NCBI RefSeq assembly: GCF_024648885.1
Contig: NZ_JANBBF010000012.1
Span: 310,001-374,000 of the forward strand
Length of the DNA stretch: 64,000 bases
Direction: 5' to 3'
Source of the DNA: Prauserella salsuginis
GTDB taxonomy: Bacteria > Actinomycetota > Actinomycetes > Mycobacteriales > Pseudonocardiaceae
The stretch's first letter is position 1. Each line of letters opens with the position of its first letter. The translations under genes were made by a program, and so were the position numbers. This document shows, one piece after another, positions 1 to 64,000 of this stretch. The notes below the pieces were generated by a model. The model was not told where the DNA came from. It saw nothing but the letters and a program-made list of their open reading frames with translations, and did not search any database.

Positions 1-1
1 A

Positions 2-100
2 CAGGACTGCCACGTCGCGTGCCCAGATCCGGAGGAACGCCTCGTGATGCGGGTCGACCGGACGCGCCGGTGCGAGCTGAACTCCGGCGACCTCACATGA
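2..100 (+). CDS. 3' end of an unidentified gene entering from the left edge
   Basis: An open frame runs from the window edge to a TGA that overlaps the ATG of the next gene as ATGA, the tight coupling seen throughout this region. About 27 of 32 codons end in G or C, while the competing frame upstream of the next gene's ATG lacks that bias, so this frame is the coding one. The 32 visible residues include three Cys and a basic patch and end in NSGDLT. I do not recognise the family. Confidence 0.5.
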   Translation, partial: QDCHVACPDPEERLVMRVDRTRRCELNSGDLT

Positions 101-1113
101 GCGACGTGGAGATCGGGCTCGGGTTGCAGAGCAACCTGTCGCTGCCGGAATACGCCAGACTGGCGGCGGCCGCCGAGGCCCACGGCGTCGACGTGCTCAG
201 CGTGTTCGCCGACCTGTTGTTCCAACCGCCGTTGCCCGCGCTGCTGGAGATGGCGCGGGTGACCGAACGGGTGCGGCTCGGCGCCGCCTGTTGGAACCCG
301 TACACGATGCACCCGTACGAGATCGCGGGCCAGCTCGCGGCACTCGACTCGGCCTCCGGCGGGCGCGCATACCTGGGACTGGCGCGGGGGACGTGGCTCG
401 GCGACATCGGAGTCACGCAGCCACGGCCGCTGGCGCATCTGCGCGAGGCCGTCGAGTTCGTGTACCGGTTGCTCGCCGGCGAAGGGGCGGGTTTCCAGGG
501 GGAGGTATTCCGGCTGGAACCCGGCGTCGCACCGAGATACGAGACCCACCGGCCGGATCCACCGTTGCTGATCGGGGCGTGGGGGCCGCGCACCGTCGCG
601 ATGGCGGGCACGGTCGCCCGGGAGGTCAAGATCGGGGGTACGGCGAATCCCGCGATGATCCCGGTGATGCGCGAGCGGCTCGAACCGGGCGAGCGGGGTG
701 CCGGTCGCGAACCCGGCGCGGTGCGCATCGTCGTCGGTGCCGTCACCGTCGTCGACCTCGACGGGGCCGCGGCGCGACGGCGCGCCCGCAAGGAGGTCGC
801 GATGTACCTCGGGGTCGTCGGCGAGTTCGACCCGACCATCGAGGTGCCGCCGGAACTACTGGCGGACATCAAGGCCAGGGTGGCTCTCGGCGACCACGAC
901 GGTGCCGGTGCGCTGATTCCGGACGAGCTGCTCGACCTGTTCGCCTTCTCCGGAACGCCCGAGCAGGTGGCCGCCCAGGCACAACGGCTCATCGAGGCCG
1001 GTGTCGGCCGTGTCGAGTTCGGCACCCCGCAGGGCCTCGATACGTTGCAGGGAATCGAACTGATCGGCAGCAAGGTGCTGCCTGCGCTCGATCGGTCGCC
1101 GGTGGGCCGATGA
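97..1113 (+). CDS. LLM-class flavin-dependent oxidoreductase (luciferase-like)
   Basis: Protein of 338 residues of the bacterial luciferase-like superfamily, TIM-barrel enzymes that use FMN or F420 to oxidise small substrates. Visible family features are the N-terminal beta strand IGLGLQSN, the barrel segments around VRLGAACWNPYT and YLGLARGTW, the PPLLIGAWGP strand near the middle and the C-terminal FSGTPEQVAAQ stretch typical of F420-type members. An in-frame GTG-type extension to position 19 exists, but the ATG at 97 is preferred because it overlaps the stop of the upstream gene and because third-position bias falls off before it. The substrate is unknown. The next gene, an alpha/beta hydrolase, lies 42 bases downstream and may be cotranscribed. 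Whether FMN or F420 is used cannot be decided by eye. Confidence 0.85.
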   Translation: MSDVEIGLGLQSNLSLPEYARLAAAAEAHGVDVLSVFADLLFQPPLPALLEMARVTERVRLGAACWNPYTMHPYEIAGQLAALDSASGGRAYLGLARGTWLGDIGVTQPRPLAHLREAVEFVYRLLAGEGAGFQGEVFRLEPGVAPRYETHRPDPPLLIGAWGPRTVAMAGTVAREVKIGGTANPAMIPVMRERLEPGERGAGREPGAVRIVVGAVTVVDLDGAAARRRARKEVAMYLGVVGEFDPTIEVPPELLADIKARVALGDHDGAGALIPDELLDLFAFSGTPEQVAAQAQRLIEAGVGRVEFGTPQGLDTLQGIELIGSKVLPALDRSPVGR

Positions 1114-1155
1114 CGGAGGTGGTGCCGACGTGACCGTATCCAGGAGGAGACTGTG

Positions 1156-1875
1156 ATGGACCGTGCCGTGCTGACCCGACCGGCGCCCGAACCCGACCGG
1201 ACGCTGCGCTACGGCGACGCTCCCGAGCACGTCGCGGACGCCTGGTTTCCCGCGACGCGGCGGTATCCGCTGCTGCTGTTCGTTCACGGCGGGTACTGGA
1301 GGCCGACGTACGACCGGGTACACACGCGTCCGCTCGCCGCGGCACTCCGCGACGAAGGCTGGCCGGTGGTGTCCGTCGAGTACCGCCGCGTGCCCGGGAA
1401 ACCGGACGACCTCGTCGCCGACGTCCGTTCCGCGCTGGCCGAACTGCCTGCGCAGCTCGGCATCCGCGAGACGGTCCTGGCGGGTCATTCGGCGGGCGGG
1501 CACCTGGCGTTGTGGGCGGCGTCGGCGTGTCCACCCGCGGGCCTGCTCGGCACGGTGCCGCTCGCACCGGTGGCGGATCTCGGGCTCGCGCACCGGCTCG
1601 GGCTGGGCGATGGTGCGGTCGAGGCGTTCCTGGGCGCTCCGCCGGACGAACGCCCCGACCTCGACCCGGTGCGGATGCCGGCGCCGGAGAGCCCCGTGAC
1701 GATCGTGCACGGGGCCGAGGACCGCCTGCCGGTCTCGGTCAGCGAGTCGTATGTGGACACCAACCCGGCTGCGAACCTGGTCGTGGTTCCCGGGGCCGCC
1801 CACTTCGAGGTCATCGATCCCGTCAGCGCGGCATGGCCGGTGGTAACGGCAGTGCTCGCCGAGTCGACCGGTTAG
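1156..1875 (+). CDS. alpha/beta hydrolase, kynurenine formamidase/BD-FAE-like
   Basis: Protein of 239 residues with the short alpha/beta hydrolase fold. The oxyanion-hole motif FVHGGYW lies near residue 45, the nucleophile elbow GHSAGGH puts the catalytic serine near residue 112, the acid is likely in HGAEDRLP and the histidine in GAAHFEV. The HGGxW form of the oxyanion motif is characteristic of the kynurenine-formamidase/carboxylesterase branch, so an ester or formamide substrate is likely, but nothing beside it points to tryptophan breakdown. A strong AGGAGGAG ribosome site sits 6 bases before the ATG at 1156, which is chosen over the GTG at 1153. It follows the luciferase-like gene in the same direction. 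Confidence 0.82.
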   Translation: MDRAVLTRPAPEPDRTLRYGDAPEHVADAWFPATRRYPLLLFVHGGYWRPTYDRVHTRPLAAALRDEGWPVVSVEYRRVPGKPDDLVADVRSALAELPAQLGIRETVLAGHSAGGHLALWAASACPPAGLLGTVPLAPVADLGLAHRLGLGDGAVEAFLGAPPDERPDLDPVRMPAPESPVTIVHGAEDRLPVSVSESYVDTNPAANLVVVPGAAHFEVIDPVSAAWPVVTAVLAESTG

Positions 1876-1898
1876 GGACGTCACCGGGCTCGGGGCGG

Positions 1899-2290
1899 TC
1901 AGTCGACGGCGCGTGCGATGTCCAGAAGCAGGTCTCTGAGCCAGCGGTGTGCGGGATCGGTGTGGTGGGCCGGATGCCACCAGAACGCCTCCTTGAGCGG
2001 CACGACGTCCCACGGGCAGGGCAGCCTGCGTACCCCGGCGGCGTCGGCGAGCCGGAGCGCCGCCGGGGTACGCAGAAGCGCGATCCGGCGCGTTCCTGCG
2101 ACCAGGAACGGGACAGGCAGAAACGTTTCGGTCACCACGTGCACCTCGGGCTCGATGCCGATCATCGACAACCGGCGGACGGCCGGGGTGAAGGCCGTCG
2201 GCGCGTGGTGAGTGACGATCCACGGCAGCGTGGTCAACTGGTCCAGCGAGATGTGCTCGGCGACCTCGTCGTGGGCGGCGGGACGGCGGT
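1899..2290 (-). pseudogene. C-terminal remnant of a LysR-family regulator
   Basis: About 125 codons resemble the last part of the substrate-binding domain of NodD-type actinobacterial LysR regulators: the LTTLPWIV strand, the AFTPAVRRL helix, VTETFLPVPFLVAGT, and the ending DVVPLKEAFWWHP followed by DPAHRWLRDLL. The helix-turn-helix and the first half of the ligand domain, about 190 residues, are absent. The recognisable frame stops resembling LysR right where the neighbouring hydrolase gene ends at 2293, so the 5' part seems to have been lost by a deletion or replaced by the hydrolase gene. The remaining frame is open, so loss looks recent. It is very unlikely to work as a regulator. Confidence 0.68.
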
Positions 2291-2292
2291 GG

Positions 2293-3144
2293 TCAGTCGC
2301 CGGCCGCCAGGATCGTGCGCAGCGCCGTGACGAGGGCCAACGGCCGGTCCAGCATCGGATGATGACCCGCGTCCGGCAGGTCGACGAGCACGGTGCGGCA
2401 ACGCAGCAGGGACCGGATCTCCCGCGCCATCTCCGGCGAGACGAGACCGTGCTCGGTGCGGATGAACGACGTCGGCCGGTCGATCCGGGGGAGGATGCCG
2501 CGTAACGGCGTGTACGGGGCCTTCAGCGTCGGGTCGAACTTCCACGTCCAGCCCTCGTCCACCGCCCGCACGGATTCCTCGGCGATGTGCCTGCGGATGT
2601 AGGGCAGCAGGACGTCCTGGGGAGGCAGCGTCCGGAACCGGCCGAGAATGGTCTCCCGGTCCGGATACACGCGGACGGGCCTGGCCCGCCTGTTCTCCGG
2701 AGGCCGGTCGTTCAACGGCGAATCGATGATCGTCAGCCCGGTGAGCCGGTCCGCGAAATCGGCGCCGGTTTGCGCGGTCACCCAACCGCCCATGCTGTGC
2801 CCGACCACGTGGAACGGCCTGTCGACCCCTCCGGCGTCCGCCGCGGCGACGACCTCACGCGCCCAGAGCGTGATGTCGTACGACTCCCTGGCGGCGCTGT
2901 CACCATGACCGGACAGGTCGACGGCCACGACCCGCCGATGCTGGGCGAGCAGCGGCGCGATGTGGTCCCACCAGCCGGAATGGGCCGAACCTCCGTGCAC
3001 GAGCACCACCCCGGGATGGTGCTCGGCACCCCAGCAGCGCAGGTGGACCTTGCCGTCGTCGACGGTCGTGTCACGGTGTTCGGGCCGCTCGGCCAGCGCG
3101 GTGCGAAACCACGACGGCGCCTCGGCGTCGCTGTCGAAATCCAT
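2293..3144 (-). CDS. alpha/beta fold hydrolase
   Basis: Protein of 283 residues with a complete alpha/beta hydrolase fold. Oxyanion motif VLVHGGSAHSGWW lies near residue 50, the LSGHGDS loop near 80, nucleophile elbow GHSMGGW near 115, and the histidine in GHHPMLDRP close to the C-terminus. It resembles ester or C-C hydrolases of the MhpC/haloalkane type but the substrate cannot be read from sequence. It is not convincingly the missing 3-oxoadipate enol-lactonase (PcaD) of the protocatechuate operon 3.5 kb away. Divergent from the enoyl-CoA hydratase gene, with about 160 bases of shared promoter region. Directly downstream is the broken LysR remnant. Confidence 0.8.
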   Translation of the reverse strand: MDFDSDAEAPSWFRTALAERPEHRDTTVDDGKVHLRCWGAEHHPGVVLVHGGSAHSGWWDHIAPLLAQHRRVVAVDLSGHGDSAARESYDITLWAREVVAAADAGGVDRPFHVVGHSMGGWVTAQTGADFADRLTGLTIIDSPLNDRPPENRRARPVRVYPDRETILGRFRTLPPQDVLLPYIRRHIAEESVRAVDEGWTWKFDPTLKAPYTPLRGILPRIDRPTSFIRTEHGLVSPEMAREIRSLLRCRTVLVDLPDAGHHPMLDRPLALVTALRTILAAGD

Positions 3145-3302
3145 CGCATCGAATCTAACCCGGGGCCCCTGCCGCCCGGCGCGTCGGGAGCTGTGGCGCG
3201 GCAGCGGTGTGGGCAGCAGGCTTGGGCGGGCCGAATCGCGCTGCTAGCTTGGCGGATGATCAACGATCGCTGCAGCCTGTCGAAGGGGACGGTGGCACGG
3301 GA

Positions 3303-4211
3303 ATGGGCGAGTACGCCGAGATCCGCTACGAAGTGTCCGGACCGATCGCCACGGTGACCCTGCACCGTCCGGAACGGTTGAACGCATTCACCACCACGAT
3401 GGCTCACGAGCTCGTCGACGCGTTCGACCGGGCCGACGCCGACGACGACGTACGCGTGGTGGTCGTGACCGGCGAAGGGCGCGGGTTCTGTGCCGGCGCC
3501 GACCTCGGCGGCGGTGCCGACACCTTCGATGCGGGCGACGGGGCCGACCGGCGTTCCGCACACGGCGAGATCGACGGCGTACCGCGGGATGGCGGCGGCA
3601 CGGTGTCATTGCGCATCGCCGCGTGCCGTAAACCCGTGATCGGTGCCATCAACGGGCCCGCGGTCGGCGTCGGCGTGACGATGACGCTGCCGATGGACAT
3701 CCGGATCGCCGCCGAGGAAGCCCGTTTCGGGTTCGTGTTCGCCCGCAGGGGCATCGTCCCGGAGGCTGCTTCCACGTGGTTCCTGCCCCGCATCGTCGGC
3801 ATTTCGCAGGCCATGGAATGGGTCGCCACGGGGCGGGTGTTCGACGCGGCAGAAGCCCGCGAGGGCGGACTCGTCTCCCGCGTGGTCCCCGGTGACCGGC
3901 TGCTCGAGTCCGCGACCGAACTCGCCTCGGAGATCGCCGACAACACCTCGGCGGTCTCCGTCGCGGTCGCCCGTCAGCTGTTGTGGGGCATGCTCGGCTC
4001 GGCGACACCGTGGGATGCGCACCGGGCCGACTCCCGCGCGATGTACGGACTCGGCGCCGGCGCGGACGCGGCCGAGGGCGTCGCGGCGTTCCTCGAGAAG
4101 CGGGCCGCCCAATTCCCCGGGCGGCCCAGCGCAGACATCCCCGAGGGGCTTCCGCGCTGGCCGCTCCCGCCCGACGACGCGACGGGATCGGGCACCTGGC
4201 ATCAGGCATAG
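3303..4211 (+). CDS. enoyl-CoA hydratase/isomerase family protein
   Basis: Protein of 302 residues of the crotonase superfamily, which hydrates or isomerises acyl-CoA thioesters. Visible are the VTLHRPERLNAF start, the first oxyanion segment GEGRGFCAGADLGG near residue 60, the second around AINGPAVGVGVTMTLPMDIR, and the acidic segment GIVPEAASTWFLPR that carries a catalytic glutamate in hydratases. A longer frame opens at 3207, but the ATG at 3303 aligns with the family N-terminus and follows a GGGGA stretch. A loop of about 30 polar residues follows the first oxyanion motif. It stands alone between divergent and convergent neighbours, so the pathway is unclear; fatty-acid or ring-cleavage thioesters are possible substrates. 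Confidence 0.85.
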   Translation: MGEYAEIRYEVSGPIATVTLHRPERLNAFTTTMAHELVDAFDRADADDDVRVVVVTGEGRGFCAGADLGGGADTFDAGDGADRRSAHGEIDGVPRDGGGTVSLRIAACRKPVIGAINGPAVGVGVTMTLPMDIRIAAEEARFGFVFARRGIVPEAASTWFLPRIVGISQAMEWVATGRVFDAAEAREGGLVSRVVPGDRLLESATELASEIADNTSAVSVAVARQLLWGMLGSATPWDAHRADSRAMYGLGAGADAAEGVAAFLEKRAAQFPGRPSADIPEGLPRWPLPPDDATGSGTWHQA

Positions 4212-4280
4212 GAGTCGCGCGGCTCGTCGGCAGCCGGCACCGCGCGGGTACGCCTGCCGGCATGTCGACATTCCGGGATG

Positions 4281-5159
4281 CTAGCTCCCGTCGGTTCGGG
4301 CCATGGGCCCGGAGGACGGGTAGCTGCCGGCGTCGCAGACCCGGCGGCCCCAGGGGCGCAGGATCTCGACGAGGGTGGGCAGGTCGTCGCCGAGGGCGTC
4401 GACGATCGGTCGGCACTGGCGGTCGGTGGCGGTCTCCACCGCATCCCGCTCCGCCCTGCCCTGTTCGGTCAGCGCGCCGTCGGCGACGAGGCCACGGCCG
4501 ACGAGCCGCTCCTCGGCGGCGTCGAGGTGTTCGGGTGACCACGCGCGCGAGCGGATGTAGGTGCGCATCGGCATGCCCCAGTACAGCTCGGTGAGCAGGC
4601 CGATCTCCACGGCGTCGAATCCGGCACCGGTCCAAGCGGCGATGTGCGCGTCGCCGCGGTACTCGCGGAGCATGTCGCCGAGCCGCCACACGTCGCCGAC
4701 GGGATCGCCGGGCAGGCCGAGTGCGCGAAGCCCGGCGAACAGGGGCTTGCCTTCGGGCCGGAGCGGTTCGACGGCCCGTTCCAGCAGTGGCCGTGCCTCC
4801 TCGAGCCGGTCCGGGTGTTCGCCGAGGATGGCGGTGAGTTGGCGGATCGCGCCGTCGGTCCGCGCCCGGCAGATCGTCGCGGCGTCGGTGAGCGACCACC
4901 CGTAGGTGACGGCCGGGACGACGACCTCGGGGTTGAACACGGCGAAGGCCGCGGCGACGACGTCACCGGGCGCCTGCCCCAGTAGCGAACCGCGGCTCGT
5001 GAAGTAGGCAGGGCCGTCCGGATTGGGCACGCCGTTCCGGGAGCCGGGGCTGCCGTTGAACCCGAGCTTCTCGTAGGCGTCGTGGCATTCCTGCGCGAAG
5101 TAGACCTGTCCGACGACGGGTTCGAGAGCGCCGGAGAGCGCGCGAGCCGGGTTCGCCAC
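4281..5159 (-). CDS. SCO6745-family protein
   Basis: Protein of 292 residues that matches the actinobacterial SCO6745 family by its pattern: an all-helical N-terminal part beginning with LEPVVGQVYFAQECHDAY, the conserved YFTSRGSLLGQ segment, and a second half that looks like a winged-helix, MarR-like domain with RLVGRGLVADGALTEQGRAERDAVE resembling a wing followed by a TDRQ helix. The biochemical function of the family is not established; it is common as a single-copy gene in Streptomyces, Mycobacterium and relatives. Convergent with the enoyl-CoA hydratase gene and unlinked to any obvious pathway. Confidence 0.75.
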   Translation of the reverse strand: MANPARALSGALEPVVGQVYFAQECHDAYEKLGFNGSPGSRNGVPNPDGPAYFTSRGSLLGQAPGDVVAAAFAVFNPEVVVPAVTYGWSLTDAATICRARTDGAIRQLTAILGEHPDRLEEARPLLERAVEPLRPEGKPLFAGLRALGLPGDPVGDVWRLGDMLREYRGDAHIAAWTGAGFDAVEIGLLTELYWGMPMRTYIRSRAWSPEHLDAAEERLVGRGLVADGALTEQGRAERDAVETATDRQCRPIVDALGDDLPTLVEILRPWGRRVCDAGSYPSSGPMARTDGS

Positions 5160-5246
5160 GGGTGTTCCTCCTGAATCGACGACGTTCTCGGTGCCGCGGT
5201 GCGGATGCCGCAGCGCACGAAGCTTGTCAGTGCCGGACCGCCGGGT

Positions 5247-6449
5247 TCAAGCCCGTTCCGGCCCGGAACCCGGTCCCGGGTCGCCGGCTCGTCGGGGCGA
5301 CGGCGTGCCGTCCCCGGCGGAGGGTGAGCCAGGGCGGCCCGCGCGCGGTGGTCGTTCGCCGGCGGGTTCCGGGACGTAGCGGCGGGCAGCCAGCGGATCC
5401 TCGGTGACCCGTAACCAGCTCCGGAGATTCGCGGGAGCACGCCAGTCGGGAAGCAGGTCCGCCACCTGCTCGTGCAGGAACAGGGCGTGGCTGCAGCTCT
5501 CGTGCCAGGCGCTGATCCGTTGTTCGCGGGTGTGCCGGTGGGGCCGGAGTTCGGTGTGCAGTTCGAGCTGGGCGTGGAGCGAATGGAACGTCGCGGCGGT
5601 GCACGGATCGGCCGTGGCCTCCAGCCGTGCCGGAAGGGCGCCGCCGCACACGGGACAGTCGCACCGCCAGAGGTGGTCGAGTTCGGGCGTGTGCGCGAAG
5701 GCCCGGGCGCAGGTCGCCAGCAGGTGGTAGCTGAGCAGACCGCTGATGAACGCGGACACCCCGGCCGGGCGGCCGCCACCACCGGACGGCGTCCGATACA
5801 GATGGCGGAGCGTGCTGGTGACGCCGATCGCGGCGGCGTGCGCGCCGTGGCAGAGCGCGCCCAGCGCGGAGACGTCGCTGCGCAGGAGGAGGACCGGAAC
5901 CGTGGCGGCAGCGAGCAGTTCGAGGAAGCCGCGCAGAACGTACTGCGCGGCGAAGGGGTCCTTGTCGTGCTCGATGGCCACGGCGACCGGCACGCCGTGT
6001 GATTCGATCTTGTTCGTCAGTGTCCGGTGCCGCCCCGAGGATGCGAACCATTCGGCGGCCAGCGGGAGCATGGCGATCGTCGGCGCCGGTTGCGTCGCTG
6101 CTTCGCGAAGGACTCTGTCCAGTCCGTCGTCGTCGCCGGCGGCGGCGAGGTAACCGGAATCGGTGAGTGCGATCAGGCCGCGCTCGCGCTGCCTGCGGCA
6201 CCATTCCGGCTGGATGCCCTGCGCCGCAGGTTTCCGGTTGCCGCCGGAGTAGCGGTCGGCGTCGCACAGCACCGGACCGTCGAAACCGCGTGAACGCAGG
6301 GCGGCCGCGGCCGTGAGCGCATCCTGGTGCCTGCCGGTGACGACGATGCCGGCGTCGTGTGCCGCGGCTACCGGCGCGACCCGCTCCGCCTGCGAGGCAC
6401 GGCACTGGAGCAGCAGCCGTCCAGCCAGCTGGTCCAGTGAGCCACGCAC
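5247..6449 (-). CDS. orphan protein with tRNA-guanine-transglycosylase-like zinc motif
   Basis: Protein of 400 residues, GTG start, of no family I can name with certainty. The C-terminal half has CDCPVC near residue 262, followed 20 and 23 residues later by FHSLHAQL, which mirrors the C-x-C-x2-C ... HNLH zinc site of tRNA-guanine and 7-deazaguanine-DNA transglycosylases. The first half alternates strands and helices like a TIM barrel, with GIVVTGRHQDAL, GPVLCDADRYSGG and a late GALCHGAHAAAIG turn of the phosphate-loop type. The last 55 residues are low-complexity, rich in Pro, Arg and Gly. No queuosine or 7-deazaguanine synthesis gene is nearby. An overlapping frame (5227-6495) lacks protein-like composition and is rejected. 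Confidence 0.6.
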   Translation of the reverse strand: MRGSLDQLAGRLLLQCRASQAERVAPVAAAHDAGIVVTGRHQDALTAAAALRSRGFDGPVLCDADRYSGGNRKPAAQGIQPEWCRRQRERGLIALTDSGYLAAAGDDDGLDRVLREAATQPAPTIAMLPLAAEWFASSGRHRTLTNKIESHGVPVAVAIEHDKDPFAAQYVLRGFLELLAAATVPVLLLRSDVSALGALCHGAHAAAIGVTSTLRHLYRTPSGGGGRPAGVSAFISGLLSYHLLATCARAFAHTPELDHLWRCDCPVCGGALPARLEATADPCTAATFHSLHAQLELHTELRPHRHTREQRISAWHESCSHALFLHEQVADLLPDWRAPANLRSWLRVTEDPLAARRYVPEPAGERPPRAGRPGSPSAGDGTPSPRRAGDPGPGSGPERA

Positions 6450-6624
6450 AGCTCAACCGTGGCGGAGCAGGGAACCGGCTGTCACCAGTGGTCACGCCGA
6501 TGCCGGGCGGTATCGCGCCGACGGCCCAACCACACGTGGCGCAGCGCGCACGACGGGACGGGTGTGAGTGTCGTTGCCGGCGCTGCCGGCGAGCGCCGTC
6601 ACCCGGAGTGACCCGGCGTGTCGG

Positions 6625-7815
6625 TCAGCGGGTGGGCCAGCCCGTGTAGGCCTCCGCGAGGTAGGTCTTCCCCGCCGTCGAGCGCACCACCGAGCGCAGC
6701 TCCGCGACCTGGCGCCGGAGGTCGAACTCGTCGGCCCCGTGCGGTCGGTGCAGCATCGAGGTCATCCAGTACGAGAAGTGCTGCGAGCGCCAGACCCTGT
6801 CGAGGGCCCGCCGCGAGTACTCGTCCAGCGCCTCGTCGTCGCCGTCGGCCAGCGCCCGCTCGAGGGTCTCCGCGAGGACGCGCACATCGGCCAGCGCGAG
6901 GTTGAGACCCTTGGCGCCCGTCGGCGGGACGGTATGGGCGGCGTCACCCGCCAGCACCATGTTTCCGTAGCGCATGGGTTCCACGACGTTGCTGCGGAAC
7001 CGCAGGACCGATTTCCCGGTGATCGGCCCTTCCTCCAACCGGTGCCCGTTCGCGCCGACCCGGGCCTGCAGCTCGGACCAGATCCGATCGTCCGACCACG
7101 CATCGACGTCCTCGTCCGGATCGCACTGGAAGTACATCCGCTGCGTGGTCTCGGTCCGCTGGCTGATCAACGCGAATCCGCGGTCGGAGTGGTTGTAGAT
7201 CAGTTCCGGCGCGCTCTTCGGTGCCTCGCACAGGATGCCGAACCACGCGAAGGGGTATTCCTTCCGGTACTGGCGGAGCTCGGCGGGCGGAACGGCGTGG
7301 CGGCACAGGCTGTGCGAGCCGTCCGCACCGACCAGGTACCGGCACCGGACCTCGTGAGCGCTGCCGTCGGCGTCGGTGAATCGGATCGACGGCCGTTCGC
7401 CGGTGACGTCGTGCACCGACGTGTCGCGAACGCCGAACCGCACGTCCGCACCGGCGGCGGCGCGGGCATCGGCGAGGTCGACGAACACCTCGGTCTGCGG
7501 GTACAGCCACACCGACGCCCCGGCGAGTTCCTGGAAGTCGATGTGGTGCAGCTGTCCGCCGAAGGCCAGGTACGTGCCGTGGTGGCGGTCGCCCTCGGAC
7601 AGGACCCGTTCGGACACCCCGGTCTCGCTGAGCAGTCGTACGCTGTCGGCCTCCAGAATCCCCGCGCGCACGGTCTGTTCGATCTCGTCGCGGCTGCGGT
7701 GGTCCACGACGACCGAGTCGATCCCGCGTCGTGCGAGGAGGTGGGAGAGCATCAGCCCCGCCGGACCGCCGCCGACGATCCCCACGCTCGTCGTGGTGAC
7801 CTCGCGCGCGCTCAT
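6625..7815 (-). CDS. pobA: 4-hydroxybenzoate 3-monooxygenase
   Basis: Flavoprotein of 396 residues that hydroxylates 4-hydroxybenzoate to protocatechuate with NAD(P)H and oxygen, in the cytoplasm. The FAD-binding GGGPAGLM motif is at the N-terminus, the second FAD motif YLVGADGSHS near residue 160 and the third, GDAAHTVPPTGAKGLNLAL, near residue 290; length equals the roughly 390 residues of the PobA family, and RAGILEADSVRLL is characteristic of it. The start at 7815 is chosen because it gives an ATGA overlap with the pcaC stop; the frame runs on to 8151 but that part is antisense to pcaC. It is the last gene of the protocatechuate operon, so substrate hydroxylation and ring cleavage are cotranscribed. 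Confidence 0.93.
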   Translation of the reverse strand: MSAREVTTTSVGIVGGGPAGLMLSHLLARRGIDSVVVDHRSRDEIEQTVRAGILEADSVRLLSETGVSERVLSEGDRHHGTYLAFGGQLHHIDFQELAGASVWLYPQTEVFVDLADARAAAGADVRFGVRDTSVHDVTGERPSIRFTDADGSAHEVRCRYLVGADGSHSLCRHAVPPAELRQYRKEYPFAWFGILCEAPKSAPELIYNHSDRGFALISQRTETTQRMYFQCDPDEDVDAWSDDRIWSELQARVGANGHRLEEGPITGKSVLRFRSNVVEPMRYGNMVLAGDAAHTVPPTGAKGLNLALADVRVLAETLERALADGDDEALDEYSRRALDRVWRSQHFSYWMTSMLHRPHGADEFDLRRQVAELRSVVRSTAGKTYLAEAYTGWPTR

Positions 7816-8279
7816 GCCCCGCCGGTCCGTTCGTCGTCGCCGTCCTCGCCGGGAACCGGTCCTTCCCCGGGAACGTGCTGCTCCTCGGGACCCCGCTGCT
7901 CCTCCAGAACCCGCTGCTCCTCCAGAACCTGCTGTGCCACGGCGAACCCGTGGTTGGCGGTGGGAACTCCACAGTAGACGGCGCTCTGCAGGATCACCTC
8001 GCGGATCTCCTCGACCGTCAGGCCGTTGGTGCGGGCCGCGCGCACGTGCATGGCGAACTCGTCCCAGTGGCCACGGGCGAGCATCGCCGTGAGCACCGCG
8101 ACGCTGCGCATGCGCCGGTCGAGGCCGGGACGGGTCCACACGCTGCCCCACGCATAGCGGGTGATGAGGTCCTGGAAGTCCTCGGTGAACTCGTTCTTGC
8201 GCGTTTCGGCGCGGTCGACGTGTGCGTCGCCGAGCACCTCTCGGCGCACCCGCATGCCGTCGTCGTACGGGTCGGGCAT
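7812..8279 (-). CDS. pcaC: 4-carboxymuconolactone decarboxylase with a repeat-bearing C-terminal tail
   Basis: Protein of 155 residues of the CMD/AhpD-like helical family, which decarboxylates 4-carboxymuconolactone to 3-oxoadipate enol-lactone. Conserved features are RREVLGDAHVDRA at the start, the RMRSVAVLTAMLARGHWDEF helix and AMHVRAARTNGLT with the likely active-site histidine, then QSAVYCGVPTANHGFAVA. The body ends near residue 126, the usual family size. The remaining 29 residues are low complexity, built from EEQ-containing units encoded by a tandem DNA repeat. It is free-standing, not fused to the enol-lactonase as in many actinobacteria (pcaL). Start at 8279; 31 bases separate it from pcaB. 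Confidence 0.9.
   Translation of the reverse strand: MPDPYDDGMRVRREVLGDAHVDRAETRKNEFTEDFQDLITRYAWGSVWTRPGLDRRMRSVAVLTAMLARGHWDEFAMHVRAARTNGLTVEEIREVILQSAVYCGVPTANHGFAVAQQVLEEQRVLEEQRGPEEQHVPGEGPVPGEDGDDERTGGA
7878..7931. repeat. three tandem 18-bp units inside the 3' end of pcaC
   Basis: Units at 7878-7895, 7896-7913 and 7914-7931 each begin CTGCTCCTC. Units two and three differ at one base; unit one differs at several more. The length is a multiple of three, so each unit adds six residues (a V/G-L/P-E-E-Q pattern) to the pcaC tail without shifting frame. More degenerate copies may continue toward 7850. Confidence 0.85.
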
Positions 8280-8310
8280 GGATATCTCCCGTCGTGGGGT
8301 CGGTCGGACG

Positions 8311-9510
8311 TCAGCTGCGGTGGCGGGCGAGGACGGTGTCGACGAACCGGCCTGCGGCGCCGAGATACTCCGTCGGCTCGCAGGAGGCGGGCTCACCGGA
8401 ACCGCCCCGTTCGGCGAGCAGTTGGTCCGCGGCATCGTCGGCGTGGGTCCGCATCAGCGCGGTGTCGACCTCCAGCCCCGCCGTCAGCTCGGCGGCCTGC
8501 GCTGCGGCGGTGATCGTGAGTTCGAGCAGGCGGCGGAGCGTGGGCCACTCGGTGTGCCACGCCCCGTCCGGCCGTTGATCGACGGCCTGCGCGGCGGCGA
8601 GATGCAGCTGCGCGCCGAGCTGCGGCGCCTGCAGACCCGCACTGCGGACAAGGACGGACAGCACGGGGTTCCGCTTGTGCGGCATGGTCGACGACCCGCC
8701 GCGCCCGGGAGCAGCGCCTTCGCGGACCTCGGCGATCTCGGGCCTGCCCAGCACGCCGACGTCGGTGGCGACGACGCCCAGTGCGTCGCACACGCCGACG
8801 AGGGCGTCGCCGGCGTCGGTCACCGGGCGGCGGCGGGTGTGCCAGGGCAGTCCGGGCCATCGGAGCGTAAGTTCGGCGGCGAAGGCGCGTGCCGTCGCCA
8901 CCGGATCGGTCCCGAACTCGGCCACGAGCGAGAGCGTGCCCGCAGCGCCGCCGCACTGCACCGGGAGGTGGTCCCTGCGGTCCCGGACGGCGTCACGGGC
9001 GTCGAGGACACCGGCGAGCCACTGTGCCGCCGTCAGCCCGAAGGTCACCGGGACGGCGTACTGGGTGAGCGTGCGGCCGGGCATGACGGCGTCCCGGTGC
9101 TGCGCGGCCAGCGTCGCCAGCTGGTCCGCTGTGGTGTCGAGGTCGGTGCCGATCCGGTCGAATGCGTCCCGGATCAGCAGCACGAGCGCGGTGTCCAGCG
9201 TGTCCTGGCTGGTCAGCCCGCGGTGCACGCGCGCTGCGAGGGGGTCGTCGCCGAGGGCATCGCGTAACGCGGTGACGAGCGGCACCACGGGATTGCCCGC
9301 ATCCTCGGCCTTCCGTGAGAGATCGGCGACGTCGAGCCGCGCCCCGCTGAGCGTCTCGGCTGCGCGGTCCGCCTCGGTGGCCTCCAGCACGCCGGTCGCG
9401 GCGAGTGCCCGCAGCCAGGCGATCTCGACCGTACGCATGGCGTCGGCCACGGCGGCGTCGCCGGTCAGCCCGGCGGCCCGGTGCGTTCCCGGGCCGAGCA
9501 GGCCGCCCAT
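8311..9510 (-). CDS. pcaB: 3-carboxy-cis,cis-muconate cycloisomerase
   Basis: Protein of 399 residues of the fumarase/aspartase superfamily, converting 3-carboxy-cis,cis-muconate to 4-carboxymuconolactone. The family signature GGSSTMPHKRNP lies near residue 272 and supplies the mobile catalytic loop; the LTSQDTLDTALVLLIR helix near residue 105 is also typical of the class. It is somewhat shorter than the 450-residue proteobacterial enzymes, as is common in actinobacteria. The ATG at 9510 shares one base with the TGA of pcaG (TGATG), indicating translational coupling. Order pcaH-G-B-C follows the pathway order. Confidence 0.92.
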   Translation of the reverse strand: MGGLLGPGTHRAAGLTGDAAVADAMRTVEIAWLRALAATGVLEATEADRAAETLSGARLDVADLSRKAEDAGNPVVPLVTALRDALGDDPLAARVHRGLTSQDTLDTALVLLIRDAFDRIGTDLDTTADQLATLAAQHRDAVMPGRTLTQYAVPVTFGLTAAQWLAGVLDARDAVRDRRDHLPVQCGGAAGTLSLVAEFGTDPVATARAFAAELTLRWPGLPWHTRRRPVTDAGDALVGVCDALGVVATDVGVLGRPEIAEVREGAAPGRGGSSTMPHKRNPVLSVLVRSAGLQAPQLGAQLHLAAAQAVDQRPDGAWHTEWPTLRRLLELTITAAAQAAELTAGLEVDTALMRTHADDAADQLLAERGGSGEPASCEPTEYLGAAGRFVDTVLARHRS

Positions 9511-10073
9511 CAGTCGTGGCCCGGGAACGTCAGGAACACCGTCTCCCGGTCACCCTGGAGCCGGATGTCGTGGCGCAGGTCGCCGTCCGAGTCGCGCATG
9601 GCGATCAGTGTGCCCCTGCGCTCCTCGGTCAGCGCGCCGAGCAGCGGGTCGCCGTCGAGGCCGTGACTCGGAACGTAGATGCGGGTGAACAGCCGGTCGA
9701 GCAGGCCGCGTGCGAACACGGTCACGGCGAAGTAGGCGGCCGCGCCGTCGCGGACCGGTGCCGGTTCGACGGTCCTGAAGGAGTAGCGGCCCGCCGTGTC
9801 GGTCGCGGCCCTGCCCCAGCCGGTGAACCGGCCGTCGCGGCGCAGCGACCCCTCGGTGGCGGGCACGCGGCCGGACGCGTCGGCCTGCCGGATCTCCAGG
9901 AGGGCGTCGGGAACCGGAGCTCCCGCGCCGTCGTACACGGTGCCGTGCAAGCGGATCGTGTCCGGTGCGCCCGCGGGCGCGAGCCGTGGGCCGTCGTCGT
10001 AGGGGAGGGCGTAGTGGAAGAACGGGCCGACGGTCTGCCCGGGCGTCGGGGCGCTCGGTCCGTGCTCACGCAT
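9510..10073 (-). CDS. pcaG: protocatechuate 3,4-dioxygenase, alpha subunit
   Basis: Protein of 187 residues forming the non-iron-binding subunit of the intradiol ring-cleavage dioxygenase. Family features are TPGQTVGPFFHYALPY at the N-terminus, VYDGAGAPVPDALLEIRQADASG in the beta-sandwich core and FARGLLDRLFTRIYVP near the end. Length agrees with the usual 180-200 residues. It overlaps the 3' end of pcaH by 8 bases and its stop touches pcaB, so the subunits are made from one message in matched amounts. Confidence 0.93.
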   Translation of the reverse strand: MREHGPSAPTPGQTVGPFFHYALPYDDGPRLAPAGAPDTIRLHGTVYDGAGAPVPDALLEIRQADASGRVPATEGSLRRDGRFTGWGRAATDTAGRYSFRTVEPAPVRDGAAAYFAVTVFARGLLDRLFTRIYVPSHGLDGDPLLGALTEERRGTLIAMRDSDGDLRHDIRLQGDRETVFLTFPGHD

Positions 10074-10815
10074 CGGTGTCCTCCTCCATCGGGGTGGCGT
10101 GCGACCCGGTCAGCACGATGTCCCAGCGGTATCCGGTGGCCCACTCGTGAGTGGTGACGTCGTGGTCGTAGGTCGCGATGAGCCGTTGCCGTGCCGTCTC
10201 GTCGGTGATGGACTGGAAGATCGGGTCGAGCGGGAACAGCGGATCGCCGGGGAAGTACATCTGGGTCACGAGCCGTTGGGTGAACTCGCGGCCGAACAGT
10301 GAGAAGTGGATGTGTGCCGGACGCCAGGCGTTGTCGTGGTTCCGCCACGGATACGGGCCGGGCTTGACGGTCGTGAACCGGTAACGGCCTTCGTCGTCGG
10401 TCAGGCACCGGCCCGCGCCGTGGAAGTGCGGGTCGAGCGGAGCGGGGTGCTGGTCGCGCTTGTGCACGTAGCGCCCGGCGGCGTTGGCCTGCCAGATCTC
10501 GACCAACTGGCCCCGCACCGGGCGGCCTTCGGCGTCGAGTACCCGGCCGGTCACGACCATGCGCTCGCCGATCGGTTCGCCCTGGGGATGGAGGGTCAGA
10601 TCCGCCTCGATCGGGTCCACATCGGACTGGCCGAATACGGGTGCTGCGAGTTCGACGTCTTCGGGGTCGACGGTGAGGGGCTGTTTCGTGGGATGGCGCA
10701 GCACGGAGCTGCGGTACGGGGCGAAGTCCAGGCGGGTGCGGGTCTCGCCGGGCTGCGCCGTGGCGTGGATGTGCGCGATCTCGTCGGAGATGGACCGCTG
10801 CGTTGCGGACGTCAT
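10066..10815 (-). CDS. pcaH: protocatechuate 3,4-dioxygenase, beta subunit
   Basis: Protein of 249 residues that carries the ferric iron and cleaves protocatechuate between its hydroxyls to 3-carboxy-cis,cis-muconate. The GQLVEIWQANAAGRYVH segment supplies one tyrosine ligand, KPGPYPWRNHDNAWRPAHIHF supplies the second tyrosine and both histidines. First gene of the five-gene operon. Either the ATG at 10815 (MTSATQR) or the ATG at 10824 could be used; neither has a clear ribosome site, so a leaderless or weakly initiated message is possible. It is divergent from the IclR gene, with a 17-bp palindrome between the two that is likely to control both. Confidence 0.93.
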   Translation of the reverse strand: MTSATQRSISDEIAHIHATAQPGETRTRLDFAPYRSSVLRHPTKQPLTVDPEDVELAAPVFGQSDVDPIEADLTLHPQGEPIGERMVVTGRVLDAEGRPVRGQLVEIWQANAAGRYVHKRDQHPAPLDPHFHGAGRCLTDDEGRYRFTTVKPGPYPWRNHDNAWRPAHIHFSLFGREFTQRLVTQMYFPGDPLFPLDPIFQSITDETARQRLIATYDHDVTTHEWATGYRWDIVLTGSHATPMEEDTDA

Positions 10816-10858
10816 GGGCCACATCGTGCGCCGTGATCACGACCAGGGCTAGAGTGGA

Positions 10859-10875
10859 CTTTCACTCAGTGAAAG
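10859..10875. promoter_or_regulatory. palindromic operator between pcaH and the IclR gene
   Basis: Arms CTTTCAC and GTGAAAG are perfect inverted repeats around a 3-base centre (TCA). The size and symmetry fit sites of IclR-family regulators such as PcaU and PobR. It lies 9 bases before the IclR gene start and about 44 bases before the pcaH start, so one site could serve autoregulation and operon control. Confidence 0.6.
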
Positions 10876-10884
10876 GTGTGGGCG

Positions 10885-11652
10885 ATGTCGGGCAACGTCT
10901 CGTCCCCGGGCGCGACCGTGGTGTCCCGGGTGTTGGCCGTGCTGTACGCGTTCGACAACGGGCACCGCAGACTCGGCGTCACGGAGCTGGCGCGGCGCGC
11001 CGACCTGCCCGTGCCGACCGTGCACCGTCTGCTGCGCGAACTCGTCGCGGGCGAGGCGCTGACCCGGGACTCCGGCGGCCGCTATGTGATCGGCAGGCGG
11101 CTGTGGGACGTGGGCATGCTCGCCCCCGAGCAGACCGAACTCCAGCAGGTCGCCTCGCCGTTCCTGAGCGACATCCACGCGGCGACCCGCGCGACCGTCC
11201 ACCTCGCCGTCCGTGACGGGACCGAGGTGCTGTATCTCGACCGGCTGTCGGGACGGGCCTCGGTGCCGGTCGTCAGCCGTGCGGGCTCGCGGCTACCGCT
11301 GCACGCCACCGGAGTCGGGAAGGTGCTGCTCGCACACGCACCCGCACAGCTGCGCGAGGACTACCTGACCATGGAGATGCGGCGGCCGACGGTGCACACG
11401 GTGACGCATCCGGAACGTCTGCGCAGACAGCTCGCGGTGGTCCGGCGCGAGGGCTACGCGACGACCGAGGACGAGATGACCCTCGGCGCCTGCTCCATCG
11501 CCGTGCCGATCGCGCGGGCCGCGTCCGGCAGCGGCGAGCAGGAGGTCGTGGCCGCGTTGGGCATCGTCGTGCCCACCCTCAAACGGGAACGCACCCGGCT
11601 GCTGACCGCGCTGCAGGTCGCGGCCCGCGGCATCGGCCGAAGCCTGCCGTGA
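10885..11652 (+). CDS. IclR-family regulator, probable pca operon regulator
   Basis: Protein of 255 residues: N-terminal winged helix (VVSRVLAVLYAFDNG, then LGVTELARRADLPVPTVHRLLREL) and a C-terminal effector domain with LHATGVGKVLLAHAP and the EDEMTLGACSIAVPI segment. IclR proteins commonly regulate protocatechuate and 4-hydroxybenzoate genes (PcaR, PcaU, PobR), and the divergent position next to pcaH with a shared palindrome makes that role very likely; whether it activates or represses is not visible. ATG at 10885 is chosen because GAAAGG precedes it by 8 bases; a GTG at 10876 is an alternative. Confidence 0.88.
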   Translation: MSGNVSSPGATVVSRVLAVLYAFDNGHRRLGVTELARRADLPVPTVHRLLRELVAGEALTRDSGGRYVIGRRLWDVGMLAPEQTELQQVASPFLSDIHAATRATVHLAVRDGTEVLYLDRLSGRASVPVVSRAGSRLPLHATGVGKVLLAHAPAQLREDYLTMEMRRPTVHTVTHPERLRRQLAVVRREGYATTEDEMTLGACSIAVPIARAASGSGEQEVVAALGIVVPTLKRERTRLLTALQVAARGIGRSLP

Positions 11653-11670
11653 GCGGGCCGGCAGGGCCCG

Positions 11671-11982
11671 CTACGCGGCGAACGGGAGGTAGGCCGTCGC
11701 GGCCGCTGCGAAGAGGGCCGTCGCCGCGGCTGCGGCGTGGATCTGCCGGCGGAGTCCACGAGTGCACGCTCTCCCGCGGGCGCGCCGGCGCCCGACCCGG
11801 GCGACGAAGCAGGCTGCGACCAGGGCGGCGACGGCGAGGCCGACGCGGGCGGCCGTGAACTCCTCGTGCGGGCGAGCGAGGAGGAGCAGACCGTTCACCA
11901 CGAACGCGGCCGCGGTGCGCTCCCACGCCAGTTCGGTGCGTTCGGGTTGCAGACCTGGCCGGTCGGGGAGGGGCCGGGGCAT
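11671..11982 (-). CDS. DUF202 (YidH-like) small membrane protein, second copy
   Basis: Protein of 103 residues. The conserved DUF202 start PERTELAWERTAAAF precedes three hydrophobic segments (around residues 22-36, 47-62 and 82-101), so it is an integral membrane protein with little outside the bilayer. Function of the family is not established. Its ATG shares a base with the stop of the preceding DUF202 gene (TGATG), which in turn overlaps the sulfatase gene, so all three are translated from one message. E. coli also keeps DUF202 genes yidG/yidH beside a sulfatase-like gene (yidJ), so the pairing is not an accident of this genome. It is the last gene of the unit. Confidence 0.78.
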   Translation of the reverse strand: MPRPLPDRPGLQPERTELAWERTAAAFVVNGLLLLARPHEEFTAARVGLAVAALVAACFVARVGRRRARGRACTRGLRRQIHAAAAATALFAAAATAYLPFAA

Positions 11983-12353
11983 CAGGACGAGGCGGGCATC
12001 ATGATCAGGCCCAGCACGGCCGCCGCACCGGCCAGCAGCACGATCGCGAGCAACTGAGGCAGTCGCGTGTCCGGCAGGTCGGCGTCCCGCCGCATCGCTG
12101 CCTGCACCCGTCGCCATCGGCGCAGCGCGATCAGTGGGATCGCCCCGCCGACGCCGGTCAGGCCGGCGCCGAACCCGTACCGCACGGCGTCGACCGCCGC
12201 CTCCGGCAGCAACTGCACCACCGCCAGGCCACCTGCGGTCAGCGCCAACGCGGTACGGGTCCAGGCCAGGAACGTGCGCTCGTTGGCCAGCGTGAACCGG
12301 TAGTCGGGCTCGCTGCCGTCCTGCGCTCGTCCCGTCGCAGTGCTGCTCGTCAC
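11982..12353 (-). CDS. DUF202 (YidH-like) small membrane protein, first copy
   Basis: Protein of 123 residues with a polar leader of about 20 residues, the family motif FTLANERTFLAWTRTALAL and three predicted membrane segments (roughly 33-50, 62-79 and 101-120). A GTG start at 12353 overlaps the sulfatase stop as GTGA. The frame continues far upstream, but that part is antisense-like shadow of the sulfatase. DUF202 proteins occur singly or in pairs; here the pair differs in length and loops and so is an old duplication. A role in membrane handling of the sulfatase or its substrate is an inference from position only. Confidence 0.8.
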   Translation of the reverse strand: MTSSTATGRAQDGSEPDYRFTLANERTFLAWTRTALALTAGGLAVVQLLPEAAVDAVRYGFGAGLTGVGGAIPLIALRRWRRVQAAMRRDADLPDTRLPQLLAIVLLAGAAAVLGLIMMPASS

Positions 12354-14671
12354 GGCACCGCTCCGCGGTCGGCTTCCGACTCGCTGTCGGGTCTCAGGTC
12401 GATGCGCACCCAGTGGAGCCGACCGGAGAAGGTGTTCGCCCGTCCCTGGGGGTACTCCTCGGTGACGGGCGTACCGCGGTCCCTGCCGACGTCGAAGGTT
12501 TCGTCGGGGGAGAAGAAGAACGGCACCGTGGCTCCGATCCGTCCGGATCCCACGCCGGTCCCGTCGACGACGAGCCGCCCCGTGCCGCCGCGGCCGGTCC
12601 CACCTCCGTCGTAGTCGAAGTGGAACTCGACGGTGTGTCGACCCGGGCCGAGAGCAGTGTCGCTGGAGACGTAGAACCGTTGCATGCCACAGAGGTTGTG
12701 ACAATAAGCGAGTCGGGAATCCGAGACGTACAACGACCAGCCTCCGAACCGGCCGCCCTGTGCGACGAGGACTCCGTCCGCCACACCGTCGACGGTGATG
12801 TCGGCGGTCACCGAGTACGACGTGTTCTTGACGTTCGGCGCGGCATCCTCCCGGAGTCCCGGCAGGTCCGGGTGCATCGTCACGGACCGGCGCCCCGCCA
12901 TCAGGTCCCGGCGGCCCGCCAGCGCAGGATTCATCTTCTCCGTGAGCCGGTCGTCCAACGGGAACACGTTGTGCCTGGCCGCTTCGACCACGAACCGGTT
13001 CTGCAGCTCGGCCAGTCGTTCCGGATGCTTCTCGGCGAGATCGCGGCTTTGGGACCAGTCGGTGTTCGTGTCGTAGAGCTCCCAAACGTCGTCCTCGAAC
13101 GGTGACAGCGCCGGCGCCGCCATCATCCACGGGATGCGGTGACGGGTGACCGCGGTCCAGCCCTCGTGGTAGATGCCGCGGTTGCCCGCCAGTTCGAAGT
13201 ACTGCGTGTGGCGTCGCTCCGGGGCGCAAGGATCGTCGAAACTGTAGTTGAACGGCATGCCTTCGAACGGGATCTGTGTGGCTCCGTCGACCTCGGCCGG
13301 CTCGGGCAGTCCCGCCGCCTGGAGGATGGTCGGAGTGACGTCGATGCAGTGATGCCACTGATGACGAACCTCGCCGCGGGCCTCGATTCCGTTCGGCCAG
13401 TGCACGATCATGCCGACCCGGGTCCCGCCGTAGTGCGAGGCGACCTGTTTGGCCCACGGATACGGGGTGTTCATCGCCAGCGCCCAGCCGACCGGGTAGT
13501 GGGCGTAGGCGTGCGGACCGCCGATCTCGTCCAGCTGGTCGTGGATGCGTTCTGCCGTGTCGATGAACCCGTTGGCGGTGACCGCCTCGTTCAGCGTTCC
13601 GTCGATGCCGCCCTCGGCCGAGGCGCCGTTGTCCCCGAGAACGTAGATGATCAATGTGTTGTCGAGCTGGCCCATCGCTTCGAGCTCGTCGACGAGCCTG
13701 CCCGTCTGCACATCGGTGTGCTCGGCGAACGCCGCGTAGGACTCCATGAGCCGCTGCGCGACCTCGCGCTGGACGTCCGAGAGCTCGTCCCAGTGCGGGA
13801 CTCCGTCGCACCACGGCGCCAGCTCCGTCTCCGGTCCCACGACGCCGAGCTCACGCTGTCTGGCGAGGGTGCGTTCGCGTTGCTCGTCCCAGCCGTGGGA
13901 GAACTCGCCACGGTATGCCTCGCGCCACGATTGCGGTAGATGGAACGGCGTGTGGCACGCCGCGTAACTCAGATAGGCGAACCACGGCTGGTCCGGAGCG
14001 AGTGTGTCGTGGGTCCGGACCCAGGAGATCACCTGATCGACGAGATCTTCGGAGAGGTGGTACCCGTCCTCCTCCGTGCCGGGCGGCTCGATGGGTGTCG
14101 TGCCGTCGACGAGATTCGGGGTGAACTGGTTGGTTTCGGCGCCGAGGAAGCCGTAGAACTTGTCGAACCCCTCACCGGTCGGCCACCGGTCGAACGGTCC
14201 CGCCGGCGTCGACTCGGCACCGGGAGTCTGATGCATCTTCCCGAACGCACCCGTGGCATAGCCGTTGGCCTGGAGCATGCGGGCCACTGTCGCGACCTCG
14301 CGGGGGCGGCGCGCGGTGTAACCGGGGATCGAGGTGGCGATGTCGGGCAGCGAGCCCATGCCGGCCGTGTGATGGTTGCGTCCGGTCAGCAGCGCTTGCC
14401 GGGTCGGAGCGCACATCGCGGTCGTGTGGAACCGGCTGTAGCGGAGTCCTCCTTCGGCGAGCCGTTCCGCGGCAGGCATGCGGCACGGCCCGCCGAACGC
14501 CGACGACGCACCGAATCCCATGTCATCGATGAGTACGAGCAGCACATTGGGTGCATCGGCCGGGGGACGGATCGGTTCCTCTGCCGGGTACGGCGGATCC
14601 TGTGCGCGAGCGTCGAATGCGGGCGGAATGCCGGAACCCGGGGGTGTGAGAGGTAATGTTCGCCGGTCCAA
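12350..14671 (-). CDS. arylsulfatase, Cys-type, long form
   Basis: Protein of 773 residues of the type I sulfatase family, hydrolysing sulfate esters. The signature CAPTR begins at Cys87, with Arg91 and the following LLTGR completing the C-x-P-x-R motif in which Cys is oxidised to formylglycine. Metal ligands are expected in VLIDDMG (about residues 46-52) and in YVLGDNGASAEG (about 340). After about residue 560 a C-terminal beta-sandwich domain follows, with the paired GRHTVEFHFDYDG segment, as in mycobacterial AtsA/AtsD-type enzymes near 780 residues. No signal peptide is visible, so a cytoplasmic place is likely. Followed by two overlapping DUF202 genes and preceded by an MFS carrier; the formylglycine-generating enzyme lies 11 kb away. 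Confidence 0.9.
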   Translation of the reverse strand: MDRRTLPLTPPGSGIPPAFDARAQDPPYPAEEPIRPPADAPNVLLVLIDDMGFGASSAFGGPCRMPAAERLAEGGLRYSRFHTTAMCAPTRQALLTGRNHHTAGMGSLPDIATSIPGYTARRPREVATVARMLQANGYATGAFGKMHQTPGAESTPAGPFDRWPTGEGFDKFYGFLGAETNQFTPNLVDGTTPIEPPGTEEDGYHLSEDLVDQVISWVRTHDTLAPDQPWFAYLSYAACHTPFHLPQSWREAYRGEFSHGWDEQRERTLARQRELGVVGPETELAPWCDGVPHWDELSDVQREVAQRLMESYAAFAEHTDVQTGRLVDELEAMGQLDNTLIIYVLGDNGASAEGGIDGTLNEAVTANGFIDTAERIHDQLDEIGGPHAYAHYPVGWALAMNTPYPWAKQVASHYGGTRVGMIVHWPNGIEARGEVRHQWHHCIDVTPTILQAAGLPEPAEVDGATQIPFEGMPFNYSFDDPCAPERRHTQYFELAGNRGIYHEGWTAVTRHRIPWMMAAPALSPFEDDVWELYDTNTDWSQSRDLAEKHPERLAELQNRFVVEAARHNVFPLDDRLTEKMNPALAGRRDLMAGRRSVTMHPDLPGLREDAAPNVKNTSYSVTADITVDGVADGVLVAQGGRFGGWSLYVSDSRLAYCHNLCGMQRFYVSSDTALGPGRHTVEFHFDYDGGGTGRGGTGRLVVDGTGVGSGRIGATVPFFFSPDETFDVGRDRGTPVTEEYPQGRANTFSGRLHWVRIDLRPDSESEADRGAVP

Positions 14672-14699
14672 CGGAGCGCTCCTTTCCGAGCGGTGCGAC

Positions 14700-16043
14700 T
14701 CAGGCCTCTTCGAGTTGGGGTGCGGGCGCGTCCGGTCGGGACGATCGCCGGGGTCGCGGTACGAGCATGATCACGGCGCTCAGTACGAGCGCGGTGATGC
14801 CGAAGACGTAGAAGTTCCATTCCGGACCGATGGCTGCACCGAGGATGAAGCCACCGATCAGTGGGCCGGCCACGCCGCCGAGCCGGGACAGTCCCATCGT
14901 CCAGCCGAGTGCCGTGCCCCGTGCGTAGCCGGGGTAGTACGTGCCCGTGAAGCTGAAGATGAGTGCCGCGGAGGTCAGCGCTCCCGAGCCGGCCACGAAG
15001 ATGATGACGTAGACGAGCCCGGTGGGCGGCCCCAGGCTGAGCGCCAGGAAACAAGCGCACGCGATGATCCCCGCGATGACCACGGCGAGTCGTGGACTGG
15101 ATCGGTCCGCCACTGTGGACAGAACCAGATTGCCGAGCAGGCCACCCGCATTGAGGGCGACGAGGAACGCCAGCGATGAGCCGAGGCTGTAACCGGAGCT
15201 GGTCAGGATCTGCGGGAGCCAGGTGTTGAGACCGTAGGCCAGGATGAACCCGCAGAACCCGGCAAGGGGGAACGCGATGCTCGCCATCCGGTACCCCGGT
15301 GCCGCGAGCGTTCGGATCGCGGCGGTCCGCCCGAGTGGCTCCTTCTCTTCCGGCAGTGACATGGCTTCGATACTGCGTTCGACCACCGCGGTATCGAGGC
15401 CCAACGAGGCCGCGAGTGCGCGGGCGCGTTCGTGTCGGCCGCGGGTGACGAGGTGGTCGATCGACTCGGGTAGTCGCCAGGCCAGGAAGGGGAGGACGGC
15501 GATGCCGATCACGCCCCCGACGAGAAACATGGCACGGTAGCCGAGATTCGGGACGATGACGACCGACAGCAGCGAGACGACCACGGCGCCGATGGCGTAT
15601 CCGGCGAGCATCGTCGCGTTGTAGAAGTTGCGCCGCTCGACCGGTGCGTATTCGGTGACGAGGGCGATGGCCATCGGCAGCGCGCCGCCGAGCGCGAGCC
15701 CGACGAGGAATCGAAGGAAGCCGAGCATGGCTGGTCCGGTGGCCGCGGCGCACAGTGCCGTGAGCACACTGAACATCGCCGTGTAGAACAGCAGGGGCTT
15801 CCTGCGGCCGTACTGGTCGGCGATGTAGCCGGACATCAGCGCGCCGATCATCAGTCCGATGAGCGCATAGCTACCGATCGCCCCTCCGGTTTCCGGACTC
15901 ATGTTCCAGGAACCGTCGGCGAGCAGCGACGGCAGCACGGTTCCGTAGATGACGAGGTCGAAGCCGTCGAGAAAGACGACGGCGAAACAGAGGGTCCAGA
16001 CCGTACGGGCGACTCGGGAAGCCGCGGTCGGTTGGTTCACCAT
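14700..16043 (-). CDS. MFS transporter of the aromatic acid:H+ symporter type
   Basis: Protein of 447 residues with twelve expected membrane segments. The DGFDLVIYG motif in the first helix and the loop DQYGRRKPLLF are hallmarks of the AAHS branch (PcaK, BenK, MhpT), which imports aromatic acids with protons. Upstream of the ATG lies GAAGGTGG as a ribosome site; a GTG directly before it is an alternative start. It sits between two sulfatase genes on the same strand, so a sulfated or carboxylated aromatic or cyclic compound is the probable cargo; import of substrates for the protocatechuate operon 5 kb away is the other possibility. Confidence 0.85.
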   Translation of the reverse strand: MVNQPTAASRVARTVWTLCFAVVFLDGFDLVIYGTVLPSLLADGSWNMSPETGGAIGSYALIGLMIGALMSGYIADQYGRRKPLLFYTAMFSVLTALCAAATGPAMLGFLRFLVGLALGGALPMAIALVTEYAPVERRNFYNATMLAGYAIGAVVVSLLSVVIVPNLGYRAMFLVGGVIGIAVLPFLAWRLPESIDHLVTRGRHERARALAASLGLDTAVVERSIEAMSLPEEKEPLGRTAAIRTLAAPGYRMASIAFPLAGFCGFILAYGLNTWLPQILTSSGYSLGSSLAFLVALNAGGLLGNLVLSTVADRSSPRLAVVIAGIIACACFLALSLGPPTGLVYVIIFVAGSGALTSAALIFSFTGTYYPGYARGTALGWTMGLSRLGGVAGPLIGGFILGAAIGPEWNFYVFGITALVLSAVIMLVPRPRRSSRPDAPAPQLEEA

Positions 16044-16076
16044 CACGCACCACCTTCGTTGGTGATCGCAAAAACA

Positions 16077-16088
16077 TAATCATGATTA
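16077..16088. promoter_or_regulatory. 12-bp perfect palindrome upstream of the MFS gene
   Basis: TAATCATGATTA is self-complementary and lies 34 bases before the MFS start, in an AT-rich patch (16067-16090) that stands out from the surrounding G+C-rich DNA and probably holds the promoter. ATCAT/ATGAT words also occur in the intergenic regions at 20302 and 24506, so a common regulator of the island is possible. Confidence 0.4.
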
Positions 16089-16229
16089 CGTGGAACTGTC
16101 GGGAGAAGCAAAGACCGGCTGCCTGAGGCGGTCATTCGCAACACCTATGACCGCAGGCGGGAGCGGGTGGCGAGCGTGGAGGCCGGGACTGACGGCCGCC
16201 ACGTCGCTACGGCATTGGGCCGAGCGTGC

Positions 16230-18551
16230 TCACTCCAGTGCGCTGCCGACGGCCCTGGCCTGGTCGAGGAGGACTTCGGGAGCATCGGGTGCGTGTTCAC
16301 CCGGTGTGTAGGTGACGGTCTCGAGCGTTCCGGTGAACGGGAAGGTGCCTTCGCGCTCGTATAGCCGCCAACACACCGGCGAACGACGATCGAGGCCGAC
16401 GTCGATGCCCTCGAACGGCATGAACGAGAACAGTTGCGGCAATCCGGGCGCGTGCGCGCGCAGATCTCCGTCGACCGCCAACGAGACGTCCCATCGGCCA
16501 CCGCCCGGCGAGTGAAGGTCGACCGTGACTCGCTCGGATCGCCCAGGTAACGGCACGGGGCACACGGCGTGTTCCTCGCCGCACGAGCTGACGAGGAACC
16601 GCAGCTCGTCGTCGTCGACATAGAGCAGATACCCGGACTCCTGACCACCGTGCGCGAGGACGATGCCACGATCGCCGTGTTCGAATCGCCAGTCGACCTC
16701 GATCCGGACGGAACGGCCTGCCAGCAGTCGGCTCGTGCGGTATCGCTCGGTGGTGGGGTATCCGGGCCGCAACACCACGGGTTCGTCGAAGGCCTTCTCC
16801 GAATCCGGCCGTATGAGGTAGTTGATGCCGCCGCCCTCGTACAGCGGGAACACGCCGTTGCGCCATGCCGCGTCCTCCCACGCCGCGGCGAGTTCCGCCA
16901 CAAGTGCCGGGTGGTCGTCGGCGAGATCGTGCAGCTCGGTCGGATCCTCGGCGACGTGGTACAGCTGCCAGCGTTCGTCGCTGAACGGGGTGAGGGGAAC
17001 CCGATATGTGAGTGCCTCCCAGCCGTCCCGGTAGTAGCCGCGGCCCCCGAGAACCTCGTAGTACTGCTCGTTGTGCGCGGTGGGAGCGTCCGGGTCGTCG
17101 AATGTCGCCGCGAAACTCGACCCCGCCCACGGAACGGCGGGCCGCCCGTTCCGTTCTCTCGGCACGTCGAGACCGATCAGGTCGACCAGGGTCGGCAGTA
17201 CGTCGGTGACGTGAGCGTACTGCTCTCTGACGATCGCGTTCGGATGGCTCGCCCGGTGAGGCCACGACAGAATCAGCGGTACCTGATGGCCCCCGGCGAA
17301 CGTCGTCGTCTTGTACAGCCGGAACGGAGTGTTGCAGGCCATCGCCCAGCCTCGCGGGTAGTGCGGCCATGTGGTGGGCCCGCCGATAGCGTCGAAGTTG
17401 GCGAGGTCGAGCTCGAAGAAGTCCTTTTCCTGGCGGGTCTTTCCGGGTTCGGGGGAACGTCCGCGGAAGTAGTGACTGGACCCCTGTTCGTTCCCCTCGC
17501 GGGATGCGCCGTTGTCGCTCGTCACCAGGATGATCGTGTTGTCGAGCTCCCCGAGTTCCCGGAGACAGTCGACGATGCGGCCCACGCTCGTGTCCACATT
17601 GTCCACCATAGCGGCGTAGACTTCCATGTACCGTGCGAACAGTCGCTGCTCGTCGGGTGAGAGCTCCTCCCACGCCCGGACGTCCTCGCCCGGTTCGCTG
17701 TTGCGCGGGGGCAGTTCGGTGGCGGGTTCGACGATACCCAGATCCACTTGCCGGGCGAGTCGCTGCTGCCGCAGCCGGTCCCAGCCCATCGCGTAGCGGT
17801 CGCGATACTTGACGATGTCGGCTTCCTTGGCGTGCAGCGGGGCGTGCACCGCGCCGTGGGCGAAGTACATGAAGAACGGCTTGTGGGGATGCGATGCACG
17901 CAAGCCGTGGATCATGCGCTGTGCCCGGTCGGTCAGGTCGTCGGTGAGGTAGTACCCCTCCGGGTACCGATCCACGTCGACCACGGAGTTGCCGTCGTAG
18001 AGCCGGTGCGGCTGATGCAGGTTCGTCATGGCTTCGAGGAAGCCGTAGTACTCGTCGAAACCTCGCTGCAACGGCCACGACGAACGGTCACCCGCTTCCG
18101 ACAGCTCGGAGTCCTTGGTCAGATGCCATTTGCCGAGCATGAAGGTCCGGTACCCGTTCGCACGGAAGATCTCCGGCATGGTCGGCTGGTTGTCCGGCAG
18201 CTCGGCGGCATAACCGGGAAACCCGGGATCGGCATTGCTGACGTATCCCATTCCGGCCGCGTGCGAATTGAGTCCGGTCATGAGTGCGGCGCGGGTCGGC
18301 GAGCACAGCGGCGTGACATGGAAGTTGGTGTAGCGGGTGCCCGAGTCGGCCAAGGCGTCGATGTTCGGCGTGTCGATCTCGGAGCCGTAGCAGCCGAGGT
18401 CGGAGAAGCCGAGATCGTCGACGACGATGACGACGACGTTGGGGGCGTTGTCGGGAGGTTCGGTGCGTGGCGGCCACCACGGCTGGGAAGAGCGGAACGT
18501 TCGGCCTATGCTGCCGCCGAAGTTCTCGTAGGGGTCGGGCTGTTCCGACAT
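16230..18551 (-). CDS. arylsulfatase, Cys-type, second paralogue
   Basis: Protein of 773 residues, the same length as the sulfatase at 12.4-14.7 kb but clearly diverged. The formylglycine motif CSPTR begins at Cys83 with Arg87 and ALMTGLNSHAAGMG after it. VVIVVDDLGFSDLGCYG (about residues 40-56) holds the N-terminal metal aspartates and ILVTSDNGASREG (about 340) the second metal site. A C-terminal beta-rich domain begins near residue 560 (RIEVDWRFEHGDRGIVLAHGG and YLLYVDDDELRF). No secretion signal is seen. It is transcribed in the same direction as the MFS and first sulfatase genes with 183 bases between. The two enzymes probably take related but different sulfate esters. Confidence 0.9.
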   Translation of the reverse strand: MSEQPDPYENFGGSIGRTFRSSQPWWPPRTEPPDNAPNVVVIVVDDLGFSDLGCYGSEIDTPNIDALADSGTRYTNFHVTPLCSPTRAALMTGLNSHAAGMGYVSNADPGFPGYAAELPDNQPTMPEIFRANGYRTFMLGKWHLTKDSELSEAGDRSSWPLQRGFDEYYGFLEAMTNLHQPHRLYDGNSVVDVDRYPEGYYLTDDLTDRAQRMIHGLRASHPHKPFFMYFAHGAVHAPLHAKEADIVKYRDRYAMGWDRLRQQRLARQVDLGIVEPATELPPRNSEPGEDVRAWEELSPDEQRLFARYMEVYAAMVDNVDTSVGRIVDCLRELGELDNTIILVTSDNGASREGNEQGSSHYFRGRSPEPGKTRQEKDFFELDLANFDAIGGPTTWPHYPRGWAMACNTPFRLYKTTTFAGGHQVPLILSWPHRASHPNAIVREQYAHVTDVLPTLVDLIGLDVPRERNGRPAVPWAGSSFAATFDDPDAPTAHNEQYYEVLGGRGYYRDGWEALTYRVPLTPFSDERWQLYHVAEDPTELHDLADDHPALVAELAAAWEDAAWRNGVFPLYEGGGINYLIRPDSEKAFDEPVVLRPGYPTTERYRTSRLLAGRSVRIEVDWRFEHGDRGIVLAHGGQESGYLLYVDDDELRFLVSSCGEEHAVCPVPLPGRSERVTVDLHSPGGGRWDVSLAVDGDLRAHAPGLPQLFSFMPFEGIDVGLDRRSPVCWRLYEREGTFPFTGTLETVTYTPGEHAPDAPEVLLDQARAVGSALE

Positions 18552-18631
18552 GAGCGGTGGCTCCCTCCATTGCCGTCAGTGACCCGATCACCATTGCAAC
18601 GGACGGCGCCGGGCGTCCAAGACGAAAAGCA

Positions 18632-18684
18632 GGAGGCGGCCATCGAGCGTCCCTATGCGGGAAAGCGCTCGGGTGGCCGCCTCC
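18632..18684 (-). terminator. strong hairpin between the SDR gene and the sulfatase gene
   Basis: Arms GGAGGCGGCCA (18632-18642) and TGGCCGCCTCC (18674-18684) pair perfectly over 11 bases, and after a small bulge CGAGCG (18644-18649) pairs with CGCTCG (18666-18671), leaving a 16-base loop. It lies 43 bases past the stop of the minus-strand SDR gene and before the sulfatase start, so it probably ends the SDR transcript and lets the sulfatase start from its own promoter. No U-tract is evident, as is usual in such genomes. Confidence 0.6.
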
Positions 18685-18726
18685 GCGCGAAACCGGTGCG
18701 CGAGAGCTGTCGTCACGGTGCCGTCG

Positions 18727-19527
18727 TCACAGTGCCGTGTAGCCACCGTCGACGGTCAGTGCCGATCCGGTGATCCACTGTGCTTCGTCACTGGCGAGGA
18801 ACAACGCCATGTTGGCTACGTCGTCGGTGGTCCCGACGCGCCCTATGGGGTACTTCTGCGTCATCCGCTGCAGTGCCTCGTCGGCGGCGGCGCCCGGATC
18901 GACCTCTCCCGCCGCCCGCTCTTCGTACGTAGCCGTGACCAACGGTGTGAGTACCGTACCCGGGCAGATCGCGTTCACCCGAATACCGCGAGGACTGAAG
19001 TCGAACGCCATCTGTTTCGTCATGGCGATGACCCCACCTTTCGCCGCGGAATAGGGCAGGATCTCGCCGACTCCGACGAGGCCGCCGACGCTGGCGGTAT
19101 TGACGATGCTGCCGGCGCCCTGCTCCAACATGTAGGGCAGTGCGTACTTGGCGGAGAGCCACACGCCCTTGAGGTTGATGTCGAGCACGCGTTGCCAGTC
19201 GGCTTCGCTCGTGCTGACCGCGCTGCCGACGCCCGCAACGCCGGCGTTGGCGAACAGCACATCGAGCCTGCCGAACTCGCCAGCGGTGGTGTCGGCCATG
19301 CGCTCGCAGTCGGCGCCGCTGGCCACGTCGGCCTGGATCGGCACGGCTCTGCCGCCCATTTCCGTGATCAGGGTGGCGGTCTCCTCCGCACCGTCGAGGT
19401 CGACATCGGCACAGCCGACGACGGCTCCTTCGGCGGTGAAACGTACCGCTGCGGCGCGCCCGAAACCGGACGCCGCACCGGTGATCAGCGCGACCTTGCC
19501 CGCGAGGCGTCCGCCGTTCGTGCTCAT
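18727..19527 (-). CDS. short-chain dehydrogenase/reductase
   Basis: Protein of 266 residues, classical SDR. The cofactor motif ITGAASGFGRA lies near residue 15, the NAG motif is present as LFANAGVAG, and the catalytic triad is Ser in NTASVGG, Tyr and Lys in YSAAKGG; the C-terminal ALTVDGGYTAL is typical. DVDLDG after the second strand favours NAD+ over NADP+. Likely oxidises a secondary alcohol released by sulfatase action, giving the ketone that the monooxygenase at 20.6 kb could attack; this link is inferred from position. A SnoaL-like gene lies 37 bases upstream in the same direction and probably shares its transcript. Confidence 0.87.
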   Translation of the reverse strand: MSTNGGRLAGKVALITGAASGFGRAAAVRFTAEGAVVGCADVDLDGAEETATLITEMGGRAVPIQADVASGADCERMADTTAGEFGRLDVLFANAGVAGVGSAVSTSEADWQRVLDINLKGVWLSAKYALPYMLEQGAGSIVNTASVGGLVGVGEILPYSAAKGGVIAMTKQMAFDFSPRGIRVNAICPGTVLTPLVTATYEERAAGEVDPGAAADEALQRMTQKYPIGRVGTTDDVANMALFLASDEAQWITGSALTVDGGYTAL

Positions 19528-19564
19528 GAGGTCTCCCTTGCTCGGTCTCGCATGGTGCGTGCGG

Positions 19565-20188
19565 TCATCGGCGGACCGCGGTCCAACCCGGCAGGCTCTC
19601 GGGGTAGTCGCCGTCGCGCGGGTCGGTTCCCGGCCACCGGACGCGATCCTGTGCGGTGAGTCCCGTCGGGAGGTCCTCGAGCGGCATCGCGTACTGGAAG
19701 CCGATCGCGCGGTGGGCGAACCGCCAGCGATCGGCGACCTTGCGGTAGACGTCGTCGTAGCGGAACACGGCGGTCACGACCGTGTGGTCGTCGGCCAGCT
19801 CCGCATATCCGGCTACCCAGCCGACCGCGTCGGACGCGGAGGTCAGCTCGACGACGTGCGCGTCGACACGGTGAATCATGGTGCGGTACGCCCGCATGGG
19901 CGTGGCGTAGGCCTCGCGGAGAGCCTCCCGGCCCGCACTCGCGCGGCCACGGCGTTCGAACACGCCGTCGTCGGTGTACATGTCCACGACGGCATCGAGG
20001 TCGTACCCGTCGACGGCGCGCGTGTAGAGGAGCGCGAGGTCCCGGATGGCCTCGCGGTCGCGCAACGCGGCCATCGCTGCGAGCTGGCCGGGCACGTCGT
20101 CGGCTGCGGGGTGTCGGACGGTCGTACGGGCGGCGACCAGGTCGTGCGTGCCCGGTGTCGTCGGTGCTGCGTTGGCCTGTTGTGACAT
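19565..20188 (-). CDS. SnoaL/NTF2-like protein
   Basis: Protein of 207 residues with an NTF2-like core at about residues 40-165: LRDREAIRDLALLYTRAVDGYDLDAVVDMYTDDGVF, then the cone-shaped sheet strands HVVELTSASDAVGWVAGYAEL and RFAHRAIGFQYAMP. Family members are isomerases, dehydratases, hydroxylase subunits or non-catalytic binding proteins; the tryptophan/histidine-lined pocket cannot be assigned. First gene of a two-gene unit with the SDR, divergent from the monooxygenase across a 449-base regulatory region. Confidence 0.75.
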   Translation of the reverse strand: MSQQANAAPTTPGTHDLVAARTTVRHPAADDVPGQLAAMAALRDREAIRDLALLYTRAVDGYDLDAVVDMYTDDGVFERRGRASAGREALREAYATPMRAYRTMIHRVDAHVVELTSASDAVGWVAGYAELADDHTVVTAVFRYDDVYRKVADRWRFAHRAIGFQYAMPLEDLPTGLTAQDRVRWPGTDPRDGDYPESLPGWTAVRR

Positions 20189-20319
20189 AGGACCTCCAGC
20201 CCTCGGATAGATCAGTCGGCGGTCGGCGGACGGTGGGTACGTGATCGGGATGTCCGATATGGACAGCGGTGCGATGGGGCACGCGTACTGTTGAACGCAA
20301 GATAATCATTCGCATTGTT

Positions 20320-20334
20320 TTGACGGAATGTCAA
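20320..20334. promoter_or_regulatory. inverted repeat TTGAC-N5-GTCAA in the SnoaL/monooxygenase intergenic region
   Basis: A perfect 5-bp inverted repeat with a 5-base spacer, itself flanked by ATCATT (starting 20306) and AATGAT (ending 20338) in inverted order. It lies 132 bases before the SnoaL-like gene start. The 449-base region 20189-20637 has no gene; apart from this repeat it holds the duplicated module listed separately and no other structure that I can support. Confidence 0.4.
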
Positions 20335-20380
20335 TGATCCGCACCCGGGCGAAGGGTCTGTCCACGCTGATGACGGGCGT

Positions 20381-20469
20381 TGACCAGGGGTGATAGCGCG
20401 AGTGAATGGCGTGCTGGCGAAACCGGTATTTGCGCTTCCGCATGCAAGGTCGCCATTCTGATCATCATT
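20381..20469 (+). promoter_or_regulatory. regulatory module, copy 1, upstream of the monooxygenase gene
   Basis: TGACCAGGGGTGATAG (20381-20396), TGAATGG (20403-20409) and CTGATCATCATT (20458-20469) recur with nearly the same spacing at 24428-24515. The first 29 bases match the second copy at 23 positions and the 12-base word matches fully, while the DNA in between differs. It ends 168 bases before the monooxygenase start. A regulator site plus promoter element is the likely meaning, with the LysR protein at 23.5-24.4 kb as the obvious candidate to bind it. Confidence 0.6.
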
Positions 20470-20637
20470 GCTGGTCCGAGGGTCGGAGTGTCGGCCCTGT
20501 TCCGCCTCAGTGAGGCGGGCGTGGTTCGGGGTACGTGCGAGCGAACCATCCATCGACCGGTTCGTCCGGCTTCAGCGACGGTGTGTGCCGGTGGCGGTGC
20601 GCCGGGTGTGGTGTCGGTAGACGGAGGGAGTGCAACT

Positions 20638-22317
20638 GTGACGACGGACGAGCGAGCCGAGGGAGCGGCGACCCCGGACCTGGACGCGGTCGTGGTCGGC
20701 GCGGGCTTCTCGGGTTTGTACATGCTGCACCGGCTGCGTGGCCTCGGTCTCCGCGTCCGCGTGTTCGAGGCGGGCGGCGGGGTCGGCGGCACGTGGTTCT
20801 GGAACCGCTATCCGGGTGCCCGGTGCGACATCGAGAGCTGGGATTACAGCTATTCGTTCGATCCCGAGCTCGACCAGGAATGGGAGTGGACCGAACGGTA
20901 TCCGGCGCAGCCGGAGATCCGGGCCTATCTCGAGCACGTCGCCGACCGGTACGGCCTGCGCGAGGACATCACGCTCGACACGCGTGTCGCGTCGGCCCGT
21001 TTCGACAACGACACAGGGCTCTGGCGGGTATGCACCAATCGCGGACACGATGTGACCGCGCGGTACGTGGTCATGGCGACGGGGTGTCTGTCCGCTGCGC
21101 GGACCCCGGACATTCCGGGGATGGAGCGTTTCGCGGGCGAAACCTGCCACACGGGTCGCTGGCCGTTGGAGGGCGTGGAGTTCGAAGGTAAGCGCGTCGC
21201 GGTCATCGGCACCGGATCCTCAGGCGTCCAGGCCATCCCGGTGATCGCCGAACAAGCCGCTCACCTGACCGTCTTCCAGCGAACGGCGACCTTCAGCGTG
21301 CCGGCCCGAAACCGGGAGCTGGGGGCCGAGGAGAAGCGGCACGTCAAGGAGACCTACCCCGACCGGCGGCGACTCACCCGGGAATCGCCGACCGGGACCA
21401 CAGTCGTGCGCGGCGACCGGTCCGCGACGGAGGTACCGCCGGATGAGCGCCGGGCGGCGTTCGAACAGCGGTGGGAACGCGGTGGAGCGGGCCTGCCCGC
21501 TGCGTTCACCGATGTGCTGACCGATCGCCGTGCCAACGACGCCGCATCCGAGTTCGTGCGATCGAAGATCCGCGAGATCGTCGAGGATCCGGAGACCGCC
21601 GACCGGTTGTGTCCCCGGGACGTGCCGATCGCGGCGAAACGGCTGTGCGTCGACACCGGTTATTACGCGACCTACAACAACGAGCACGTCGAACTCGTCG
21701 ACGTGCGGGCGCATCCGATCGAGGAGATCACGCGGGAGGGCGTGCGCACGTCCGAGGGGACCCACCGGTACGACGTGATCGTGTTCGCCACCGGGTACGA
21801 CGCGATGACCGGCGCGCTCTCGCGCATCGACATCCGTGGCCGGCACGGACTCTCGCTGCGGGAGAAATGGTCCGCCGGGCCGGTCACCTATCTCGGACTC
21901 GCCACGGCCGGCTTTCCCAACCTCTTCGTCGTCGCAGGACCCGGAAGCCCCTCGGTACTGACGAACGTCGTGGTGTCGATCGAGCACCACGTGGAATGGC
22001 TCGTCGAGCTGCTGGAACGCATGGATTCGGCCGGCGTTCGGCACGTCGAGGCCACGGAGGATGCCGAGGTCCGCTGGGTCGAGCACGTGAACGAGCTGGC
22101 GTCCCGGACGCTCTATCCGGAGGCGAACTCGTGGTACCTCGGGGCGAACGTGCCGGGCAAACCTCGCGTGTTCATGCCGTACCCGGGCGGTCTGGTCGCC
22201 TACCGGGAAGCCTGCCGACGGGTCGCCGACAACGACTACGAGGGTTTCAGCCTGACACCAGCGGCGGCCGATCGGACGGATGTCGAGCCACCGGCTCCCC
22301 TGCCGGAAGCGGGGTGA
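20638..22317 (+). CDS. Baeyer-Villiger-type flavin-containing monooxygenase
   Basis: Protein of 559 residues, cyclohexanone/steroid monooxygenase-like, inserting oxygen beside a ketone with NADPH and FAD. It shows the first Rossmann motif VVGAGFSGLYML near residue 20, GGVGGTWFWNRYPGARCD typical of the class, the fingerprint FAGETCHTGRWP near residue 162 (F-x-G-x3-H-x3-W-P) and the NADPH motif IGTGSSGVQ near residue 190. GTG at 20638 is chosen because GGAGGGAG lies 7 bases before it; the frame stays open to 20380 but enters the duplicated regulatory module. A zinc alcohol dehydrogenase follows after 34 bases, fitting oxidation of an alcohol to ketone and then to ester or lactone. Confidence 0.9.
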   Translation: MTTDERAEGAATPDLDAVVVGAGFSGLYMLHRLRGLGLRVRVFEAGGGVGGTWFWNRYPGARCDIESWDYSYSFDPELDQEWEWTERYPAQPEIRAYLEHVADRYGLREDITLDTRVASARFDNDTGLWRVCTNRGHDVTARYVVMATGCLSAARTPDIPGMERFAGETCHTGRWPLEGVEFEGKRVAVIGTGSSGVQAIPVIAEQAAHLTVFQRTATFSVPARNRELGAEEKRHVKETYPDRRRLTRESPTGTTVVRGDRSATEVPPDERRAAFEQRWERGGAGLPAAFTDVLTDRRANDAASEFVRSKIREIVEDPETADRLCPRDVPIAAKRLCVDTGYYATYNNEHVELVDVRAHPIEEITREGVRTSEGTHRYDVIVFATGYDAMTGALSRIDIRGRHGLSLREKWSAGPVTYLGLATAGFPNLFVVAGPGSPSVLTNVVVSIEHHVEWLVELLERMDSAGVRHVEATEDAEVRWVEHVNELASRTLYPEANSWYLGANVPGKPRVFMPYPGGLVAYREACRRVADNDYEGFSLTPAAADRTDVEPPAPLPEAG

Positions 22318-22351
22318 CCATGACGGCTGTCGGAACGTGGAGGGAGTGGGA

Positions 22352-23452
22352 ATGACGGCGACGCGCGCGGCGATCCTCGAGGAGTTCGGGTCGAGACTGG
22401 TGGTCGGCGAGCTGGCGGTCGACGAACCGGCACCCGACGAGGTGCTGGTTCGCACGGTGGCGTCCGGCATCTGCCACAGCGATCGCACGATGCAGTTCGG
22501 GGCCAGGGATCTCCCGCTGCCGCTGGTGCTCGGTCACGAGTCGGCGGGAGTGGTGGAGCGGGTCGGCTCGGCGGTCACCACCCTCGAGGTGGACGACCAC
22601 GTCGTGGTGGCCGCGACACCATCCTGCGGGGCGTGCGATCGGTGTCTGCGGGGCATCCCGCAGCAGTGCCCGGCGCCGCCGGCCCAACGTGGCGATGCGG
22701 CGCCACCGCGGTTGACTCGGGCAGGCGTCCGAGTCACCGGCTTCACCGGTCTCGGCGGCTTCGCGTCCCGGATGCTCGTGCACGAGAACGCCACGGTAGC
22801 GATTCCGAGGAGCATGCCGCTCGACCGTGCCGCGCTGCTCGGCTGTGCCGTGCTCACCGGTGTGGGCGCGGTGACACACCGCGCACGCATCGACGCGGGG
22901 GACACGGTCGCCGTCATCGGATGCGGCGGAGTGGGGCTGAACGTGGTACAGGGAGCGCGGCTTCGCGGAGCATCCCGCATCGTCGCTGTCGACGTGCTGC
23001 CGGCGAAGCTGGAGCGGGCACGCCGTTTCGGTGCGACCGACGTCGTGGACGCCTCGGTCGTGGATCCCGTCGCGGCGGTGCACGAGCTGACCGGCGGCGG
23101 TGTGGACCATGCGCTCGAGGCAGTGGGCCGTGCGGCGACCATCGAGCAGGCGTACGCGATGATCCTGCCGTTCGGTACCGCCACCGTGGTCGGATTCTCT
23201 GCCGACGATGAGGATGTGCGTATCCCGGCCCGTTCGATGCTGCAGGAGAAGCGCTTGCAGGGCAGCAAGATGGGGTCCCGCCACTTCCGGCTGGCCGTTC
23301 CCTACTACTGCCGGCTGTACCTGGAGGGCCGGCTGTTGTTGGACGAGCTCATCTCGGAGACGATCGGGCTCGACGACGTGAACCGCGGCCTCGATGCGCT
23401 GGACGGGTCCGACGGTGCACGTAGCGTGATCGGTTTTCCGGCCGAAGGCTGA
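22352..23452 (+). CDS. zinc-dependent alcohol dehydrogenase
   Basis: Protein of 366 residues, class III-like MDR alcohol dehydrogenase. Catalytic zinc ligands are Cys41 in GICHSD and His in LGHESAG; the four structural-zinc cysteines are in CGACDRCLRGIPQQC. The NAD site is VIGCGGVGLNVVQG, followed by VAVDVLPAKLERA, where the Asp favours NAD+. The ATG at 22352 is preceded by AGGGAG 5 bases earlier. Cotranscribed with the monooxygenase. It may act on the alcohol before the monooxygenase or on the alcohol freed from the lactone/ester product; the SDR at 18.7 kb would take the other step. Confidence 0.9.
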   Translation: MTATRAAILEEFGSRLVVGELAVDEPAPDEVLVRTVASGICHSDRTMQFGARDLPLPLVLGHESAGVVERVGSAVTTLEVDDHVVVAATPSCGACDRCLRGIPQQCPAPPAQRGDAAPPRLTRAGVRVTGFTGLGGFASRMLVHENATVAIPRSMPLDRAALLGCAVLTGVGAVTHRARIDAGDTVAVIGCGGVGLNVVQGARLRGASRIVAVDVLPAKLERARRFGATDVVDASVVDPVAAVHELTGGGVDHALEAVGRAATIEQAYAMILPFGTATVVGFSADDEDVRIPARSMLQEKRLQGSKMGSRHFRLAVPYYCRLYLEGRLLLDELISETIGLDDVNRGLDALDGSDGARSVIGFPAEG

Positions 23453-23462
23453 CAACGCACGG

Positions 23463-24353
23463 TCACCGAAACGGATCAGGGGGTGCCGTGAGGCCCGGTG
23501 TGCGGAGGATGCCGATGAGCGCCTCTGCCGCCGGGGTGAGCTCACCGGGCCGCCATATCGCCGTGACCTGACGGGTGAGCGGCACCTCCAGCCGGCACAC
23601 GACGGCACCGCGGTTACGGGCGTCCGCCGCGGCGCGGGGCGGCAGGAGCGCAGCGCCGATACCGCCGAGTACCAGCGGCACGATGACCTCGCGTGCGGTG
23701 GTCTCGGCCGTGATACGCGGGACTATGCCCTGCACGCGCATCAGGTCGGCGAGGTAGACACGGGACGCCGTGTTGACGACCAGGCCGACCGTGGCCAGCT
23801 GTTCCGGCGTCACGGATGCGCCGTGGGCGAAACCGCGGTCGGCGCCGACCACGAGGTAGATCGGTTCGGGCGCGAGTGAGTAGGTGGCAAGGCCCTCGTC
23901 GCTGCGCGGGTTCCAGGTCAGCGCGAGTTCGTGGGCGCCCGTCCGGACGAGGTCGGCAATGTCGGCACTGCCCGAGTCGGCGATGTGCAGGACCACGCCG
24001 GGGTGGCGCGCGTGGTAATGGGCGAGCACGTCCGACAGCGGATCCGTGGCGACGCCCGCCACTGCGGCGACGTCGAGCCAGCCCGTCGTCAGGTCACGGA
24101 CGTTCACGGCGGCCGCGGCCGTGGTCTCGAACCCGCGCAATGTCTGCCGGGCAGGTCCGAGCATGGCCTCTCCTGCCGACGTCAGGAAGGTTCCTCGTGC
24201 CGTTCGGTGGAACAGCTCGGTCTTGACCTCGTTCTCCAGCGCCTTGACGGCCTGGCTCAACGACGGTTGTGCGATCCGCAGTGCGTGGGCGGCAGCCGTG
24301 AACGATTCGTGCTCGGCCACCGCGACGAAGTACTCGAGGTGTCGTCGATCCAT
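23463..24353 (-). CDS. LysR-family regulator
   Basis: Protein of 296 residues. N-terminal HTH: HLEYFVAVAEHESFTAAAHALRIAQPSLSQAVKALE; then the two-lobed effector domain with VVGADRGFAHG and ending GELTPAAEALI. The ATG at 24353 follows an AAGGAGGT ribosome site; the longer frame to 24545 is not needed. Convergent with the alcohol dehydrogenase (10 bases apart) and divergent from the ALDH remnant/FGE unit. One copy of the duplicated regulatory module lies in its own upstream region and the other upstream of the monooxygenase, which makes it the probable regulator of both. Confidence 0.88.
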   Translation of the reverse strand: MDRRHLEYFVAVAEHESFTAAAHALRIAQPSLSQAVKALENEVKTELFHRTARGTFLTSAGEAMLGPARQTLRGFETTAAAAVNVRDLTTGWLDVAAVAGVATDPLSDVLAHYHARHPGVVLHIADSGSADIADLVRTGAHELALTWNPRSDEGLATYSLAPEPIYLVVGADRGFAHGASVTPEQLATVGLVVNTASRVYLADLMRVQGIVPRITAETTAREVIVPLVLGGIGAALLPPRAAADARNRGAVVCRLEVPLTRQVTAIWRPGELTPAAEALIGILRTPGLTAPPDPFR

Positions 24354-24427
24354 CGGACCTCCTTGTCCCGGCCGGCCGCGGCCGCTGGCGTGGGTGGCCG
24401 TCCGTCCTCTCGTCCCTTCGGCGCCGG

Positions 24428-24515
24428 TGACCAGGCGTGATAGGTGGGCTGAATGGGCGGTGACACGTTCGGGTCTTGGTCCTCGGCTCGCCGCGATGGC
24501 ACTCTGATCATCATT
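24428..24515 (+). promoter_or_regulatory. regulatory module, copy 2, upstream of the ALDH remnant and FGE genes
   Basis: TGACCAGGCGTGATAG (24428-24443), TGAATGG (24450-24456) and CTGATCATCATT (24504-24515) match copy 1 at 20381-20469 in order, strand and spacing (76 against 77 bases between the first and last words). It lies 75 bases upstream of the LysR start on the other strand and 103 bases before the GTG of the ALDH remnant. The following ATTACGCATGATT adds an ATCAT/ATGAT inverted repeat at 24510-24524. Confidence 0.6.
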
Positions 24516-24617
24516 ACGCATGATTGCCGGATGTGGTAGTGGCATTTGTGCCGGTTGACCTGGTCATCCGTCCACAGTGGGCGGAGCGGTCGTGGTTCCG
24601 GAGGGCAGGGAGGTCGC

Positions 24618-25199
24618 GTGACGGCGGAGGTGAGGCGCCACCCGGTGCGGGGTGTGCAGCGGGACCAGCCGTTCGTCGGAGGGGCACGGGCCGACTTCCT
24701 CGACGGCCCGCGCGCGGTGGCCACGGACCCCGCCGACGGCGCCGTTGTGGGGGAAGCGCAGCTCGCCGGCCCGGCAGCCACCCGGCGTGCGGCAACCGAG
24801 GCGGCGGCCACCGTCCCGAGCCGGGCCGACGCGTCAAGGGCCGTTCGGGCGACCTTCCCTCGAATGGCCGCCGAGTATCTCGAGGCCGACGTCGATGTCG
24901 TCGCCGACACCGCGTCGTCCGAGACGGGTGCACGGCGCACCTGCACCGGCGGTGTCGCATTGCCGAATGTGGTGCGGCAACTGCGGTACCGCGCAGATCT
25001 GCCCGCCGCTGATAACGGGCTTGAGCTGCGGCCGGCCGGGCCCGGCCGGGTGAGTGTGAACGGCGCCGGCACGCGTTCGACGCGCCGTTCGGCGGGTTCA
25101 GGCAGTCGGGGCCGGGCCGGGAGATGGGGCCTGCGGCGCCGGCGAGCTGTCGGGATCTGCGGGCCCTCGCCGTCGAGCTGTGAGCGGGTGGTCCGGTGA
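24618..25199 (+). pseudogene. N-terminal remnant of an aldehyde dehydrogenase
   Basis: An open frame of 193 codons with GGGAGG before its GTG. Residues about 12-110 follow the ALDH N-terminus: QPFVGGARADF, then TDPADGAVVGEAQLAGPA, a helix in the place of the RAVxAA segment, FPRMAAEYLEADVDVVA and DTASSETG. Similarity fades after about residue 145 into an Arg/Gly-rich stretch. The whole NAD domain, catalytic Cys and general-base Glu (about 350 residues) are missing, so it cannot be an active ALDH. The frame ends in a GTGA overlap with the FGE gene, so its translation may still carry ribosomes into FGE. An intact ALDH here would have completed the alcohol/monooxygenase route. Confidence 0.65.
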
Positions 25200-26161
25200 G
25201 CGGCGAAGGGGTCCAGACAGGGGTGACGAGTTGCTGCGCGCCTTCGCGTGGAACCGGGTCGGGTACCGGAGCCGCCGATGCGCCGCCGGTCCGGGCGGGC
25301 GGACCGTGCAGTGCCGCACTCGACGGGATGGTGTCGCTGGACGGCGGTGAGTTCCTCATGGGAACCGACGACACGGAGGGGTTTCCCGACGACGGTGAGG
25401 GCCCGGTGCGCCCGGTGGCCGTGGACGCCTTCCGTATCGCCAGGTACGCCGTCACCAACGCCGAGTTCGGTGCGTTCGTGGCCGACACCGGGTATCGCAC
25501 GGACGCCGAGCGCTTCGGGTGGTCCTACGTTTTCGCCGCGTTCCTACCTTCCGGACTGCGCAAGGGCGCGCCGCGGCCGGACGGTGCGCCGTGGTGGTGC
25601 GGTGTCGAAGGGGCGTACTGGGCGCGTCCGGAGGGAGAGGGAAGCTCGACCGCAGGCCGGGAGGACCATCCGGTGGTGCACGTGTCGTGGCACGACGCCG
25701 TGGCCTACTGCGGGTGGGCGGGAACGCGACTGCCCACCGAGGCCGAATGGGAGTATGCGGCACGCGGGGGCCTGGCCCAGCGGCGCTACGCGTGGGGTGA
25801 CGAGCTGACTCCGGGCGGTGTCCACCGCTGCAACATCTGGCAGGGCGCGTTCCCGGCGAAGAACACTGTCGAGGACGGGTACCGGGGGACCGCGCCCGTG
25901 GACGCGTTCGAGCCGAACGACCACGGGTTGTACAACGTGGCCGGCAACGTGTGGGAATGGTGCGGGGACTGGTGGTCCACCGACCACACCGCGGCGCCGG
26001 TCGCGAATCCTGCGGGACCGGCCGACGGTTCCGCGAAGGTGCTGCGTGGCGGTTCGTACCTGTGTCACCACAGTTACTGCAACCGGTACCGGGTCGCCGC
26101 GCGGACCAAGAACACGCCGGACAGCACCAGCGGGAACCTCGGCTTCCGCGTCGTCGGCTGA
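25196..26161 (+). CDS. formylglycine-generating enzyme (sulfatase-maturing)
   Basis: Protein of 321 residues of the SUMF1/FGE family, which oxidises the sulfatase C-x-P-x-R cysteine to formylglycine with oxygen and copper. The key cysteines are Cys290 and Cys295 in the RGGSYLCHHSYCNRYR segment, with the same five-residue spacing as in Streptomyces coelicolor FGE. Other family marks are MGTDDTEGFPDDGEGP near residue 57, HVSWHDAVAYCGWAG and RLPTEAEWEYAARGG near the middle and NVAGNVWEWCGDWW. The first 40 residues are a Cys-containing leader. Both sulfatases in the window have matching targets at Cys87 and Cys83. GTG start at 25196 overlaps the preceding remnant's TGA. Confidence 0.93.
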   Translation: MSGEGVQTGVTSCCAPSRGTGSGTGAADAPPVRAGGPCSAALDGMVSLDGGEFLMGTDDTEGFPDDGEGPVRPVAVDAFRIARYAVTNAEFGAFVADTGYRTDAERFGWSYVFAAFLPSGLRKGAPRPDGAPWWCGVEGAYWARPEGEGSSTAGREDHPVVHVSWHDAVAYCGWAGTRLPTEAEWEYAARGGLAQRRYAWGDELTPGGVHRCNIWQGAFPAKNTVEDGYRGTAPVDAFEPNDHGLYNVAGNVWEWCGDWWSTDHTAAPVANPAGPADGSAKVLRGGSYLCHHSYCNRYRVAARTKNTPDSTSGNLGFRVVG

Positions 26162-26339
26162 CCGAACCCGCCCGACAGGGCCGACCGTGCGGCCCCGCGT
26201 GCGCCGCCGGAATCCGCCGTCCCGACACCGACACACCGCCGTCGCTGATCGCGGTCACTGGTCGGTGGCACCGTCACCGCCCGCGCGTAACAACACACGA
26301 CGCCTCCCGGCGGTATCGGGAATTTCTTTAGTGGTGAGC

Positions 26340-26405
26340 GGGATTTCTCCGATCCCGAAGGGGAGTAACGCTCATTGTCGGCACGGAATGCGGGTTCGTA
26401 GCCTC
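26340..26405 (+). promoter_or_regulatory. probable promoter of the DUF485/symporter/RR operon
   Basis: GGGATTTC at 26340-26347 and, 48 bases on, ATGCGGGTTCGTAGCCTC at 26388-26405. The same two elements occur upstream of the iacA-like gene (33662-33669 in opposite orientation and 33707-33724) with similar spacing; the 18-base element matches at 15 positions. The rest of the 368-base gap 26162-26529 shows no gene and no other structure that I can support. Confidence 0.5.
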
Positions 26406-26529
26406 TGCGAGTACCCGAACCGGCTGTGTCCGTGAGGGCTCAGGCGACGAGCTGGTGGTTTATGTTGCCAGGCTTCGCAGTACCGGTCGACGGCCGAGGC
26501 TCTCGACCGCTGACAGAAGGGGCGCGGAT

Positions 26530-26844
26530 ATGCCGCACGACGATCCCGGCGTGCCAGGACCCGAGCCGGCCGAAACGGAATGGAATGTTTTCGACGACCT
26601 GGTCCGGAAACGGACGCGGCTCGTCGGAAAGCTTTCCGCACTGACGTGCTTGTTCTTCTTCCCACTGCCCATTCTCGGGCAGTTCACCGATGTGCTGGAC
26701 GGCGTGGTCGGTAGCGGCATCACGTGGGCGTGGATCTACGCGTTCGTGCAGTTCCCCGTCGCACTCTTCGCCGCGGCCCGGTACTCGGTGCGTGCCAGGG
26801 AACTCGACCGGGCGTCGGAGCAGGCCTGGAAGGAGCGGTCATGA
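26530..26844 (+). CDS. DUF485 membrane protein, symporter partner
   Basis: Protein of 104 residues with two hydrophobic segments (about 38-56 and 68-86) separated by a short loop, the DUF485 layout found next to ActP-type symporters such as the yjcH-actP pair. FDDLVRKRTRLVGKLSALTCLFFF is the first segment, WIYAFVQFPVALFAAARY the second. The ATG at 26530 is used; an in-frame start at 26455 has no support. Its TGA overlaps the symporter ATG (ATGA), so the two are translated together. Confidence 0.82.
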   Translation: MPHDDPGVPGPEPAETEWNVFDDLVRKRTRLVGKLSALTCLFFFPLPILGQFTDVLDGVVGSGITWAWIYAFVQFPVALFAAARYSVRARELDRASEQAWKERS

Positions 26845-28391
26845 ACATCTATTCCGCGATCGTGTTCAGCGTCCTGGTCGGGCTCACGCTGGTCATCACC
26901 TACGTCGCGGCGCGGCGGGGCAAGTCGGCCGCCGACCATTTCGTCGCCGACGGTCAGCTCACCGGCAAGCAGAACGGCCTGGCCATCGCCGGCGACTACG
27001 TGTCCGCGGCGTCGTTCCTCGGCGTGACCGGAGCCATCGCCCTGTCCGGCTTCAGCGGGTTCTACCTCGCGGTGTTCGTGCCGGTGGCGTACGTGCTCGC
27101 GCTGTTGCTGGTGGCCGAACCGCTCCGCAACCTGGGGCGGTTCACCCTCGCGGATGTGCTGGCCACCCGGTTCGAGGGCCGCAGCGTGCGCGCCGTGATG
27201 GCGGGCAGCACGCTGATCATCAGCACCCTCTACCTCGTGGCGCAGTTCGTCGGCGCGGCTCTGCTCGTGCGGCTGCTGTTCGGGGTCGACTACACGGTGG
27301 CCGTACTGGTGATCGGCGGCCTGACGACGGTCTACACCATGCTCGGTGGGATGTTGGCCACGAGCTGGATCCAGATCGTCAAAACCACACTGATGCTGGC
27401 CTGCGCGGTCACCCTGTTCGTGCTCGTGCTCGTCCGCTACGGCGGCAATCCGTTGGGCGTGTTCCAGGACGCGTTCGAGACGTTCGGGGCGGAGGCCGTC
27501 GCACCGGGCCGGGAGTCCCCGCTGGCCGGTTTCGACCAGCTGTCCCAGGTGTTCGGTCTCGTGCTCGGAGTGCTGGGCCTGCCGCACGTCATGATCCGTT
27601 TCTTCACCGTCCCCGACGCGCGCGCGGCACGGTCGTCGGCGATCACCGCGATCTGGGTGTTCACCGCGTTCTATCTGATGATCCCGGTGATCGGCTACGG
27701 CGCCTCCCTGATCGTGGGGCGGGACGCGATCACGGCACAGAATCCCGCGGGCAACCTCGCGGTCGCGCAGCTGGCCGAGACCGTCGGGGGAGGGGCGCTG
27801 CTCGCGCTCGTGTCCGCGGTGGCCTTCGTGACCATCCTCGCGGTGCTGTCCGGACTCGTCATCGCGGCGTCCGGTGCCATCGCCCACGACCTGTACGCCC
27901 AGGTGATCAAACGTGGCTCGGTGACTCCGCGGGCACAGTTGGTGTCCGCACGGATCGCGACGCTGGCGACCTGTGCGGTCGGCGTTCTGCTGGCGCTGGC
28001 CGCCGTGGATCAGAACGTCGCCTTCCTCGCCTCGCTCGCGTTCGCCGTCGCCGCGAGCGCCAACCTGCCCGCCCTGCTGCTCACGATCTACTGGCGCCGG
28101 ATGACAGCACGGGCCGTCCTGTGGGGCATGGCGGTGGGACTCGTCAGCTCGATGGGGATCATCCTGCTCAGTCCCGCCGTACTCGGCTCGTCCGCGGTCC
28201 TGGGCTTCAGCAACCCCGCACTGGTGACGGTGCCGCTGAGCCTGCTCGTGTCGATCGCCGTGGCGGTGGCGGCGCCGTCCCGCGGTGTGGCTGCCGAACG
28301 CGATCGTGCGGTGTTCCGCATGCTCCGGACGAAAGCGGTCACCGGGCGCGGCAGCGTCGAGGACGAAGGCGACCCCGTGGGCACGCGATGA
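26841..28391 (+). CDS. sodium:solute symporter, acetate-permease-like
   Basis: Protein of 516 residues of the solute:sodium symporter family with about 13 membrane segments. Characteristic are ADHFVADGQLTGKQNGLAIAGDYVSAASFLG in the first two helices and LGVLGLPHVMIRFFTVPDARAARSS near the middle, closest to the ActP branch that takes up short carboxylates. It lies in an operon with DUF485, a SnoaL-like protein and a FixJ-type response regulator, next to the indole-3-acetate-type catabolic genes. Uptake of a carboxylate such as indole-3-acetate is therefore plausible but is inferred only from position and from the shared promoter element. Confidence 0.87.
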   Translation: MNIYSAIVFSVLVGLTLVITYVAARRGKSAADHFVADGQLTGKQNGLAIAGDYVSAASFLGVTGAIALSGFSGFYLAVFVPVAYVLALLLVAEPLRNLGRFTLADVLATRFEGRSVRAVMAGSTLIISTLYLVAQFVGAALLVRLLFGVDYTVAVLVIGGLTTVYTMLGGMLATSWIQIVKTTLMLACAVTLFVLVLVRYGGNPLGVFQDAFETFGAEAVAPGRESPLAGFDQLSQVFGLVLGVLGLPHVMIRFFTVPDARAARSSAITAIWVFTAFYLMIPVIGYGASLIVGRDAITAQNPAGNLAVAQLAETVGGGALLALVSAVAFVTILAVLSGLVIAASGAIAHDLYAQVIKRGSVTPRAQLVSARIATLATCAVGVLLALAAVDQNVAFLASLAFAVAASANLPALLLTIYWRRMTARAVLWGMAVGLVSSMGIILLSPAVLGSSAVLGFSNPALVTVPLSLLVSIAVAVAAPSRGVAAERDRAVFRMLRTKAVTGRGSVEDEGDPVGTR

Positions 28392-28435
28392 CCGGACCGG
28401 CCGTACAGCCCAGCGATGAAGGAGAGATACGACCG

Positions 28436-28993
28436 ATGAGTGACGACAGGACGATCGACGCGCTCGTCTCACGGATCGAGGCGCTGGAGGCCGAGGCCGA
28501 CATCCGCCGACTGCAGGCGCGCTACATGTTCCTGTGCGACACCCCGAATCCCGAGTTCGGAGTCCGGGACGATCAGCACCGCATCGACCTCATCATGGAG
28601 CTCTACACCGACGACGCGGTGTGGGAGGGCGTCGGCGAGTATTACGACAACCAGTTCGGCAAGGCAGAAGGCGCGGCCGCGATCCGTGCACACTTCGAGC
28701 GGTTCTGGGCAGCAGAGCGCACCCCGGCGCTCGTGCTCAACGCCCACTACCTGACGTCGGAACAGATCCGGGTCGACCGCGACACCGCGACCGGCCAGTG
28801 GATCCACATGCAGCCGTGGCTGTTCTCCGACGGGACGGGCCTGCTGCGGTCGAGCCGCCTGAACAACTCCTTCCGGAAGGAAGGCGGATCGTGGAGGATC
28901 AGCAGGACCCGCACCGAGAACGTGTTCGTCGCGCCGCTGGGCGAGGACTGGGCGAGTGATTACCCTGCGGCCTCGGTGCTGATGAAGCCGTAG
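28436..28993 (+). CDS. SnoaL-like protein
   Basis: Protein of 185 residues with an NTF2-like fold: coiled start DALVSRIEALEAEADIRRLQARYMFLCD, then IDLIMELYTDDAVWEGVG, AIRAHFERFWAA and the sheet strands HYLTSEQIRVD and WRISRTRTENVFVAP. ATG at 28436 has AAGGAGAG 9 bases before it; an in-frame ATG at 28388, overlapping the symporter stop, is an alternative. Some iac clusters contain a small protein of unknown role (IacI); this protein or the 92-residue one at 31.2 kb could be its counterpart, but I cannot tell which. Confidence 0.72.
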   Translation: MSDDRTIDALVSRIEALEAEADIRRLQARYMFLCDTPNPEFGVRDDQHRIDLIMELYTDDAVWEGVGEYYDNQFGKAEGAAAIRAHFERFWAAERTPALVLNAHYLTSEQIRVDRDTATGQWIHMQPWLFSDGTGLLRSSRLNNSFRKEGGSWRISRTRTENVFVAPLGEDWASDYPAASVLMKP

Positions 28994-29039
28994 GAGGCGC
29001 CGCAGCCGGAGCCGCCACGACCCCCGGAGGGACAACCCG

Positions 29040-29672
29040 ATGACATCGACCGAATCGTCCGGCCCGGACCCGGTCGTGCACATCGTGGACGACGACGAGG
29101 ATCTGCGGCAGTCACTGGTCTTCCTGTTCGAGAGCGTGGGGATCCAGGCGCTGAGCTATCCGGACGCGACGTCGTTCCTCGACGAGTTCGACGCCGACGA
29201 GCCCGCGGTCGTCATCGTCGACATCCGCATGCCGGAGATCAGCGGATTCCAACTGCAGGAGCGGCTGCTTGCCGCCGACTACCCGGCACCGGTGATCTTC
29301 TGTTCGGCGCACGGCGACATTCCCATGTCGGTGCGAGCGCTCAAACAGGGAGCGGTCGACTTCCTGGAGAAGCCCTACCAGACACAGCGGATGCTCGAGG
29401 TCGTCCAGAAGCACCTGCACGAGGCCAAGGAGCGGTTCGCCGAGCACGCGGGACGCCGGGATATCACGCAGCGGATCGACACTCTCACCCAACGTGAACG
29501 GGAAGTGCTCCGGCTGGTCATCGAGGGCCTGTCCAGTCAGCTCATCGCCAAGCAGCTGGGGATGAGCGTGAAGACGGTCGACGTCCACCGTGCCCGCATC
29601 AAGTCCAAGACCGAGTCGGAGACGCTCGGCGCGCTGGTGCGGGACATCCTGCTGCACCGGGTATCGGTCTGA
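29040..29672 (+). CDS. FixJ/NarL-type response regulator
   Basis: Protein of 210 residues. Receiver domain at about 12-125 with the acidic pocket VDDDED, phosphoacceptor Asp61 in VDIRMP and the conserved lysine in LEKPY; LuxR-type HTH at about 145-205 with LTQREREVLRLVIEGLSS and KTVDVHRARIKSK. The short GDIPMSVRALKQGAVDFLEKP segment is the FixJ-branch pattern. Last gene of the DUF485-symporter-SnoaL operon, with GGAGGG before its ATG. The PAS histidine kinase at 32.1-33.6 kb is the obvious partner, although on the other strand with three catabolic genes in between. Confidence 0.88.
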   Translation: MTSTESSGPDPVVHIVDDDEDLRQSLVFLFESVGIQALSYPDATSFLDEFDADEPAVVIVDIRMPEISGFQLQERLLAADYPAPVIFCSAHGDIPMSVRALKQGAVDFLEKPYQTQRMLEVVQKHLHEAKERFAEHAGRRDITQRIDTLTQREREVLRLVIEGLSSQLIAKQLGMSVKTVDVHRARIKSKTESETLGALVRDILLHRVSV

Positions 29673-29696
29673 ACGTTCCGGCGCGGCTGGGCGTCC

Positions 29697-29751
29697 GAAG
29701 AGCTGCGTTCGGAGAGCTGCGTTCGAAGGGCGGTCCGGAGAGCTGCTGTTC
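29697..29751. repeat. short tandem repeat downstream of the response regulator
   Basis: GAAGAGCTGCGTTC (29697-29710) is followed directly by GGAGAGCTGCGTTC (29711-29724), and GGAGAGCTGCTGTTC recurs at 29737-29751. It lies in the 229-base non-coding gap between the convergent response regulator and amidase genes. Confidence 0.7.
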
Positions 29752-29783
29752 AACGCTGGCGGTGCCGTCGTGATCGGACGGCG

Positions 29784-29816
29784 ACGGCGATGCGACGGCG
29801 GCGGTCGCATCGCCGT
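29784..29816. terminator. bidirectional hairpin between response regulator and amidase genes
   Basis: Arms ACGGCGATGCGAC (29784-29796) and GTCGCATCGCCGT (29804-29816) pair perfectly over 13 bases with a 7-base loop. The position between the convergent genes ending at 29672 and 29902 fits a shared terminator. Confidence 0.65.
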
Positions 29817-29901
29817 GTCTTCCTCACCGGTGAGGCAGGACCGTGCCACGGTGCCGGTGCGACCGAGGCCCGGTGACGGCGACCGAGCCTCGGTGCCGGC
29901 G

Positions 29902-31170
29902 TCACACCTGGCCGCTGACGGCGCGTTCGGCCCAGCAGCCTGCGGCCAGCAGGGACTGTTCGTCCCGCGCCCGTCCGACGAGCTGAACGCCGAGCGGCAA
30001 CCCGGCGGCGTCGGCGGCGCCCGGCACGGTGACCACGGGCAGGCCGAGCGCCTGCCACGGCCTGCTCAGCACCGGGTCGCCCGTGGCCGACAGGCCCATC
30101 GGAGCCGGGCCGGGCGCGGCGGGACCCACGATGGCGTCGTAGGACTCCGACAGGCGGGTCAGCGCGGCGCCGATCTCGGCGAGCCGGTCCCGAGCAGCGT
30201 CGTACTCGGTGTCCGGCATCGCGTCCCCGGACCGCAACAGCGTCGCGAGCTGCTCGCTTATGCAGGACGCCACGGCCAGTTCCGCAGCACGTTCCCGGGC
30301 GGCCTCGTAGGCCATCACGACCTTCTGGGCCGCGACCGCCTCCGCGACGAGATCCTCCTCCGGAAACGCGTCGACGACCGCCCCGGCCTCGGCCAACCGG
30401 CGGGCCGTGCCGTCGATCGCCTCGCGCATCCCGTCCTCGACGACACCGAGCGGTTTCGCGGTCCACAGCAGCAGTCGCGGTGGACGGGGTGCCGTCGAGC
30501 CGGCATCCACCTCGCCGGTGAACGCCGACCAGGCCAGCGCGAGATCGGTGACTCCTGCGGCGTACACGCCGTGGCTGTCGAGGCTCGGGCTCAACCCGGC
30601 GGTGCCGTCCATGGCGATCCGGCCATGGGTCATGACCAGTGACGCCACGCCGCAGAAGGACGCGGGCCGGGTCACCGACCCTGCGGTCTGGGTGCCCAGC
30701 GCCAGGGGGACGTGTCCCGAGGCCACGGCTGCGGCCGAGCCGCTCGACGAACCGCCGGGAGTGCGGCCGGGATCCCGCGGGTTCCGGGTGGGACCGGGCG
30801 AGAAGTAGGCGAACTCCGTGGTGACCGTCTTGCCGACCGGAATCGCGCCCGCCCGTCGCCACGACGTGACGATCGCGGCGTCCCTGTTGGCCGGTGCGGC
30901 GTCCTCCCGCAGCGATGTACCGCATTTCGTCGGGAATCCAGCCACGTCGATGATGTCCTTCACGCCGAGCGGAACGCCGCCCAGCGGCCCGGTGTCGCGG
31001 GGCTCGGATTCCGGAGCGTGCGCCACCCAGGCACGCACCTCGGGTTCGGTGTCGGAGACGGCCGCACGCGAGCGGGCGAGCGCGTCGGCCGGGGTGGTCC
31101 GCCCGTCGCGGAGGTCGCGGTGCAGCTCGCGCAGCGACCACGGCTCGCGGGGCGTCGCCGGGCCCGTCAC
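29902..31170 (-). CDS. iacH: amidase-signature enzyme, IacH-like
   Basis: Protein of 422 residues of the amidase-signature family with the Ser-cisSer-Lys triad: Lys in GVKDIIDV near residue 75, the cis-Ser in PGGSSSGSAAAV and the nucleophile in TAGSVTRPASFCG about 25 residues later. Length and composition fit the amidase (IacH) of indole-3-acetate clusters, where its exact substrate is uncertain; it may open an oxindole or amide intermediate. The GTG at 31170 is chosen because it overlaps the stop of the upstream small gene as GTGA. The symbol rests on cluster content, not on a search; a general amidase is the alternative. Confidence 0.75.
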   Translation of the reverse strand: MTGPATPREPWSLRELHRDLRDGRTTPADALARSRAAVSDTEPEVRAWVAHAPESEPRDTGPLGGVPLGVKDIIDVAGFPTKCGTSLREDAAPANRDAAIVTSWRRAGAIPVGKTVTTEFAYFSPGPTRNPRDPGRTPGGSSSGSAAAVASGHVPLALGTQTAGSVTRPASFCGVASLVMTHGRIAMDGTAGLSPSLDSHGVYAAGVTDLALAWSAFTGEVDAGSTAPRPPRLLLWTAKPLGVVEDGMREAIDGTARRLAEAGAVVDAFPEEDLVAEAVAAQKVVMAYEAARERAAELAVASCISEQLATLLRSGDAMPDTEYDAARDRLAEIGAALTRLSESYDAIVGPAAPGPAPMGLSATGDPVLSRPWQALGLPVVTVPGAADAAGLPLGVQLVGRARDEQSLLAAGCWAERAVSGQV

Positions 31171-31445
31171 GGCTGGCCCCATGCCGCGTCGGCGACCCAG
31201 AAGTCCATGCCGCTCGCGCTCACCCCGTGCCGCCATTCCGAGGTACGCCGCAGCAGCGGCTCCACCGCTGCGGTCACGGCGTCGGCAGCCTCGGGCCCGT
31301 CCTCGGGAACCTGCCAGTGCACCCAGCTCCGCTCCCTGCCGTCGCGGTCGTGCTCGAAGAGGTCGACGTGCCGCCAGCCGTATCCGTGCGTGTCGTTGTA
31401 GCAGGTAAGCGTCATCCGAATACCTTCGTCGTCCCGCTCGGTCAC
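31167..31445 (-). CDS. small conserved-looking protein of unknown function
   Basis: Protein of 92 residues with no recognised domain. It has a Trp- and His-rich middle (YGWRHVDLFEHD, SWVHWQVPEDGP), a helix AADAVTAAVEPLLRR and the ending GMDFWVADAAWGQP, suggesting a compact alpha/beta fold. GTG at 31445 is preferred over the ATG at 31472 because AAGGAGGG stands 5 bases before it. It is translationally coupled to the amidase downstream and lies 37 bases after the flavin reductase, so it belongs to the iac-like set; it may be the counterpart of the uncharacterised IacI, but this is a guess from position. Confidence 0.65.
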   Translation of the reverse strand: MTERDDEGIRMTLTCYNDTHGYGWRHVDLFEHDRDGRERSWVHWQVPEDGPEAADAVTAAVEPLLRRTSEWRHGVSASGMDFWVADAAWGQP

Positions 31446-31482
31446 CAGACCCTCCTTCGCATGAATGCTCACGCGCCAGTGC

Positions 31483-31995
31483 CTACGCGCTCAGCGACGG
31501 CGTGGCAAGACTGTGGAACCGGCGTTGGAAATAGACCAGCGCTCCGGTGTCTGCGTGTGTGTGGACGGCGTCGACCTCGACGAACAGCACCGAATGCGAG
31601 CCGAGGGTGCGGTCGGCCACGATCCGGCCGACGACCGCGACCAGCGCGTCCTGCAGCACGGGAACGCCGTGGGTGGTGAAGTCCCAGGACCCTTCGGCGA
31701 ACCGTTCGGCGGTCGGAACCTTCGTCGCACCGGCGAAGTGGAGCGCGAGTTCGTCCTGGTCCGCGCCGAGCACGTTCACGGCGACCCTTCCGTTGGCCGT
31801 GAAGATGTCGTGCGAGCGGCTCGAGCGGTTCACACACACCAGCATCGTGGGAGGTGTATCGGTCACCGAGCAGGTCGCGCTGACCGTCATCCCGGCGGGG
31901 CCGAGGGCGCCGTCCGTGGTGATCACGTTCACCGCCGCGGGCAGTTTCGCCATTGCGGAGCGGAACTCACGCTGGGCATTCGACAGCTCTGACAC
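31483..31995 (-). CDS. iacG: flavin reductase, IacG-like partner of the monooxygenase
   Basis: Protein of 170 residues of the FMN-binding split-barrel flavin reductase family (HsaB, HpaC type), which supplies reduced flavin to a two-component monooxygenase. Marks are FRSAMAKLPAAVNVITT at the start, GPAGMTVSATCSVTDTPPTMLVCV, the GRVAVNVLG segment and GSHSVLFVEVDAVH near the end. GTG at 31995 follows AGGAGGAA at 4 bases; the longer frame to 32532 is shadow. First gene of the flavin reductase-small protein-amidase unit. Its likely client is the acyl-CoA-dehydrogenase-like hydroxylase at 33.7 kb. Confidence 0.85.
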   Translation of the reverse strand: MSELSNAQREFRSAMAKLPAAVNVITTDGALGPAGMTVSATCSVTDTPPTMLVCVNRSSRSHDIFTANGRVAVNVLGADQDELALHFAGATKVPTAERFAEGSWDFTTHGVPVLQDALVAVVGRIVADRTLGSHSVLFVEVDAVHTHADTGALVYFQRRFHSLATPSLSA

Positions 31996-32114
31996 GATTC
32001 CTCCTGCGACGAGCGCGTGGGCCGGGGCGCCGTTGTCTGGTTCCTGCTGCGACGTTACGACTCCGGTCACGGTGTCGATATCGAGACTTACACCGGGCCC
32101 GTTGAGGGTTTCCC

Positions 32115-33620
32115 CTACTCCTCGTCGTCGGCGAGCGGCAGCGCGAAGCCGAATCGCGATCCGCCCTCGTCCCGCGGCTCGGCCCAGATCCGGCCGTGCT
32201 GCCGGGTGATGACGCGATAGCTGAGTGCCAGGCCGATGCCACTGCCGTGCGCCTTGGACGTGAACGACTCCTCGAACGGATCGTGCTGCAGCCCGCGGCC
32301 CCGGTCGTCGACCGTGAGGACGCCGAAGCCGTCGTCGAGACGGGTCGTGATCGTGAGCTCTCGCCGTTGCTGCTGGCACGAGGTCATCTCGTCGATCGCG
32401 TTGACGCAGAAGTTGAGGAGCACCTGGCCCGTGAGGACGCGTTCGCAGCGCACCAGCACCGGTTCGGGATGAGGGTGCACCGTGACTGTCACGCCGGCGG
32501 GCACCGCGCGAAGCCGGACGAAGTGGAGACACTGGTCGAGCACGTCGCCCAGGTCCACGACCTGGTCCACCTGCTCCAGGTGGCCGACGAACTCACGCAC
32601 CGCGTCGACGATCGTGCTGGCGCGTTCGATCTGCCCGACCGCTCTGTCGACACCGAACGACAGCTGGGATGCGGCCTCGGGCGGGACCGTTCCCGCCTCG
32701 GCCAGCGACCGACTGCGAGCTCGGACACCGGCGAGAAAGTTTCCTGCGGCCGCGAGCGGCTGGCCCAGCTCGTGGGCGATCGCCATCGCCATGTCGCCCA
32801 TCGCGTTGTACCGCGCCAGGTAGTTCTCGCGGTGGAGCTCGCGCTCACGTCGCACCTCGCCCTGAACCCGGTCGGAGACGTCGTGCAGGATCATCAGCAG
32901 TGCGTGGTCGCCGGCGTCCTGAACGGATTCGAGGCTTCCCTCGAGCCACACCGACGTGCCGTCGTCGTGCGCGACCTCGAGCTGGATGGCGGTCGACGGG
33001 TTCGCCCGCGCCAGGGCCTCGTCCCACGTGACCGTACGTCCCTCCAGCCACAGCCTGCCGTAGTCGGTGAGCGGGCCCAGCGGCTCGTTCGGGGTCGCGC
33101 CGATGCGTGCCACGGCGGTGTCCGTGGCGAAACGCAGTGTTCCGGCCGAGTCCAGCATGAGCGCGATCGTCGACGTGTGCCGGGCGAGCGCGTCGATGTA
33201 GGACGTCGTCAGCCGCAGTTCCCGTTCGATCTGCTGTTCCCGCTCGATGTCGCGGAACTGCACCATCACGGCGGTGCCCCGGTCCAGTTCCACCCGGACG
33301 GCGACCGCGTCGGTGGGGATCACCCGGCCACTCTTGGAGCGGTAGTGCCACTCGATCCTGCTGGCGCCCTTGTCGACGGCCTCCTGCAGCCACGCCCTGC
33401 CGATCACGCGGTCGTACTGCTGGGCCGAGCTGCTCATGTGGTTGGCCTTGAGTGGGCGAAGCTCGGTGACGCTCCAGCCGAGCATCTCGCACGCGGCCGG
33501 ATTCGCCCACAGGATGTTCTTGGTGTCGGCGTCGTGGATCAGGACGCAGAGTTTCGTGGCTCGCATCATCGCGACGAAGTCGTTCGCCGTGATCTCGGGT
33601 GCCTGGGGATCGACGTGCAT
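32115..33620 (-). CDS. cytosolic PAS-domain sensor histidine kinase
   Basis: Protein of 501 residues without membrane segments. A first PAS domain lies at about 12-130 (LCVLIHDADTKNILWANPAACEMLGW), a second at about 140-255, then the H-box MAIAHELGQPLAAAGNFL with His near residue 275, the N-box LLNFCVNAIDE, and G-boxes VDDRGRGLQ and SGIGLALSYRVI. This HELGQPL form is the FixL/TodS-type class that pairs with FixJ-like regulators, as found 3 kb away. Lack of a sensor outside the membrane implies that it reads an internal signal, perhaps an aromatic ligand bound by PAS. Divergent from the iacA-like gene. Confidence 0.88.
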   Translation of the reverse strand: MHVDPQAPEITANDFVAMMRATKLCVLIHDADTKNILWANPAACEMLGWSVTELRPLKANHMSSSAQQYDRVIGRAWLQEAVDKGASRIEWHYRSKSGRVIPTDAVAVRVELDRGTAVMVQFRDIEREQQIERELRLTTSYIDALARHTSTIALMLDSAGTLRFATDTAVARIGATPNEPLGPLTDYGRLWLEGRTVTWDEALARANPSTAIQLEVAHDDGTSVWLEGSLESVQDAGDHALLMILHDVSDRVQGEVRRERELHRENYLARYNAMGDMAMAIAHELGQPLAAAGNFLAGVRARSRSLAEAGTVPPEAASQLSFGVDRAVGQIERASTIVDAVREFVGHLEQVDQVVDLGDVLDQCLHFVRLRAVPAGVTVTVHPHPEPVLVRCERVLTGQVLLNFCVNAIDEMTSCQQQRRELTITTRLDDGFGVLTVDDRGRGLQHDPFEESFTSKAHGSGIGLALSYRVITRQHGRIWAEPRDEGGSRFGFALPLADDEE

Positions 33621-33661
33621 TCGGTCAGGGTAGAACGCCGGCCGCGGGGAGCGGGGCTGAA

Positions 33662-33724
33662 GAAATCCCCTAGGCCGGCATCGGCAATACCCAATACCGC
33701 GTCCCGTTGCGGCTTCGTAGCGTC
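33662..33724 (+). promoter_or_regulatory. probable promoter of the iacA-F-like operon
   Basis: GAAATCCC at 33662-33669 and TTGCGGCTTCGTAGCGTC at 33707-33724, the second holding a TAGCGT -10-like hexamer 27 bases before the iacA-like ATG. Both elements recur before the DUF485/symporter/response-regulator operon at 26340-26405. They are candidate sites for the response regulator encoded by that operon. Confidence 0.5.
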
Positions 33725-33749
33725 GAAGTCGGTCGAACGAGGAGGAGCA

Positions 33750-34919
33750 ATGGTGCAGACGCGGGTACGCGAATCCGTGGAAACGCGGGGACGCGGCGAC
33801 GACGCCGTCACCTTCGACGACGTGCTGGCGGAACTCGAGGACCGGAGAACCGAGTTCGACGAGCAGCGATACGTCCCGAAGGATTTCGTCGAGCGCCTCA
33901 AACAAGTCGGGATCTATCGCGCGTCCACGCCCGCGAAATTCGGCGGGCGGCCGTTGCCGCCCGCCGAATTCCTGGACCGGATCGAACGGATCTCCGCCGT
34001 GGACGGATCGACCGGCTGGGTCGCCAGCTTCGGTTCCGCGCTGATCTATCTCGCGGCGTTGCCGGTCGAAACCCAGGCCGAGCTCTACCGCAACGGCCCC
34101 GACGTGACGTTCGCCGCCGGCCTGTTCCCGATTCAGCCTGCCGAGGCCACCGACAGCGGATTCCGCGTGGACGGGCGGTGGAAGTTCGCCAGCGGCTGCA
34201 TGGGCGCCGACATCCTCGGGGTCGGTATCCCCGGGGACTCGTCGACTGGGGGCAAGCCGCGCACGGCACTGCTCAGCCCCGATCAGGTCGAGATCGTGCA
34301 GGAATGGGACGTCGTCGGGATGCGGGGTACCGGATCGTTCGATCTGGTCGTCCGCGACACCGAGGTGCCGCGCGAGTGGACCTTCATCCGCGGCGGCGAG
34401 GCCACTGTGGACGAACCGCTCTACCGGTATCCGGTCATCGCATACGCCGCGCAGGTGCTGGCCGTCGTCGGCTCGGGCGTCGCACGGGCCGCGCTCGATC
34501 ACGCCGAACAGGTCGGCGGCGGCTATGCCGGGGTGACCGGAGCCCCGAAACTCGCCGACCGGCCGCACTACCGGACCCGGGTCGCCTCGGCCGAGGCGGA
34601 ACTCCGCTCGGCGAGGGCGTGGTTCTACGACCTCAGCCACGAGGTGTGGGAAACGGTCGTGGCAGGTGACCCGGCCACCGACGAGCAGAACGCCCACCTG
34701 CGGCTGGCCTCGGCGCACCTGGCGAAGACCGCCTCTGATGTCGTCGGTGACCTCGTGGAGATCTCCGGAACGGCACCGATCAACCGGAGCCACCCGCTGC
34801 AGCGACTGCTCGGTGACGCGCTCGTGCCGAAGCAGCACGCGTTCCTCGGCCCCGCCATGTACGACTCCGCCGGGGCGGTCCTGATGGGGCTGGACCCCAC
34901 GACTCCCGGTTTTCAGTGA
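33750..34919 (+). CDS. iacA: acyl-CoA-dehydrogenase-like flavin monooxygenase, IacA-like
   Basis: Protein of 389 residues with the acyl-CoA dehydrogenase fold of group D flavin hydroxylases (HsaA, HpaB-like, IacA), which need a separate flavin reductase. Visible: YVPKDFVERLKQVGIYRASTPAKFGG near residue 40, ISAVDGSTGWVASFGSA near 80, WKFASGCMGADILG near 145, VVGMRGTGSFDLVV near 185 and the C-terminal GTAPINRSHPLQRLLGDALV with the His/Arg pair typical of the hydroxylases. In Proteobacteria IacA hydroxylates the indole ring of indole-3-acetate. ATG at 33750 follows GGAGGAG. First gene of a six-gene operon whose order matches iacA-B-C-D-E-F. Confidence 0.82.
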   Translation: MVQTRVRESVETRGRGDDAVTFDDVLAELEDRRTEFDEQRYVPKDFVERLKQVGIYRASTPAKFGGRPLPPAEFLDRIERISAVDGSTGWVASFGSALIYLAALPVETQAELYRNGPDVTFAAGLFPIQPAEATDSGFRVDGRWKFASGCMGADILGVGIPGDSSTGGKPRTALLSPDQVEIVQEWDVVGMRGTGSFDLVVRDTEVPREWTFIRGGEATVDEPLYRYPVIAYAAQVLAVVGSGVARAALDHAEQVGGGYAGVTGAPKLADRPHYRTRVASAEAELRSARAWFYDLSHEVWETVVAGDPATDEQNAHLRLASAHLAKTASDVVGDLVEISGTAPINRSHPLQRLLGDALVPKQHAFLGPAMYDSAGAVLMGLDPTTPGFQ

Positions 34920-34977
34920 CAGGTGCCGCGACGTCCGTCAGCGACACCGTGAACCCCGTGACGGCAAGGAGGCCGGC

Positions 34978-35358
34978 GTGACCGCACAACCGCTTCGCGT
35001 GCTCTTCTGCATCGGAATCAACCAGAACTTCTTCGATCTTCCCTCCGGCGGCATCGCGCCCGGCGACGTCTGGAAAGCGTTCGTGTCCATGATGGACGGT
35101 ATCAAGGAGATGCCGGGCGTCGACTTCATCGGTGATATGGACGACGACTCGCACCTGGTCGGTCCGTCGGATGGCTGGCCGTGGACCTGCTACATCCTGG
35201 CCGACGTCGACTCCCAGGACACGGTCAAGGCCGCCTGCAACCTGTTCCGCACGACCCCGGTCGGCGACGGCGACGCGAAACTCTGGCGGTTCGCCAAGGT
35301 CGAGGCGCGGATGGGCCGTGCGCTCACGGTCCGCGACGACGTCACGCTCCCCGAATGA
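34978..35358 (+). CDS. iacB: small protein of unknown function, IacB-like
   Basis: Protein of 126 residues with an alternating strand/helix pattern: LRVLFCIGINQNFFDL at the start, DVWKAFVSMMDGIKEM, VDFIGDMDDDSHL, CYILADVDSQDTVKAACNLFRTT and LWRFAKVEARMGRAL. This looks like a ferredoxin-fold (YCII or monooxygenase-like) unit. It sits exactly where iacB, a gene of the same size and no known function, sits in indole-3-acetate clusters. A GTG start has AAGGAGG 6 bases before it. The symbol rests on size and position. Confidence 0.68.
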   Translation: MTAQPLRVLFCIGINQNFFDLPSGGIAPGDVWKAFVSMMDGIKEMPGVDFIGDMDDDSHLVGPSDGWPWTCYILADVDSQDTVKAACNLFRTTPVGDGDAKLWRFAKVEARMGRALTVRDDVTLPE

Positions 35359-35376
35359 CATTACGGAGAAGCCCGG

Positions 35377-36654
35377 ATGAACCAGTACATCGATGACACA
35401 GCGCCCGCGGACCTGGTGGCAGCGGACCGCGTGGCCGGCCGGCTCTACACCGATCCCGACATCTTCGAACGCGAGATGGCGGCCATCTTCGAAACCACGT
35501 GGGTGTGGGTCGCCCACGAGAGCGAACTGGCGACGCCGGGGAGCTTCAAGTCGACCTACGTCGGCAGGCAGCCGGTGATCGTCACCCGTGACCGCAAGAA
35601 CAACCTGCACACGATGCTCAACCGGTGCCGCCACCGCGGCGCGAGCGTGTGCGAGAAGCCGCAGGGCCGTGCGAACGGGTTCACCTGCCCGTATCACGCG
35701 TGGTCGTACGGCCTCGACGGCACACTGCGCGGCATTCCGTACCCCGACGGCTACGAAGGCGTCGTCGAGAAGCGTGACCTGTCGCTGCGGAAGCTGCGCA
35801 CCGAGAGCTACGGCGGCATGGTCTTCGCGACCTTCGCGGAGGACGTCGAGCCGCTCGCCGACTTCCTCGGCGACGCGAAGCTGTGGATCGACCGGTTCAT
35901 GAAGCAGGGTGGCGGTTACCCGATCAAGGTTCTCGGCAAGCACCAGTTCCGATTCAAGGGGAACTGGAAGATCCAGCTCGAGAACACGACGGACGGTTAC
36001 CACTTCCCGATCGTGCACCGGTCCTGGATGGCGTCGGTCGATGCCGAAACGGCGGACATGATGTCGTTCATGACCGACCCCGATGCGATCACCCACGACC
36101 TTGGTAACGGCCACAGTGTCATGCAGATGGTGCCGGAACACGCCGACCTCGACGTCGACGACGGCAGCGAGCCGTTGCAGGGCAGGTTCGACGACCTCGC
36201 GGCGGAACTGTCGAAATCCTTCTCCGATACGGAGGTACGCCGACTGCTGCGTGCGATGCACGGCACCGGATTCAACCTCAACCTGTTCCCGAACGTGGCG
36301 ATGTCGTCCGCGTTCTTTCGGGTGCTGCGGCCCGTCGCGGTCGACGAGACGGTGATCGAGCACATCGCGATCGGCCCCGACGGACCGTCCGAACTGGACC
36401 CGCTGAACCGTGAGCGACTGCGGATCCACGAACACTTCCAGGGGCCGTTCGGGTTCGGCACGCCGGACGACGCCGAAGGCTGGGACCGGGTTCAGCGTGG
36501 CGCGCGGGCCGAACCGGCGATGCCGATCCTGGTCAACCGCGGCAGCGCGCGGGAGAAGACGAGTGCAGAGGGATGGCCGACGTCGCACGTGACCGACGAG
36601 ACCGGCATGCGCGCGGCGTACAACCAGTGGAAGCGGATGATGCGCGATGACTGA
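35377..36654 (+). CDS. iacC: Rieske non-heme iron oxygenase, alpha subunit, IacC-like
   Basis: Protein of 425 residues, the catalytic subunit of a ring-hydroxylating oxygenase. The Rieske [2Fe-2S] ligands are Cys84, His86, Cys104 and His107 (C-x-H-x17-C-x2-H). The mononuclear iron site is in NTTDGYHFPIVH with Asp206 bridging the subunits and His209 and His214 as ligands. Length fits the 420-440 residues of the anthranilate/salicylate-like group to which IacC belongs. It overlaps the beta-subunit gene by 8 bases. In iac clusters this enzyme acts late, on the way to catechol. ATG has GGAGAAG before it. Confidence 0.88.
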   Translation: MNQYIDDTAPADLVAADRVAGRLYTDPDIFEREMAAIFETTWVWVAHESELATPGSFKSTYVGRQPVIVTRDRKNNLHTMLNRCRHRGASVCEKPQGRANGFTCPYHAWSYGLDGTLRGIPYPDGYEGVVEKRDLSLRKLRTESYGGMVFATFAEDVEPLADFLGDAKLWIDRFMKQGGGYPIKVLGKHQFRFKGNWKIQLENTTDGYHFPIVHRSWMASVDAETADMMSFMTDPDAITHDLGNGHSVMQMVPEHADLDVDDGSEPLQGRFDDLAAELSKSFSDTEVRRLLRAMHGTGFNLNLFPNVAMSSAFFRVLRPVAVDETVIEHIAIGPDGPSELDPLNRERLRIHEHFQGPFGFGTPDDAEGWDRVQRGARAEPAMPILVNRGSAREKTSAEGWPTSHVTDETGMRAAYNQWKRMMRDD

Positions 36655-37177
36655 AGCCACCACAGCGCCGGCCGTGGCCGAGCCGGTGAGCACGACCGAC
36701 GCGAGGGTCGCCAGGGCGATCGACCTCGTGTGGCGCGAGGCCGAGCTGCTCGACCGCGCCGATTACGTCGGGTGGAACGAGCTGTTCACCGGCGACGGGT
36801 TCTACGTGGTGCCGATCGATCCGGACACCGACGATTTCGAGAACACGCTCAACATGGTCTACGACGACGCCCGTATGCGGGAGCTGCGGGTGGGGCGGAT
36901 GACCGAGGGCTACGCCATCGCCGCGGTCGACGCCGCCCGCACGGTACGCACGGTGTCGCGATTCGTGCCGGAGTCGGTATCGGACACCGAGGTGGTGCTG
37001 CGCTCGGCGCAGGTGCTGATCGCCTACAAGCGACGGCGGCACGACATCTGGGCCGCCGACCTGACGCACCGGGTCCGCCTGGCCGCCGACGGCCCGGCCG
37101 GTGACCGGATCGCGCTGAAGATCGTCCGGCTGGTCGACAGCGAGGACGCGGTGCCCGCGGCGGGGTTCCTGCTGTGA
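36647..37177 (+). CDS. iacD: ring-hydroxylating oxygenase, beta subunit, IacD-like
   Basis: Protein of 176 residues of the ring-hydroxylating oxygenase beta family (NTF2-like fold), structural partner of the alpha subunit in an alpha3beta3 particle. Marks are the helix VWREAELLDRADYVGWNELFTGDGFYVVPI, then MVYDDARMRELRVGRM and RTVSRFVPESVSDTEVVLRSAQVLIAYKRR. The ATG lies within the 3' end of the alpha gene and its own TGA overlaps the next gene's GTG, so subunits and the next dehydrogenase are tightly coupled. Confidence 0.87.
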   Translation: MTEATTAPAVAEPVSTTDARVARAIDLVWREAELLDRADYVGWNELFTGDGFYVVPIDPDTDDFENTLNMVYDDARMRELRVGRMTEGYAIAAVDAARTVRTVSRFVPESVSDTEVVLRSAQVLIAYKRRRHDIWAADLTHRVRLAADGPAGDRIALKIVRLVDSEDAVPAAGFLL

Positions 37178-37920
37178 GCGCGGCACAGACCGCGGTCGTG
37201 ACCGGCGGTGGAGCGGGACTCGGCGAGGCGATCGCGCGTCGGCTGCACGAACACGGATACCGCGTCGCGATCGCCGACGTGGACGGCTACGCCGCCGATG
37301 CGGTGGCGGGACAGCTCGACCGCTCCGGGCACACGGCGAAGGGGTACGGCGTGGACGTACGGGGCCGGGCCGCGTTGGAGGACCTGCTCTCTCGGGTGCT
37401 CGCGGACTTCGGCGGCGCGCACGTGCTCGTGAACAATGCGGCGCGCACCCGGGCGACGCCGTTGCTCGAGATCACCGCCGAGGAGCTCGACGACGTCCTG
37501 GCGGTCAACGTCGCGGGAACGTTCCAGGCGTGCCAGATCTTCGGGGCGCACTTCGCCGAACAGGGATACGGCCGCATCGTGAACATGGCATCGCTGGCCG
37601 GTCAGAACGGCGGGACGGCCACCGGGGGTCATTACGCCTCGTCCAAGGGCGCCATCCTGTCGGCGACCAAGGTGTTCGCCCGCGAACTCGCTCCCCGCGG
37701 CGTGACCGTCAACGCGGTGTCGCCGGGACCGCAGGACAGCCCGATGGTGCGGTCGATCGTCGGTGAGGAGAACCTCGAGTCGTTCGCGTCGGCGATCCCG
37801 GTGGGCCGGCTCGGTGATCCGGCGTTCATCGGCGACACGGTCGCCCTGCTCGCGTCTCCGGGGGCCGCCTCGGTGACCGGAGCGTGTTGGGACGTCAACG
37901 GTGGTCTGTATCTGCGCTGA
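37174..37920 (+). CDS. iacE: short-chain dehydrogenase, IacE-like
   Basis: Protein of 248 residues, classical SDR: VTGGGAGLGEAIA cofactor motif at the N-terminus, VNNAARTRATP in place of NNAG, catalytic Ser in NMASLAG, Tyr-x3-Lys in YASSKGA and a C-terminal WDVNGGLYLR. ADVDGYAADAV after the second strand suggests NAD+. In the iac pathway IacE acts on hydroxylated indole-acetate to form dioxindole-3-acetate. GTG start within the beta-subunit stop. Confidence 0.83.
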   Translation: MSAAQTAVVTGGGAGLGEAIARRLHEHGYRVAIADVDGYAADAVAGQLDRSGHTAKGYGVDVRGRAALEDLLSRVLADFGGAHVLVNNAARTRATPLLEITAEELDDVLAVNVAGTFQACQIFGAHFAEQGYGRIVNMASLAGQNGGTATGGHYASSKGAILSATKVFARELAPRGVTVNAVSPGPQDSPMVRSIVGEENLESFASAIPVGRLGDPAFIGDTVALLASPGAASVTGACWDVNGGLYLR

Positions 37921-37948
37921 TGCCCGGAGGGCGGGAACGGAAGTGAGC

Positions 37949-38911
37949 ATGGCGATGCACAGGATCCCCGTACGAGTGGCGGACGTCGTCGACGAGACGG
38001 CCGACATCCGCAGTCTGCGGTTGACCAGGACCGACGGCGCGGAGTTCCCGGCGTACGAGGCGGGCGCGCACGTCGACGTCGTCGGCCCGACGGGGCTGAC
38101 CCGGCAGTACTCGCTGTGTGGCAGGCCGAGTGACCGATCGTCACTGCACATCGCCGTCAAGCGGGAGCCGGATTCGCGCGGTGGTTCCCAGGCGCTGCAC
38201 ACCGTCTCGGTAGGCGACTCCCTGGAGGTCGGGCAGCCGCGGAACCTGCTGACGCTCGCCCCGGACGCCGACCGGCACCTGCTCGTCGCTGGCGGCATCG
38301 GTGTCACACCACTGCTGGGCATGGCCTACGAACTGGCCGCCAGGGGAGCGGAGTTCGAACTCCACTACTTCGCGCGCTCCAGAGAGGAGGCCGCGTTCGT
38401 CGACCACCTCGAGAGTGTCACCGAGTTCCGGGGCCGGGTCCACCTGCGGTTCGGTACCCCGCGGGACAAGTTTCCCGCGGTGCTGGCGGATCTGGTGCCG
38501 GAGCTGACGCCGGGGAGTCACGTCTACACGTGCGGGCCGGAAGGGTTCATGACCGAGGTGGTGACGGCCTGCGCCCCGGTGGTGGGCGAACAGCGGGTCC
38601 ACATCGAACACTTCGTCGCCGCCGCGGACGAGGCGGGCGAGGACGATGCCTTCACCGTGGAACTGGACACGGGGGAGACGTTCGAGATCCCGGCGGGGCA
38701 GTCGATCCTCAGCGTGCTCGGCGAGAACGGCATCGAGGTGTTCAAATCCTGCGAGGAAGGGATCTGCGGATCGTGCGTGTCCGGCGTGCTGGCAGGCACC
38801 CCGGATCATCGGGACCGGTGCCTGTCGGCGGCCGACCGATCGGCGGGCGACCAGATGGCACTGTGCGTCTCGCGCGCGCTCACCGACAAGCTCGTCATCG
38901 AGCTCTACTGA
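37949..38911 (+). CDS. iacF: oxygenase reductase with FMN, NAD and [2Fe-2S] domains, IacF-like
   Basis: Protein of 320 residues of the phthalate-dioxygenase-reductase type. Flavin domain with RQYSLCG (FMN-type) near residue 52 and the KREPDSRGGS loop; nicotinamide domain with LLVAGGIGVTPLLGM and VYTCGPEGFM; C-terminal plant-type [2Fe-2S] domain with CEEGICGSC and a late fourth cysteine in QMALCVSR. It would pass electrons from NADH to the Rieske oxygenase encoded upstream. The ATG at 37949 follows GGAAGTGAG; GTG at 37943 and ATG at 37955 are alternatives. Last gene of the operon. Confidence 0.85.
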   Translation: MAMHRIPVRVADVVDETADIRSLRLTRTDGAEFPAYEAGAHVDVVGPTGLTRQYSLCGRPSDRSSLHIAVKREPDSRGGSQALHTVSVGDSLEVGQPRNLLTLAPDADRHLLVAGGIGVTPLLGMAYELAARGAEFELHYFARSREEAAFVDHLESVTEFRGRVHLRFGTPRDKFPAVLADLVPELTPGSHVYTCGPEGFMTEVVTACAPVVGEQRVHIEHFVAAADEAGEDDAFTVELDTGETFEIPAGQSILSVLGENGIEVFKSCEEGICGSCVSGVLAGTPDHRDRCLSAADRSAGDQMALCVSRALTDKLVIELY

Positions 38912-38942
38912 CCGGCGTCCCGGCCTGCGGGGCGCCCGGTGG
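38911..38942. terminator. imperfect hairpin between the reductase and Lrp genes
   Basis: ACCGGCGTCCC (from 38911) can pair with GGGGCGCCCGGT (to 38940) with a bulge and mismatches, in the 40-base gap between two convergent genes. Weak but correctly placed. Confidence 0.35.
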
Positions 38943-38951
38943 TCTGTGCCG

Positions 38952-39917
38952 CTAGCGCCGCGGGGACCAGTACCGCATCAGCACCGACAGGACGGTCGAC
39001 ACCTCGAATCCGGTGATGCCGGGGTGCCTGCCGAGGTCGTCGGACAGGAACGTCGCGAGGTCGTCCTCGTGGTGGAACAGCCCGTGGTGGAGGACCGAGG
39101 ACGTCCCGGCCACGGTGGTCACGTAGCGCGCGGACTCGTGGCCTGCCAGGGCGGTGGCGACGCTGCGCATCGACGCCGGTGACGTGGCCAGGGAGACGAC
39201 GGCCTCGAGCGGGTAGCCCAGCAACGCCGGCTCGATCTCGACACGTGGTTGCACGAGCCCGCGGTCGAGCACCGATTGGGTCGTGCGATACGCCGTGGAC
39301 GCGCTCCTGCCGAGCTCGCGGGCGATCTCGGCGGCACTCGCTCTGCCGTTGCGGTGCAGTACCGCGGCGACGGCACGTTCGTCGTCGTCCATCGGCACCG
39401 GGGCGTCGGGCGGTGCGCCGTGCCGGTGCGCGGCGAGTGTCTCCTCCTGCTGCGGTGTCAGCCGGTGCAGGCGCCACCGCGACCCGGAGACGTACCGGTG
39501 CAGACCGAGCTCCGAGTGTGTCGTGAGGATGCCTGCGATCGACGGCAAAGTCGTGGCCAGCAGCTCCGCGGCGTCCGCGCGCCGGCGGGGGTGGAGGATG
39601 CAGTAGACGTCGGCGCGGCCCGTGGTCGACGCGACGAACTGTGCCTCGGGCAGGTCCGCGACGGCCGTGGCGACCTCGCGTGCGTGTCCCGGCGCCGTGG
39701 AGATCCACACGTGGTGCGGGGTGGCGCCGTCTAGCCACCAGGGGATCTGGCCGACGATGCGGAGCCCGTAGTGCTCGCGCAGTCTCGTCAACCGCCTGCT
39801 GACGGTGCCCGTCGAGATCCCGAGCGTCGTCGCAAGCACCTGCAAGCTCACCCGTGGCGCCAGCTGCAGCGCCGCGACGAGGTCGAGGTCTTCGGGGTCG
39901 AGGGTCTCCGCCAGCAT
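38952..39917 (-). CDS. Lrp/AsnC regulator with two tandem units
   Basis: Protein of 321 residues, about twice a normal Lrp protein. Unit one: HTH LQLAPRVSLQVLATTLGISTGTVSRRLTRL at about 15-45 and a sensor domain to about 150. Unit two: MDDDERAVAAVLHRNGRASAAEIARELGRSASTAYR at about 175-210 and a sensor part to the end, HHEDDLATFLSDDL resembling the ligand-binding RAM repeat. Double Lrp proteins are frequent in actinobacteria. Divergent from an amidohydrolase-symporter pair across 125 bases holding two palindromes, so it very likely controls that pair. Confidence 0.85.
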   Translation of the reverse strand: MLAETLDPEDLDLVAALQLAPRVSLQVLATTLGISTGTVSRRLTRLREHYGLRIVGQIPWWLDGATPHHVWISTAPGHAREVATAVADLPEAQFVASTTGRADVYCILHPRRRADAAELLATTLPSIAGILTTHSELGLHRYVSGSRWRLHRLTPQQEETLAAHRHGAPPDAPVPMDDDERAVAAVLHRNGRASAAEIARELGRSASTAYRTTQSVLDRGLVQPRVEIEPALLGYPLEAVVSLATSPASMRSVATALAGHESARYVTTVAGTSSVLHHGLFHHEDDLATFLSDDLGRHPGITGFEVSTVLSVLMRYWSPRR

Positions 39918-39963
39918 GTCCTGTTTCTAGCACGAGCGCTCTGTGTGAACGATCAGAGTCATG

Positions 39964-40001
39964 TATGGATCCATATTGACAGATTCACCTCATCAGGTGA
40001 A
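39964..40001 (+). promoter_or_regulatory. two palindromes and a -35-like box upstream of the amidohydrolase gene
   Basis: TATGGATCCATA (39964-39975) is a perfect palindrome. TTCACCT-N4-AGGTGAA (39984-40001) is a perfect 7-bp inverted repeat. Between them TTGACA (39976-39981) matches the -35 consensus; a convincing -10 is not seen. These are candidate sites for the divergent double Lrp regulator. Confidence 0.5.
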
Positions 40002-40042
40002 GGTATGCGGTCATATTGTTCTGTTGATCGGAGGTTAGTCCG

Positions 40043-41266
40043 ATGACCGCAACGCTCCTCGTCCGCGACGCCCACGTGCTCGATCCGGAGCAGGGGGAGT
40101 ACCGGCGAGCCGACCTACGGTGCGAGAACGGCCGGGTGGTCGAGGTCGACGACCGCATCCGCCCGGCGTCCGACATCCCGGTGCTCGACGTCCACGGCGG
40201 ACACGTGCTGCCGGGCCTGATCGACTGCCACGTGCACGTCCTCGCCTTCAGCGGCAACCTCACCGTGGTCGCCGACGCGCCGCCGACCTATGTCACGGCC
40301 GGAGCCGTCCGCAACATGGGTGCGATGCTCGACCGCGGGTTCACGACCGTGCGCGACACCGGCGGCGCGGATTTCGGCCTGGCACGGGCTCGGGAAGAGG
40401 GACTCATCCGCGGGCCACGACTGTTCTACGGCGGCAAGGCCCTGAGCCAGACGGGCGGGCACGGTGACAAGCGGACCGTCGAGCAGAACCACGTCGACGG
40501 GCACCCGTGCTGCTCCGGAACCGGCCGGGTCGTCGACGGCGCGGACGAGGTGCGCAAGGCCGTCCGGGAGGAGCTGCGGCGCGGTGCCCACCACTTGAAG
40601 CTGCACGCCTCGGGCGGGGTGTCGTCACTGGGGGACAGGATCGGCTCGACGCAGTACTCGATGGACGAGCTGCGCGCGGCCGTCGACGAGGCCGAGGCGG
40701 CGGGCCGCTACGTCACCGTGCACGCCTACCCGCCGTACGCCATCAACCGTGCGCTCGAGGCGGGTGTCCACTGCGTCGAACACGGTAACCTGCTCGACGA
40801 CCGCACGGTGGAGCTGCTGCTCGAACGTGATGCGTTCCTCGTCCCCACGCTCGTGACCTACTTCGCGCTGCGCGAGGAGGGCCGGGACCACGGGTTGCCG
40901 CAGGCCAGCTGGGAGAAGGTCGGCGAAGTGCTCGACAACGGCCTCGGCGCGCTGGAGACGGCCTCACGGGCGGGCGTGCGGCTGGCCTACGGCTCCGACC
41001 TGCTCGGCGGGATGCAGCGGAGGCAGAACGAGGAGTTCCGCATCAGGGCGCAGGTACAGCGCCCGCTCGACGTCATCCGGGCGGCGACGACCAACGCGGC
41101 GGCGCTCGTCGGCATGCGAGGTGAGCTCGGCACGCTCGCGCCGGGGGCGCACGCCGACCTGGTCGTCCTCGACGAGGACCCGCTCGCCGACGTCACCGTG
41201 CTGGCCGACCCCGGCAACATCCGCACGGTCGTGCAGGGCGCTCGCGTGGTGAGGAGTGAGCCATGA
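40043..41266 (+). CDS. metal-dependent amidohydrolase, imidazolonepropionase/prolidase-like
   Basis: Protein of 407 residues of the amidohydrolase TIM-barrel superfamily. Metal ligands: HVHV near residue 65, the carboxylated-lysine position in KLHASGG near 190, HAYPPYAI near 230, CVEHGN near 250 and the aspartate in AYGSDLL near 315. The composite-domain ends (VLDPEQGEYRRAD at the start, GTLAPGAHADLVVLDEDPL at the end) are typical. This branch hydrolyses Xaa-Pro, Xaa-Arg or N-acyl compounds. GGAGGT lies 7 bases before the ATG. Its stop overlaps the symporter start, so the imported compound is probably its substrate. Confidence 0.85.
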   Translation: MTATLLVRDAHVLDPEQGEYRRADLRCENGRVVEVDDRIRPASDIPVLDVHGGHVLPGLIDCHVHVLAFSGNLTVVADAPPTYVTAGAVRNMGAMLDRGFTTVRDTGGADFGLARAREEGLIRGPRLFYGGKALSQTGGHGDKRTVEQNHVDGHPCCSGTGRVVDGADEVRKAVREELRRGAHHLKLHASGGVSSLGDRIGSTQYSMDELRAAVDEAEAAGRYVTVHAYPPYAINRALEAGVHCVEHGNLLDDRTVELLLERDAFLVPTLVTYFALREEGRDHGLPQASWEKVGEVLDNGLGALETASRAGVRLAYGSDLLGGMQRRQNEEFRIRAQVQRPLDVIRAATTNAAALVGMRGELGTLAPGAHADLVVLDEDPLADVTVLADPGNIRTVVQGARVVRSEP

Positions 41267-42666
41267 GGGATGCGCTGATTCTCGGCTCGATCTGTGCCTA
41301 CGTCGCCGCGATGGTCGCGATCGGCTTCTGGGCGGCGAGGAAGATCAAGAACAATCACGACTTCATGCTGGCCGGACAGCGGCTCGGCAGGCTCGTGCTG
41401 ATGGGCACGCTGCTGGCCACCTGGACGGGCGCGGGCACGATCATGGGGCGGGCGTCGTTCTCGTACACCTACGGGCCGCTCGCGAGCATCTTCTACAGCA
41501 TCGGCGCTCCGCTGGGCATCCTGATCATGTACCTGTTCCTCGCCAAGCGCGTCCGCGAGCACAGCAAGTACACGGTTCCCGAGCTCATGCAGCAACGCTA
41601 CGGACCGTCCGTCCGGATCGTCACCGCCGTGGCGATCGTGATCGCCTACAGCGCGATCGTCTCCGAACAGGTGCGCGGCCTCGGTTACATCCTGCACCTC
41701 ACGACGGGCTTCCCCGAGGGCGTCGCGAAGATCGTGGGGCTCGTAGTGGTCGTGTTCCTCGCGTTCAGTGGCGGGCTGATCTCGGTGGCCTACACCGACG
41801 CGCTGAGCGCGCTGCTCATCACCATCGGCCTGGTCGGGGCGTTCATCTTCGTGCTCGTGACGCTCGGCGGCTTCGGCGGCCTGGCCGAGCGGCTCCCCGA
41901 GGACCACATGACGTGGAGCGGCGGACTGACCCCGATCCAGATGCTGGGGTACGTGCTGCCGACGCTGTTGCTGATTCTGGGCGACCAGAACATGTACCAG
42001 CGGTTCAGTGCCGCACAGAGCCCGGAAGTGGCGAAACGATCGACCGTCGGATTCCTGGCAGGTGACCTGCTGTTCTACGGGGCGGTCATCGTCATCTCCT
42101 CGGGTGCGGCGGTGCTGCTCCCTGCGATCCAACCGGACACCGCGGTGCTGCGGCTCTCGACCGACTCGTTGCCGGTGGCGCTCGGGGCGATCATGCTCAT
42201 GGCCGCGACCGCGTTCATCATCACGACCGCCAACTCGTACCTGTTGTCGTCCGCGGGGAACCTGGTCCGTGACATCTACGGTTCGCTGTCGAAGAAGGAA
42301 CGTGGTTCCCGCAGGGAGCTGTTGCTGACGAGGATGACGATCGTGTTGCTCGGCGCGGCGGCGTTCGTGATCGGCGAGTTCTTCCCCGGGGTGCTGGAGA
42401 TCCAGGTGTTCGCGTACACCATGTACGGCGCGGTCGTGACGCCGTCCCTGCTCGCGACATTCCTGTGGCGGCGGGCGACCGCCGTCGGATGTATCGCGTC
42501 GATGATCACCGGCATCGTGGCGACCGTCGGATGGGAGTTCGGCCTCGACAAGCCCTTCGACTGGAACAGTGTGCTCGTCGCCCTGCCACTGGCCGTACTG
42601 GCACTCGTCGTCGGCAGCCTGCTGACCACTCCGCGTGCACCGGCCGAACAGTCGGTCCCCGCATGA
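41263..42666 (+). CDS. sodium:solute symporter
   Basis: Protein of 467 residues with about 13 membrane segments of the SSS family, nearer to the proline/pantothenate-type branch than to ActP. Marks are ARKIKNNHDFMLAGQRLG in the first loop, TGAGTIMGRASFSYTYG and GDQNMYQRFSAAQSPEVAKR near the middle. The ATG overlaps the amidohydrolase stop as ATGA. Likely cargo is a peptide-like or N-acylated amino acid for the amidohydrolase; the double Lrp regulator supports an amino-acid-derived inducer. Confidence 0.85.
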   Translation: MRDALILGSICAYVAAMVAIGFWAARKIKNNHDFMLAGQRLGRLVLMGTLLATWTGAGTIMGRASFSYTYGPLASIFYSIGAPLGILIMYLFLAKRVREHSKYTVPELMQQRYGPSVRIVTAVAIVIAYSAIVSEQVRGLGYILHLTTGFPEGVAKIVGLVVVVFLAFSGGLISVAYTDALSALLITIGLVGAFIFVLVTLGGFGGLAERLPEDHMTWSGGLTPIQMLGYVLPTLLLILGDQNMYQRFSAAQSPEVAKRSTVGFLAGDLLFYGAVIVISSGAAVLLPAIQPDTAVLRLSTDSLPVALGAIMLMAATAFIITTANSYLLSSAGNLVRDIYGSLSKKERGSRRELLLTRMTIVLLGAAAFVIGEFFPGVLEIQVFAYTMYGAVVTPSLLATFLWRRATAVGCIASMITGIVATVGWEFGLDKPFDWNSVLVALPLAVLALVVGSLLTTPRAPAEQSVPA

Positions 42667-42689
42667 GCGGGTGAGCCGCTGCCGCGACG

Positions 42690-42738
42690 GCCGGTCTCCG
42701 CCGCCGTCGGCCCTGGGCGGCCGGCGGCGGAGGCCGGC
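42690..42738. terminator. bidirectional hairpin between the symporter and rhaB
   Basis: Left arm 42690-42706 (GCCGGTCTCCGCCGCCG) pairs with right arm 42722-42738 over 17 bases with one G-T wobble and a 15-base loop. It sits in the 94-base gap between convergent genes and should end both transcripts. Confidence 0.7.
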
Positions 42739-42760
42739 ATGTGCCGGCTCGGCGAACCGC

Positions 42761-44170
42761 TCACGACGGCAAGTAGGTCTCCAGGTGGTGGGTACGGGCG
42801 ACGAGGGCACGGAGGTCGTCGAGGCCTCCGCGGATCAGCCCCGCGGCTCGTGCCTGGACGAGCACGTTGCCGGTGGCCGTCGCCTCGACCGGGCCCGCGA
42901 CGACCGGGCGGCCCGTGCGCTCGGCGGTGAGCCGGCACAGCAGGGTGTTGCGGCATCCTCCGCCGACCATGTGCACGACCGGTACGGAGCGCCCCGTCAG
43001 CTTCTCCGCCGTGGTGATCGTCCGGGCGTAGGCCTCGGCAAGGCTTTCCAGGATGCACCGCACGAACTCGGGCCGGGTTCCGGGGACGGGCAGGTCGTGT
43101 TCGGACAGCCACGCCGCAATCCGCGCGGGCATGTCGCCGGGCGGCAGGAATCGCTCGTCGTCGGTGTCGAACACCGGCACGCGCCCCGGTGGCACGTCGG
43201 CCGCCTGCGCGAGCAGCGTGGACAGGTCGACGTCCGGATCGTTGCCGCGCCAGTGCGCCACGGACTCGCTCAGCAGCCACAGTCCCGTGACGTTGTGCAG
43301 ATACCTGATCCGGCCGTCGACGCCGAGCTCGTTGGTGAACCCGGCCGCGCGCGACTCCTCCGACAGGACCGGCTCGGCCAACTCGACACCCACCAGCGAC
43401 CAGGTGCCGCACGAGATGTAGGCGAACGACTCCTCGGCCGCGGGTACGGCCGCCACCGCCGACGCCGTGTCGTGCGAACCGACCGCGGTGACGCGGGTCC
43501 GGTGTCCGCCCCGTACCTCGGTCTCGCCGATCGAGTCGCCGGGCGACACCAGGGGAGGTAGCAGGGAACGGTCGATGCCGAGCTGCTCCGGCAGCGCCCG
43601 GTTCCACGCTTCGCCGCCGGGCTCGAGCAGCCCGGTGGTCGACGCGTTGGTGCGTTCGGCGACCTGCACTCCCGTCAGCCAGTAGGCCAGCAGATCCGGC
43701 AGCAGCAGCATCCGGTCCGCGACGTCGAGCAGTCCCGTGCGCCGGTCAGCGGCGAGCTGGAACAGCGTGTTGAACGGCAGATGCTGCAGCCCGTTGTGCC
43801 GGTACAGCTCCTCGGGACCGACGACCGCGTGCACGTCCCGCACCCCGTTGGCGGTCCGCGGGTCGCGATAGTGGTACGGAACGCCGAGCAGCGTGCCCGC
43901 GCGCAGCAGGCCGTAGTCGACGGCCCACGAGTCGATGCCGACGCTCAGCAGGCCGGGCGCCCGGATCGCGGCCTCGGCGACTCCTTCCCGCAGCCGCCGG
44001 TAGAGCTCGAGGATGTTCCAGTGCAGCCCGTCGGGCGTGCGCACCGGTTCGTTCTCGAACCGGTTGACGGTCTCCAGCCGCAGCTCGTGCTCGCCGACGT
44101 GGCCGAGCATGACGCGCCCGCCCGACGCGCCCAGGTCGACCGCGGCGACGCTCCCGTGGGCAGTGCTCAC
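42761..44170 (-). CDS. rhaB: L-rhamnulokinase
   Basis: Protein of 469 residues of the FGGY kinase family, phosphorylating L-rhamnulose at O-1. Marks are AVDLGASGGRVMLG (phosphate-1 motif) at the N-terminus, HWNILELYRRLREG, GVPYHYRDPRT near residue 98, YISCGTWSLVGVE near 255 and VVHMVGGGCRNTLLCRLTAERTG near 405. GTG start with GAGGAGGGG before it. Last gene of the rhamnose operon, 10 bases after the aldolase-dehydrogenase. With a dehydrogenase-type aldolase present, the kinase provides the rhamnulose-1-phosphate for cleavage. Confidence 0.92.
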   Translation of the reverse strand: MSTAHGSVAAVDLGASGGRVMLGHVGEHELRLETVNRFENEPVRTPDGLHWNILELYRRLREGVAEAAIRAPGLLSVGIDSWAVDYGLLRAGTLLGVPYHYRDPRTANGVRDVHAVVGPEELYRHNGLQHLPFNTLFQLAADRRTGLLDVADRMLLLPDLLAYWLTGVQVAERTNASTTGLLEPGGEAWNRALPEQLGIDRSLLPPLVSPGDSIGETEVRGGHRTRVTAVGSHDTASAVAAVPAAEESFAYISCGTWSLVGVELAEPVLSEESRAAGFTNELGVDGRIRYLHNVTGLWLLSESVAHWRGNDPDVDLSTLLAQAADVPPGRVPVFDTDDERFLPPGDMPARIAAWLSEHDLPVPGTRPEFVRCILESLAEAYARTITTAEKLTGRSVPVVHMVGGGCRNTLLCRLTAERTGRPVVAGPVEATATGNVLVQARAAGLIRGGLDDLRALVARTHHLETYLPS

Positions 44171-44180
44171 CGACCCCTCC

Positions 44181-46223
44181 TCACCGCAGGAACGCCGCGG
44201 CCACGCCCGCGTCCACGGGCACGTGCAACCCCGTCGTGTGGCTCAGGTCGCCACCGGTGAGCGCGAACACCGCGTTGGCCACGTGCTCGGGCAGCACCTC
44301 CCGCTTGAGCAGCGTTCGCTGTGCGTAGAACGCGCCTAGCTCGGACTCCGCGACGCCGTAGACCTTCGCTCGCTCGGCACCCCAGCCGCCCGCGAAGATG
44401 CCCGAGCCGCGCACCACCCCGTCGGGGTTGACGCCGTTGACCCGGATGCCGTGCTCGCCCAGTTCGGCGGCCAGCAGCCGCACCTGATGCGCCTGGTCGG
44501 CCTTCGTCGCCGAGTAGGCGATGTTGTTCGGCCCCGCGACCACGCTGTTCTTCGACACGACGTAGACGAGGTCGCCGCCGAGTCCCTGCGCGAGGAAGAC
44601 CTCCGCGGCGGCGCGGCTGACCAGGAACGAGCCCTTCGCCATCACATCGTGCTGCCGATCCCAGTCCTCCGCGGTGGTGTCCAGCAGCGGCTTCGACAAG
44701 GACATCCCGGCGTTGTTGACCACCAGGTCCAGCCCGCCGAACGCCAGCACGGCCTCCCGTACGGCCTCGGCCACGCCCGCCTCGTCGCTGACGTCGGCGC
44801 GCACCCCGATCGCCACGTCCAGAGACCCGAGTTCGGCGGCGGCCGCTGCGGCCTTGTCGGCGTCGAGGTCGGCGACCACCACGGTGGCACCTTCCGCGGC
44901 GAGCCGCTGCGCCGTGGCCTTGCCGATGCCCGACGCCGCGCCGGTCACGAGTGCGACGCGCGTCGCCAGCGGCTTCGGAGCGGGACGCCTGCGCAGCTTC
45001 GCCTCTTCGAGCTCCCAGTACTCGATGCGGAACTTCTCGGACTCGTCGATGGGCCGGTAGCTGGAGACGGCCTCGGCGCCACGCATCACGTTGATTGCGT
45101 TGACGTAGAACTCGCCCGCCACTCGGGCGGTCTGCTTGTCGCCGCCGTAGCTGAACATGCCGACCCCGGGTACGAGCACGATCGCCGGGTCGGCCCCGCG
45201 CATCGGCGGCGAGTCCGCGGTGGCGTGCCGGTGGTAGTAGCCGGCGTAGTCCTCGCGATACCGGGCGTGCAGCTCGCGCAGTCGCTGCGCCGACTCCTCG
45301 ACCGTGGCGGTCGCGGGCAAGTCGAGCACGAGCGGCTTGACCTTGGTGCGAAGGAAGTGGTCCGGACAGCTGGTGCCGAGCTCGGCGAGCCGCGGATGCT
45401 CGGCCCGCGACAGGAAATCGAGCACCTCGGGGCTGTCGGTGAAATGGCCGACCTGCCGCCGGTCCGTGCTCGCCAGGCCGCGAATGATCGGCGCGAGCGC
45501 GGCCGCCTTCGCACGGCGCTGCGCCTCGGGCAGCGGTTCGCGGCCGTCGAGCACCGCACCGAACGGTTCAGGCCTGCCGTGCTCGGCGATGTAGGCCGCG
45601 GCCGTGTCGATCATCCACAGCGAGTTCCGTTCGCACTCCTCGCTGGTGTCGCCCCACGCCGTGATGCCGTGACCGCCGAGGACCACGCCGACCGCGTCGG
45701 GGTGATCCCGCTTGATGTCGGCGATGTCCTGCCCGAGCTGCCAGCCGGGGCGGCGCCACGGCACCCAGACGACCGCACCGCCGAAGATCTTCTCCGTCAG
45801 CGCGGGGCCGTCGACGGCCGTGGCGATCGCGATACCGCTGTCGGGGTGGAGGTGGTCGACGTGGCAGGCGTCGACGAGACCGTGCATGGCGGTGTCGATC
45901 GACGGGGCCGCGCCGCCCTTGCCGTGCAGCGTGTAGTCGAAGGCCGCGACCATCTCGTCCTCGCGGTCGAGCCCGGGGTAGACCGAGCGCAGTGCCTGCA
46001 GCCGGTCCAGCCGCAGCACTGCCAGGCCCGGTTCGGTGAGGGTGCCGAGATCCCCGCCGGATCCCTTGACCCACAACAGGTCCACGGCCTCGCCGGTGAC
46101 CGGGTCGACATCCGTGCCCTTCGCGGAGGCGTTGCCGCCCGCGAAGTTGGTGTTCTTCGGGTCGGACCCGAGGCGGTTACTGCGCGCCAGCAGGTCGGCG
46201 ACGACGGAATCTGCTGTGGTCAC
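44181..46223 (-). CDS. rhaEW: bifunctional rhamnulose-1-phosphate aldolase/lactaldehyde dehydrogenase
   Basis: Protein of 680 residues combining two enzymes. Residues about 1-400 are a class II aldolase/adducin domain with metal-binding CHVDHLHPDSG and GHGITAWG, cleaving L-rhamnulose-1-phosphate to DHAP and L-lactaldehyde. Residues about 425-680 are an SDR with VTGAASGIGKATA, NNAGMSLSKP and the active Tyr-x3-Lys in YSATKAD, oxidising lactaldehyde to lactate. This fusion is the form used in Bacillus subtilis (YuxG) and many actinobacteria. GTG at 46223 is preferred because AAGGAGAA precedes it; an ATG at 46256, overlapping the isomerase stop, is possible. Confidence 0.92.
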   Translation of the reverse strand: MTTADSVVADLLARSNRLGSDPKNTNFAGGNASAKGTDVDPVTGEAVDLLWVKGSGGDLGTLTEPGLAVLRLDRLQALRSVYPGLDREDEMVAAFDYTLHGKGGAAPSIDTAMHGLVDACHVDHLHPDSGIAIATAVDGPALTEKIFGGAVVWVPWRRPGWQLGQDIADIKRDHPDAVGVVLGGHGITAWGDTSEECERNSLWMIDTAAAYIAEHGRPEPFGAVLDGREPLPEAQRRAKAAALAPIIRGLASTDRRQVGHFTDSPEVLDFLSRAEHPRLAELGTSCPDHFLRTKVKPLVLDLPATATVEESAQRLRELHARYREDYAGYYHRHATADSPPMRGADPAIVLVPGVGMFSYGGDKQTARVAGEFYVNAINVMRGAEAVSSYRPIDESEKFRIEYWELEEAKLRRRPAPKPLATRVALVTGAASGIGKATAQRLAAEGATVVVADLDADKAAAAAAELGSLDVAIGVRADVSDEAGVAEAVREAVLAFGGLDLVVNNAGMSLSKPLLDTTAEDWDRQHDVMAKGSFLVSRAAAEVFLAQGLGGDLVYVVSKNSVVAGPNNIAYSATKADQAHQVRLLAAELGEHGIRVNGVNPDGVVRGSGIFAGGWGAERAKVYGVAESELGAFYAQRTLLKREVLPEHVANAVFALTGGDLSHTTGLHVPVDAGVAAAFLR

Positions 46224-46252
46224 GGTGTTCTCCTTCGTTGTGCGACCGTCGC

Positions 46253-47419
46253 TCATGCGCCCCAGCCCGCCTGGGTGCCGCCGACCCGCTCCTCGGCGAG
46301 GCGGCGCCCGTGTCCCGACTCGGCGTACGCGCGCATCGGATCGGCGGGCAGGCCGCGGGATTCGCGCCACGCGGCCAGATCGCCGCGCACATCGGTCTGG
46401 AACGCGTCCATGAGCACCTCGTTGGCGGCGAGCACGTCGTGTTCCGCCTGCGCCTTCGCCAATGCCGCGTGGTCGACCAGCAGCGCCCGCGCCGTCATCT
46501 CCTGCACGTTGAGGACCGAGCGGATCTGCCCCGGGATCTTCTCCTCGACGTTGTGGCACTGGTCGAGCATGAAGCGCACCGGCGAATCCTCGGCGAGCCC
46601 GCCGCCCGCGACGACCTCGTGCAGGATGCGGAACAGCTGGAAGGGATCGGCCGCGCCGACGATCAGGTCGTCGTCGGCGTAGAACCGGGAGTTGAAGTCG
46701 AACGAACCCAGTCTGCCGAGCCGCAGCAGCTGCATGACGATGAACTCGACGTTCGTGCCCGGCGCGTGATGCCCGGTGTCCAAACACACCAGTGCCCGGT
46801 CACCGAGAGCGCTCACCTGGGCCAGCGAGGTTCCCCAGTCCGGCACGTCGGTGTGGTAGAAGGCCGGTTCGAAGAATTTGTACTCGAGCACGAGCCGTTG
46901 GTGGTCGGCGAGCCGTTCGTAGATGGTGGCCAGTGATTCGGCGAGGCGGTCCTGCCTGGCGCGCAGGGAATCCTGTCCCGGGTAGTTGGTGCCGTCGGCC
47001 AGCCAGATCTTCAGATCCGTCGACCCGGTCGCGTGCATGATGTCGAGGCACCGGAAGTGCGCGTCGATCGCCTGCTGCCGGATCCGTGCGTCGGAATGGG
47101 TCAGGCTGCCGAACTTGTAGTCCTCGTCCTGGAACGTGTTCGAGTTGATCGTGCCGAGCTCGACCCCGCGCTCGCGGGCATATCGCCCGAGCGCCGCGTA
47201 GTCGTCGACGGTGTCCCACGGAATGTGCAGCGCGACGGCCGGGGCGAGGCCGGTCAGCTCGTGGACCGTGGCGGCGTCGGCGATCTTCTCCTCGGGGGTG
47301 CGAGGGGTCCCCGGGGTGCTGAACACCTTGAACCTGGTACCGGAGTTGCCGAACGCCCAGCTGGGCAGTTCGATGGCCTGCCGGGCGAGTGTCTCGGTGA
47401 TGTCGGCGAAGCGGGGCAT
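46253..47419 (-). CDS. rhaI: L-rhamnose isomerase, Pseudomonas stutzeri type
   Basis: Protein of 388 residues of the xylose-isomerase-like TIM barrels, converting L-rhamnose to L-rhamnulose with manganese or another divalent metal. Marks are GNSGTRFKVF near residue 25, ALHIPWD near 63, VELGTINSNTFQDEDY near 85, KIWLADGTNYPGQ, LVLEYKFFEPAFYHTDVPDWG with the metal Glu and His, and DTGHHAPGTN. It overlaps the mutarotase stop (TAATG). It is unlike the E. coli RhaA sequence class. Confidence 0.92.
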   Translation of the reverse strand: MPRFADITETLARQAIELPSWAFGNSGTRFKVFSTPGTPRTPEEKIADAATVHELTGLAPAVALHIPWDTVDDYAALGRYARERGVELGTINSNTFQDEDYKFGSLTHSDARIRQQAIDAHFRCLDIMHATGSTDLKIWLADGTNYPGQDSLRARQDRLAESLATIYERLADHQRLVLEYKFFEPAFYHTDVPDWGTSLAQVSALGDRALVCLDTGHHAPGTNVEFIVMQLLRLGRLGSFDFNSRFYADDDLIVGAADPFQLFRILHEVVAGGGLAEDSPVRFMLDQCHNVEEKIPGQIRSVLNVQEMTARALLVDHAALAKAQAEHDVLAANEVLMDAFQTDVRGDLAAWRESRGLPADPMRAYAESGHGRRLAEERVGGTQAGWGA

Positions 47420-47778
47420 TACACGCCATTCCCTTCCTGCGGGCGAGCGGTACGGGACAACTGGTCCTCGAGGTGGAAGACCTCGTCGAGCGAGACCGCG
47501 GTCCGGTCGGGGCGGCCGTCGCCGACGAAGAACTCGCTCATCTCCGCCTCCCACCGCGCGGCGACCTCCGATCGCGCCAGGTAGGCGTCCGAGCGCTCCA
47601 CCGATTCGGTCTCGTAGTAGCCGATGAGCAGGCCGTCCTCGCGGAGGAAGAGCGAATAGTTGCGCCTGCCGGACGCTTCGATCTCCCGGAGCATCTCGGG
47701 CCACACTGCTGCGTGCCTGCGGCGGTACTCGTCGATCCGCTCGGGTGCGACCTGCAGTTGGAAACAGACCCTGATCAC
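47419..47778 (-). CDS. rhaM: L-rhamnose mutarotase
   Basis: Protein of 119 residues of the RhaM/YiiL family that interconverts the anomers of L-rhamnose. Conserved are FQLQVAPERIDEYRRRHAAVWPEM at the N-terminus and NYSLFLREDGLLIGYYET in the middle. The C-terminal 15 residues are a variable tail. GTG at 47778 overlaps the stop of the MFS gene as GTGA; the long frame to 48963 is shadow of that gene. Confidence 0.9.
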   Translation of the reverse strand: MIRVCFQLQVAPERIDEYRRRHAAVWPEMLREIEASGRRNYSLFLREDGLLIGYYETESVERSDAYLARSEVAARWEAEMSEFFVGDGRPDRTAVSLDEVFHLEDQLSRTARPQEGNGV

Positions 47779-49079
47779 GAGCGCACCGCCAGGTCGTCCT
47801 CGCCCTCCGGCGACGTGCCGTACCGCTCCCTCTCGATGTCCTGCAGCGTTCGGCCCTGCGTGTTCGGTGCGCCGATCGTGCCCACGAGCAGTGCGACGGC
47901 CAGCAGCGCCAGGATGATCACGCCGACACCCTGGAGGCCGAGCTGCGTGAGCATCACCGGGAACCACACACTCAGCAGGCCGACGACGATCCGTGCGGAC
48001 AGGAACAGCACGCCCTGGGCACTCGCGCGATACTGCGTGGCGAACAGCTCGCTCGTCCACAACCCGTAGAACGCCTGCGCGCCGATACCGGACGAGATAC
48101 CCCAGCCGATCGCGAAGAACAGCAGTGTGGCGGTTCCCGGCGGTGCGTAGATCAGTGCGGCCCACGCGACGATGCCGAGCAGCGCGCCGGAGAAGTACAG
48201 CCAGCGCCTGCTCACCCGGTCGGCGAGGAGCATGAATCCGAGGTAGGTCGTCAGGCTCGTGCAGCCCCAGACCACGACCTGCAGGAGGTACTGCTGGGTG
48301 ACCTCCGTGAAGCCGGCGGCGTCGTACACCCGCGGCTGGAAGATGCCCGCCTGGCCGGCGACCGCGTTCCACAATGCGTAGACACCGAACAGGAACAGCA
48401 GCGCGGTGAGGTTGACGCGTTTGGTCAGCAGTCCGCGCAGGCTGGACAGGAACGTGACCTGCTTGCCGGAGGTGGTGCGGTTCGTCCAGATCGTGGATTC
48501 GGCGAGGCCCCGTCGTACCCACCAGGTCACCGCGGCGACCACGAACAGGTGCGCGAAGATCAGCCTGCTGCCGAGCAATCCGAGCGGAACGAGGGCTGCG
48601 GCCAGCAGATAGCCGACCATGGGGCCGAGCGACCACGCCAGTTGCGCGGTGCCGACGTGCGCGGCTCTGCGGTCGGCCGGCGCCTCTTCCGCGATGTATG
48701 TCCACGAGGCCGTGACACCGGCGCCGACCGCGATACCGGTCAGCACGAATGCGATGAGCAGCATCGCGAACGACGCGGCGAAGACGGCCAGCAGCGACCC
48801 GAGCATGAACAACAGCAGGTCGTAGGTGTAGATGAACTTCCTGCCGTAGCGGTCGCACAGCGGACCGCCGATGGCCGCGCCCGCCGCGGCGCCGAAGGCG
48901 TTGGCGCTGAGCGAGGCGAGCAGGCCGACGGCCAGGTCGTCGAGCCCGAAGTGCTCCTGCCACAGGCTCAGGCTCGTGGCGATCGCGATGATCGAGCCCG
49001 CCTCGATGTAGTTGGACATGGCCACGGCGATCGTCGCTCGCCAGCCTGTCGTGTGTCGTGCGCCTACTCGGACCGTCAT
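47775..49079 (-). CDS. MFS transporter, probable L-rhamnose carrier
   Basis: Protein of 434 residues with twelve predicted membrane segments of the sugar-porter/metabolite:H+ kind; DRYGRKFIYTYDLLLF is the loop 2-3 motif and RRAAHVGTAQLAW follows helix five. It heads the rhamnose operon and overlaps rhaM, so L-rhamnose is the natural cargo. GGAGGACC precedes the ATG. A LacI-type operator lies 28 bases upstream of the start. The use of an MFS rather than ABC importer for rhamnose is less usual. Confidence 0.85.
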   Translation of the reverse strand: MTVRVGARHTTGWRATIAVAMSNYIEAGSIIAIATSLSLWQEHFGLDDLAVGLLASLSANAFGAAAGAAIGGPLCDRYGRKFIYTYDLLLFMLGSLLAVFAASFAMLLIAFVLTGIAVGAGVTASWTYIAEEAPADRRAAHVGTAQLAWSLGPMVGYLLAAALVPLGLLGSRLIFAHLFVVAAVTWWVRRGLAESTIWTNRTTSGKQVTFLSSLRGLLTKRVNLTALLFLFGVYALWNAVAGQAGIFQPRVYDAAGFTEVTQQYLLQVVVWGCTSLTTYLGFMLLADRVSRRWLYFSGALLGIVAWAALIYAPPGTATLLFFAIGWGISSGIGAQAFYGLWTSELFATQYRASAQGVLFLSARIVVGLLSVWFPVMLTQLGLQGVGVIILALLAVALLVGTIGAPNTQGRTLQDIERERYGTSPEGEDDLAVRS

Positions 49080-49106
49080 TGGTCCTCCCGCTTCAGCCGC
49101 CGTTGG

Positions 49107-49120
49107 TTGAATCGTTTCAA
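49107..49120. promoter_or_regulatory. LacI-type operator of the rhamnose operon
   Basis: TTGAATCGTTTCAA has the near-palindromic form with a central CG expected for LacI-family sites. A second copy, TTGAATCGTTTTCA, lies at 50296-50309 before the LacI gene itself; the two agree at 12 of 14 positions. Confidence 0.7.
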
Positions 49121-49181
49121 AAACTGTAGGGGACCACGACCGTGTGAACAAGGCCCGAATTCGGAGGGGAGCGACGGGCGG

Positions 49182-50219
49182 TCAGCGGCGGGCGAGACTG
49201 GAGCGCCGCACGACCAGTTCGGGGGTGAATTCCACGTTCTCGTGGACGTGCTGTTCGTCGCCCGCGATCTCGCGGACCAGCAGTTCCGTGGCCGTGGCGC
49301 CCATCTGGGCCGCGGGCTGGCGAACGGAGGTGAGTGGTACCGCAGCGGCGGCCGCGAAGTCGATGTCGTCGTAGCCGACGAGTGCGATGTCGTCGGGTAC
49401 GGCGACCCGCGCCGCGACGAGAGTCTGGAGCACGCCGAGTGCGATGAGGTCGTTGGCGCAGAACACGCCCGTGGGGCGTGGGTTCAGTCCGAGCAGGCGG
49501 GAACCGGCGTCCCGGCCGGCGTCGACGTCCAGGCGTTCGGTCTCGATGACGGTGACGGCGTCGTGGTCGACGCCGGCGTCGTCGCACGCCTGGAGGGCGC
49601 CGGTGCGGCGGTCGAGGCACTGCGGCAGCGACATCGGCCCGCTGACGTAGGCGATGTCGCGGTGGCCCTGTTCGAGCAGGTGGCCGACGGCGAGCCTGCC
49701 CCCGGTGACGTCGTCGACCGACACCGAGCACGCCTCGTCGCCGGAGGCGACGCGGTCGAGGAAGACGTACGGGATTCCGTGTCTGCGCAGTACGGACAGC
49801 GACGTCGTCGAACTGTCGGTCGGGGTCACGAGCGCGCCGCGGACCCGTTGCTCGGCGAACAGGCCGAGGTAGAACTCCTCCGCGGTGAGCTCCTGGGAGC
49901 TGTCGCAGAGCATGACGCCGAGCCCGTCGGCGCGGGCGGCCTGCTCGGCACCGTGTGCCATGCCGACGAAGAACGGATTGCGCATGTCCAGCACGAGCAG
50001 GCCCAGCATGCGGCTGTGGCCGGCACGCAGCTGACGGGCCGATTCGCTGCGTACGTAACCGAGCTTCTCGACGGCCCGCATCACCCGCGCGTGCGTGTCG
50101 GCGGAGAGCAGTTCCGGGTGGTTCAGCGCGTTGGAAACCGTGGCCACCGACACGTCGGCTGCGCGGGCGACATCCTTGATGCTCACCCCGCGGGAGCGGC
50201 TATCGGGTCGGTCCGCCAC
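49182..50219 (-). CDS. LacI-family repressor of rhamnose genes
   Basis: Protein of 345 residues. N-terminal LacI HTH with hinge: SIKDVARAADVSVATVSNALNHPELLSADT, then a periplasmic-binding-protein-like effector domain from LGLLVLDMRNPFFVGM through GRLAVGHLLEQGHRDIAYVSGP and FCANDLIALGVLQ to VGYDDIDFAAAAAVPLTSVRQP. It is transcribed toward the operon it probably controls; matching operators lie before the MFS gene and before this gene, implying repression with autoregulation and L-rhamnose or rhamnulose as inducer. Confidence 0.9.
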   Translation of the reverse strand: MADRPDSRSRGVSIKDVARAADVSVATVSNALNHPELLSADTHARVMRAVEKLGYVRSESARQLRAGHSRMLGLLVLDMRNPFFVGMAHGAEQAARADGLGVMLCDSSQELTAEEFYLGLFAEQRVRGALVTPTDSSTTSLSVLRRHGIPYVFLDRVASGDEACSVSVDDVTGGRLAVGHLLEQGHRDIAYVSGPMSLPQCLDRRTGALQACDDAGVDHDAVTVIETERLDVDAGRDAGSRLLGLNPRPTGVFCANDLIALGVLQTLVAARVAVPDDIALVGYDDIDFAAAAAVPLTSVRQPAAQMGATATELLVREIAGDEQHVHENVEFTPELVVRRSSLARR

Positions 50220-50295
50220 CCCGACTCCCGTCTGCAGTGCCGCCGTCGCGGCGGTGCGTACCGGTGAATCCTTTCATGATCGGACCATAACCCAC

Positions 50296-50309
50296 TTGAA
50301 TCGTTTTCA
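50296..50309. promoter_or_regulatory. LacI-type operator of the rhamnose regulator gene
   Basis: TTGAATCGTTTTCA, second copy of the operator at 49107-49120, 77 bases before the GTG of the LacI gene. The rest of the 303-base gap 50220-50522 holds no gene; only a direct repeat of CGGCGTGCCGGT near 50491 and 50512 was noticed. Confidence 0.65.
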
Positions 50310-50522
50310 TGGTGCTGCCGCGCCGGACCAGTGCCGGGCCGACACGGCGTGCCGTGCCGGAGAGGACACCGCGGGCCGGTGGTCGCTCATCCGGTACGTC
50401 GGTGAGCGGCACCGGTCCGCGGGCAGGCCACTGTGGTGCGGCGGTACGAGGAGGCGCTGATGCCATCGGCCGGGAAGCTGGCGGGGTGCGCCAACGGCGT
50501 GCCGGTTTAGTCGGCGTGCCGG

Positions 50523-51617
50523 TCAGCCGGCCGCGGGTAGCCGGAGGCCGGTCTCCGAGTGGAAGGCGTGCACCTCGTCGGGACTGGTGATGGCGACCGT
50601 GACGGTCTCCCCGAGTTTCGGTGGCGTGCGCCCGTCGGCACGGACCACGAACCGTTCGGAGTGCTCGCCCACCCGGACGGTGCCGTGGACGTAGGCGTCC
50701 GCGCCGAGCTCCTCCACGAGCTCCACCGTCATCGCCGCGCCGTCCTCACCGGAACCGGCCAGCCGCAACGACTCCGGTCGCACACCCAGCGTCAGCGTGC
50801 CACCGGCCGCGGCGAGGGTGTCTCGCGACAGCGGCACGCTGAGACCGTCGAGGCGGGCACCGTCGTCGACCACGGTCACCGTTTTGAGGTTCATCGCGGG
50901 GGAGCCGATAAAACCGGCCACGAACGCGTTGGTCGGCCGTTCGTACAGGTTGCGCGGGGTGTCGCACTGCTGCAGCGTGCCGTCCTTGAGCACCGCCACA
51001 CGATGCCCCATCGTCATCGCCTCGATCTGATCGTGGGTGACGTAGATCGTGGTGGTGCTGAGTCGATCCTGGAGTGAGGCGATGTTGGCGCGGGTCTCGA
51101 CCCGCAGCTTCGCGTCCAGGTTGGAGAGCGGTTCGTCCATGAGGAACACCGACGGCTCCCGGACGATCGCCCTGCCCATGGCGACCCGTTGCCGCTGTCC
51201 GCCCGAAAGGGCCTTCGGCTTGCGGTCCAGGTACGCGGTGAGGTCGAGCAGCTCGGCCGCCTGCCGCACCCGGTCGGCGATGCTCGCCTTCGATTCCCCT
51301 TTGAGTTTGAGCGCGAAGCTCATGTTCTCCGCAACCGTCATGTGCGGGTACAAGGCGTAGGACTGGAACACCATGGCGATGTCGCGGTCCTTCGCGGGCG
51401 TATCGGTGATGTCCCTTTCGTCGATGTGGATGGCGCCCTCGTCGACGTCCTCGAGACCGGCCAGCATGCGCAACGCCGTGGACTTGCCGGAACCCGAAGG
51501 GCCGACCAGGACGAGGAACTCACCGTCGGCGACGGTCAGGTCGAGCCGGTCGACCGCGCGCACCGGGGGCGAACCGGGGTACAGCCGGGATGCATTCCGG
51601 TAGCTGACCTCTGCCAT
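50523..51617 (-). CDS. ABC transporter ATP-binding protein, MsmX/UgpC type
   Basis: Protein of 364 residues. ATPase domain at 1-235: Walker A GPSGSGKST near residue 40, Q-loop MVFQSYALYPHMT, signature LSGGQRQRVAMGRAI, Walker B VFLMDEPLSNLD and switch histidine in YVTHDQIEAM. A C-terminal TOBE/OB domain (about 240-360) is typical of carbohydrate importers. It probably energises the two permeases encoded 6 kb away on the other strand, since that set lacks its own ATPase; an MsmX-like ATPase serving several importers is also possible. ATG at 51617 with AAAGGTGG before it. Confidence 0.9.
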   Translation of the reverse strand: MAEVSYRNASRLYPGSPPVRAVDRLDLTVADGEFLVLVGPSGSGKSTALRMLAGLEDVDEGAIHIDERDITDTPAKDRDIAMVFQSYALYPHMTVAENMSFALKLKGESKASIADRVRQAAELLDLTAYLDRKPKALSGGQRQRVAMGRAIVREPSVFLMDEPLSNLDAKLRVETRANIASLQDRLSTTTIYVTHDQIEAMTMGHRVAVLKDGTLQQCDTPRNLYERPTNAFVAGFIGSPAMNLKTVTVVDDGARLDGLSVPLSRDTLAAAGGTLTLGVRPESLRLAGSGEDGAAMTVELVEELGADAYVHGTVRVGEHSERFVVRADGRTPPKLGETVTVAITSPDEVHAFHSETGLRLPAAG

Positions 51618-51722
51618 GGAAACCACCTTTCACCGTGGGCGCCGGACACCTTCGGCCGGACGCCGCGGAGATTGCCGTCCGGCCGCCGGTCGGCCGGACG
51701 TCGAAGGGCACCGTGCGGGCGA

Positions 51723-52469
51723 TCATGCCGAGGCCAGACCCCGGACGGTGCCGAGCAGGATATGGGCCAGGTTGAACACGACCGCCCCGGCGGGCGCCGC
51801 TGCCGCCGCCTCCGTGGTCGACACGATGGTGACCAGCGGCGTGCCGGCCTCGGCGGCCGCGTCGACGGCACCGTCCGCGGCGGCCCGCACCGCGGGGTCG
51901 GCGGTCCCGCCGGGCCTGCCCATCGACACCGCGAGATCCGCGGGGCCGATCATCAGCGCGTCGACACCGTCTACGGCCACGATGTCACCGGCCGCCGCGC
52001 ACGCCGACTCCGTCTCGAGCATCGGTATCACGAGCGTGGTCTCCGCCGCGTTCGCCAGATGCTCCACGGCCCCCGTGGCGCCGAACGAGCCGGCACGCGA
52101 GTACGTCGCGAACCCGCGCTCGCCCAGCGGGGGATACCGGGCCGCGGACACCGCGCGCCGGGCCTGCTCCGGCGTGTCGACGTGCGGCACGACCACGCCC
52201 TCCGCGCCGAGATCGAGGACGCGCAGCGTGAATGCCGGCTCGTCGTGGCCGACACGGATCAGCACGCCGATGCCCCGTGCCTGGGCCGCCTGGATGTGCT
52301 GCTGCAGCGGAACTAGGTCGGCGGGGCCGTGCTCGCAGTCGATGAGCACGAAATCCAGGCCGCCGATGCCGCACAGCTCGACGAGGTAGTCCGAGGGCAT
52401 GCGCACCAGGCCGCCGCGCAGCCGATCACCGGCCGACAGTCGCCGCTTGAGTTCGGATTTCGCGGTCAT
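51723..52469 (-). CDS. HpcH/HpaI-type class II aldolase
   Basis: Protein of 248 residues of the pyruvate-dependent aldolase barrel family (HpcH, YfaU, GarL). Family segments are GGLVRMPSDYLVELCGIGGLDFVLIDCEHGP at the start, the metal-binding pair in PMLETESACAA (Glu) and GVDALMIGPADLAVSMG (Asp), and GERGFATYSRAGSFG. These enzymes split 2-keto-4-hydroxy acids to pyruvate and an aldehyde. Its ATG overlaps the SDR stop as ATGA, placing it as the last step of the catabolic unit cupin-hydrolase-HDH-SDR-aldolase. Confidence 0.87.
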   Translation of the reverse strand: MTAKSELKRRLSAGDRLRGGLVRMPSDYLVELCGIGGLDFVLIDCEHGPADLVPLQQHIQAAQARGIGVLIRVGHDEPAFTLRVLDLGAEGVVVPHVDTPEQARRAVSAARYPPLGERGFATYSRAGSFGATGAVEHLANAAETTLVIPMLETESACAAAGDIVAVDGVDALMIGPADLAVSMGRPGGTADPAVRAAADGAVDAAAEAGTPLVTIVSTTEAAAAAPAGAVVFNLAHILLGTVRGLASA

Positions 52470-53230
52470 CGCGCCACCATTCCCGCCGACAGGTCGATGT
52501 CTGCAGCGCACAGCCCGGGCATCGAGAGCATCGACACGAGCGCCGTGGCCACCTCCTGCTCGGTCACCATGCGGCCGAGTGCCGCCCGCGAGACGAACGC
52601 GGCCTCCGCCTCCTCGTAACTGGTGCCGGTCCGCTTGGCCTCGAGCCGGAAGTTGCGTTCCATCCGCGGCCCTGCGACCGGACCGGGGGAGAGCGAGTTG
52701 ACGTTCACCCCCAGCGGGCCGACCTCCGCGGCGAGCGTGGTCGTGAGTCCCAGCACGGCCATCTTCGAGGCACAGTACGGAGTCCGCCGGACGAGCGGCC
52801 GTTTCCCGCTGACCGACGCGATGTTCACGATGTCACCGGATCCCCGCGCGAGCATGCCGGGCAGCAGCGCGCGGCACATCAGGTACGTGCCGTGCACGTT
52901 GCCGGCGAACACCTCCGACCACTCGGCCGGTTCGATGTCCGTCAGCGGTTTCACGGGGCCGGGCGTGCCCGCGTTGTTGACGAGGATTGACACGTCCTCG
53001 TCGGCGAGCTCGGCCGTCAACGCGGTCACCGAGTCCGGGTCGGCGACATCGACCGTGACGGCGCGTCCCGGCACCGCCAGTCCGGCCACGGTCTCCTCGA
53101 CCTTCGCCGCCGTCCGGCCGGCGGCGATCACGCGGCAGCCGTTGTCGGCCAGCGCGGTGCACATCGCCCGGCCCAGTCCGGAACCGCCGCCGGTAATCAG
53201 CGCCGTCCTGCCCGACAGTACGTCCGTCAT
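52466..53230 (-). CDS. short-chain dehydrogenase/reductase
   Basis: Protein of 254 residues, classical SDR: ITGGGSGLGRAMC near the N-terminus, VNNAGTPGPVKP, catalytic Ser in NIASVSG, YCASKMA and the ending ADIDLSAGMVAR. The unusually long loop before VSRAALGRMVTEQE resembles gluconate/keto-acid reductases. AAGRTAAKV after strand two suggests NADP+. ATGA overlaps on both sides place it between the histidinol-dehydrogenase-like enzyme and the aldolase. Confidence 0.87.
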   Translation of the reverse strand: MTDVLSGRTALITGGGSGLGRAMCTALADNGCRVIAAGRTAAKVEETVAGLAVPGRAVTVDVADPDSVTALTAELADEDVSILVNNAGTPGPVKPLTDIEPAEWSEVFAGNVHGTYLMCRALLPGMLARGSGDIVNIASVSGKRPLVRRTPYCASKMAVLGLTTTLAAEVGPLGVNVNSLSPGPVAGPRMERNFRLEAKRTGTSYEEAEAAFVSRAALGRMVTEQEVATALVSMLSMPGLCAADIDLSAGMVAR

Positions 53231-54543
53231 GTGCGCACCTCCGCCTGCGGAGCCCACGGCAGTGACGCACCGCCGTACTTCGCGGCACGCACGTCGCCGG
53301 AGCGGGCGTGTCCTTCGAACAGCTCGACGCGTGCGGCCCGGCCGCACACCTCGCCGAGCCGCGCGCTGGCGGCCGGATCGGTGACCTCCTGATACGTCAC
53401 CGTCTTCAGATACTTGCCGACCCAGAGGCCGCCCGTGTAGCGGGCCGCACCCTTGGTGGGCAGCACGTGGTTCGTACCGCTGACCTTGTCGCCGTAGGAC
53501 ACGCACGTGCCCTCGCCGAGGAACAGGGCGCCGTACTGGTTCATCCGGTCCAACGCCTGCCGCGGGTTCTCGGTGAGGACCTGGACGTGTTCGCTGGCGT
53601 AGCCGTCCGCGACCTCGAACGCCTCGTCCAGCGAATCCACGACGACGATCTCGCCGTGATCGCGCCACGACGGTTCGGCGAAGTCGCGCGTGGGCATGCC
53701 GGGTAGCAGCCGCTCGACGTGTTCGAGCACCGCGTGGCCGAGGTCGGCCGACGTCGTGACGAGCACGGCGGGCGAGTCCGGCCCGTGTTCGGCCTGCGAC
53801 AACAGATCCACCGCGACGACGAACGGATCCGCGGTCTCGTCGGCCACGATGAGGATCTCGGTGGGACCCGCGAACAGGTCGATACCGACCTCACCGAACA
53901 GCTGCCGTTTGGCCTCCGCCACGTAGGCGTTGCCCGGCCCCGCGATCAGATCGACCCGCGGCAGCGTCTCGGTGCCGACGGCGAGTGCGGCCATCGCCTG
54001 CACGCCGCCGAGCAGATAGATCTCGTCGGCGCCGGCCATGTGCATCGCCGCGACGGTCGCCGCGGGAACCTCGCCGCGGATGGGCGGAGTGCACGCCGCG
54101 ACCCTGGGCACACCGGCGACCTTCGCGGTCACGATCGTCATGTGGGCCGACGCGGTCAGGGGATACCGGCCGCCCGGCACGTACGACCCGGCGGCCGCCA
54201 CGGGCACGTGCCGCTGTCCGAGATGCACTCCGGGCAGCGTTTCGACCTCGATGTCGCGCATCGACTCGCGCTGGTGCCTGGCGAATCCGCGGACCTGCTC
54301 CTGGACGAACCGGATGTCCTCGATCACCTGCTCGGGGACGCCGGCGACGATCCGTTCAACCTCCTCGGCGGTCAGCCGGAACGAGTCCGGCGACCATCCG
54401 TCGAACCGCTCGGAGTACTCGCGGACGGCGGCGTCGCCGCGGTCGCGGATGTCGGCGATGATCGTCGAGACCCGCTCGGCGACGTCGGCGTCCTGCGTGG
54501 CGCCGGGCCGCTGACCTGCGGGCGCCTTCACGAGTTCGGGCAT
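53227..54543 (-). CDS. histidinol-dehydrogenase-like enzyme, not of the his operon
   Basis: Protein of 438 residues of the HisD family with the catalytic parts intact: zinc ligands in SQAEHGPDS and GTNHVLPTKGAARYTGG, the acid/base pair in ASEHVQVL, a zinc aspartate in SYGDKVSGT and the NAD part GPGNAYVAEAKRQLFG. No histidine biosynthesis gene is near. HisD-like enzymes in catabolic operons, such as HpsN for dihydroxypropanesulfonate, oxidise other vicinal alcohols to acids. ATG at 54543 has AAAGGAAA before it, and its first 16 bases overlap the upstream hydrolase gene. Confidence 0.85.
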   Translation of the reverse strand: MPELVKAPAGQRPGATQDADVAERVSTIIADIRDRGDAAVREYSERFDGWSPDSFRLTAEEVERIVAGVPEQVIEDIRFVQEQVRGFARHQRESMRDIEVETLPGVHLGQRHVPVAAAGSYVPGGRYPLTASAHMTIVTAKVAGVPRVAACTPPIRGEVPAATVAAMHMAGADEIYLLGGVQAMAALAVGTETLPRVDLIAGPGNAYVAEAKRQLFGEVGIDLFAGPTEILIVADETADPFVVAVDLLSQAEHGPDSPAVLVTTSADLGHAVLEHVERLLPGMPTRDFAEPSWRDHGEIVVVDSLDEAFEVADGYASEHVQVLTENPRQALDRMNQYGALFLGEGTCVSYGDKVSGTNHVLPTKGAARYTGGLWVGKYLKTVTYQEVTDPAASARLGEVCGRAARVELFEGHARSGDVRAAKYGGASLPWAPQAEVRT

Positions 54544-55256
54544 GGGTTTCCTTTCGGGATGCGGCAGCGGGTGAGCCAGTCGGTCAGGTGGTCGGCGACC
54601 TCGGCAGGCCGCTCGACGGGGAGCAGATGTCCGGCTCCCTGGACGGTGTGCAGTTCCGCGCCCGGCACGGCGCCGGCGATCCGGCGGTGGAACTCCGGCG
54701 GGCACAACGCGTCGGCCGTGCCGCACAGCACCAGGGTCGGAACGTCGACCTCGGCCAGCGATGCCGTGGCGTCGGTGCGGGTCGCCTGCGCGGCAAGCTG
54801 CCTGCGGAACGCCTCCGGTCCCACCCTTTCGGCCATCTCCGTGAACCGGCCGGCGTGCTGTGCGGGCGGTTCGGGTGCCGCGAACATCGTCGGCAGGATC
54901 GAATCACGGACGACGTCGGAAAAGCCGCCGCGGCGGGTCTGCGCGTCGAACGTCGCCCATCCGGCCCGTTGGGCCTTCGTCGGGGCGCCGGCATTCGTGG
55001 ACATCGCTGCGAACGCCGTGACGCGCTCGGGTGCGCGCCGCAGCACCTCGAAGCCGACGATCGCGCCGAGGCTCAGTCCGACGAGGACGAACGGTTCGTC
55101 CGACGCGGCGAGTACCTCCTCGGCCATGCCGCCGATGCTCGGCGCCGTCGGGACGACGTCCGACACCCGCGGGCCGAAGGCGGCACGGACGTCGTCCCAC
55201 AGCGCGGTGTCACAGAGCATCCCCGACACCGTGACGACGGGCGCGGCGGCCGTCAT
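54528..55256 (-). CDS. alpha/beta hydrolase
   Basis: Protein of 242 residues, compact alpha/beta hydrolase. The oxyanion segment is VTVSGMLCDTALWDD, the nucleophile elbow VGLSLGAIVG (serine near residue 62), acid in LVLCGTADALCPPE and histidine in QGAGHLLPVERP. The missing HGG motif and the short lid resemble enol-lactonase or thioesterase-like members. Its ATG overlaps the cupin stop (ATGA) and its end overlaps the HDH-like gene, so it is an integral member of the operon. Lactone or ester opening is a reasonable guess. Confidence 0.8.
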   Translation of the reverse strand: MTAAAPVVTVSGMLCDTALWDDVRAAFGPRVSDVVPTAPSIGGMAEEVLAASDEPFVLVGLSLGAIVGFEVLRRAPERVTAFAAMSTNAGAPTKAQRAGWATFDAQTRRGGFSDVVRDSILPTMFAAPEPPAQHAGRFTEMAERVGPEAFRRQLAAQATRTDATASLAEVDVPTLVLCGTADALCPPEFHRRIAGAVPGAELHTVQGAGHLLPVERPAEVADHLTDWLTRCRIPKGNPCPNS

Positions 55257-56425
55257 TCCCCGATCTTCCTCGGCACCAGCGCGTAGGGCGCGACGTAGCC
55301 GTTGTGGTCGATGGCGATTCCGGTGTCCGCGGCCGCCTTGGTGACCTCGTCGTCCCACTGCAGCCGGACCCGGCCGTCACCACCGTTGATGACGAGCAGC
55401 GACGCGGTCTCGTCGCCGACGTTGCGGATGGACCGCCATGCGCCCCGCGGCACGGAGAGCATGTCCCACGGGCCCAGTCGCACCGTGACCTGGTTGTCGG
55501 AGTCCTCGGAGTTGAGCGCGATCTCCCACTCGCCGTCCTTGGCGAGCAGGACCTGCGTCTCGTGGTGGCGGTGCCCGCGCATCCCACTGCCCGGCTCGGC
55601 CCGCAGCCACGCGACGTTGTGCCCGTGCGGGTTGTGGATCGGCGGCTCCTGGTCCCGGTCCTCGGTCATACCGTACCCGATGACCAGTGCCAGTTCCGCG
55701 CCGCCGCCGGGAAGCAGGCTGTCGAGGAACGCCGAGGAGGAGAACTCGAGGTCGTCGGGCGAGGCGATGCGCCTGCGCATCTCCTCCACGGAGTAGCTGC
55801 GCAGGTTCGCGATCTGCTCGGGCGACATCGGCCGGACGAGTTCGTCGTCGTCCGGCGGCTCGTCACCGGCCTCGGTGTCGATGAGGGCGCTCTCGGTCGT
55901 GAGGTAGAGCCCGTGGTCGGCCGCCTGCTGCAGCACCGAGGGGCCCCAGATGATGCCGCCGGTGTCGTCGTGGCCGAGCGTGGTGAACAGCCAGCCGTCG
56001 TCGGGGCCGATGTTGGTGAACCCGCGGAAGATCCACGTCGGCATCGAGGCGATGTCGCCTTCTCGCAGTACGAGTTCGCCGTCCTTGCCGTCGGCGCCCC
56101 ATCGCAGGAGGAACTCCCCGCGGAAGCAGTAGAAGACCTCCGCCGTGAAGTGCAGGTGCAGGTTGTTGGTGATCCCGTTCGGCATCGCGGCGGCGCCGAT
56201 GTTGTAGCCGTGCGGTTCGCGCAGGTTGACCACCTGATCGGAATTCTGCGACACGCCCGGCCCGATCATCGCGTAGTTCTCCTTGCGATCCGATCCGGGC
56301 GTGCGGCAGTCGATGAACGCCTGGTTGCAGGAGACGAAGTCGCTGCGGCGGACGGTACGCCGGGCGGCCTCGTCCTCGCTCACCATCACCTGGTCACTGT
56401 GCACGGTCACATCCGATTGCTTCAT
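55253..56425 (-). CDS. bicupin protein, homogentisate/gentisate-dioxygenase-like fold
   Basis: Protein of 390 residues with two cupin domains. The first (about 55-150) has the H-x-H-x3-E metal motif in HLHFTAEVFYCFRGE; the second (about 265-365) has GHRHHETQVLLAKDGEWEI. Between them is an acidic linker with PDDDELVRP. Both metal sites look usable. Such proteins include ring-cleaving dioxygenases and sugar-acid isomerases; I cannot choose. First gene of the minus-strand operon. A 14-bp palindrome covers its start codon, so the divergent LacI protein probably blocks it directly. Confidence 0.75.
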   Translation of the reverse strand: MKQSDVTVHSDQVMVSEDEAARRTVRRSDFVSCNQAFIDCRTPGSDRKENYAMIGPGVSQNSDQVVNLREPHGYNIGAAAMPNGITNNLHLHFTAEVFYCFRGEFLLRWGADGKDGELVLREGDIASMPTWIFRGFTNIGPDDGWLFTTLGHDDTGGIIWGPSVLQQAADHGLYLTTESALIDTEAGDEPPDDDELVRPMSPEQIANLRSYSVEEMRRRIASPDDLEFSSSAFLDSLLPGGGAELALVIGYGMTEDRDQEPPIHNPHGHNVAWLRAEPGSGMRGHRHHETQVLLAKDGEWEIALNSEDSDNQVTVRLGPWDMLSVPRGAWRSIRNVGDETASLLVINGGDGRVRLQWDDEVTKAAADTGIAIDHNGYVAPYALVPRKIGE

Positions 56426-56434
56426 ACGTATGCA
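56421..56434. promoter_or_regulatory. LacI-type operator over the bicupin start
   Basis: TTCATACGTATGCA contains the perfect palindrome CATACGTATG (56423-56432) around a central CG. A related site, TGAATACGCATACA, overlaps the promoter of the permease operon at 57765-57778. Both share the core ATACGYAT. Confidence 0.55.
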
Positions 56435-56539
56435 CACTAGTTGGATCGGGGCAGTCGTTGTCAACCGTCACCTGGGTCAGATGGGTCGTCGGCAGTGCGA
56501 GGACGTATGCTCGACCGCGACCGGAACGGGGAGGCAGAC

Positions 56540-57577
56540 GTGGGGATCACCAGCCGCGACGTGGCACGACTGGCGGGTGTGTCGCAGCCGACGGTGTCGA
56601 GGGCGCTGCGCGGGGATCCGCGGGTGTCCGAGGACACCGTGCGCAGGGTGCGCATGGCGGCGGAAGCGCTCAACTACGTTCCCAGCGAGGCCGGTCGTTC
56701 ACTGTCGACGCAGATCAGTCATCGCATCGGAGTGCTGGTCACCGACCTCACCAATCCGTTCTACCCGCACCTGGTCGGGCCGTTGCACGACGAACTCGAG
56801 CGGCTCGGATACCGCATGATGCTCTTCACGGAACGGTCCGAAGCCACGGCGGCCGCGGAGCGGCTCGTGGACCGGTCCATCGACGGACTCGTCCTCGCGA
56901 CGTCCACGCTGGACTCCGGGTTGCCTGCCGAGCTGAGCCGGCGGCAGCTGCCGTTCGTGTATCTCAACCGCGAGGGAACGGTGCCCGCGGACGCGATCGT
57001 GGTCGACAACCGGCGCGGTGGTGAACTGGTCGCCGAGGAGCTGGTGAAGGCGGGCCACACCCGCATCGGTGCGATCTTCGGGCCTGACAACACGAGCACC
57101 GGACGGGATCGTGAGATCGGGTTCCGGCAGGGGTTGGCCGACGCCGGCATCGCCCTGCGTCCCGCACATGTCCGGCACGGTCCGTTCGAATTCGAGACCG
57201 GTGCGCAAGCGCTGGCCGAACTCCTGGACACCGATCCGGTGCCGACGGCCGTGTTCTGCGGAAACGACGTCGTGGCCATCGGTGTGATCGATGCGGCCCG
57301 CCGGCTCGGCGTCGACATCCCCGAGCAGCTGTCGGTCGTCGGGTTCGACGACATCCCGATGGCGTCGTGGGCGAGTTTCGAGCTGAGTACGGTGCGGCAC
57401 GACCTCGACGAGATGGCGCGTACCGCGGCGAGGCTCCTCGTCGCGCGGGTGTCCGGTGACGACGCGAACCTCGAGCCGAGTGGAGTGGACGGCAACGGTG
57501 CGGCGGGTCAGCGGCGCGTCACGCTCGAGCCGCACTTCGTCGCGCGGCGCACGCATTGCGAGCCGTCGCAGAGCTGA
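56540..57577 (+). CDS. LacI-family repressor
   Basis: Protein of 345 residues: HTH SRDVARLAGVSQPTVSRALRGDPRVSEDT, hinge region ALNYVPSEAGRSL, and effector domain with IGVLVTDLTNPFYPHLVGPLH, FVYLNREGTVP, GGELVAEELVKAGHTRIGAIFGP, VFCGNDVVAIGVIDAARRLG and VGFDDIPMASW. GTG at 56540 follows GGGAGG at 5 bases; an ATG at 56507 is an alternative. It stands between the catabolic operon (minus) and the permease operon (plus), with a similar operator at each, and so probably represses both until a pathway compound is present. Confidence 0.88.
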   Translation: MGITSRDVARLAGVSQPTVSRALRGDPRVSEDTVRRVRMAAEALNYVPSEAGRSLSTQISHRIGVLVTDLTNPFYPHLVGPLHDELERLGYRMMLFTERSEATAAAERLVDRSIDGLVLATSTLDSGLPAELSRRQLPFVYLNREGTVPADAIVVDNRRGGELVAEELVKAGHTRIGAIFGPDNTSTGRDREIGFRQGLADAGIALRPAHVRHGPFEFETGAQALAELLDTDPVPTAVFCGNDVVAIGVIDAARRLGVDIPEQLSVVGFDDIPMASWASFELSTVRHDLDEMARTAARLLVARVSGDDANLEPSGVDGNGAAGQRRVTLEPHFVARRTHCEPSQS

Positions 57578-57750
57578 TCGCCCGGCTCGACGTCGGTCGT
57601 CTCCAGGCTTCGCGTGATCAGTACATACGAAGAATCGCCTGCGTTGAGTTGATATCCGGCGGTGTCCGGATCGATGTGCAGTGGTTCTTTCCTGGTCAAC
57701 TCTTCTAACTCGATGCAGTCGAGATTCTCGGGAGACCTTCCGTTCGGGCA

Positions 57751-57780
57751 TTGTCTCGCAGCTGTGAATACGCATACACT
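57751..57780 (+). promoter_or_regulatory. promoter with overlapping operator for the ABC importer operon
   Basis: TTGTCT (57751-57756) and TACACT (57775-57780) form -35 and -10 boxes with an 18-base spacer, and the LacI-type site TGAATACGCATACA (57765-57778) overlaps the -10. The start codon of the first permease lies 51 bases downstream. The 253-base gap 57578-57830 has lower G+C than its neighbours and no gene. Confidence 0.55.
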
Positions 57781-57830
57781 GCGCGGCACCCCGATCGCGC
57801 CGTTCTTCCGGCAGAGGAGGTCGACCCCCG

Positions 57831-58748
57831 ATGGTGGCATCCACCGTCTCCCCACCGCGCAGACGTTCCGGTTGGCGCAGACGTGCCGAACCGTACGTAC
57901 ATCTGGCGCCCGCACTGCTTGCTATCGGACTGACGACGGTGTACCCGCTCGTCTCCGCGCTCATCACGAGCTTCCGGCACTGGCGTCTCAACGAGACCAG
58001 GGAGCCAGGCGAATTCGTCGGGCTGGACCAGTATCAGCGCGCCTTCACCGACGGCACGTTCTACAACAGTGCCTGGGTGACGCTCGAGTTCACGGTGATC
58101 TCGGTCGTGCTGTCGGTCGGCCTCGGCCTCGGCATCGCGCTGATCCTGAACAATCGCACGAGACTGAGCGCCTTCACCAAGGCGCTGCTGATCCTGCCGT
58201 TCGCCGTGGCACCCGCCCTGAAGGGCTTCTCGTGGCGGTTCATGCTCAACCCGGACACCGGTGTCTACGACAAGATGCTCGACACGGTGTTCCCGTTCTT
58301 CGGCGACATCAATTGGCTCGGTGACCCTTTCTGGGCGCTGATGGCGCTGGCGCTGACGGAGGTCTGGGGATGGGCTCCGCTGATCGCCTTGATGCTCCTC
58401 GGCGGACTCGGATCGATCTCGCCGGAGGTGCGGGAAGCTGCCAAGCTCGACGGTGCGTCGCCGTGGCAGGAGTTCTGGCGGGTGACGTTCCCGCTGCTGC
58501 GTCCGCTGCTGCTCGTCGTCGTCTTCCTCAAGGCCGTGTTCTCGGTGAAGATCTTCGATCAGGTCGTCACGACCACCGGCGGCGGTCCGGGACGCGCGAC
58601 GGAGAGCATGAACTTCTTCGCCTACAACCAGGGATTCACCTTCCTCGACATCGGATACGCCTCGGCCGTCTCCTGGGTCATCGTCCTCGTGCTCGGAGTG
58701 CTGGCCGCCCTGTATCTGATCGCGATGGCCAGGCAGGAGGCGAAATGA
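57831..58748 (+). CDS. ABC sugar-type permease, MalF/UgpA-like
   Basis: Protein of 305 residues with six predicted membrane segments of the CUT1 carbohydrate importer family. The cytoplasmic EAA loop is EVREAAKLDGASPWQEFWRVTFPLL near residue 200, which docks the ATPase. LAPALLAIGLTTVYPLVSALITSF is the first segment. Overlaps the second permease gene as ATGA. It has no ATPase gene beside it; the one at 50.5 kb is the likely partner. Confidence 0.9.
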   Translation: MVASTVSPPRRRSGWRRRAEPYVHLAPALLAIGLTTVYPLVSALITSFRHWRLNETREPGEFVGLDQYQRAFTDGTFYNSAWVTLEFTVISVVLSVGLGLGIALILNNRTRLSAFTKALLILPFAVAPALKGFSWRFMLNPDTGVYDKMLDTVFPFFGDINWLGDPFWALMALALTEVWGWAPLIALMLLGGLGSISPEVREAAKLDGASPWQEFWRVTFPLLRPLLLVVVFLKAVFSVKIFDQVVTTTGGGPGRATESMNFFAYNQGFTFLDIGYASAVSWVIVLVLGVLAALYLIAMARQEAK

Positions 58749-59644
58749 CCGACATGGCAGTGAAACCGGAACCGGCGGCCTCCGTCCCGGCCGAGCCCCC
58801 ACCACCGCGGCGGAAGCGCAGGCGCAGCGGCTGGTCGGCGGTGGGGTCGACGGCGCGAGTGGTGGCGACCCTGGCGATTCTCTTCTTCGTGCTGTTCCCG
58901 ATCGTGTGGATGGCACTGACGGCGTTCAAGCCCGCACGTGACGCCTTCTCGACGTCGCTGGTGTTCACACCGAGTCTCGAGAACTTCTCCGCCGTACTCG
59001 GTGGAGCGAGTGACCTGAGCGGCGCCCTGGTCAACAGTGTCCTGATCGGTGTCGCCACGACCGTGGTCGCCGTGCCGTTGGCGTTGCTCGCGGCCTACGG
59101 GTTCTCCCGCTATCGGTTCCCGGGGCACCGTTCGATGTTGCTGGCGATCGTGGCGACGCAGTTCATCCCCGGAGTGGCGATCGCGTTGCCGTTCCTCACG
59201 CTGTTCCGCAGTCTCGGCCTCATCGACACGCATCTGGCGCTGGTCGTCGTGAATCTGTCGATCGTGGTCCCGTACATCACGTGGCTGCTGAAAGGATTCG
59301 TCGACGGCCTGCCGACGGAGATCGAGGAGGCGGCCCGCATCGACGGCTGCGGCCAGGTCGCGCTGCTGTGGCGGGTGATCACTCCGCTGGCGGCGCCGGG
59401 CATCTTCGTCTCGGCGGTCTTCTCGTTCCTCCTGGCATGGAACGAGTTCCTGTTCCCGACCTTCCTGTCGCGTTCGGACGCCACGACGCTTCCGGTGGCA
59501 CTCATGACGCTGGTGTTGCCGGAGGGCGTCGCGTGGGGACAGATGGCCGCGGCCGGCTTGCTGGTGATGGCGCCGATGCTGGTGATGGCCTTCCTCGTGC
59601 GGAAGCACTTCGCCGAGGGGATGACGATGGGAGCCGTGAAATGA
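58745..59644 (+). CDS. ABC sugar-type permease, MalG/UgpE-like
   Basis: Protein of 299 residues with a Pro/Arg-rich cytoplasmic leader of about 30 residues and six membrane segments. The EAA loop is TEIEEAARIDGCGQVALLWRVITPLAAPG near residue 200. LFPIVWMALTAFKPARDAF is the first segment and its exit loop. The TGA overlaps the binding-protein ATG, so permeases and binding protein are coupled. Confidence 0.9.
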   Translation: MTDMAVKPEPAASVPAEPPPPRRKRRRSGWSAVGSTARVVATLAILFFVLFPIVWMALTAFKPARDAFSTSLVFTPSLENFSAVLGGASDLSGALVNSVLIGVATTVVAVPLALLAAYGFSRYRFPGHRSMLLAIVATQFIPGVAIALPFLTLFRSLGLIDTHLALVVVNLSIVVPYITWLLKGFVDGLPTEIEEAARIDGCGQVALLWRVITPLAAPGIFVSAVFSFLLAWNEFLFPTFLSRSDATTLPVALMTLVLPEGVAWGQMAAAGLLVMAPMLVMAFLVRKHFAEGMTMGAVK

Positions 59645-61035
59645 GGCGCATGCGACGGACCGTCAGGGCGGCGCTGGCGCTCGGGGTGTCGGCCGTGCTG
59701 CTGGCGACCGGCTGTACGGCCGGTCCCGGCGATCGGAACCTGTCCGAGCTGGTCGCCGACGCTCCGGTCGGGGAGAAAGGACTGCTCGAGGGCAAACCCT
59801 ACGACGGTACACACATCCGGCTGCTGAGCTGCTGCAAGACGACGGCGCAGTTCGCGGCGCTGCAGCAACGCACCGGCGAGGAGTTCACGAAGAAGACCGG
59901 GATCACGGTCGAGTGGGCCAACATCCCGTACGAGTCGTACCTGCAGCAGATCGTCGCCGAGACCGCCATCGGCGGTGGCACCTACGATCTCGTCGTGTGG
60001 CCGGACGCCTACGGCGCTTCGGCGAAGATCGGCCTGCAGCCGTTGAACACGATGCTGAAGCACTCGGATCGGTCCATCGAGGAGTTTCCGCCTCCCTTCC
60101 AGGACGCCGCCCGTGCCGGCGACGACCACACCGTGTACGGGCTGCCGTTCCGCGGATTCTCGTACAACTACTTCTACCGCGAGAGCGAGTTCGAACGGCG
60201 CGGTATGGAGCCCGCCGAGACGTGGTCGGAGTTCGGGAAGCAGCTGGACGAGCTCGACGGGTCGGGCGGCCGCTCGGCCCTGGCCGGGCAGTACGGCCGT
60301 AACGGCGGCCAGAACCTCTACACGTGGCTGGCGATGCTCTGGAGCAACGGCGGTGAGGTGCTCGACGAGGACGGGGATCCGGCGTTCACGACGCCCGCGG
60401 CGGTCGAGGCGACGGAGCGGTACATCGACCTGCTGCGTGACGGTCACAGCCCGCCGGCGTCGGTCAACTGGACGGAGACCGACGCGACGCAGTCCTTCGA
60501 GCAGAACAGCAGCAATTCGGTGTTCACGTGGGGCTGGCAGATCGACGACTTCACCGATCCCGGCAAGGTGCAACCGGAGGTCGCCGACGACATCGGAGTG
60601 GCGCCGCTGCCGGGGTGGGGCGGCAAACAGGCCGTCACGTACGGCTACACGTGGCTGATGGGCGTGCTCAACACGTCGGAGAACCAGGGCGCGGCGTGGG
60701 AGTACCTGAAGTGGCTCACTCATCCCGACACCGAAAGGGACGTCGCGCTGGACAAGTCCGATCCGGACACGGCGACCAGCGTCGTCGTGCACAACGAGAA
60801 CATGCGCGACGACGCAGTGAACGAGGCCAACCACGGACTGCCCCGACTGCAGGAACGCGCGTTGCGCAGTGCCAGGACGGTGCCGATGACCATCGACTGG
60901 CCTCAGGTACAGGACGTGCTCGAGGTGGCGATCAACGAGATGGCGCACGGCGCCGATGTGCCCAGTCGGCTCGCCCGCGCGGCGGACGAGGTGCAGGCAC
61001 TGCTGGACCGTGGCCGAGCAGGAGGCGAATCATGA
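59641..61035 (+). CDS. ABC importer substrate-binding lipoprotein
   Basis: Protein of 464 residues. N-terminal lipoprotein signal: basic MRRMRRTVR, a hydrophobic stretch and the lipobox LLATGC with the acylated Cys near residue 25. The rest is a type I/CUT1 extracellular solute-binding protein: FTKKTGITVEWANIPYESYLQQIVAE, DLVVWPDAYGASA, YGLPFRGFSYNYFYRESEF and AWEYLKWLTHPDTE. The double Cys in RLLSCCKTTAQF near residue 63 is unusual for the family and could form a disulfide. Likely ligand is a sugar or polyol derivative; it overlaps the next gene as ATGA. Confidence 0.9.
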   Translation: MRRMRRTVRAALALGVSAVLLATGCTAGPGDRNLSELVADAPVGEKGLLEGKPYDGTHIRLLSCCKTTAQFAALQQRTGEEFTKKTGITVEWANIPYESYLQQIVAETAIGGGTYDLVVWPDAYGASAKIGLQPLNTMLKHSDRSIEEFPPPFQDAARAGDDHTVYGLPFRGFSYNYFYRESEFERRGMEPAETWSEFGKQLDELDGSGGRSALAGQYGRNGGQNLYTWLAMLWSNGGEVLDEDGDPAFTTPAAVEATERYIDLLRDGHSPPASVNWTETDATQSFEQNSSNSVFTWGWQIDDFTDPGKVQPEVADDIGVAPLPGWGGKQAVTYGYTWLMGVLNTSENQGAAWEYLKWLTHPDTERDVALDKSDPDTATSVVVHNENMRDDAVNEANHGLPRLQERALRSARTVPMTIDWPQVQDVLEVAINEMAHGADVPSRLARAADEVQALLDRGRAGGES

Positions 61036-62042
61036 CCGAAACCGTGACGGTGGAGCGTTGGCCGGTCCCGGTCGCCTACGAGCCGTACCGCGACCCCGAG
61101 GAGTTCATCATCGAGTGGACCGACCGCATCTGGGTACGCCGCGGGGTCGGCCTGATCCGCGACAACTACGCGGCCGACGCGGTGGTCCACGGGGCCTACG
61201 GCACGAGCCGCGGTGTCGAACCGGTCGTGCGGTCGACGTTGACGAAGATCGCGGCCTACCCGGATCGGGTGGGGCAGGCCGAGGACGTGGTGTGGGAGCG
61301 GCGGGGCGACGACGCTTTCCTGAGCTCGCACCGGATCTACAGCACGGGTACGCACACCGGGATCTCGGCCTACGGACCGCCGACGCACCGCTCGTTCTCG
61401 TCGCGCACCATCGCCACGTGCCTCTACCGCCGTGGCGTGATGGAGTACGAGTGGGTGATCCGCGACGAGTACGCGGTCGTGGCGCAGCTCGGTCTCGACC
61501 CGGACGCCGTCGCGCGGGAACTGGCGTTCCCTGGCTGGCCGGACCGCGACCCGTTGCCGGACGTGCTGACGGCGGGCGAGACGGGCCCGCGGCCGGATCT
61601 GCACCGGGCGGAGTGCGAGCACGCCCTCGGACTGATCGAGCGGGTGTGGAACCAGCGGATGTTCGATGAGGTGACCGACTTCGTCGCACGGGACGTCACC
61701 TCCGACATCTCCCAGGACCGCACGCTGACCCGTCCCGACGGTTACCAGCGGGGACTGCTCGAACTGCTGGCGCCCGTCCCGGACGGGCGCTTCGAGATCA
61801 GGGACGTGGTCGCGCACGAGTCCGGGCCGCACGGCGGTGTCCGCGTCGGCGTCGTGTGGTGGCTGGACGGGACTTACTGCGGGGCGCCGGCCTACGGTCC
61901 GACGACCGGGACACCGGTGCGCCTGCTCGGGTCCTCGCAGTTCCTGTTCCGGGACGGCAGGATCGTGCGGGAATGGCGGGTCTACGACGAGCTCTCGATC
62001 ATGGCGCAGATCGCGCGGGCGCGCGGCGACGAACCGTCATGA
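61032..62042 (+). CDS. tandem SnoaL-like protein
   Basis: Protein of 336 residues that appears to hold two NTF2-like domains. Domain one, about 20-150: FIIEWTDRIWVRRGVGLIRDNYAADAVVHGAYG and MEYEWVIRDEYAVVAQLGLD. Domain two, about 205-330: ALGLIERVWNQRMFDEVTDFVARDVTSDI, FEIRDVVAHESG and REWRVYDELSIMAQIARA. Both end in the same E/R-WVxDEYxxxAQ pattern, which indicates an internal duplication. GGAGG lies 6 bases before the ATG, within the binding-protein gene. Possibly a lyase or isomerase of the imported compound; no evidence for the reaction. Confidence 0.72.
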   Translation: MTETVTVERWPVPVAYEPYRDPEEFIIEWTDRIWVRRGVGLIRDNYAADAVVHGAYGTSRGVEPVVRSTLTKIAAYPDRVGQAEDVVWERRGDDAFLSSHRIYSTGTHTGISAYGPPTHRSFSSRTIATCLYRRGVMEYEWVIRDEYAVVAQLGLDPDAVARELAFPGWPDRDPLPDVLTAGETGPRPDLHRAECEHALGLIERVWNQRMFDEVTDFVARDVTSDISQDRTLTRPDGYQRGLLELLAPVPDGRFEIRDVVAHESGPHGGVRVGVVWWLDGTYCGAPAYGPTTGTPVRLLGSSQFLFRDGRIVREWRVYDELSIMAQIARARGDEPS

Positions 62043-62933
62043 TCTGCTGAGCAGCATGCGCTGGGCGAGCCGGGCGAGTTCGCGGCTCGCGGGGGAGAGC
62101 ACCTCGCCTTCCCTGCGGACGAGCGCGATCGTGTCGTGGAGCGGTTCGGCGAATCCGACCGTGTGCACCGACGGCGGGCACACGGAGCTTTCCGCCACCG
62201 CACGCGACACGATCGTGTCCCCGATACCGCGAGCGACGAGCGCGAGGGCGGACTCGACGTGTTCGACCTCGATCCACGGTTCGAGCTTGACACCGGCGAC
62301 CTGCGCGCGTTCGGCGAGCTGCCTGCGCGTCGGATCGGCCCAGCCGTAATGCGCGTCGTAGAGGATCAGTCGGGACCGGCCGAGTCCCGCGGTCGTGACC
62401 GGTTCGGCCACGCGTGCCGGATCGGCGCTGGCGTACCGGACCTCGTCGCGCAGCAGTGGTGTGACGTCGAGGCCGTCGTCGTCGATGGGCAGCACGACGA
62501 GGCCCGCCTCGACGGTGCCCGCGGCCACGGCGGACGCCACCTCGACCGAGTTCAATCCGATCAGCCGGATCCGCACCTCGGGGTAGTTGTCGTGGAACTG
62601 TTCGGCCAGGTCGGACAGCAGGTAGTACGCGGCGTTGCGCAGCAGGCCGAAGGTGGCGACACCGCCCCGGAGCGATCGGACGGACCGCAGCGCCTGTTCG
62701 GCGCCGTCGGCAGCCGCGACGGCGCGTTCGGCGAACGGCAGCAGCGCCGAGCCGGCAGCTGTGAGCACGAGACGCCTGCCGCCGCGAGAGAACACGGGGG
62801 TGCCGTGCTCGTCCTCCAGCTTCCGGATCAATTCCGACACGGAGGCCTGTGTGATGTCCATCCGCGCGGCCGCCGCGGTGAACGACCCGGTGCGCACCGC
62901 CTCCAGGAACGCGCGGAGCTGTTTCAGAGTCAC
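62037..62933 (-). CDS. LysR-family regulator
   Basis: Protein of 298 residues: HTH TLKQLRAFLEAVRTGSFTAAAARMDITQASVSELIRKLE, then effector domain with ATFGLLRNAAYYLLSDLAEQFHDNYPEVRIRLIG and ARGIGDTIVSRAV. Its 3' end overlaps the SnoaL-like gene by 6 bases, tail to tail. The GTG start lies 72 bases from the divergent histidinol-dehydrogenase-like gene, the standard arrangement of a LysR protein with its target. No clear ribosome site is seen before the GTG. Confidence 0.87.
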   Translation of the reverse strand: MTLKQLRAFLEAVRTGSFTAAAARMDITQASVSELIRKLEDEHGTPVFSRGGRRLVLTAAGSALLPFAERAVAAADGAEQALRSVRSLRGGVATFGLLRNAAYYLLSDLAEQFHDNYPEVRIRLIGLNSVEVASAVAAGTVEAGLVVLPIDDDGLDVTPLLRDEVRYASADPARVAEPVTTAGLGRSRLILYDAHYGWADPTRRQLAERAQVAGVKLEPWIEVEHVESALALVARGIGDTIVSRAVAESSVCPPSVHTVGFAEPLHDTIALVRREGEVLSPASRELARLAQRMLLSRS

Positions 62934-62992
62934 AGGGAAACCCTATCGCAAGGTCAGGATTGCATGGGGTTGTCCTTTGCTTGTGGTCTCTC

Positions 62993-62998
62993 TAGCGT
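62993..62998 (+). promoter_or_regulatory. -10-like box before the right-edge HDH-like gene
   Basis: TAGCGT lies 7 bases before the ATG at 63006 and no ribosome site is present, which fits a leaderless message. Upstream, CGCAA and TTGCA words at 62947-62951 and 62960-62964 form a weak inverted repeat that could be the LysR site. The same TAGCGT hexamer appears in the iacA-like promoter at 33719. Confidence 0.4.
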
Positions 62999-63005
62999 CG
63001 ATCGC

Positions 63006-64000
63006 ATGAAATTCAGTTCTTCACGACTGGCCGAACTGGACGGTGCGTACCGCGTACTGAAGGAACCGGTCGACCGGCCGGCGGCCCAACGGGATCCGGC
63101 CGTCGCCGAACGGGTGTCGGCGATGTTGTCCGACATCGAGCGCGACGGGATGGACGCGGTGCTGCGGTACGCGCGCGAACTCGACGGCTGGGACGGCGGT
63201 GACATCGAACTCGGTGCGGGGGATCTGGAACGCTCCGGTGACGAGTTGCCGAAGGAGGTGCGGGCCGGCCTCGAACTGGGAGCCGAGCGCACCCGAGCGT
63301 TCGCACTGGCCCAGCGTGCCCACCTCGTCGACTTCGAGACCGAGCTCGCGCCCGGACTGGTCACGGGTCACCGCTACGTGCCCGTCGAACGTGTCGGTGC
63401 GTACCTTCCGGCCGGCCGGTTTCCCCTGCTCGCCAGTGCATTCATGACCGCGGGCGTCGCGAAGGCCGCGGGAGTGCCCACGGTGCTCGCGTGCAGTCCG
63501 CCGGGGCCGGACGGCCGGGCCCACCCCGCCGTCCTGTACTCGGCCTATCTGTCCGGTGTGGACCGTGCGTACGCGCTCGGCGGGGTGCAGGCCCTGGCCG
63601 CGATGGCGTTCGGGCTGCTCGGCGAGCCCGAGGTGGACATGATCGTGGGCGCAGGCAACGCCTTCGTCGCCGAGGCGAAACGCCAGCTGTTCGGTACGGT
63701 CGCGATCGACCTGCTCGCAGGTCCCTCCGAAGTGGCGGTCATCGCCGACGAGACGGCGGATCCCGAGCTGGTCGCGGCCGACCTGCTCGGGCAGGCCGAG
63801 CACGGGGTGAACTCACCGGCGGCTCTCGTCACGACGTCGCAGCGGCTCGGGGAGCAGGTGATCGCCGAGGTCGACCGCCAGCTCGCGACGTTGGCGACCC
63901 GTGAGATCGCGGGGCCCGCCTGGCGTGACCACGGCTCGGTCACCTGGGCCAAGGACGCCGCCACGGCGGTCGCACTGATGGACGACCTGGCCCCCGAACA
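63006..64000 (+). CDS. second histidinol-dehydrogenase-like enzyme, cut by the window edge
   Basis: The first 331 residues are visible. HisD-family parts match the paralogue at 53.2-54.5 kb: RDPAVAERVSAMLSDIERDGMDAVLRYARELDGW, YVPVERVGAYLPAGRFPL, YALGGVQALAAMAFG, GAGNAFVAEAKRQLFG, DLLAGPSEVAVIADETADP and the zinc-binding GQAEHGVNS. The catalytic EH pair and C-terminal zinc site lie beyond the edge. Divergent from a LysR gene that probably regulates it. As with the first copy, no histidine genes are near, so a catabolic dehydrogenase of another vicinal alcohol is likely. Confidence 0.82.
   Translation, partial: MKFSSSRLAELDGAYRVLKEPVDRPAAQRDPAVAERVSAMLSDIERDGMDAVLRYARELDGWDGGDIELGAGDLERSGDELPKEVRAGLELGAERTRAFALAQRAHLVDFETELAPGLVTGHRYVPVERVGAYLPAGRFPLLASAFMTAGVAKAAGVPTVLACSPPGPDGRAHPAVLYSAYLSGVDRAYALGGVQALAAMAFGLLGEPEVDMIVGAGNAFVAEAKRQLFGTVAIDLLAGPSEVAVIADETADPELVAADLLGQAEHGVNSPAALVTTSQRLGEQVIAEVDRQLATLATREIAGPAWRDHGSVTWAKDAATAVALMDDLAPE

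Follow-up and report, generated by a model that had tools for sequence, protein, structure and literature searches.

Does the gene block at positions 28436-38911 of the window (the whole stretch of 64,000 nucleotides analysed here) encode a complete iac pathway for the degradation of indole-3-acetate, and how does it compare with the loci of Proteobacteria, the group of all strains that the cited papers name as characterised for iac? Auxin-destroying bacteria alter root growth, and the chemistry leading from dioxindole-3-acetate to catechol was described as unsolved in 2020 (PMC7225977). The cluster kind itself is known, auxin-degradation loci (iac- or iad-like) in Actinobacteria having already been counted in 2022 (PMC9613470); what goes beyond this is an actinobacterial form with a histidine kinase, a LuxR/FixJ-type regulator and a 92-residue protein. 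The actinobacterial form is common in the family to which the window belongs, where IacB was found in 54 of 297 genomes, and it offers two testable leads on the dioxindole-3-acetate chemistry, namely the predicted fold of IacB and a conserved protein, as yet without a name, encoded in the block.

Our analysis revealed counterparts of all nine Iac proteins, A to I, in this block, with every reading frame intact (Table 1); the host, a soil actinobacterium, belongs to the genus of Prauserella halophila. The cluster is also carried, at 86-97% identity, by P. halophila DSM 44617 and P. alba DSM 44590. The preliminary description had listed a monooxygenase, a 126-residue protein, Rieske alpha and beta subunits, a short-chain dehydrogenase and a reductase, with a flavin reductase, a small protein and an amidase on the opposite strand, and all of these were recovered intact. 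Three more genes of the block, those for IacI, the PAS histidine kinase and the LuxR/FixJ-type response regulator, had gone unnamed there. The frames of iacC and iacD overlap, as do those of iacD and iacE, and, given the start codons adopted here, the gene of the 92-residue protein overlaps the start of the amidase gene.

Table 1. Features of the iac locus and the adjoining transport genes, with positions in the window and the basis of each assignment (80 loci, best 80 of 459 relatives)
Feature	Position	Strand	Basis
DUF485 small membrane protein, partner of symporter	26455..26844	+	Pfam PF04341; 14/80 loci
Sodium:solute symporter, MctC/ActP-like	26841..28391	+	Pfam SSF; NCBIfam MctC 460 bits, below cut-off 670
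IacI, SnoaL-like protein	28436..28993	+	Pfam PF13577
LuxR/FixJ-type response regulator	29040..29672	+	Pfam Response_reg + GerE
IacH, amidase	29902..31182	-	Pfam PF01425
92-residue protein, actinobacterial iac companion	31167..31445	-	no Pfam family
IacG, flavin reductase (HpaC/RutF type), 170 aa	31483..31995	-	Pfam PF01613
PAS-domain histidine kinase	32115..33620	-	Pfam PAS + HATPase_c; HELGQP box
Divergent intergenic region, kinase/iacA, 129 bp	33621..33749	.	read directly
IacA, flavin monooxygenase, acyl-CoA-dehydrogenase fold	33750..34919	+	Pfam Acyl-CoA_dh_2
IacB, 126 aa, predicted ferredoxin-like (dimeric alpha/beta-barrel)	34978..35358	+	homology, model
IacC, Rieske oxygenase alpha subunit	35377..36654	+	Pfam Rieske + Ring_hydroxyl_A
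IacD, Rieske oxygenase beta subunit	36647..37177	+	Pfam PF00866; 37-66% to iac loci
IacE, short-chain dehydrogenase	37174..37920	+	Pfam PF13561; 49-55% to iac loci
IacF, ferredoxin-type reductase of Rieske oxygenase	37949..38911	+	Pfam Fer2 + NAD_binding_1

Comparison by tblastn with five other iac loci, all outside the characterised strains P. putida 1290, PsJN, C. glathei DSM50014 and E. soli LF7, gave gene-for-gene matches of A-F at 37-76% identity. The values for IacA (45-63%), IacB (57-62%) and IacC (57-76%) support the iac-type reading of the preliminary description. The start codon ATG of iacA is preceded by AGGAGG; IacC carries the CxH...CxxH and metal-ligand motifs, IacE the GxxxGxG and S...YxxxK motifs, and IacF (38-52%) the CX4CX2C motif. 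Invariant residues were seen in IacB, the diagnostic small protein, and one of its five counterparts is annotated as 'IacB protein'. PMC7225977 lists IacA and IacB under the accessions WP_035925671 and WP_035925668. IacI is 74% identical to its counterpart in Rhodococcus YL-1 and 32-37% to those in three proteobacterial iac loci, with no tblastn match in the Streptomyces NBC_00564 stretch, while IacH shows 51% identity to Streptomyces NBC_00564, 45% to Rhodococcus YL-1 and a weak likeness (30-34%) to three proteobacterial loci. For IacG the values are 62% (Streptomyces) and 55% (Cupriavidus), with 26% or no match in three other loci. Identities of D, F, H and I to two Acinetobacter loci are only 30-39%. 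The iac markers of PMC9613470, namely iacA, iacB, iacI and adjacent iacC-iacD, are all present at the window locus, as are iacE, iacF, iacG and iacH.

Conservation was assessed in two samples. First, 459 confirmed relatives were ranked by their similarity to an alignment headed by the window protein, and the best 80 loci were used. A gene was counted when its match covered 50% or more of the query, which drops partial genes (e.g., the IacH of L021 at 43%), and each flank reaches no further than 10 kb or the end of the contig, "absent" meaning absent from the stretch. Second, 297 genomes of the window's own family provided a less biased sample. The same core was found in nearly all of the best 80 loci, from Saccharomonospora, Amycolatopsis, Saccharopolyspora, Rhodococcus, Arthrobacter, Nocardioides and others, whose gene order varies, which have a permease symporter or an MFS permease, and some of which carry catA-C, amine oxidase or aldehyde dehydrogenase genes beside iac. 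This conservation excludes chance, in agreement with the earlier view that the match to the iac families was too complete to be accidental. IacG was found in 72 of the best 80 at half coverage, 60 of them with at least 40% identity; the 12 matches below 30% are probably other flavin reductases.

The identities of IacA, IacB and IacC, the scores of the HsaA and anthranilate models far below cut-off (see below) and the presence of a catechol 1,2-dioxygenase in the genome argue for a complete iac-type cluster, which would convert indole-3-acetate, and probably also close indole acids, to catechol aerobically (probability about 0.9). Alternatively, the main substrate of these enzymes could be a different indole acid, or a precursor or conjugate of auxin (indole-3-butyrate, -propionate or -acetamide), indole-3-acetate being one of several substrates. 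IacA and IacE of Caballeronia are described as also taking indole-propionate and -butyrate (PMC7225977), an amidase is present in the window cluster, and copper amine oxidase (11/80), aldehyde dehydrogenase (18/80) and amino-acid permease (12/80) genes near other actinobacterial iac loci, among the best 80 of 459, suggest feeding from tryptamine-like compounds. However, the search of the window recovered no such feeder gene, copper amine oxidase was rejected as an upstream feeder here as the host genome gave no match to it, and the gene set of the window is that of indole-3-acetate loci; we consider this alternative unlikely. An iad-like locus, leading from indole-3-acetate through isatin to anthranilate, is very improbable. 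The iacCDEF-type genes are common to iad loci (PMC9613470), and the iad locus of Variovorax/Achromobacter has them as the window does, but the Variovorax iad locus is described in the same paper as lacking iacA, with a route ending at anthranilate, whereas iacA, iacB and iacI are present here and the iad markers iorB/iotA are absent among the products identified at 26455-42666. Finally, a cluster for another aromatic compound (a steroid ring, anthranilate or benzoate) with a chance likeness to iac is excluded in large part. In the PDB, IacA does match Rv3094c best, followed by putative or 3-HSA hydroxylases, and anthranilate dioxygenase is the best NCBIfam match of IacC. However, the scores fall far short of the curated cut-offs of the models for HsaA (NF045629, score 157, cut-off 450 bits) and anthranilate 1,2-dioxygenase (TIGR03228, score 211, cut-off 672 bits), each of the genes A-F has its match in other iac loci, IacB is a rare protein, with 28 of 72,556 plasmid records carrying it, and the combination that the preliminary description had named as contrary, best matches to such a pathway with no IacB or IacH homology, did not occur, IacB and IacI homology being present.

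Within the iac type, the window locus contains both a histidine kinase and a LuxR-type regulator, the pair that defines two-component-type loci; Paraburkholderia phytofirmans PsJN, with LuxR and IacS, is given as an example (PMC11630574), while the iac locus of Pseudomonas putida 1290 is given as MarR type (PMC9613470). In the MarR-type locus of Acinetobacter NCu2D-2, counterparts of IacA-F, H and I were found (A 45, B 57, C 57, D 37, E 53, F 39, H 31 and I 34% identity), and the relative order iacA-B-C-D-E-F noted in the preliminary description is kept; however, iacI lies there between iacB and iacC, and in the window outside iacABCDEF. IacG had no tblastn match in the NCu2D-2 locus, as the reductase there is of another type. 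Unlike the MarR-type loci, the window has the kinase and the LuxR-type regulator, an extra 92-residue protein and no MarR gene that we could find, and its iacI, iacH and iacG stand apart from iacABCDEF, the latter two on the other strand. No MarR gene was present among the products identified at 26455-42666, and the MarR protein of locus L008 (tblastn, E 1e-10) had no match in the window or in the best 80 of 459 loci. The iac locus on the Cupriavidus P-10 megaplasmid is of the two-component type, its kinase (37% identical to that of the window) being divergent from iacA and its regulator and IacG showing 47% and 55% identity; in two-component-type loci, however, the order of iacI and iacH differs from the window, and the Cupriavidus P-10 and Paraburkholderia PREW-6R stretches are without the small protein.

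The response regulator is also 49% identical to that of the Rhodococcus YL-1 iac locus and was found in 74 of the best 80 loci. The PAS kinase was found in 77 of the best 80, and in 71 of these 77 it is divergent from and adjoins iacA; the region between the two genes is likely to be the control region. A hydropathy scan of the kinase detected no hydrophobic run of the length that a membrane segment requires.

The 92-residue protein was found in 73 of the best 80 loci and in 41 of the 297 family genomes, all 41 of them IacB-positive (hypergeometric value 2.8e-39, which ignores the relatedness of the genomes). It is not strictly required, as it is missing from five of the 46 strong-IacB genomes of the family and from seven of the best 80 loci at half coverage; among these seven, L031 and L075 are truncated where their contigs stop, and the match in L093 is partial and was dropped at 46% coverage. 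A profile search of four proteobacterial iac loci did not find it. A Pfam search of the window protein returned 0 families; a phage family matched by one of 58 members (E 0.023) was taken as chance, and profile comparison gave no homology to IacB. The AlphaFold model is of moderate confidence (pLDDT 81.9, pTM 0.69), and no function is claimed from it, since a fold search of the PDB gave no significant match (best E 0.11). The gene is adjacent to the amidase gene on one strand in 56 of the 71 loci with both (best 80 of 459), but a link to the amidase does not explain everything, as the protein is kept in three loci (L037, L056 and L057) without an amidase match in the stretch. The 20-kb stretch of L037 shows no more than seven of the twelve genes of the cluster, namely A-E, I and that of the small protein. 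This is weaker support than it looks, since functions may sit outside the locus: elsewhere in that genome there are a kinase 45% identical to that of the window and ferredoxin reductases with up to 44% identity.

We propose that the 92-residue protein acts in the catabolic core, at the steps after dioxindole-3-acetate described as unsolved, and not in regulation. A more specific role is tentative and rather unlikely: it could be a tenth catabolic component of actinobacterial iac, working on dioxindole-3-acetate together with IacB and IacI, either as an enzyme or as a subunit. The ferredoxin-like IacB and the SnoaL-like IacI would then correspond to the two-domain indole-pathway oxygenase IifA divided between two proteins. 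An assay of IacB plus IacI in E. coli is reported to have failed (PMC7225977), and the small protein might supply what it lacked or what another protein does in Proteobacteria. The predicted fold of IacB, together with SnoaL-like IacI, bears on the same step. The monomer model (pLDDT 88.5) points to a ferredoxin-like fold of the dimeric alpha/beta-barrel kind, with borderline Foldseek matches (best E 2.6e-3, none at or below 0.001; probability 0.97-1.00 and TM about 0.4-0.5 for the 12 best). The cofactor-independent oxygenase SnoaB is among the best matches, and, as the list also holds other ferredoxin-like proteins such as HPPK (rank 10), Lrp and PII, the fold is a safer assignment than the superfamily. 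By sequence, IacB had one match in solved structures (E 0.3), taken as chance.

In the pathway that we propose, the reactions of IacA and IacE and the catechol end point are taken from papers on Proteobacteria. Indole-3-acetate would enter through the DUF485/symporter pair, the symporter being a candidate uptake permease by its position; it lies near iac in only 16 of the best 80 fetched stretches, while an MFS permease of another kind was found in 25. IacG would supply reduced flavin to IacA, which would hydroxylate the indole at C2, and the IacE step would give dioxindole-3-acetate, which the Rieske oxygenase IacCD with its reductase IacF, aided by IacB and IacI, may convert to catechol. The pathway would be switched on by the cytoplasmic PAS kinase and the LuxR-type regulator, with the 92-residue protein as a regular part of the actinobacterial version. 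The genes at 38952-42666 (an AsnC-type regulator, an amidohydrolase and a symporter) were left out of the cluster, being rarely near iac elsewhere: the AsnC-type regulator was found in three of the best 80 loci (identity about 25-26% in two of the three), and one locus has the amidohydrolase. Weak MarR-fold HTH matches were seen in the AsnC-type regulator at 38952.

Catechol would be cleaved by the product of an unlinked catA and, with that of a neighbouring cycloisomerase gene, pass into the beta-ketoadipate route. The catechol dioxygenase for which the preliminary description had suggested searching the rest of the genome is indeed present, CatA scoring 469 bits against an NCBIfam cut-off of 404; the product of the neighbouring gene scores 197 bits, below the cycloisomerase cut-off of 335, and two muconolactone-isomerase genes pass the Pfam cut-off. 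While the cat genes of the host are not linked to iac, catA lies within the fetched stretch (up to 10 kb on each side) of 15 of the best 80 other actinobacterial iac loci, including that of Saccharomonospora halophila, whose genus stands closest to that of the host among the others in the IacC tree.

Genome analysis revealed twelve candidate genes for indole-3-acetate catabolism, every frame intact, in the order iacI, response regulator (LuxR/FixJ type), iacH (amidase), a gene for a 92-aa protein, iacG and a PAS histidine kinase, followed by iacABCDEF. Their products were compared with those of five other iac loci, from Acinetobacter NCu2D-2 (which carries the annotated "IacB protein"), A. baumannii X4-300, Cupriavidus P-10, Rhodococcus YL-1 and Streptomyces NBC_00564. 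Identities were 45-63% for IacA, 57-62% for IacB, 57-76% for IacC, 37-66% for IacD, 49-55% for IacE, 38-52% for IacF and 30-51% for IacH; IacI showed 32-74% in the four of five loci giving a match, and IacG 55-62% in two, with 26% or no match in the remaining three. Compared with plasmid loci, IacA was 51% identical in both Paraburkholderia PREW-6R and Rhodococcus USK13, and IacB 59% and 55%, respectively. A pattern search located the motifs for the Rieske cluster and for the iron site, together with the SDR triad, the cysteines of the ferredoxin type and the H-box of the kinase. Assignment of the hydroxylase and Rieske protein to a steroid or anthranilate pathway is contradicted by the respective models, both far short of their cut-offs (HsaA, 157 vs. 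450 bits; anthranilate dioxygenase, 211 vs. 672 bits). The preliminary description had proposed an iac-type auxin cluster from sequence alone, and both its genes and this interpretation stand. Judged by homology, the cluster is of a known kind, in an actinobacterial variant; what deserves pursuit is its small companion protein, together with the fold of IacB.

The genome (5.64 Mb; window at G000:C5:310001-374000) encodes a single IacB, whose nearest named relatives are from Prauserella halophila (96%) and P. alba (94%). The iacB positions in these two coincide with those of the other two carriers in the genus (G003 and G002), which places the organism in the same genus. Of 7 genomes of this genus 3 carry IacB; in the family the count is 54 of 297, including 46 strong matches (E < 1e-50), in a phylum sample 4 of 396 (this genome and three much weaker matches) and among plasmid records 28 of 72,556. 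Distant IacB-like proteins (at most 41% identity) occur in three actinobacterial genomes (L109-L113), with no match to IacA or IacC inside these loci of 3.3 kb; the IacB family may extend beyond iac.

A scan of GTDB genomes with the IacB alignment yielded 459 relatives, the best 80 of which, all actinobacterial by title, were fetched with their loci. At coverage of at least half, these 80 contained IacA in 78, IacB in 80, IacC in 78, IacD in 78, IacE in 80, IacF in 69, IacG in 72 (60 at 40% identity or more), IacH in 72, IacI in 70, the kinase in 77, the regulator in 74 and the 92-aa protein in 73. The kinase gene adjoins iacA divergently in 71 of the 77. None of the 80 loci yielded, at E 1e-10, a MarR gene resembling the Acinetobacter one; other MarR or TetR genes can stand nearby, e.g., in the stretches from Streptomyces NBC_00564 and Rhodococcus YL-1. 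In the IacC tree, midpoint-rooted for drawing, the window's protein groups with those of Prauserella and Saccharomonospora (support 100/99). This group belongs to a clade of 56 rows, mostly Pseudonocardiaceae, apart from the Acinetobacter and Cupriavidus/Paraburkholderia rows. Stand-alone IacA-like proteins are encoded in Nonomuraea gerenzanensis and on a Streptomyces camelliae plasmid, where IacB, C, D or F were not found within 12 kb; possibly, they are relatives of IacA that have taken on a different indole chemistry.

According to published sources, auxin-degrading loci, iac- or iad-like, occur in five phyla, Actinobacteria among them, and in 221 genera (PMC9613470); two-component systems belong to the iac loci of Pseudomonas and PsJN, and section 7 of that study names proteobacterial genera exclusively (PMC11630574); iac clusters are predicted in environmental strains of a group seemingly including Rhodococcus (PMC12462448); and three Rhodococcus plant strains had no iac homologues, yet one grew on indole-3-acetate (PMC7002392). 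Among the literature matches listed, no publication dealt with an actinobacterial iac locus tested at the bench or with a 92-aa protein of this kind, which has no searchable name; since most subscription journals lie outside the coverage, this silence counts only weakly for novelty.

In Proteobacteria, according to two sources, IacA produces 2-hydroxy/2-oxo-indole-3-acetate, IacE makes dioxindole-3-acetate, and reaching catechol requires iacC, with iacD, iacF and perhaps iacI (PMC9613470; PMC7225977). A catechol dioxygenase elsewhere in the genome, suggested as a check in the preliminary description, is present: a catechol 1,2-dioxygenase scores 469 bits against the NCBIfam cut-off of 404. An adjoining cycloisomerase-like gene is below its cut-off (197 vs. 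335 bits), and two muconolactone-isomerase genes are above theirs. None of these genes adjoins iac, whereas in proteobacterial clusters cat genes are described close to it (PMC7225977). The window itself contains a protocatechuate branch with pcaH, pcaG and pcaC above their cut-offs, pcaB narrowly under its own (332 vs. 356) and a regulator like the PcaR family that also falls short.

The window's copy of the 92-aa protein had no match in Pfam, and its predicted fold (pLDDT 81.9) gave no significant match in the PDB. Across 58 members 29 positions are invariant, including C15, D18, W24, H26, D28, W41, H43, W44, D49, E62, R67, W71 and W83. It was found in 41 of the 297 family genomes, all with strong IacB, and in the phylum sample in the window's genome alone (1 of 396). 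Among plasmids it occurs in three of 72,556 records, the sole actinobacterial ones of the 28 with IacB; in two of them ~13 and ~36 kb separate its gene from iacB on the same replicon. In four proteobacterial iac loci a profile search did not detect the protein. One gene copy is interrupted by an internal TAG; the remaining 40 copies listed are open.

In 56 of the 71 loci having both, the gene stands next to that of the amidase and shares its strand, but it is kept in three loci (L037, L056, L057) with no amidase match in the stretch. Its occurrence suggests a link to the catabolic core and not solely to the amidase. In L037 (Saccharopolyspora rosea), the 20-kb stretch retains, of the twelve genes, iacA-E, iacI and the 92-aa gene alone. 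However, elsewhere that genome encodes amidases (at most 42% identical), ferredoxin reductases (at most 44%) and, ~1.8 Mb from L037, a kinase sharing 45% identity with that of the window, which may be a related sensor of another pathway or a displaced partner. The missing functions may therefore come from outside the locus, which weakens the argument from L037 for a core role.

The predicted IacB structure (pLDDT 88.5) is ferredoxin-like. The first PDB rows were MhuD, 4-methylmuconolactone methylisomerase, YgiN and the cofactor-independent oxygenase SnoaB, with borderline E-values (2.6e-3 to 4.9e-3) and probability 0.99-1.00; the list also contains unrelated ferredoxin-like proteins. IacI is SnoaL-like. 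IifA of the indole pathway is described as a putative cofactor-independent oxygenase made of two domains, the C-terminal one having a SnoaL fold (PMC7225977). Given these folds and the two domains of IifA, it is a live idea that IacB and IacI could form a two-protein IifA analogue needing a further partner. The same source reports no conversion of dioxindole-3-acetate by IacB with IacI in E. coli (PMC7225977), which counts against the simple form of this idea.

Upstream of iacI are a DUF485 gene and an MctC/ActP-like symporter gene. In the best 80 of 459 relatives, the symporter was present in 16 stretches, an MFS permease like that of locus L025 in 25, another MFS in 11, the first two together in 3, and none of the three in 31. 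Such exchange of permease types beside a constant core suggests that they take up the pathway's substrate. In the same 80, an aldehyde dehydrogenase was found near iac in 18 loci, an amino-acid permease in 12 and a copper amine oxidase in 11, the latter with the permease in 10 and the dehydrogenase in 5, which suggests that tryptamine-like compounds are fed towards auxin there; the window's genome has no copper amine oxidase.

Locations of the iac cluster, its neighbours and related genes in other genomes
Feature	Location	Remarks
Protocatechuate branch	window 7812-11652	pcaH, pcaG, pcaC above cut-off; ~17 kb from iac cluster
Sulfatase	window 16230-18551	
Sulfatase-modifying factor (FGE-like)	window 25196-26161	~7 kb from sulfatase
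iac cluster	window 28436-38911	
92-aa protein gene	window 31167-31445 (-)	
AsnC-type double regulator, divergent from amidohydrolase and second sodium:solute symporter	window 38952-42666	
FGGY kinase, aldolase/short-chain dehydrogenase fusion, rhamnose mutarotase domain	window 42761-48963	
Stand-alone IacA-like, N. gerenzanensis	L002 12001-13116	66%
Stand-alone IacA-like, S. camelliae plasmid	L007 12001-13119	60%
Related kinase, S. rosea	G692:C1:4189963-4191405	
92-aa gene copy with TAG	G059:C3:71955-72215	
Copper amine oxidase beside iac	L034, L035, L038, L039, L041, L064, L066, L067, L068, L070, L090	

The AsnC-type regulator group adjoins iac also in P. alba (L020) but is absent from the P. 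halophila stretch (L019), and is therefore probably a separate operon. The sulfatase and FGE-like genes are a possible activation pair, and the FGGY kinase group probably serves L-rhamnose catabolism.
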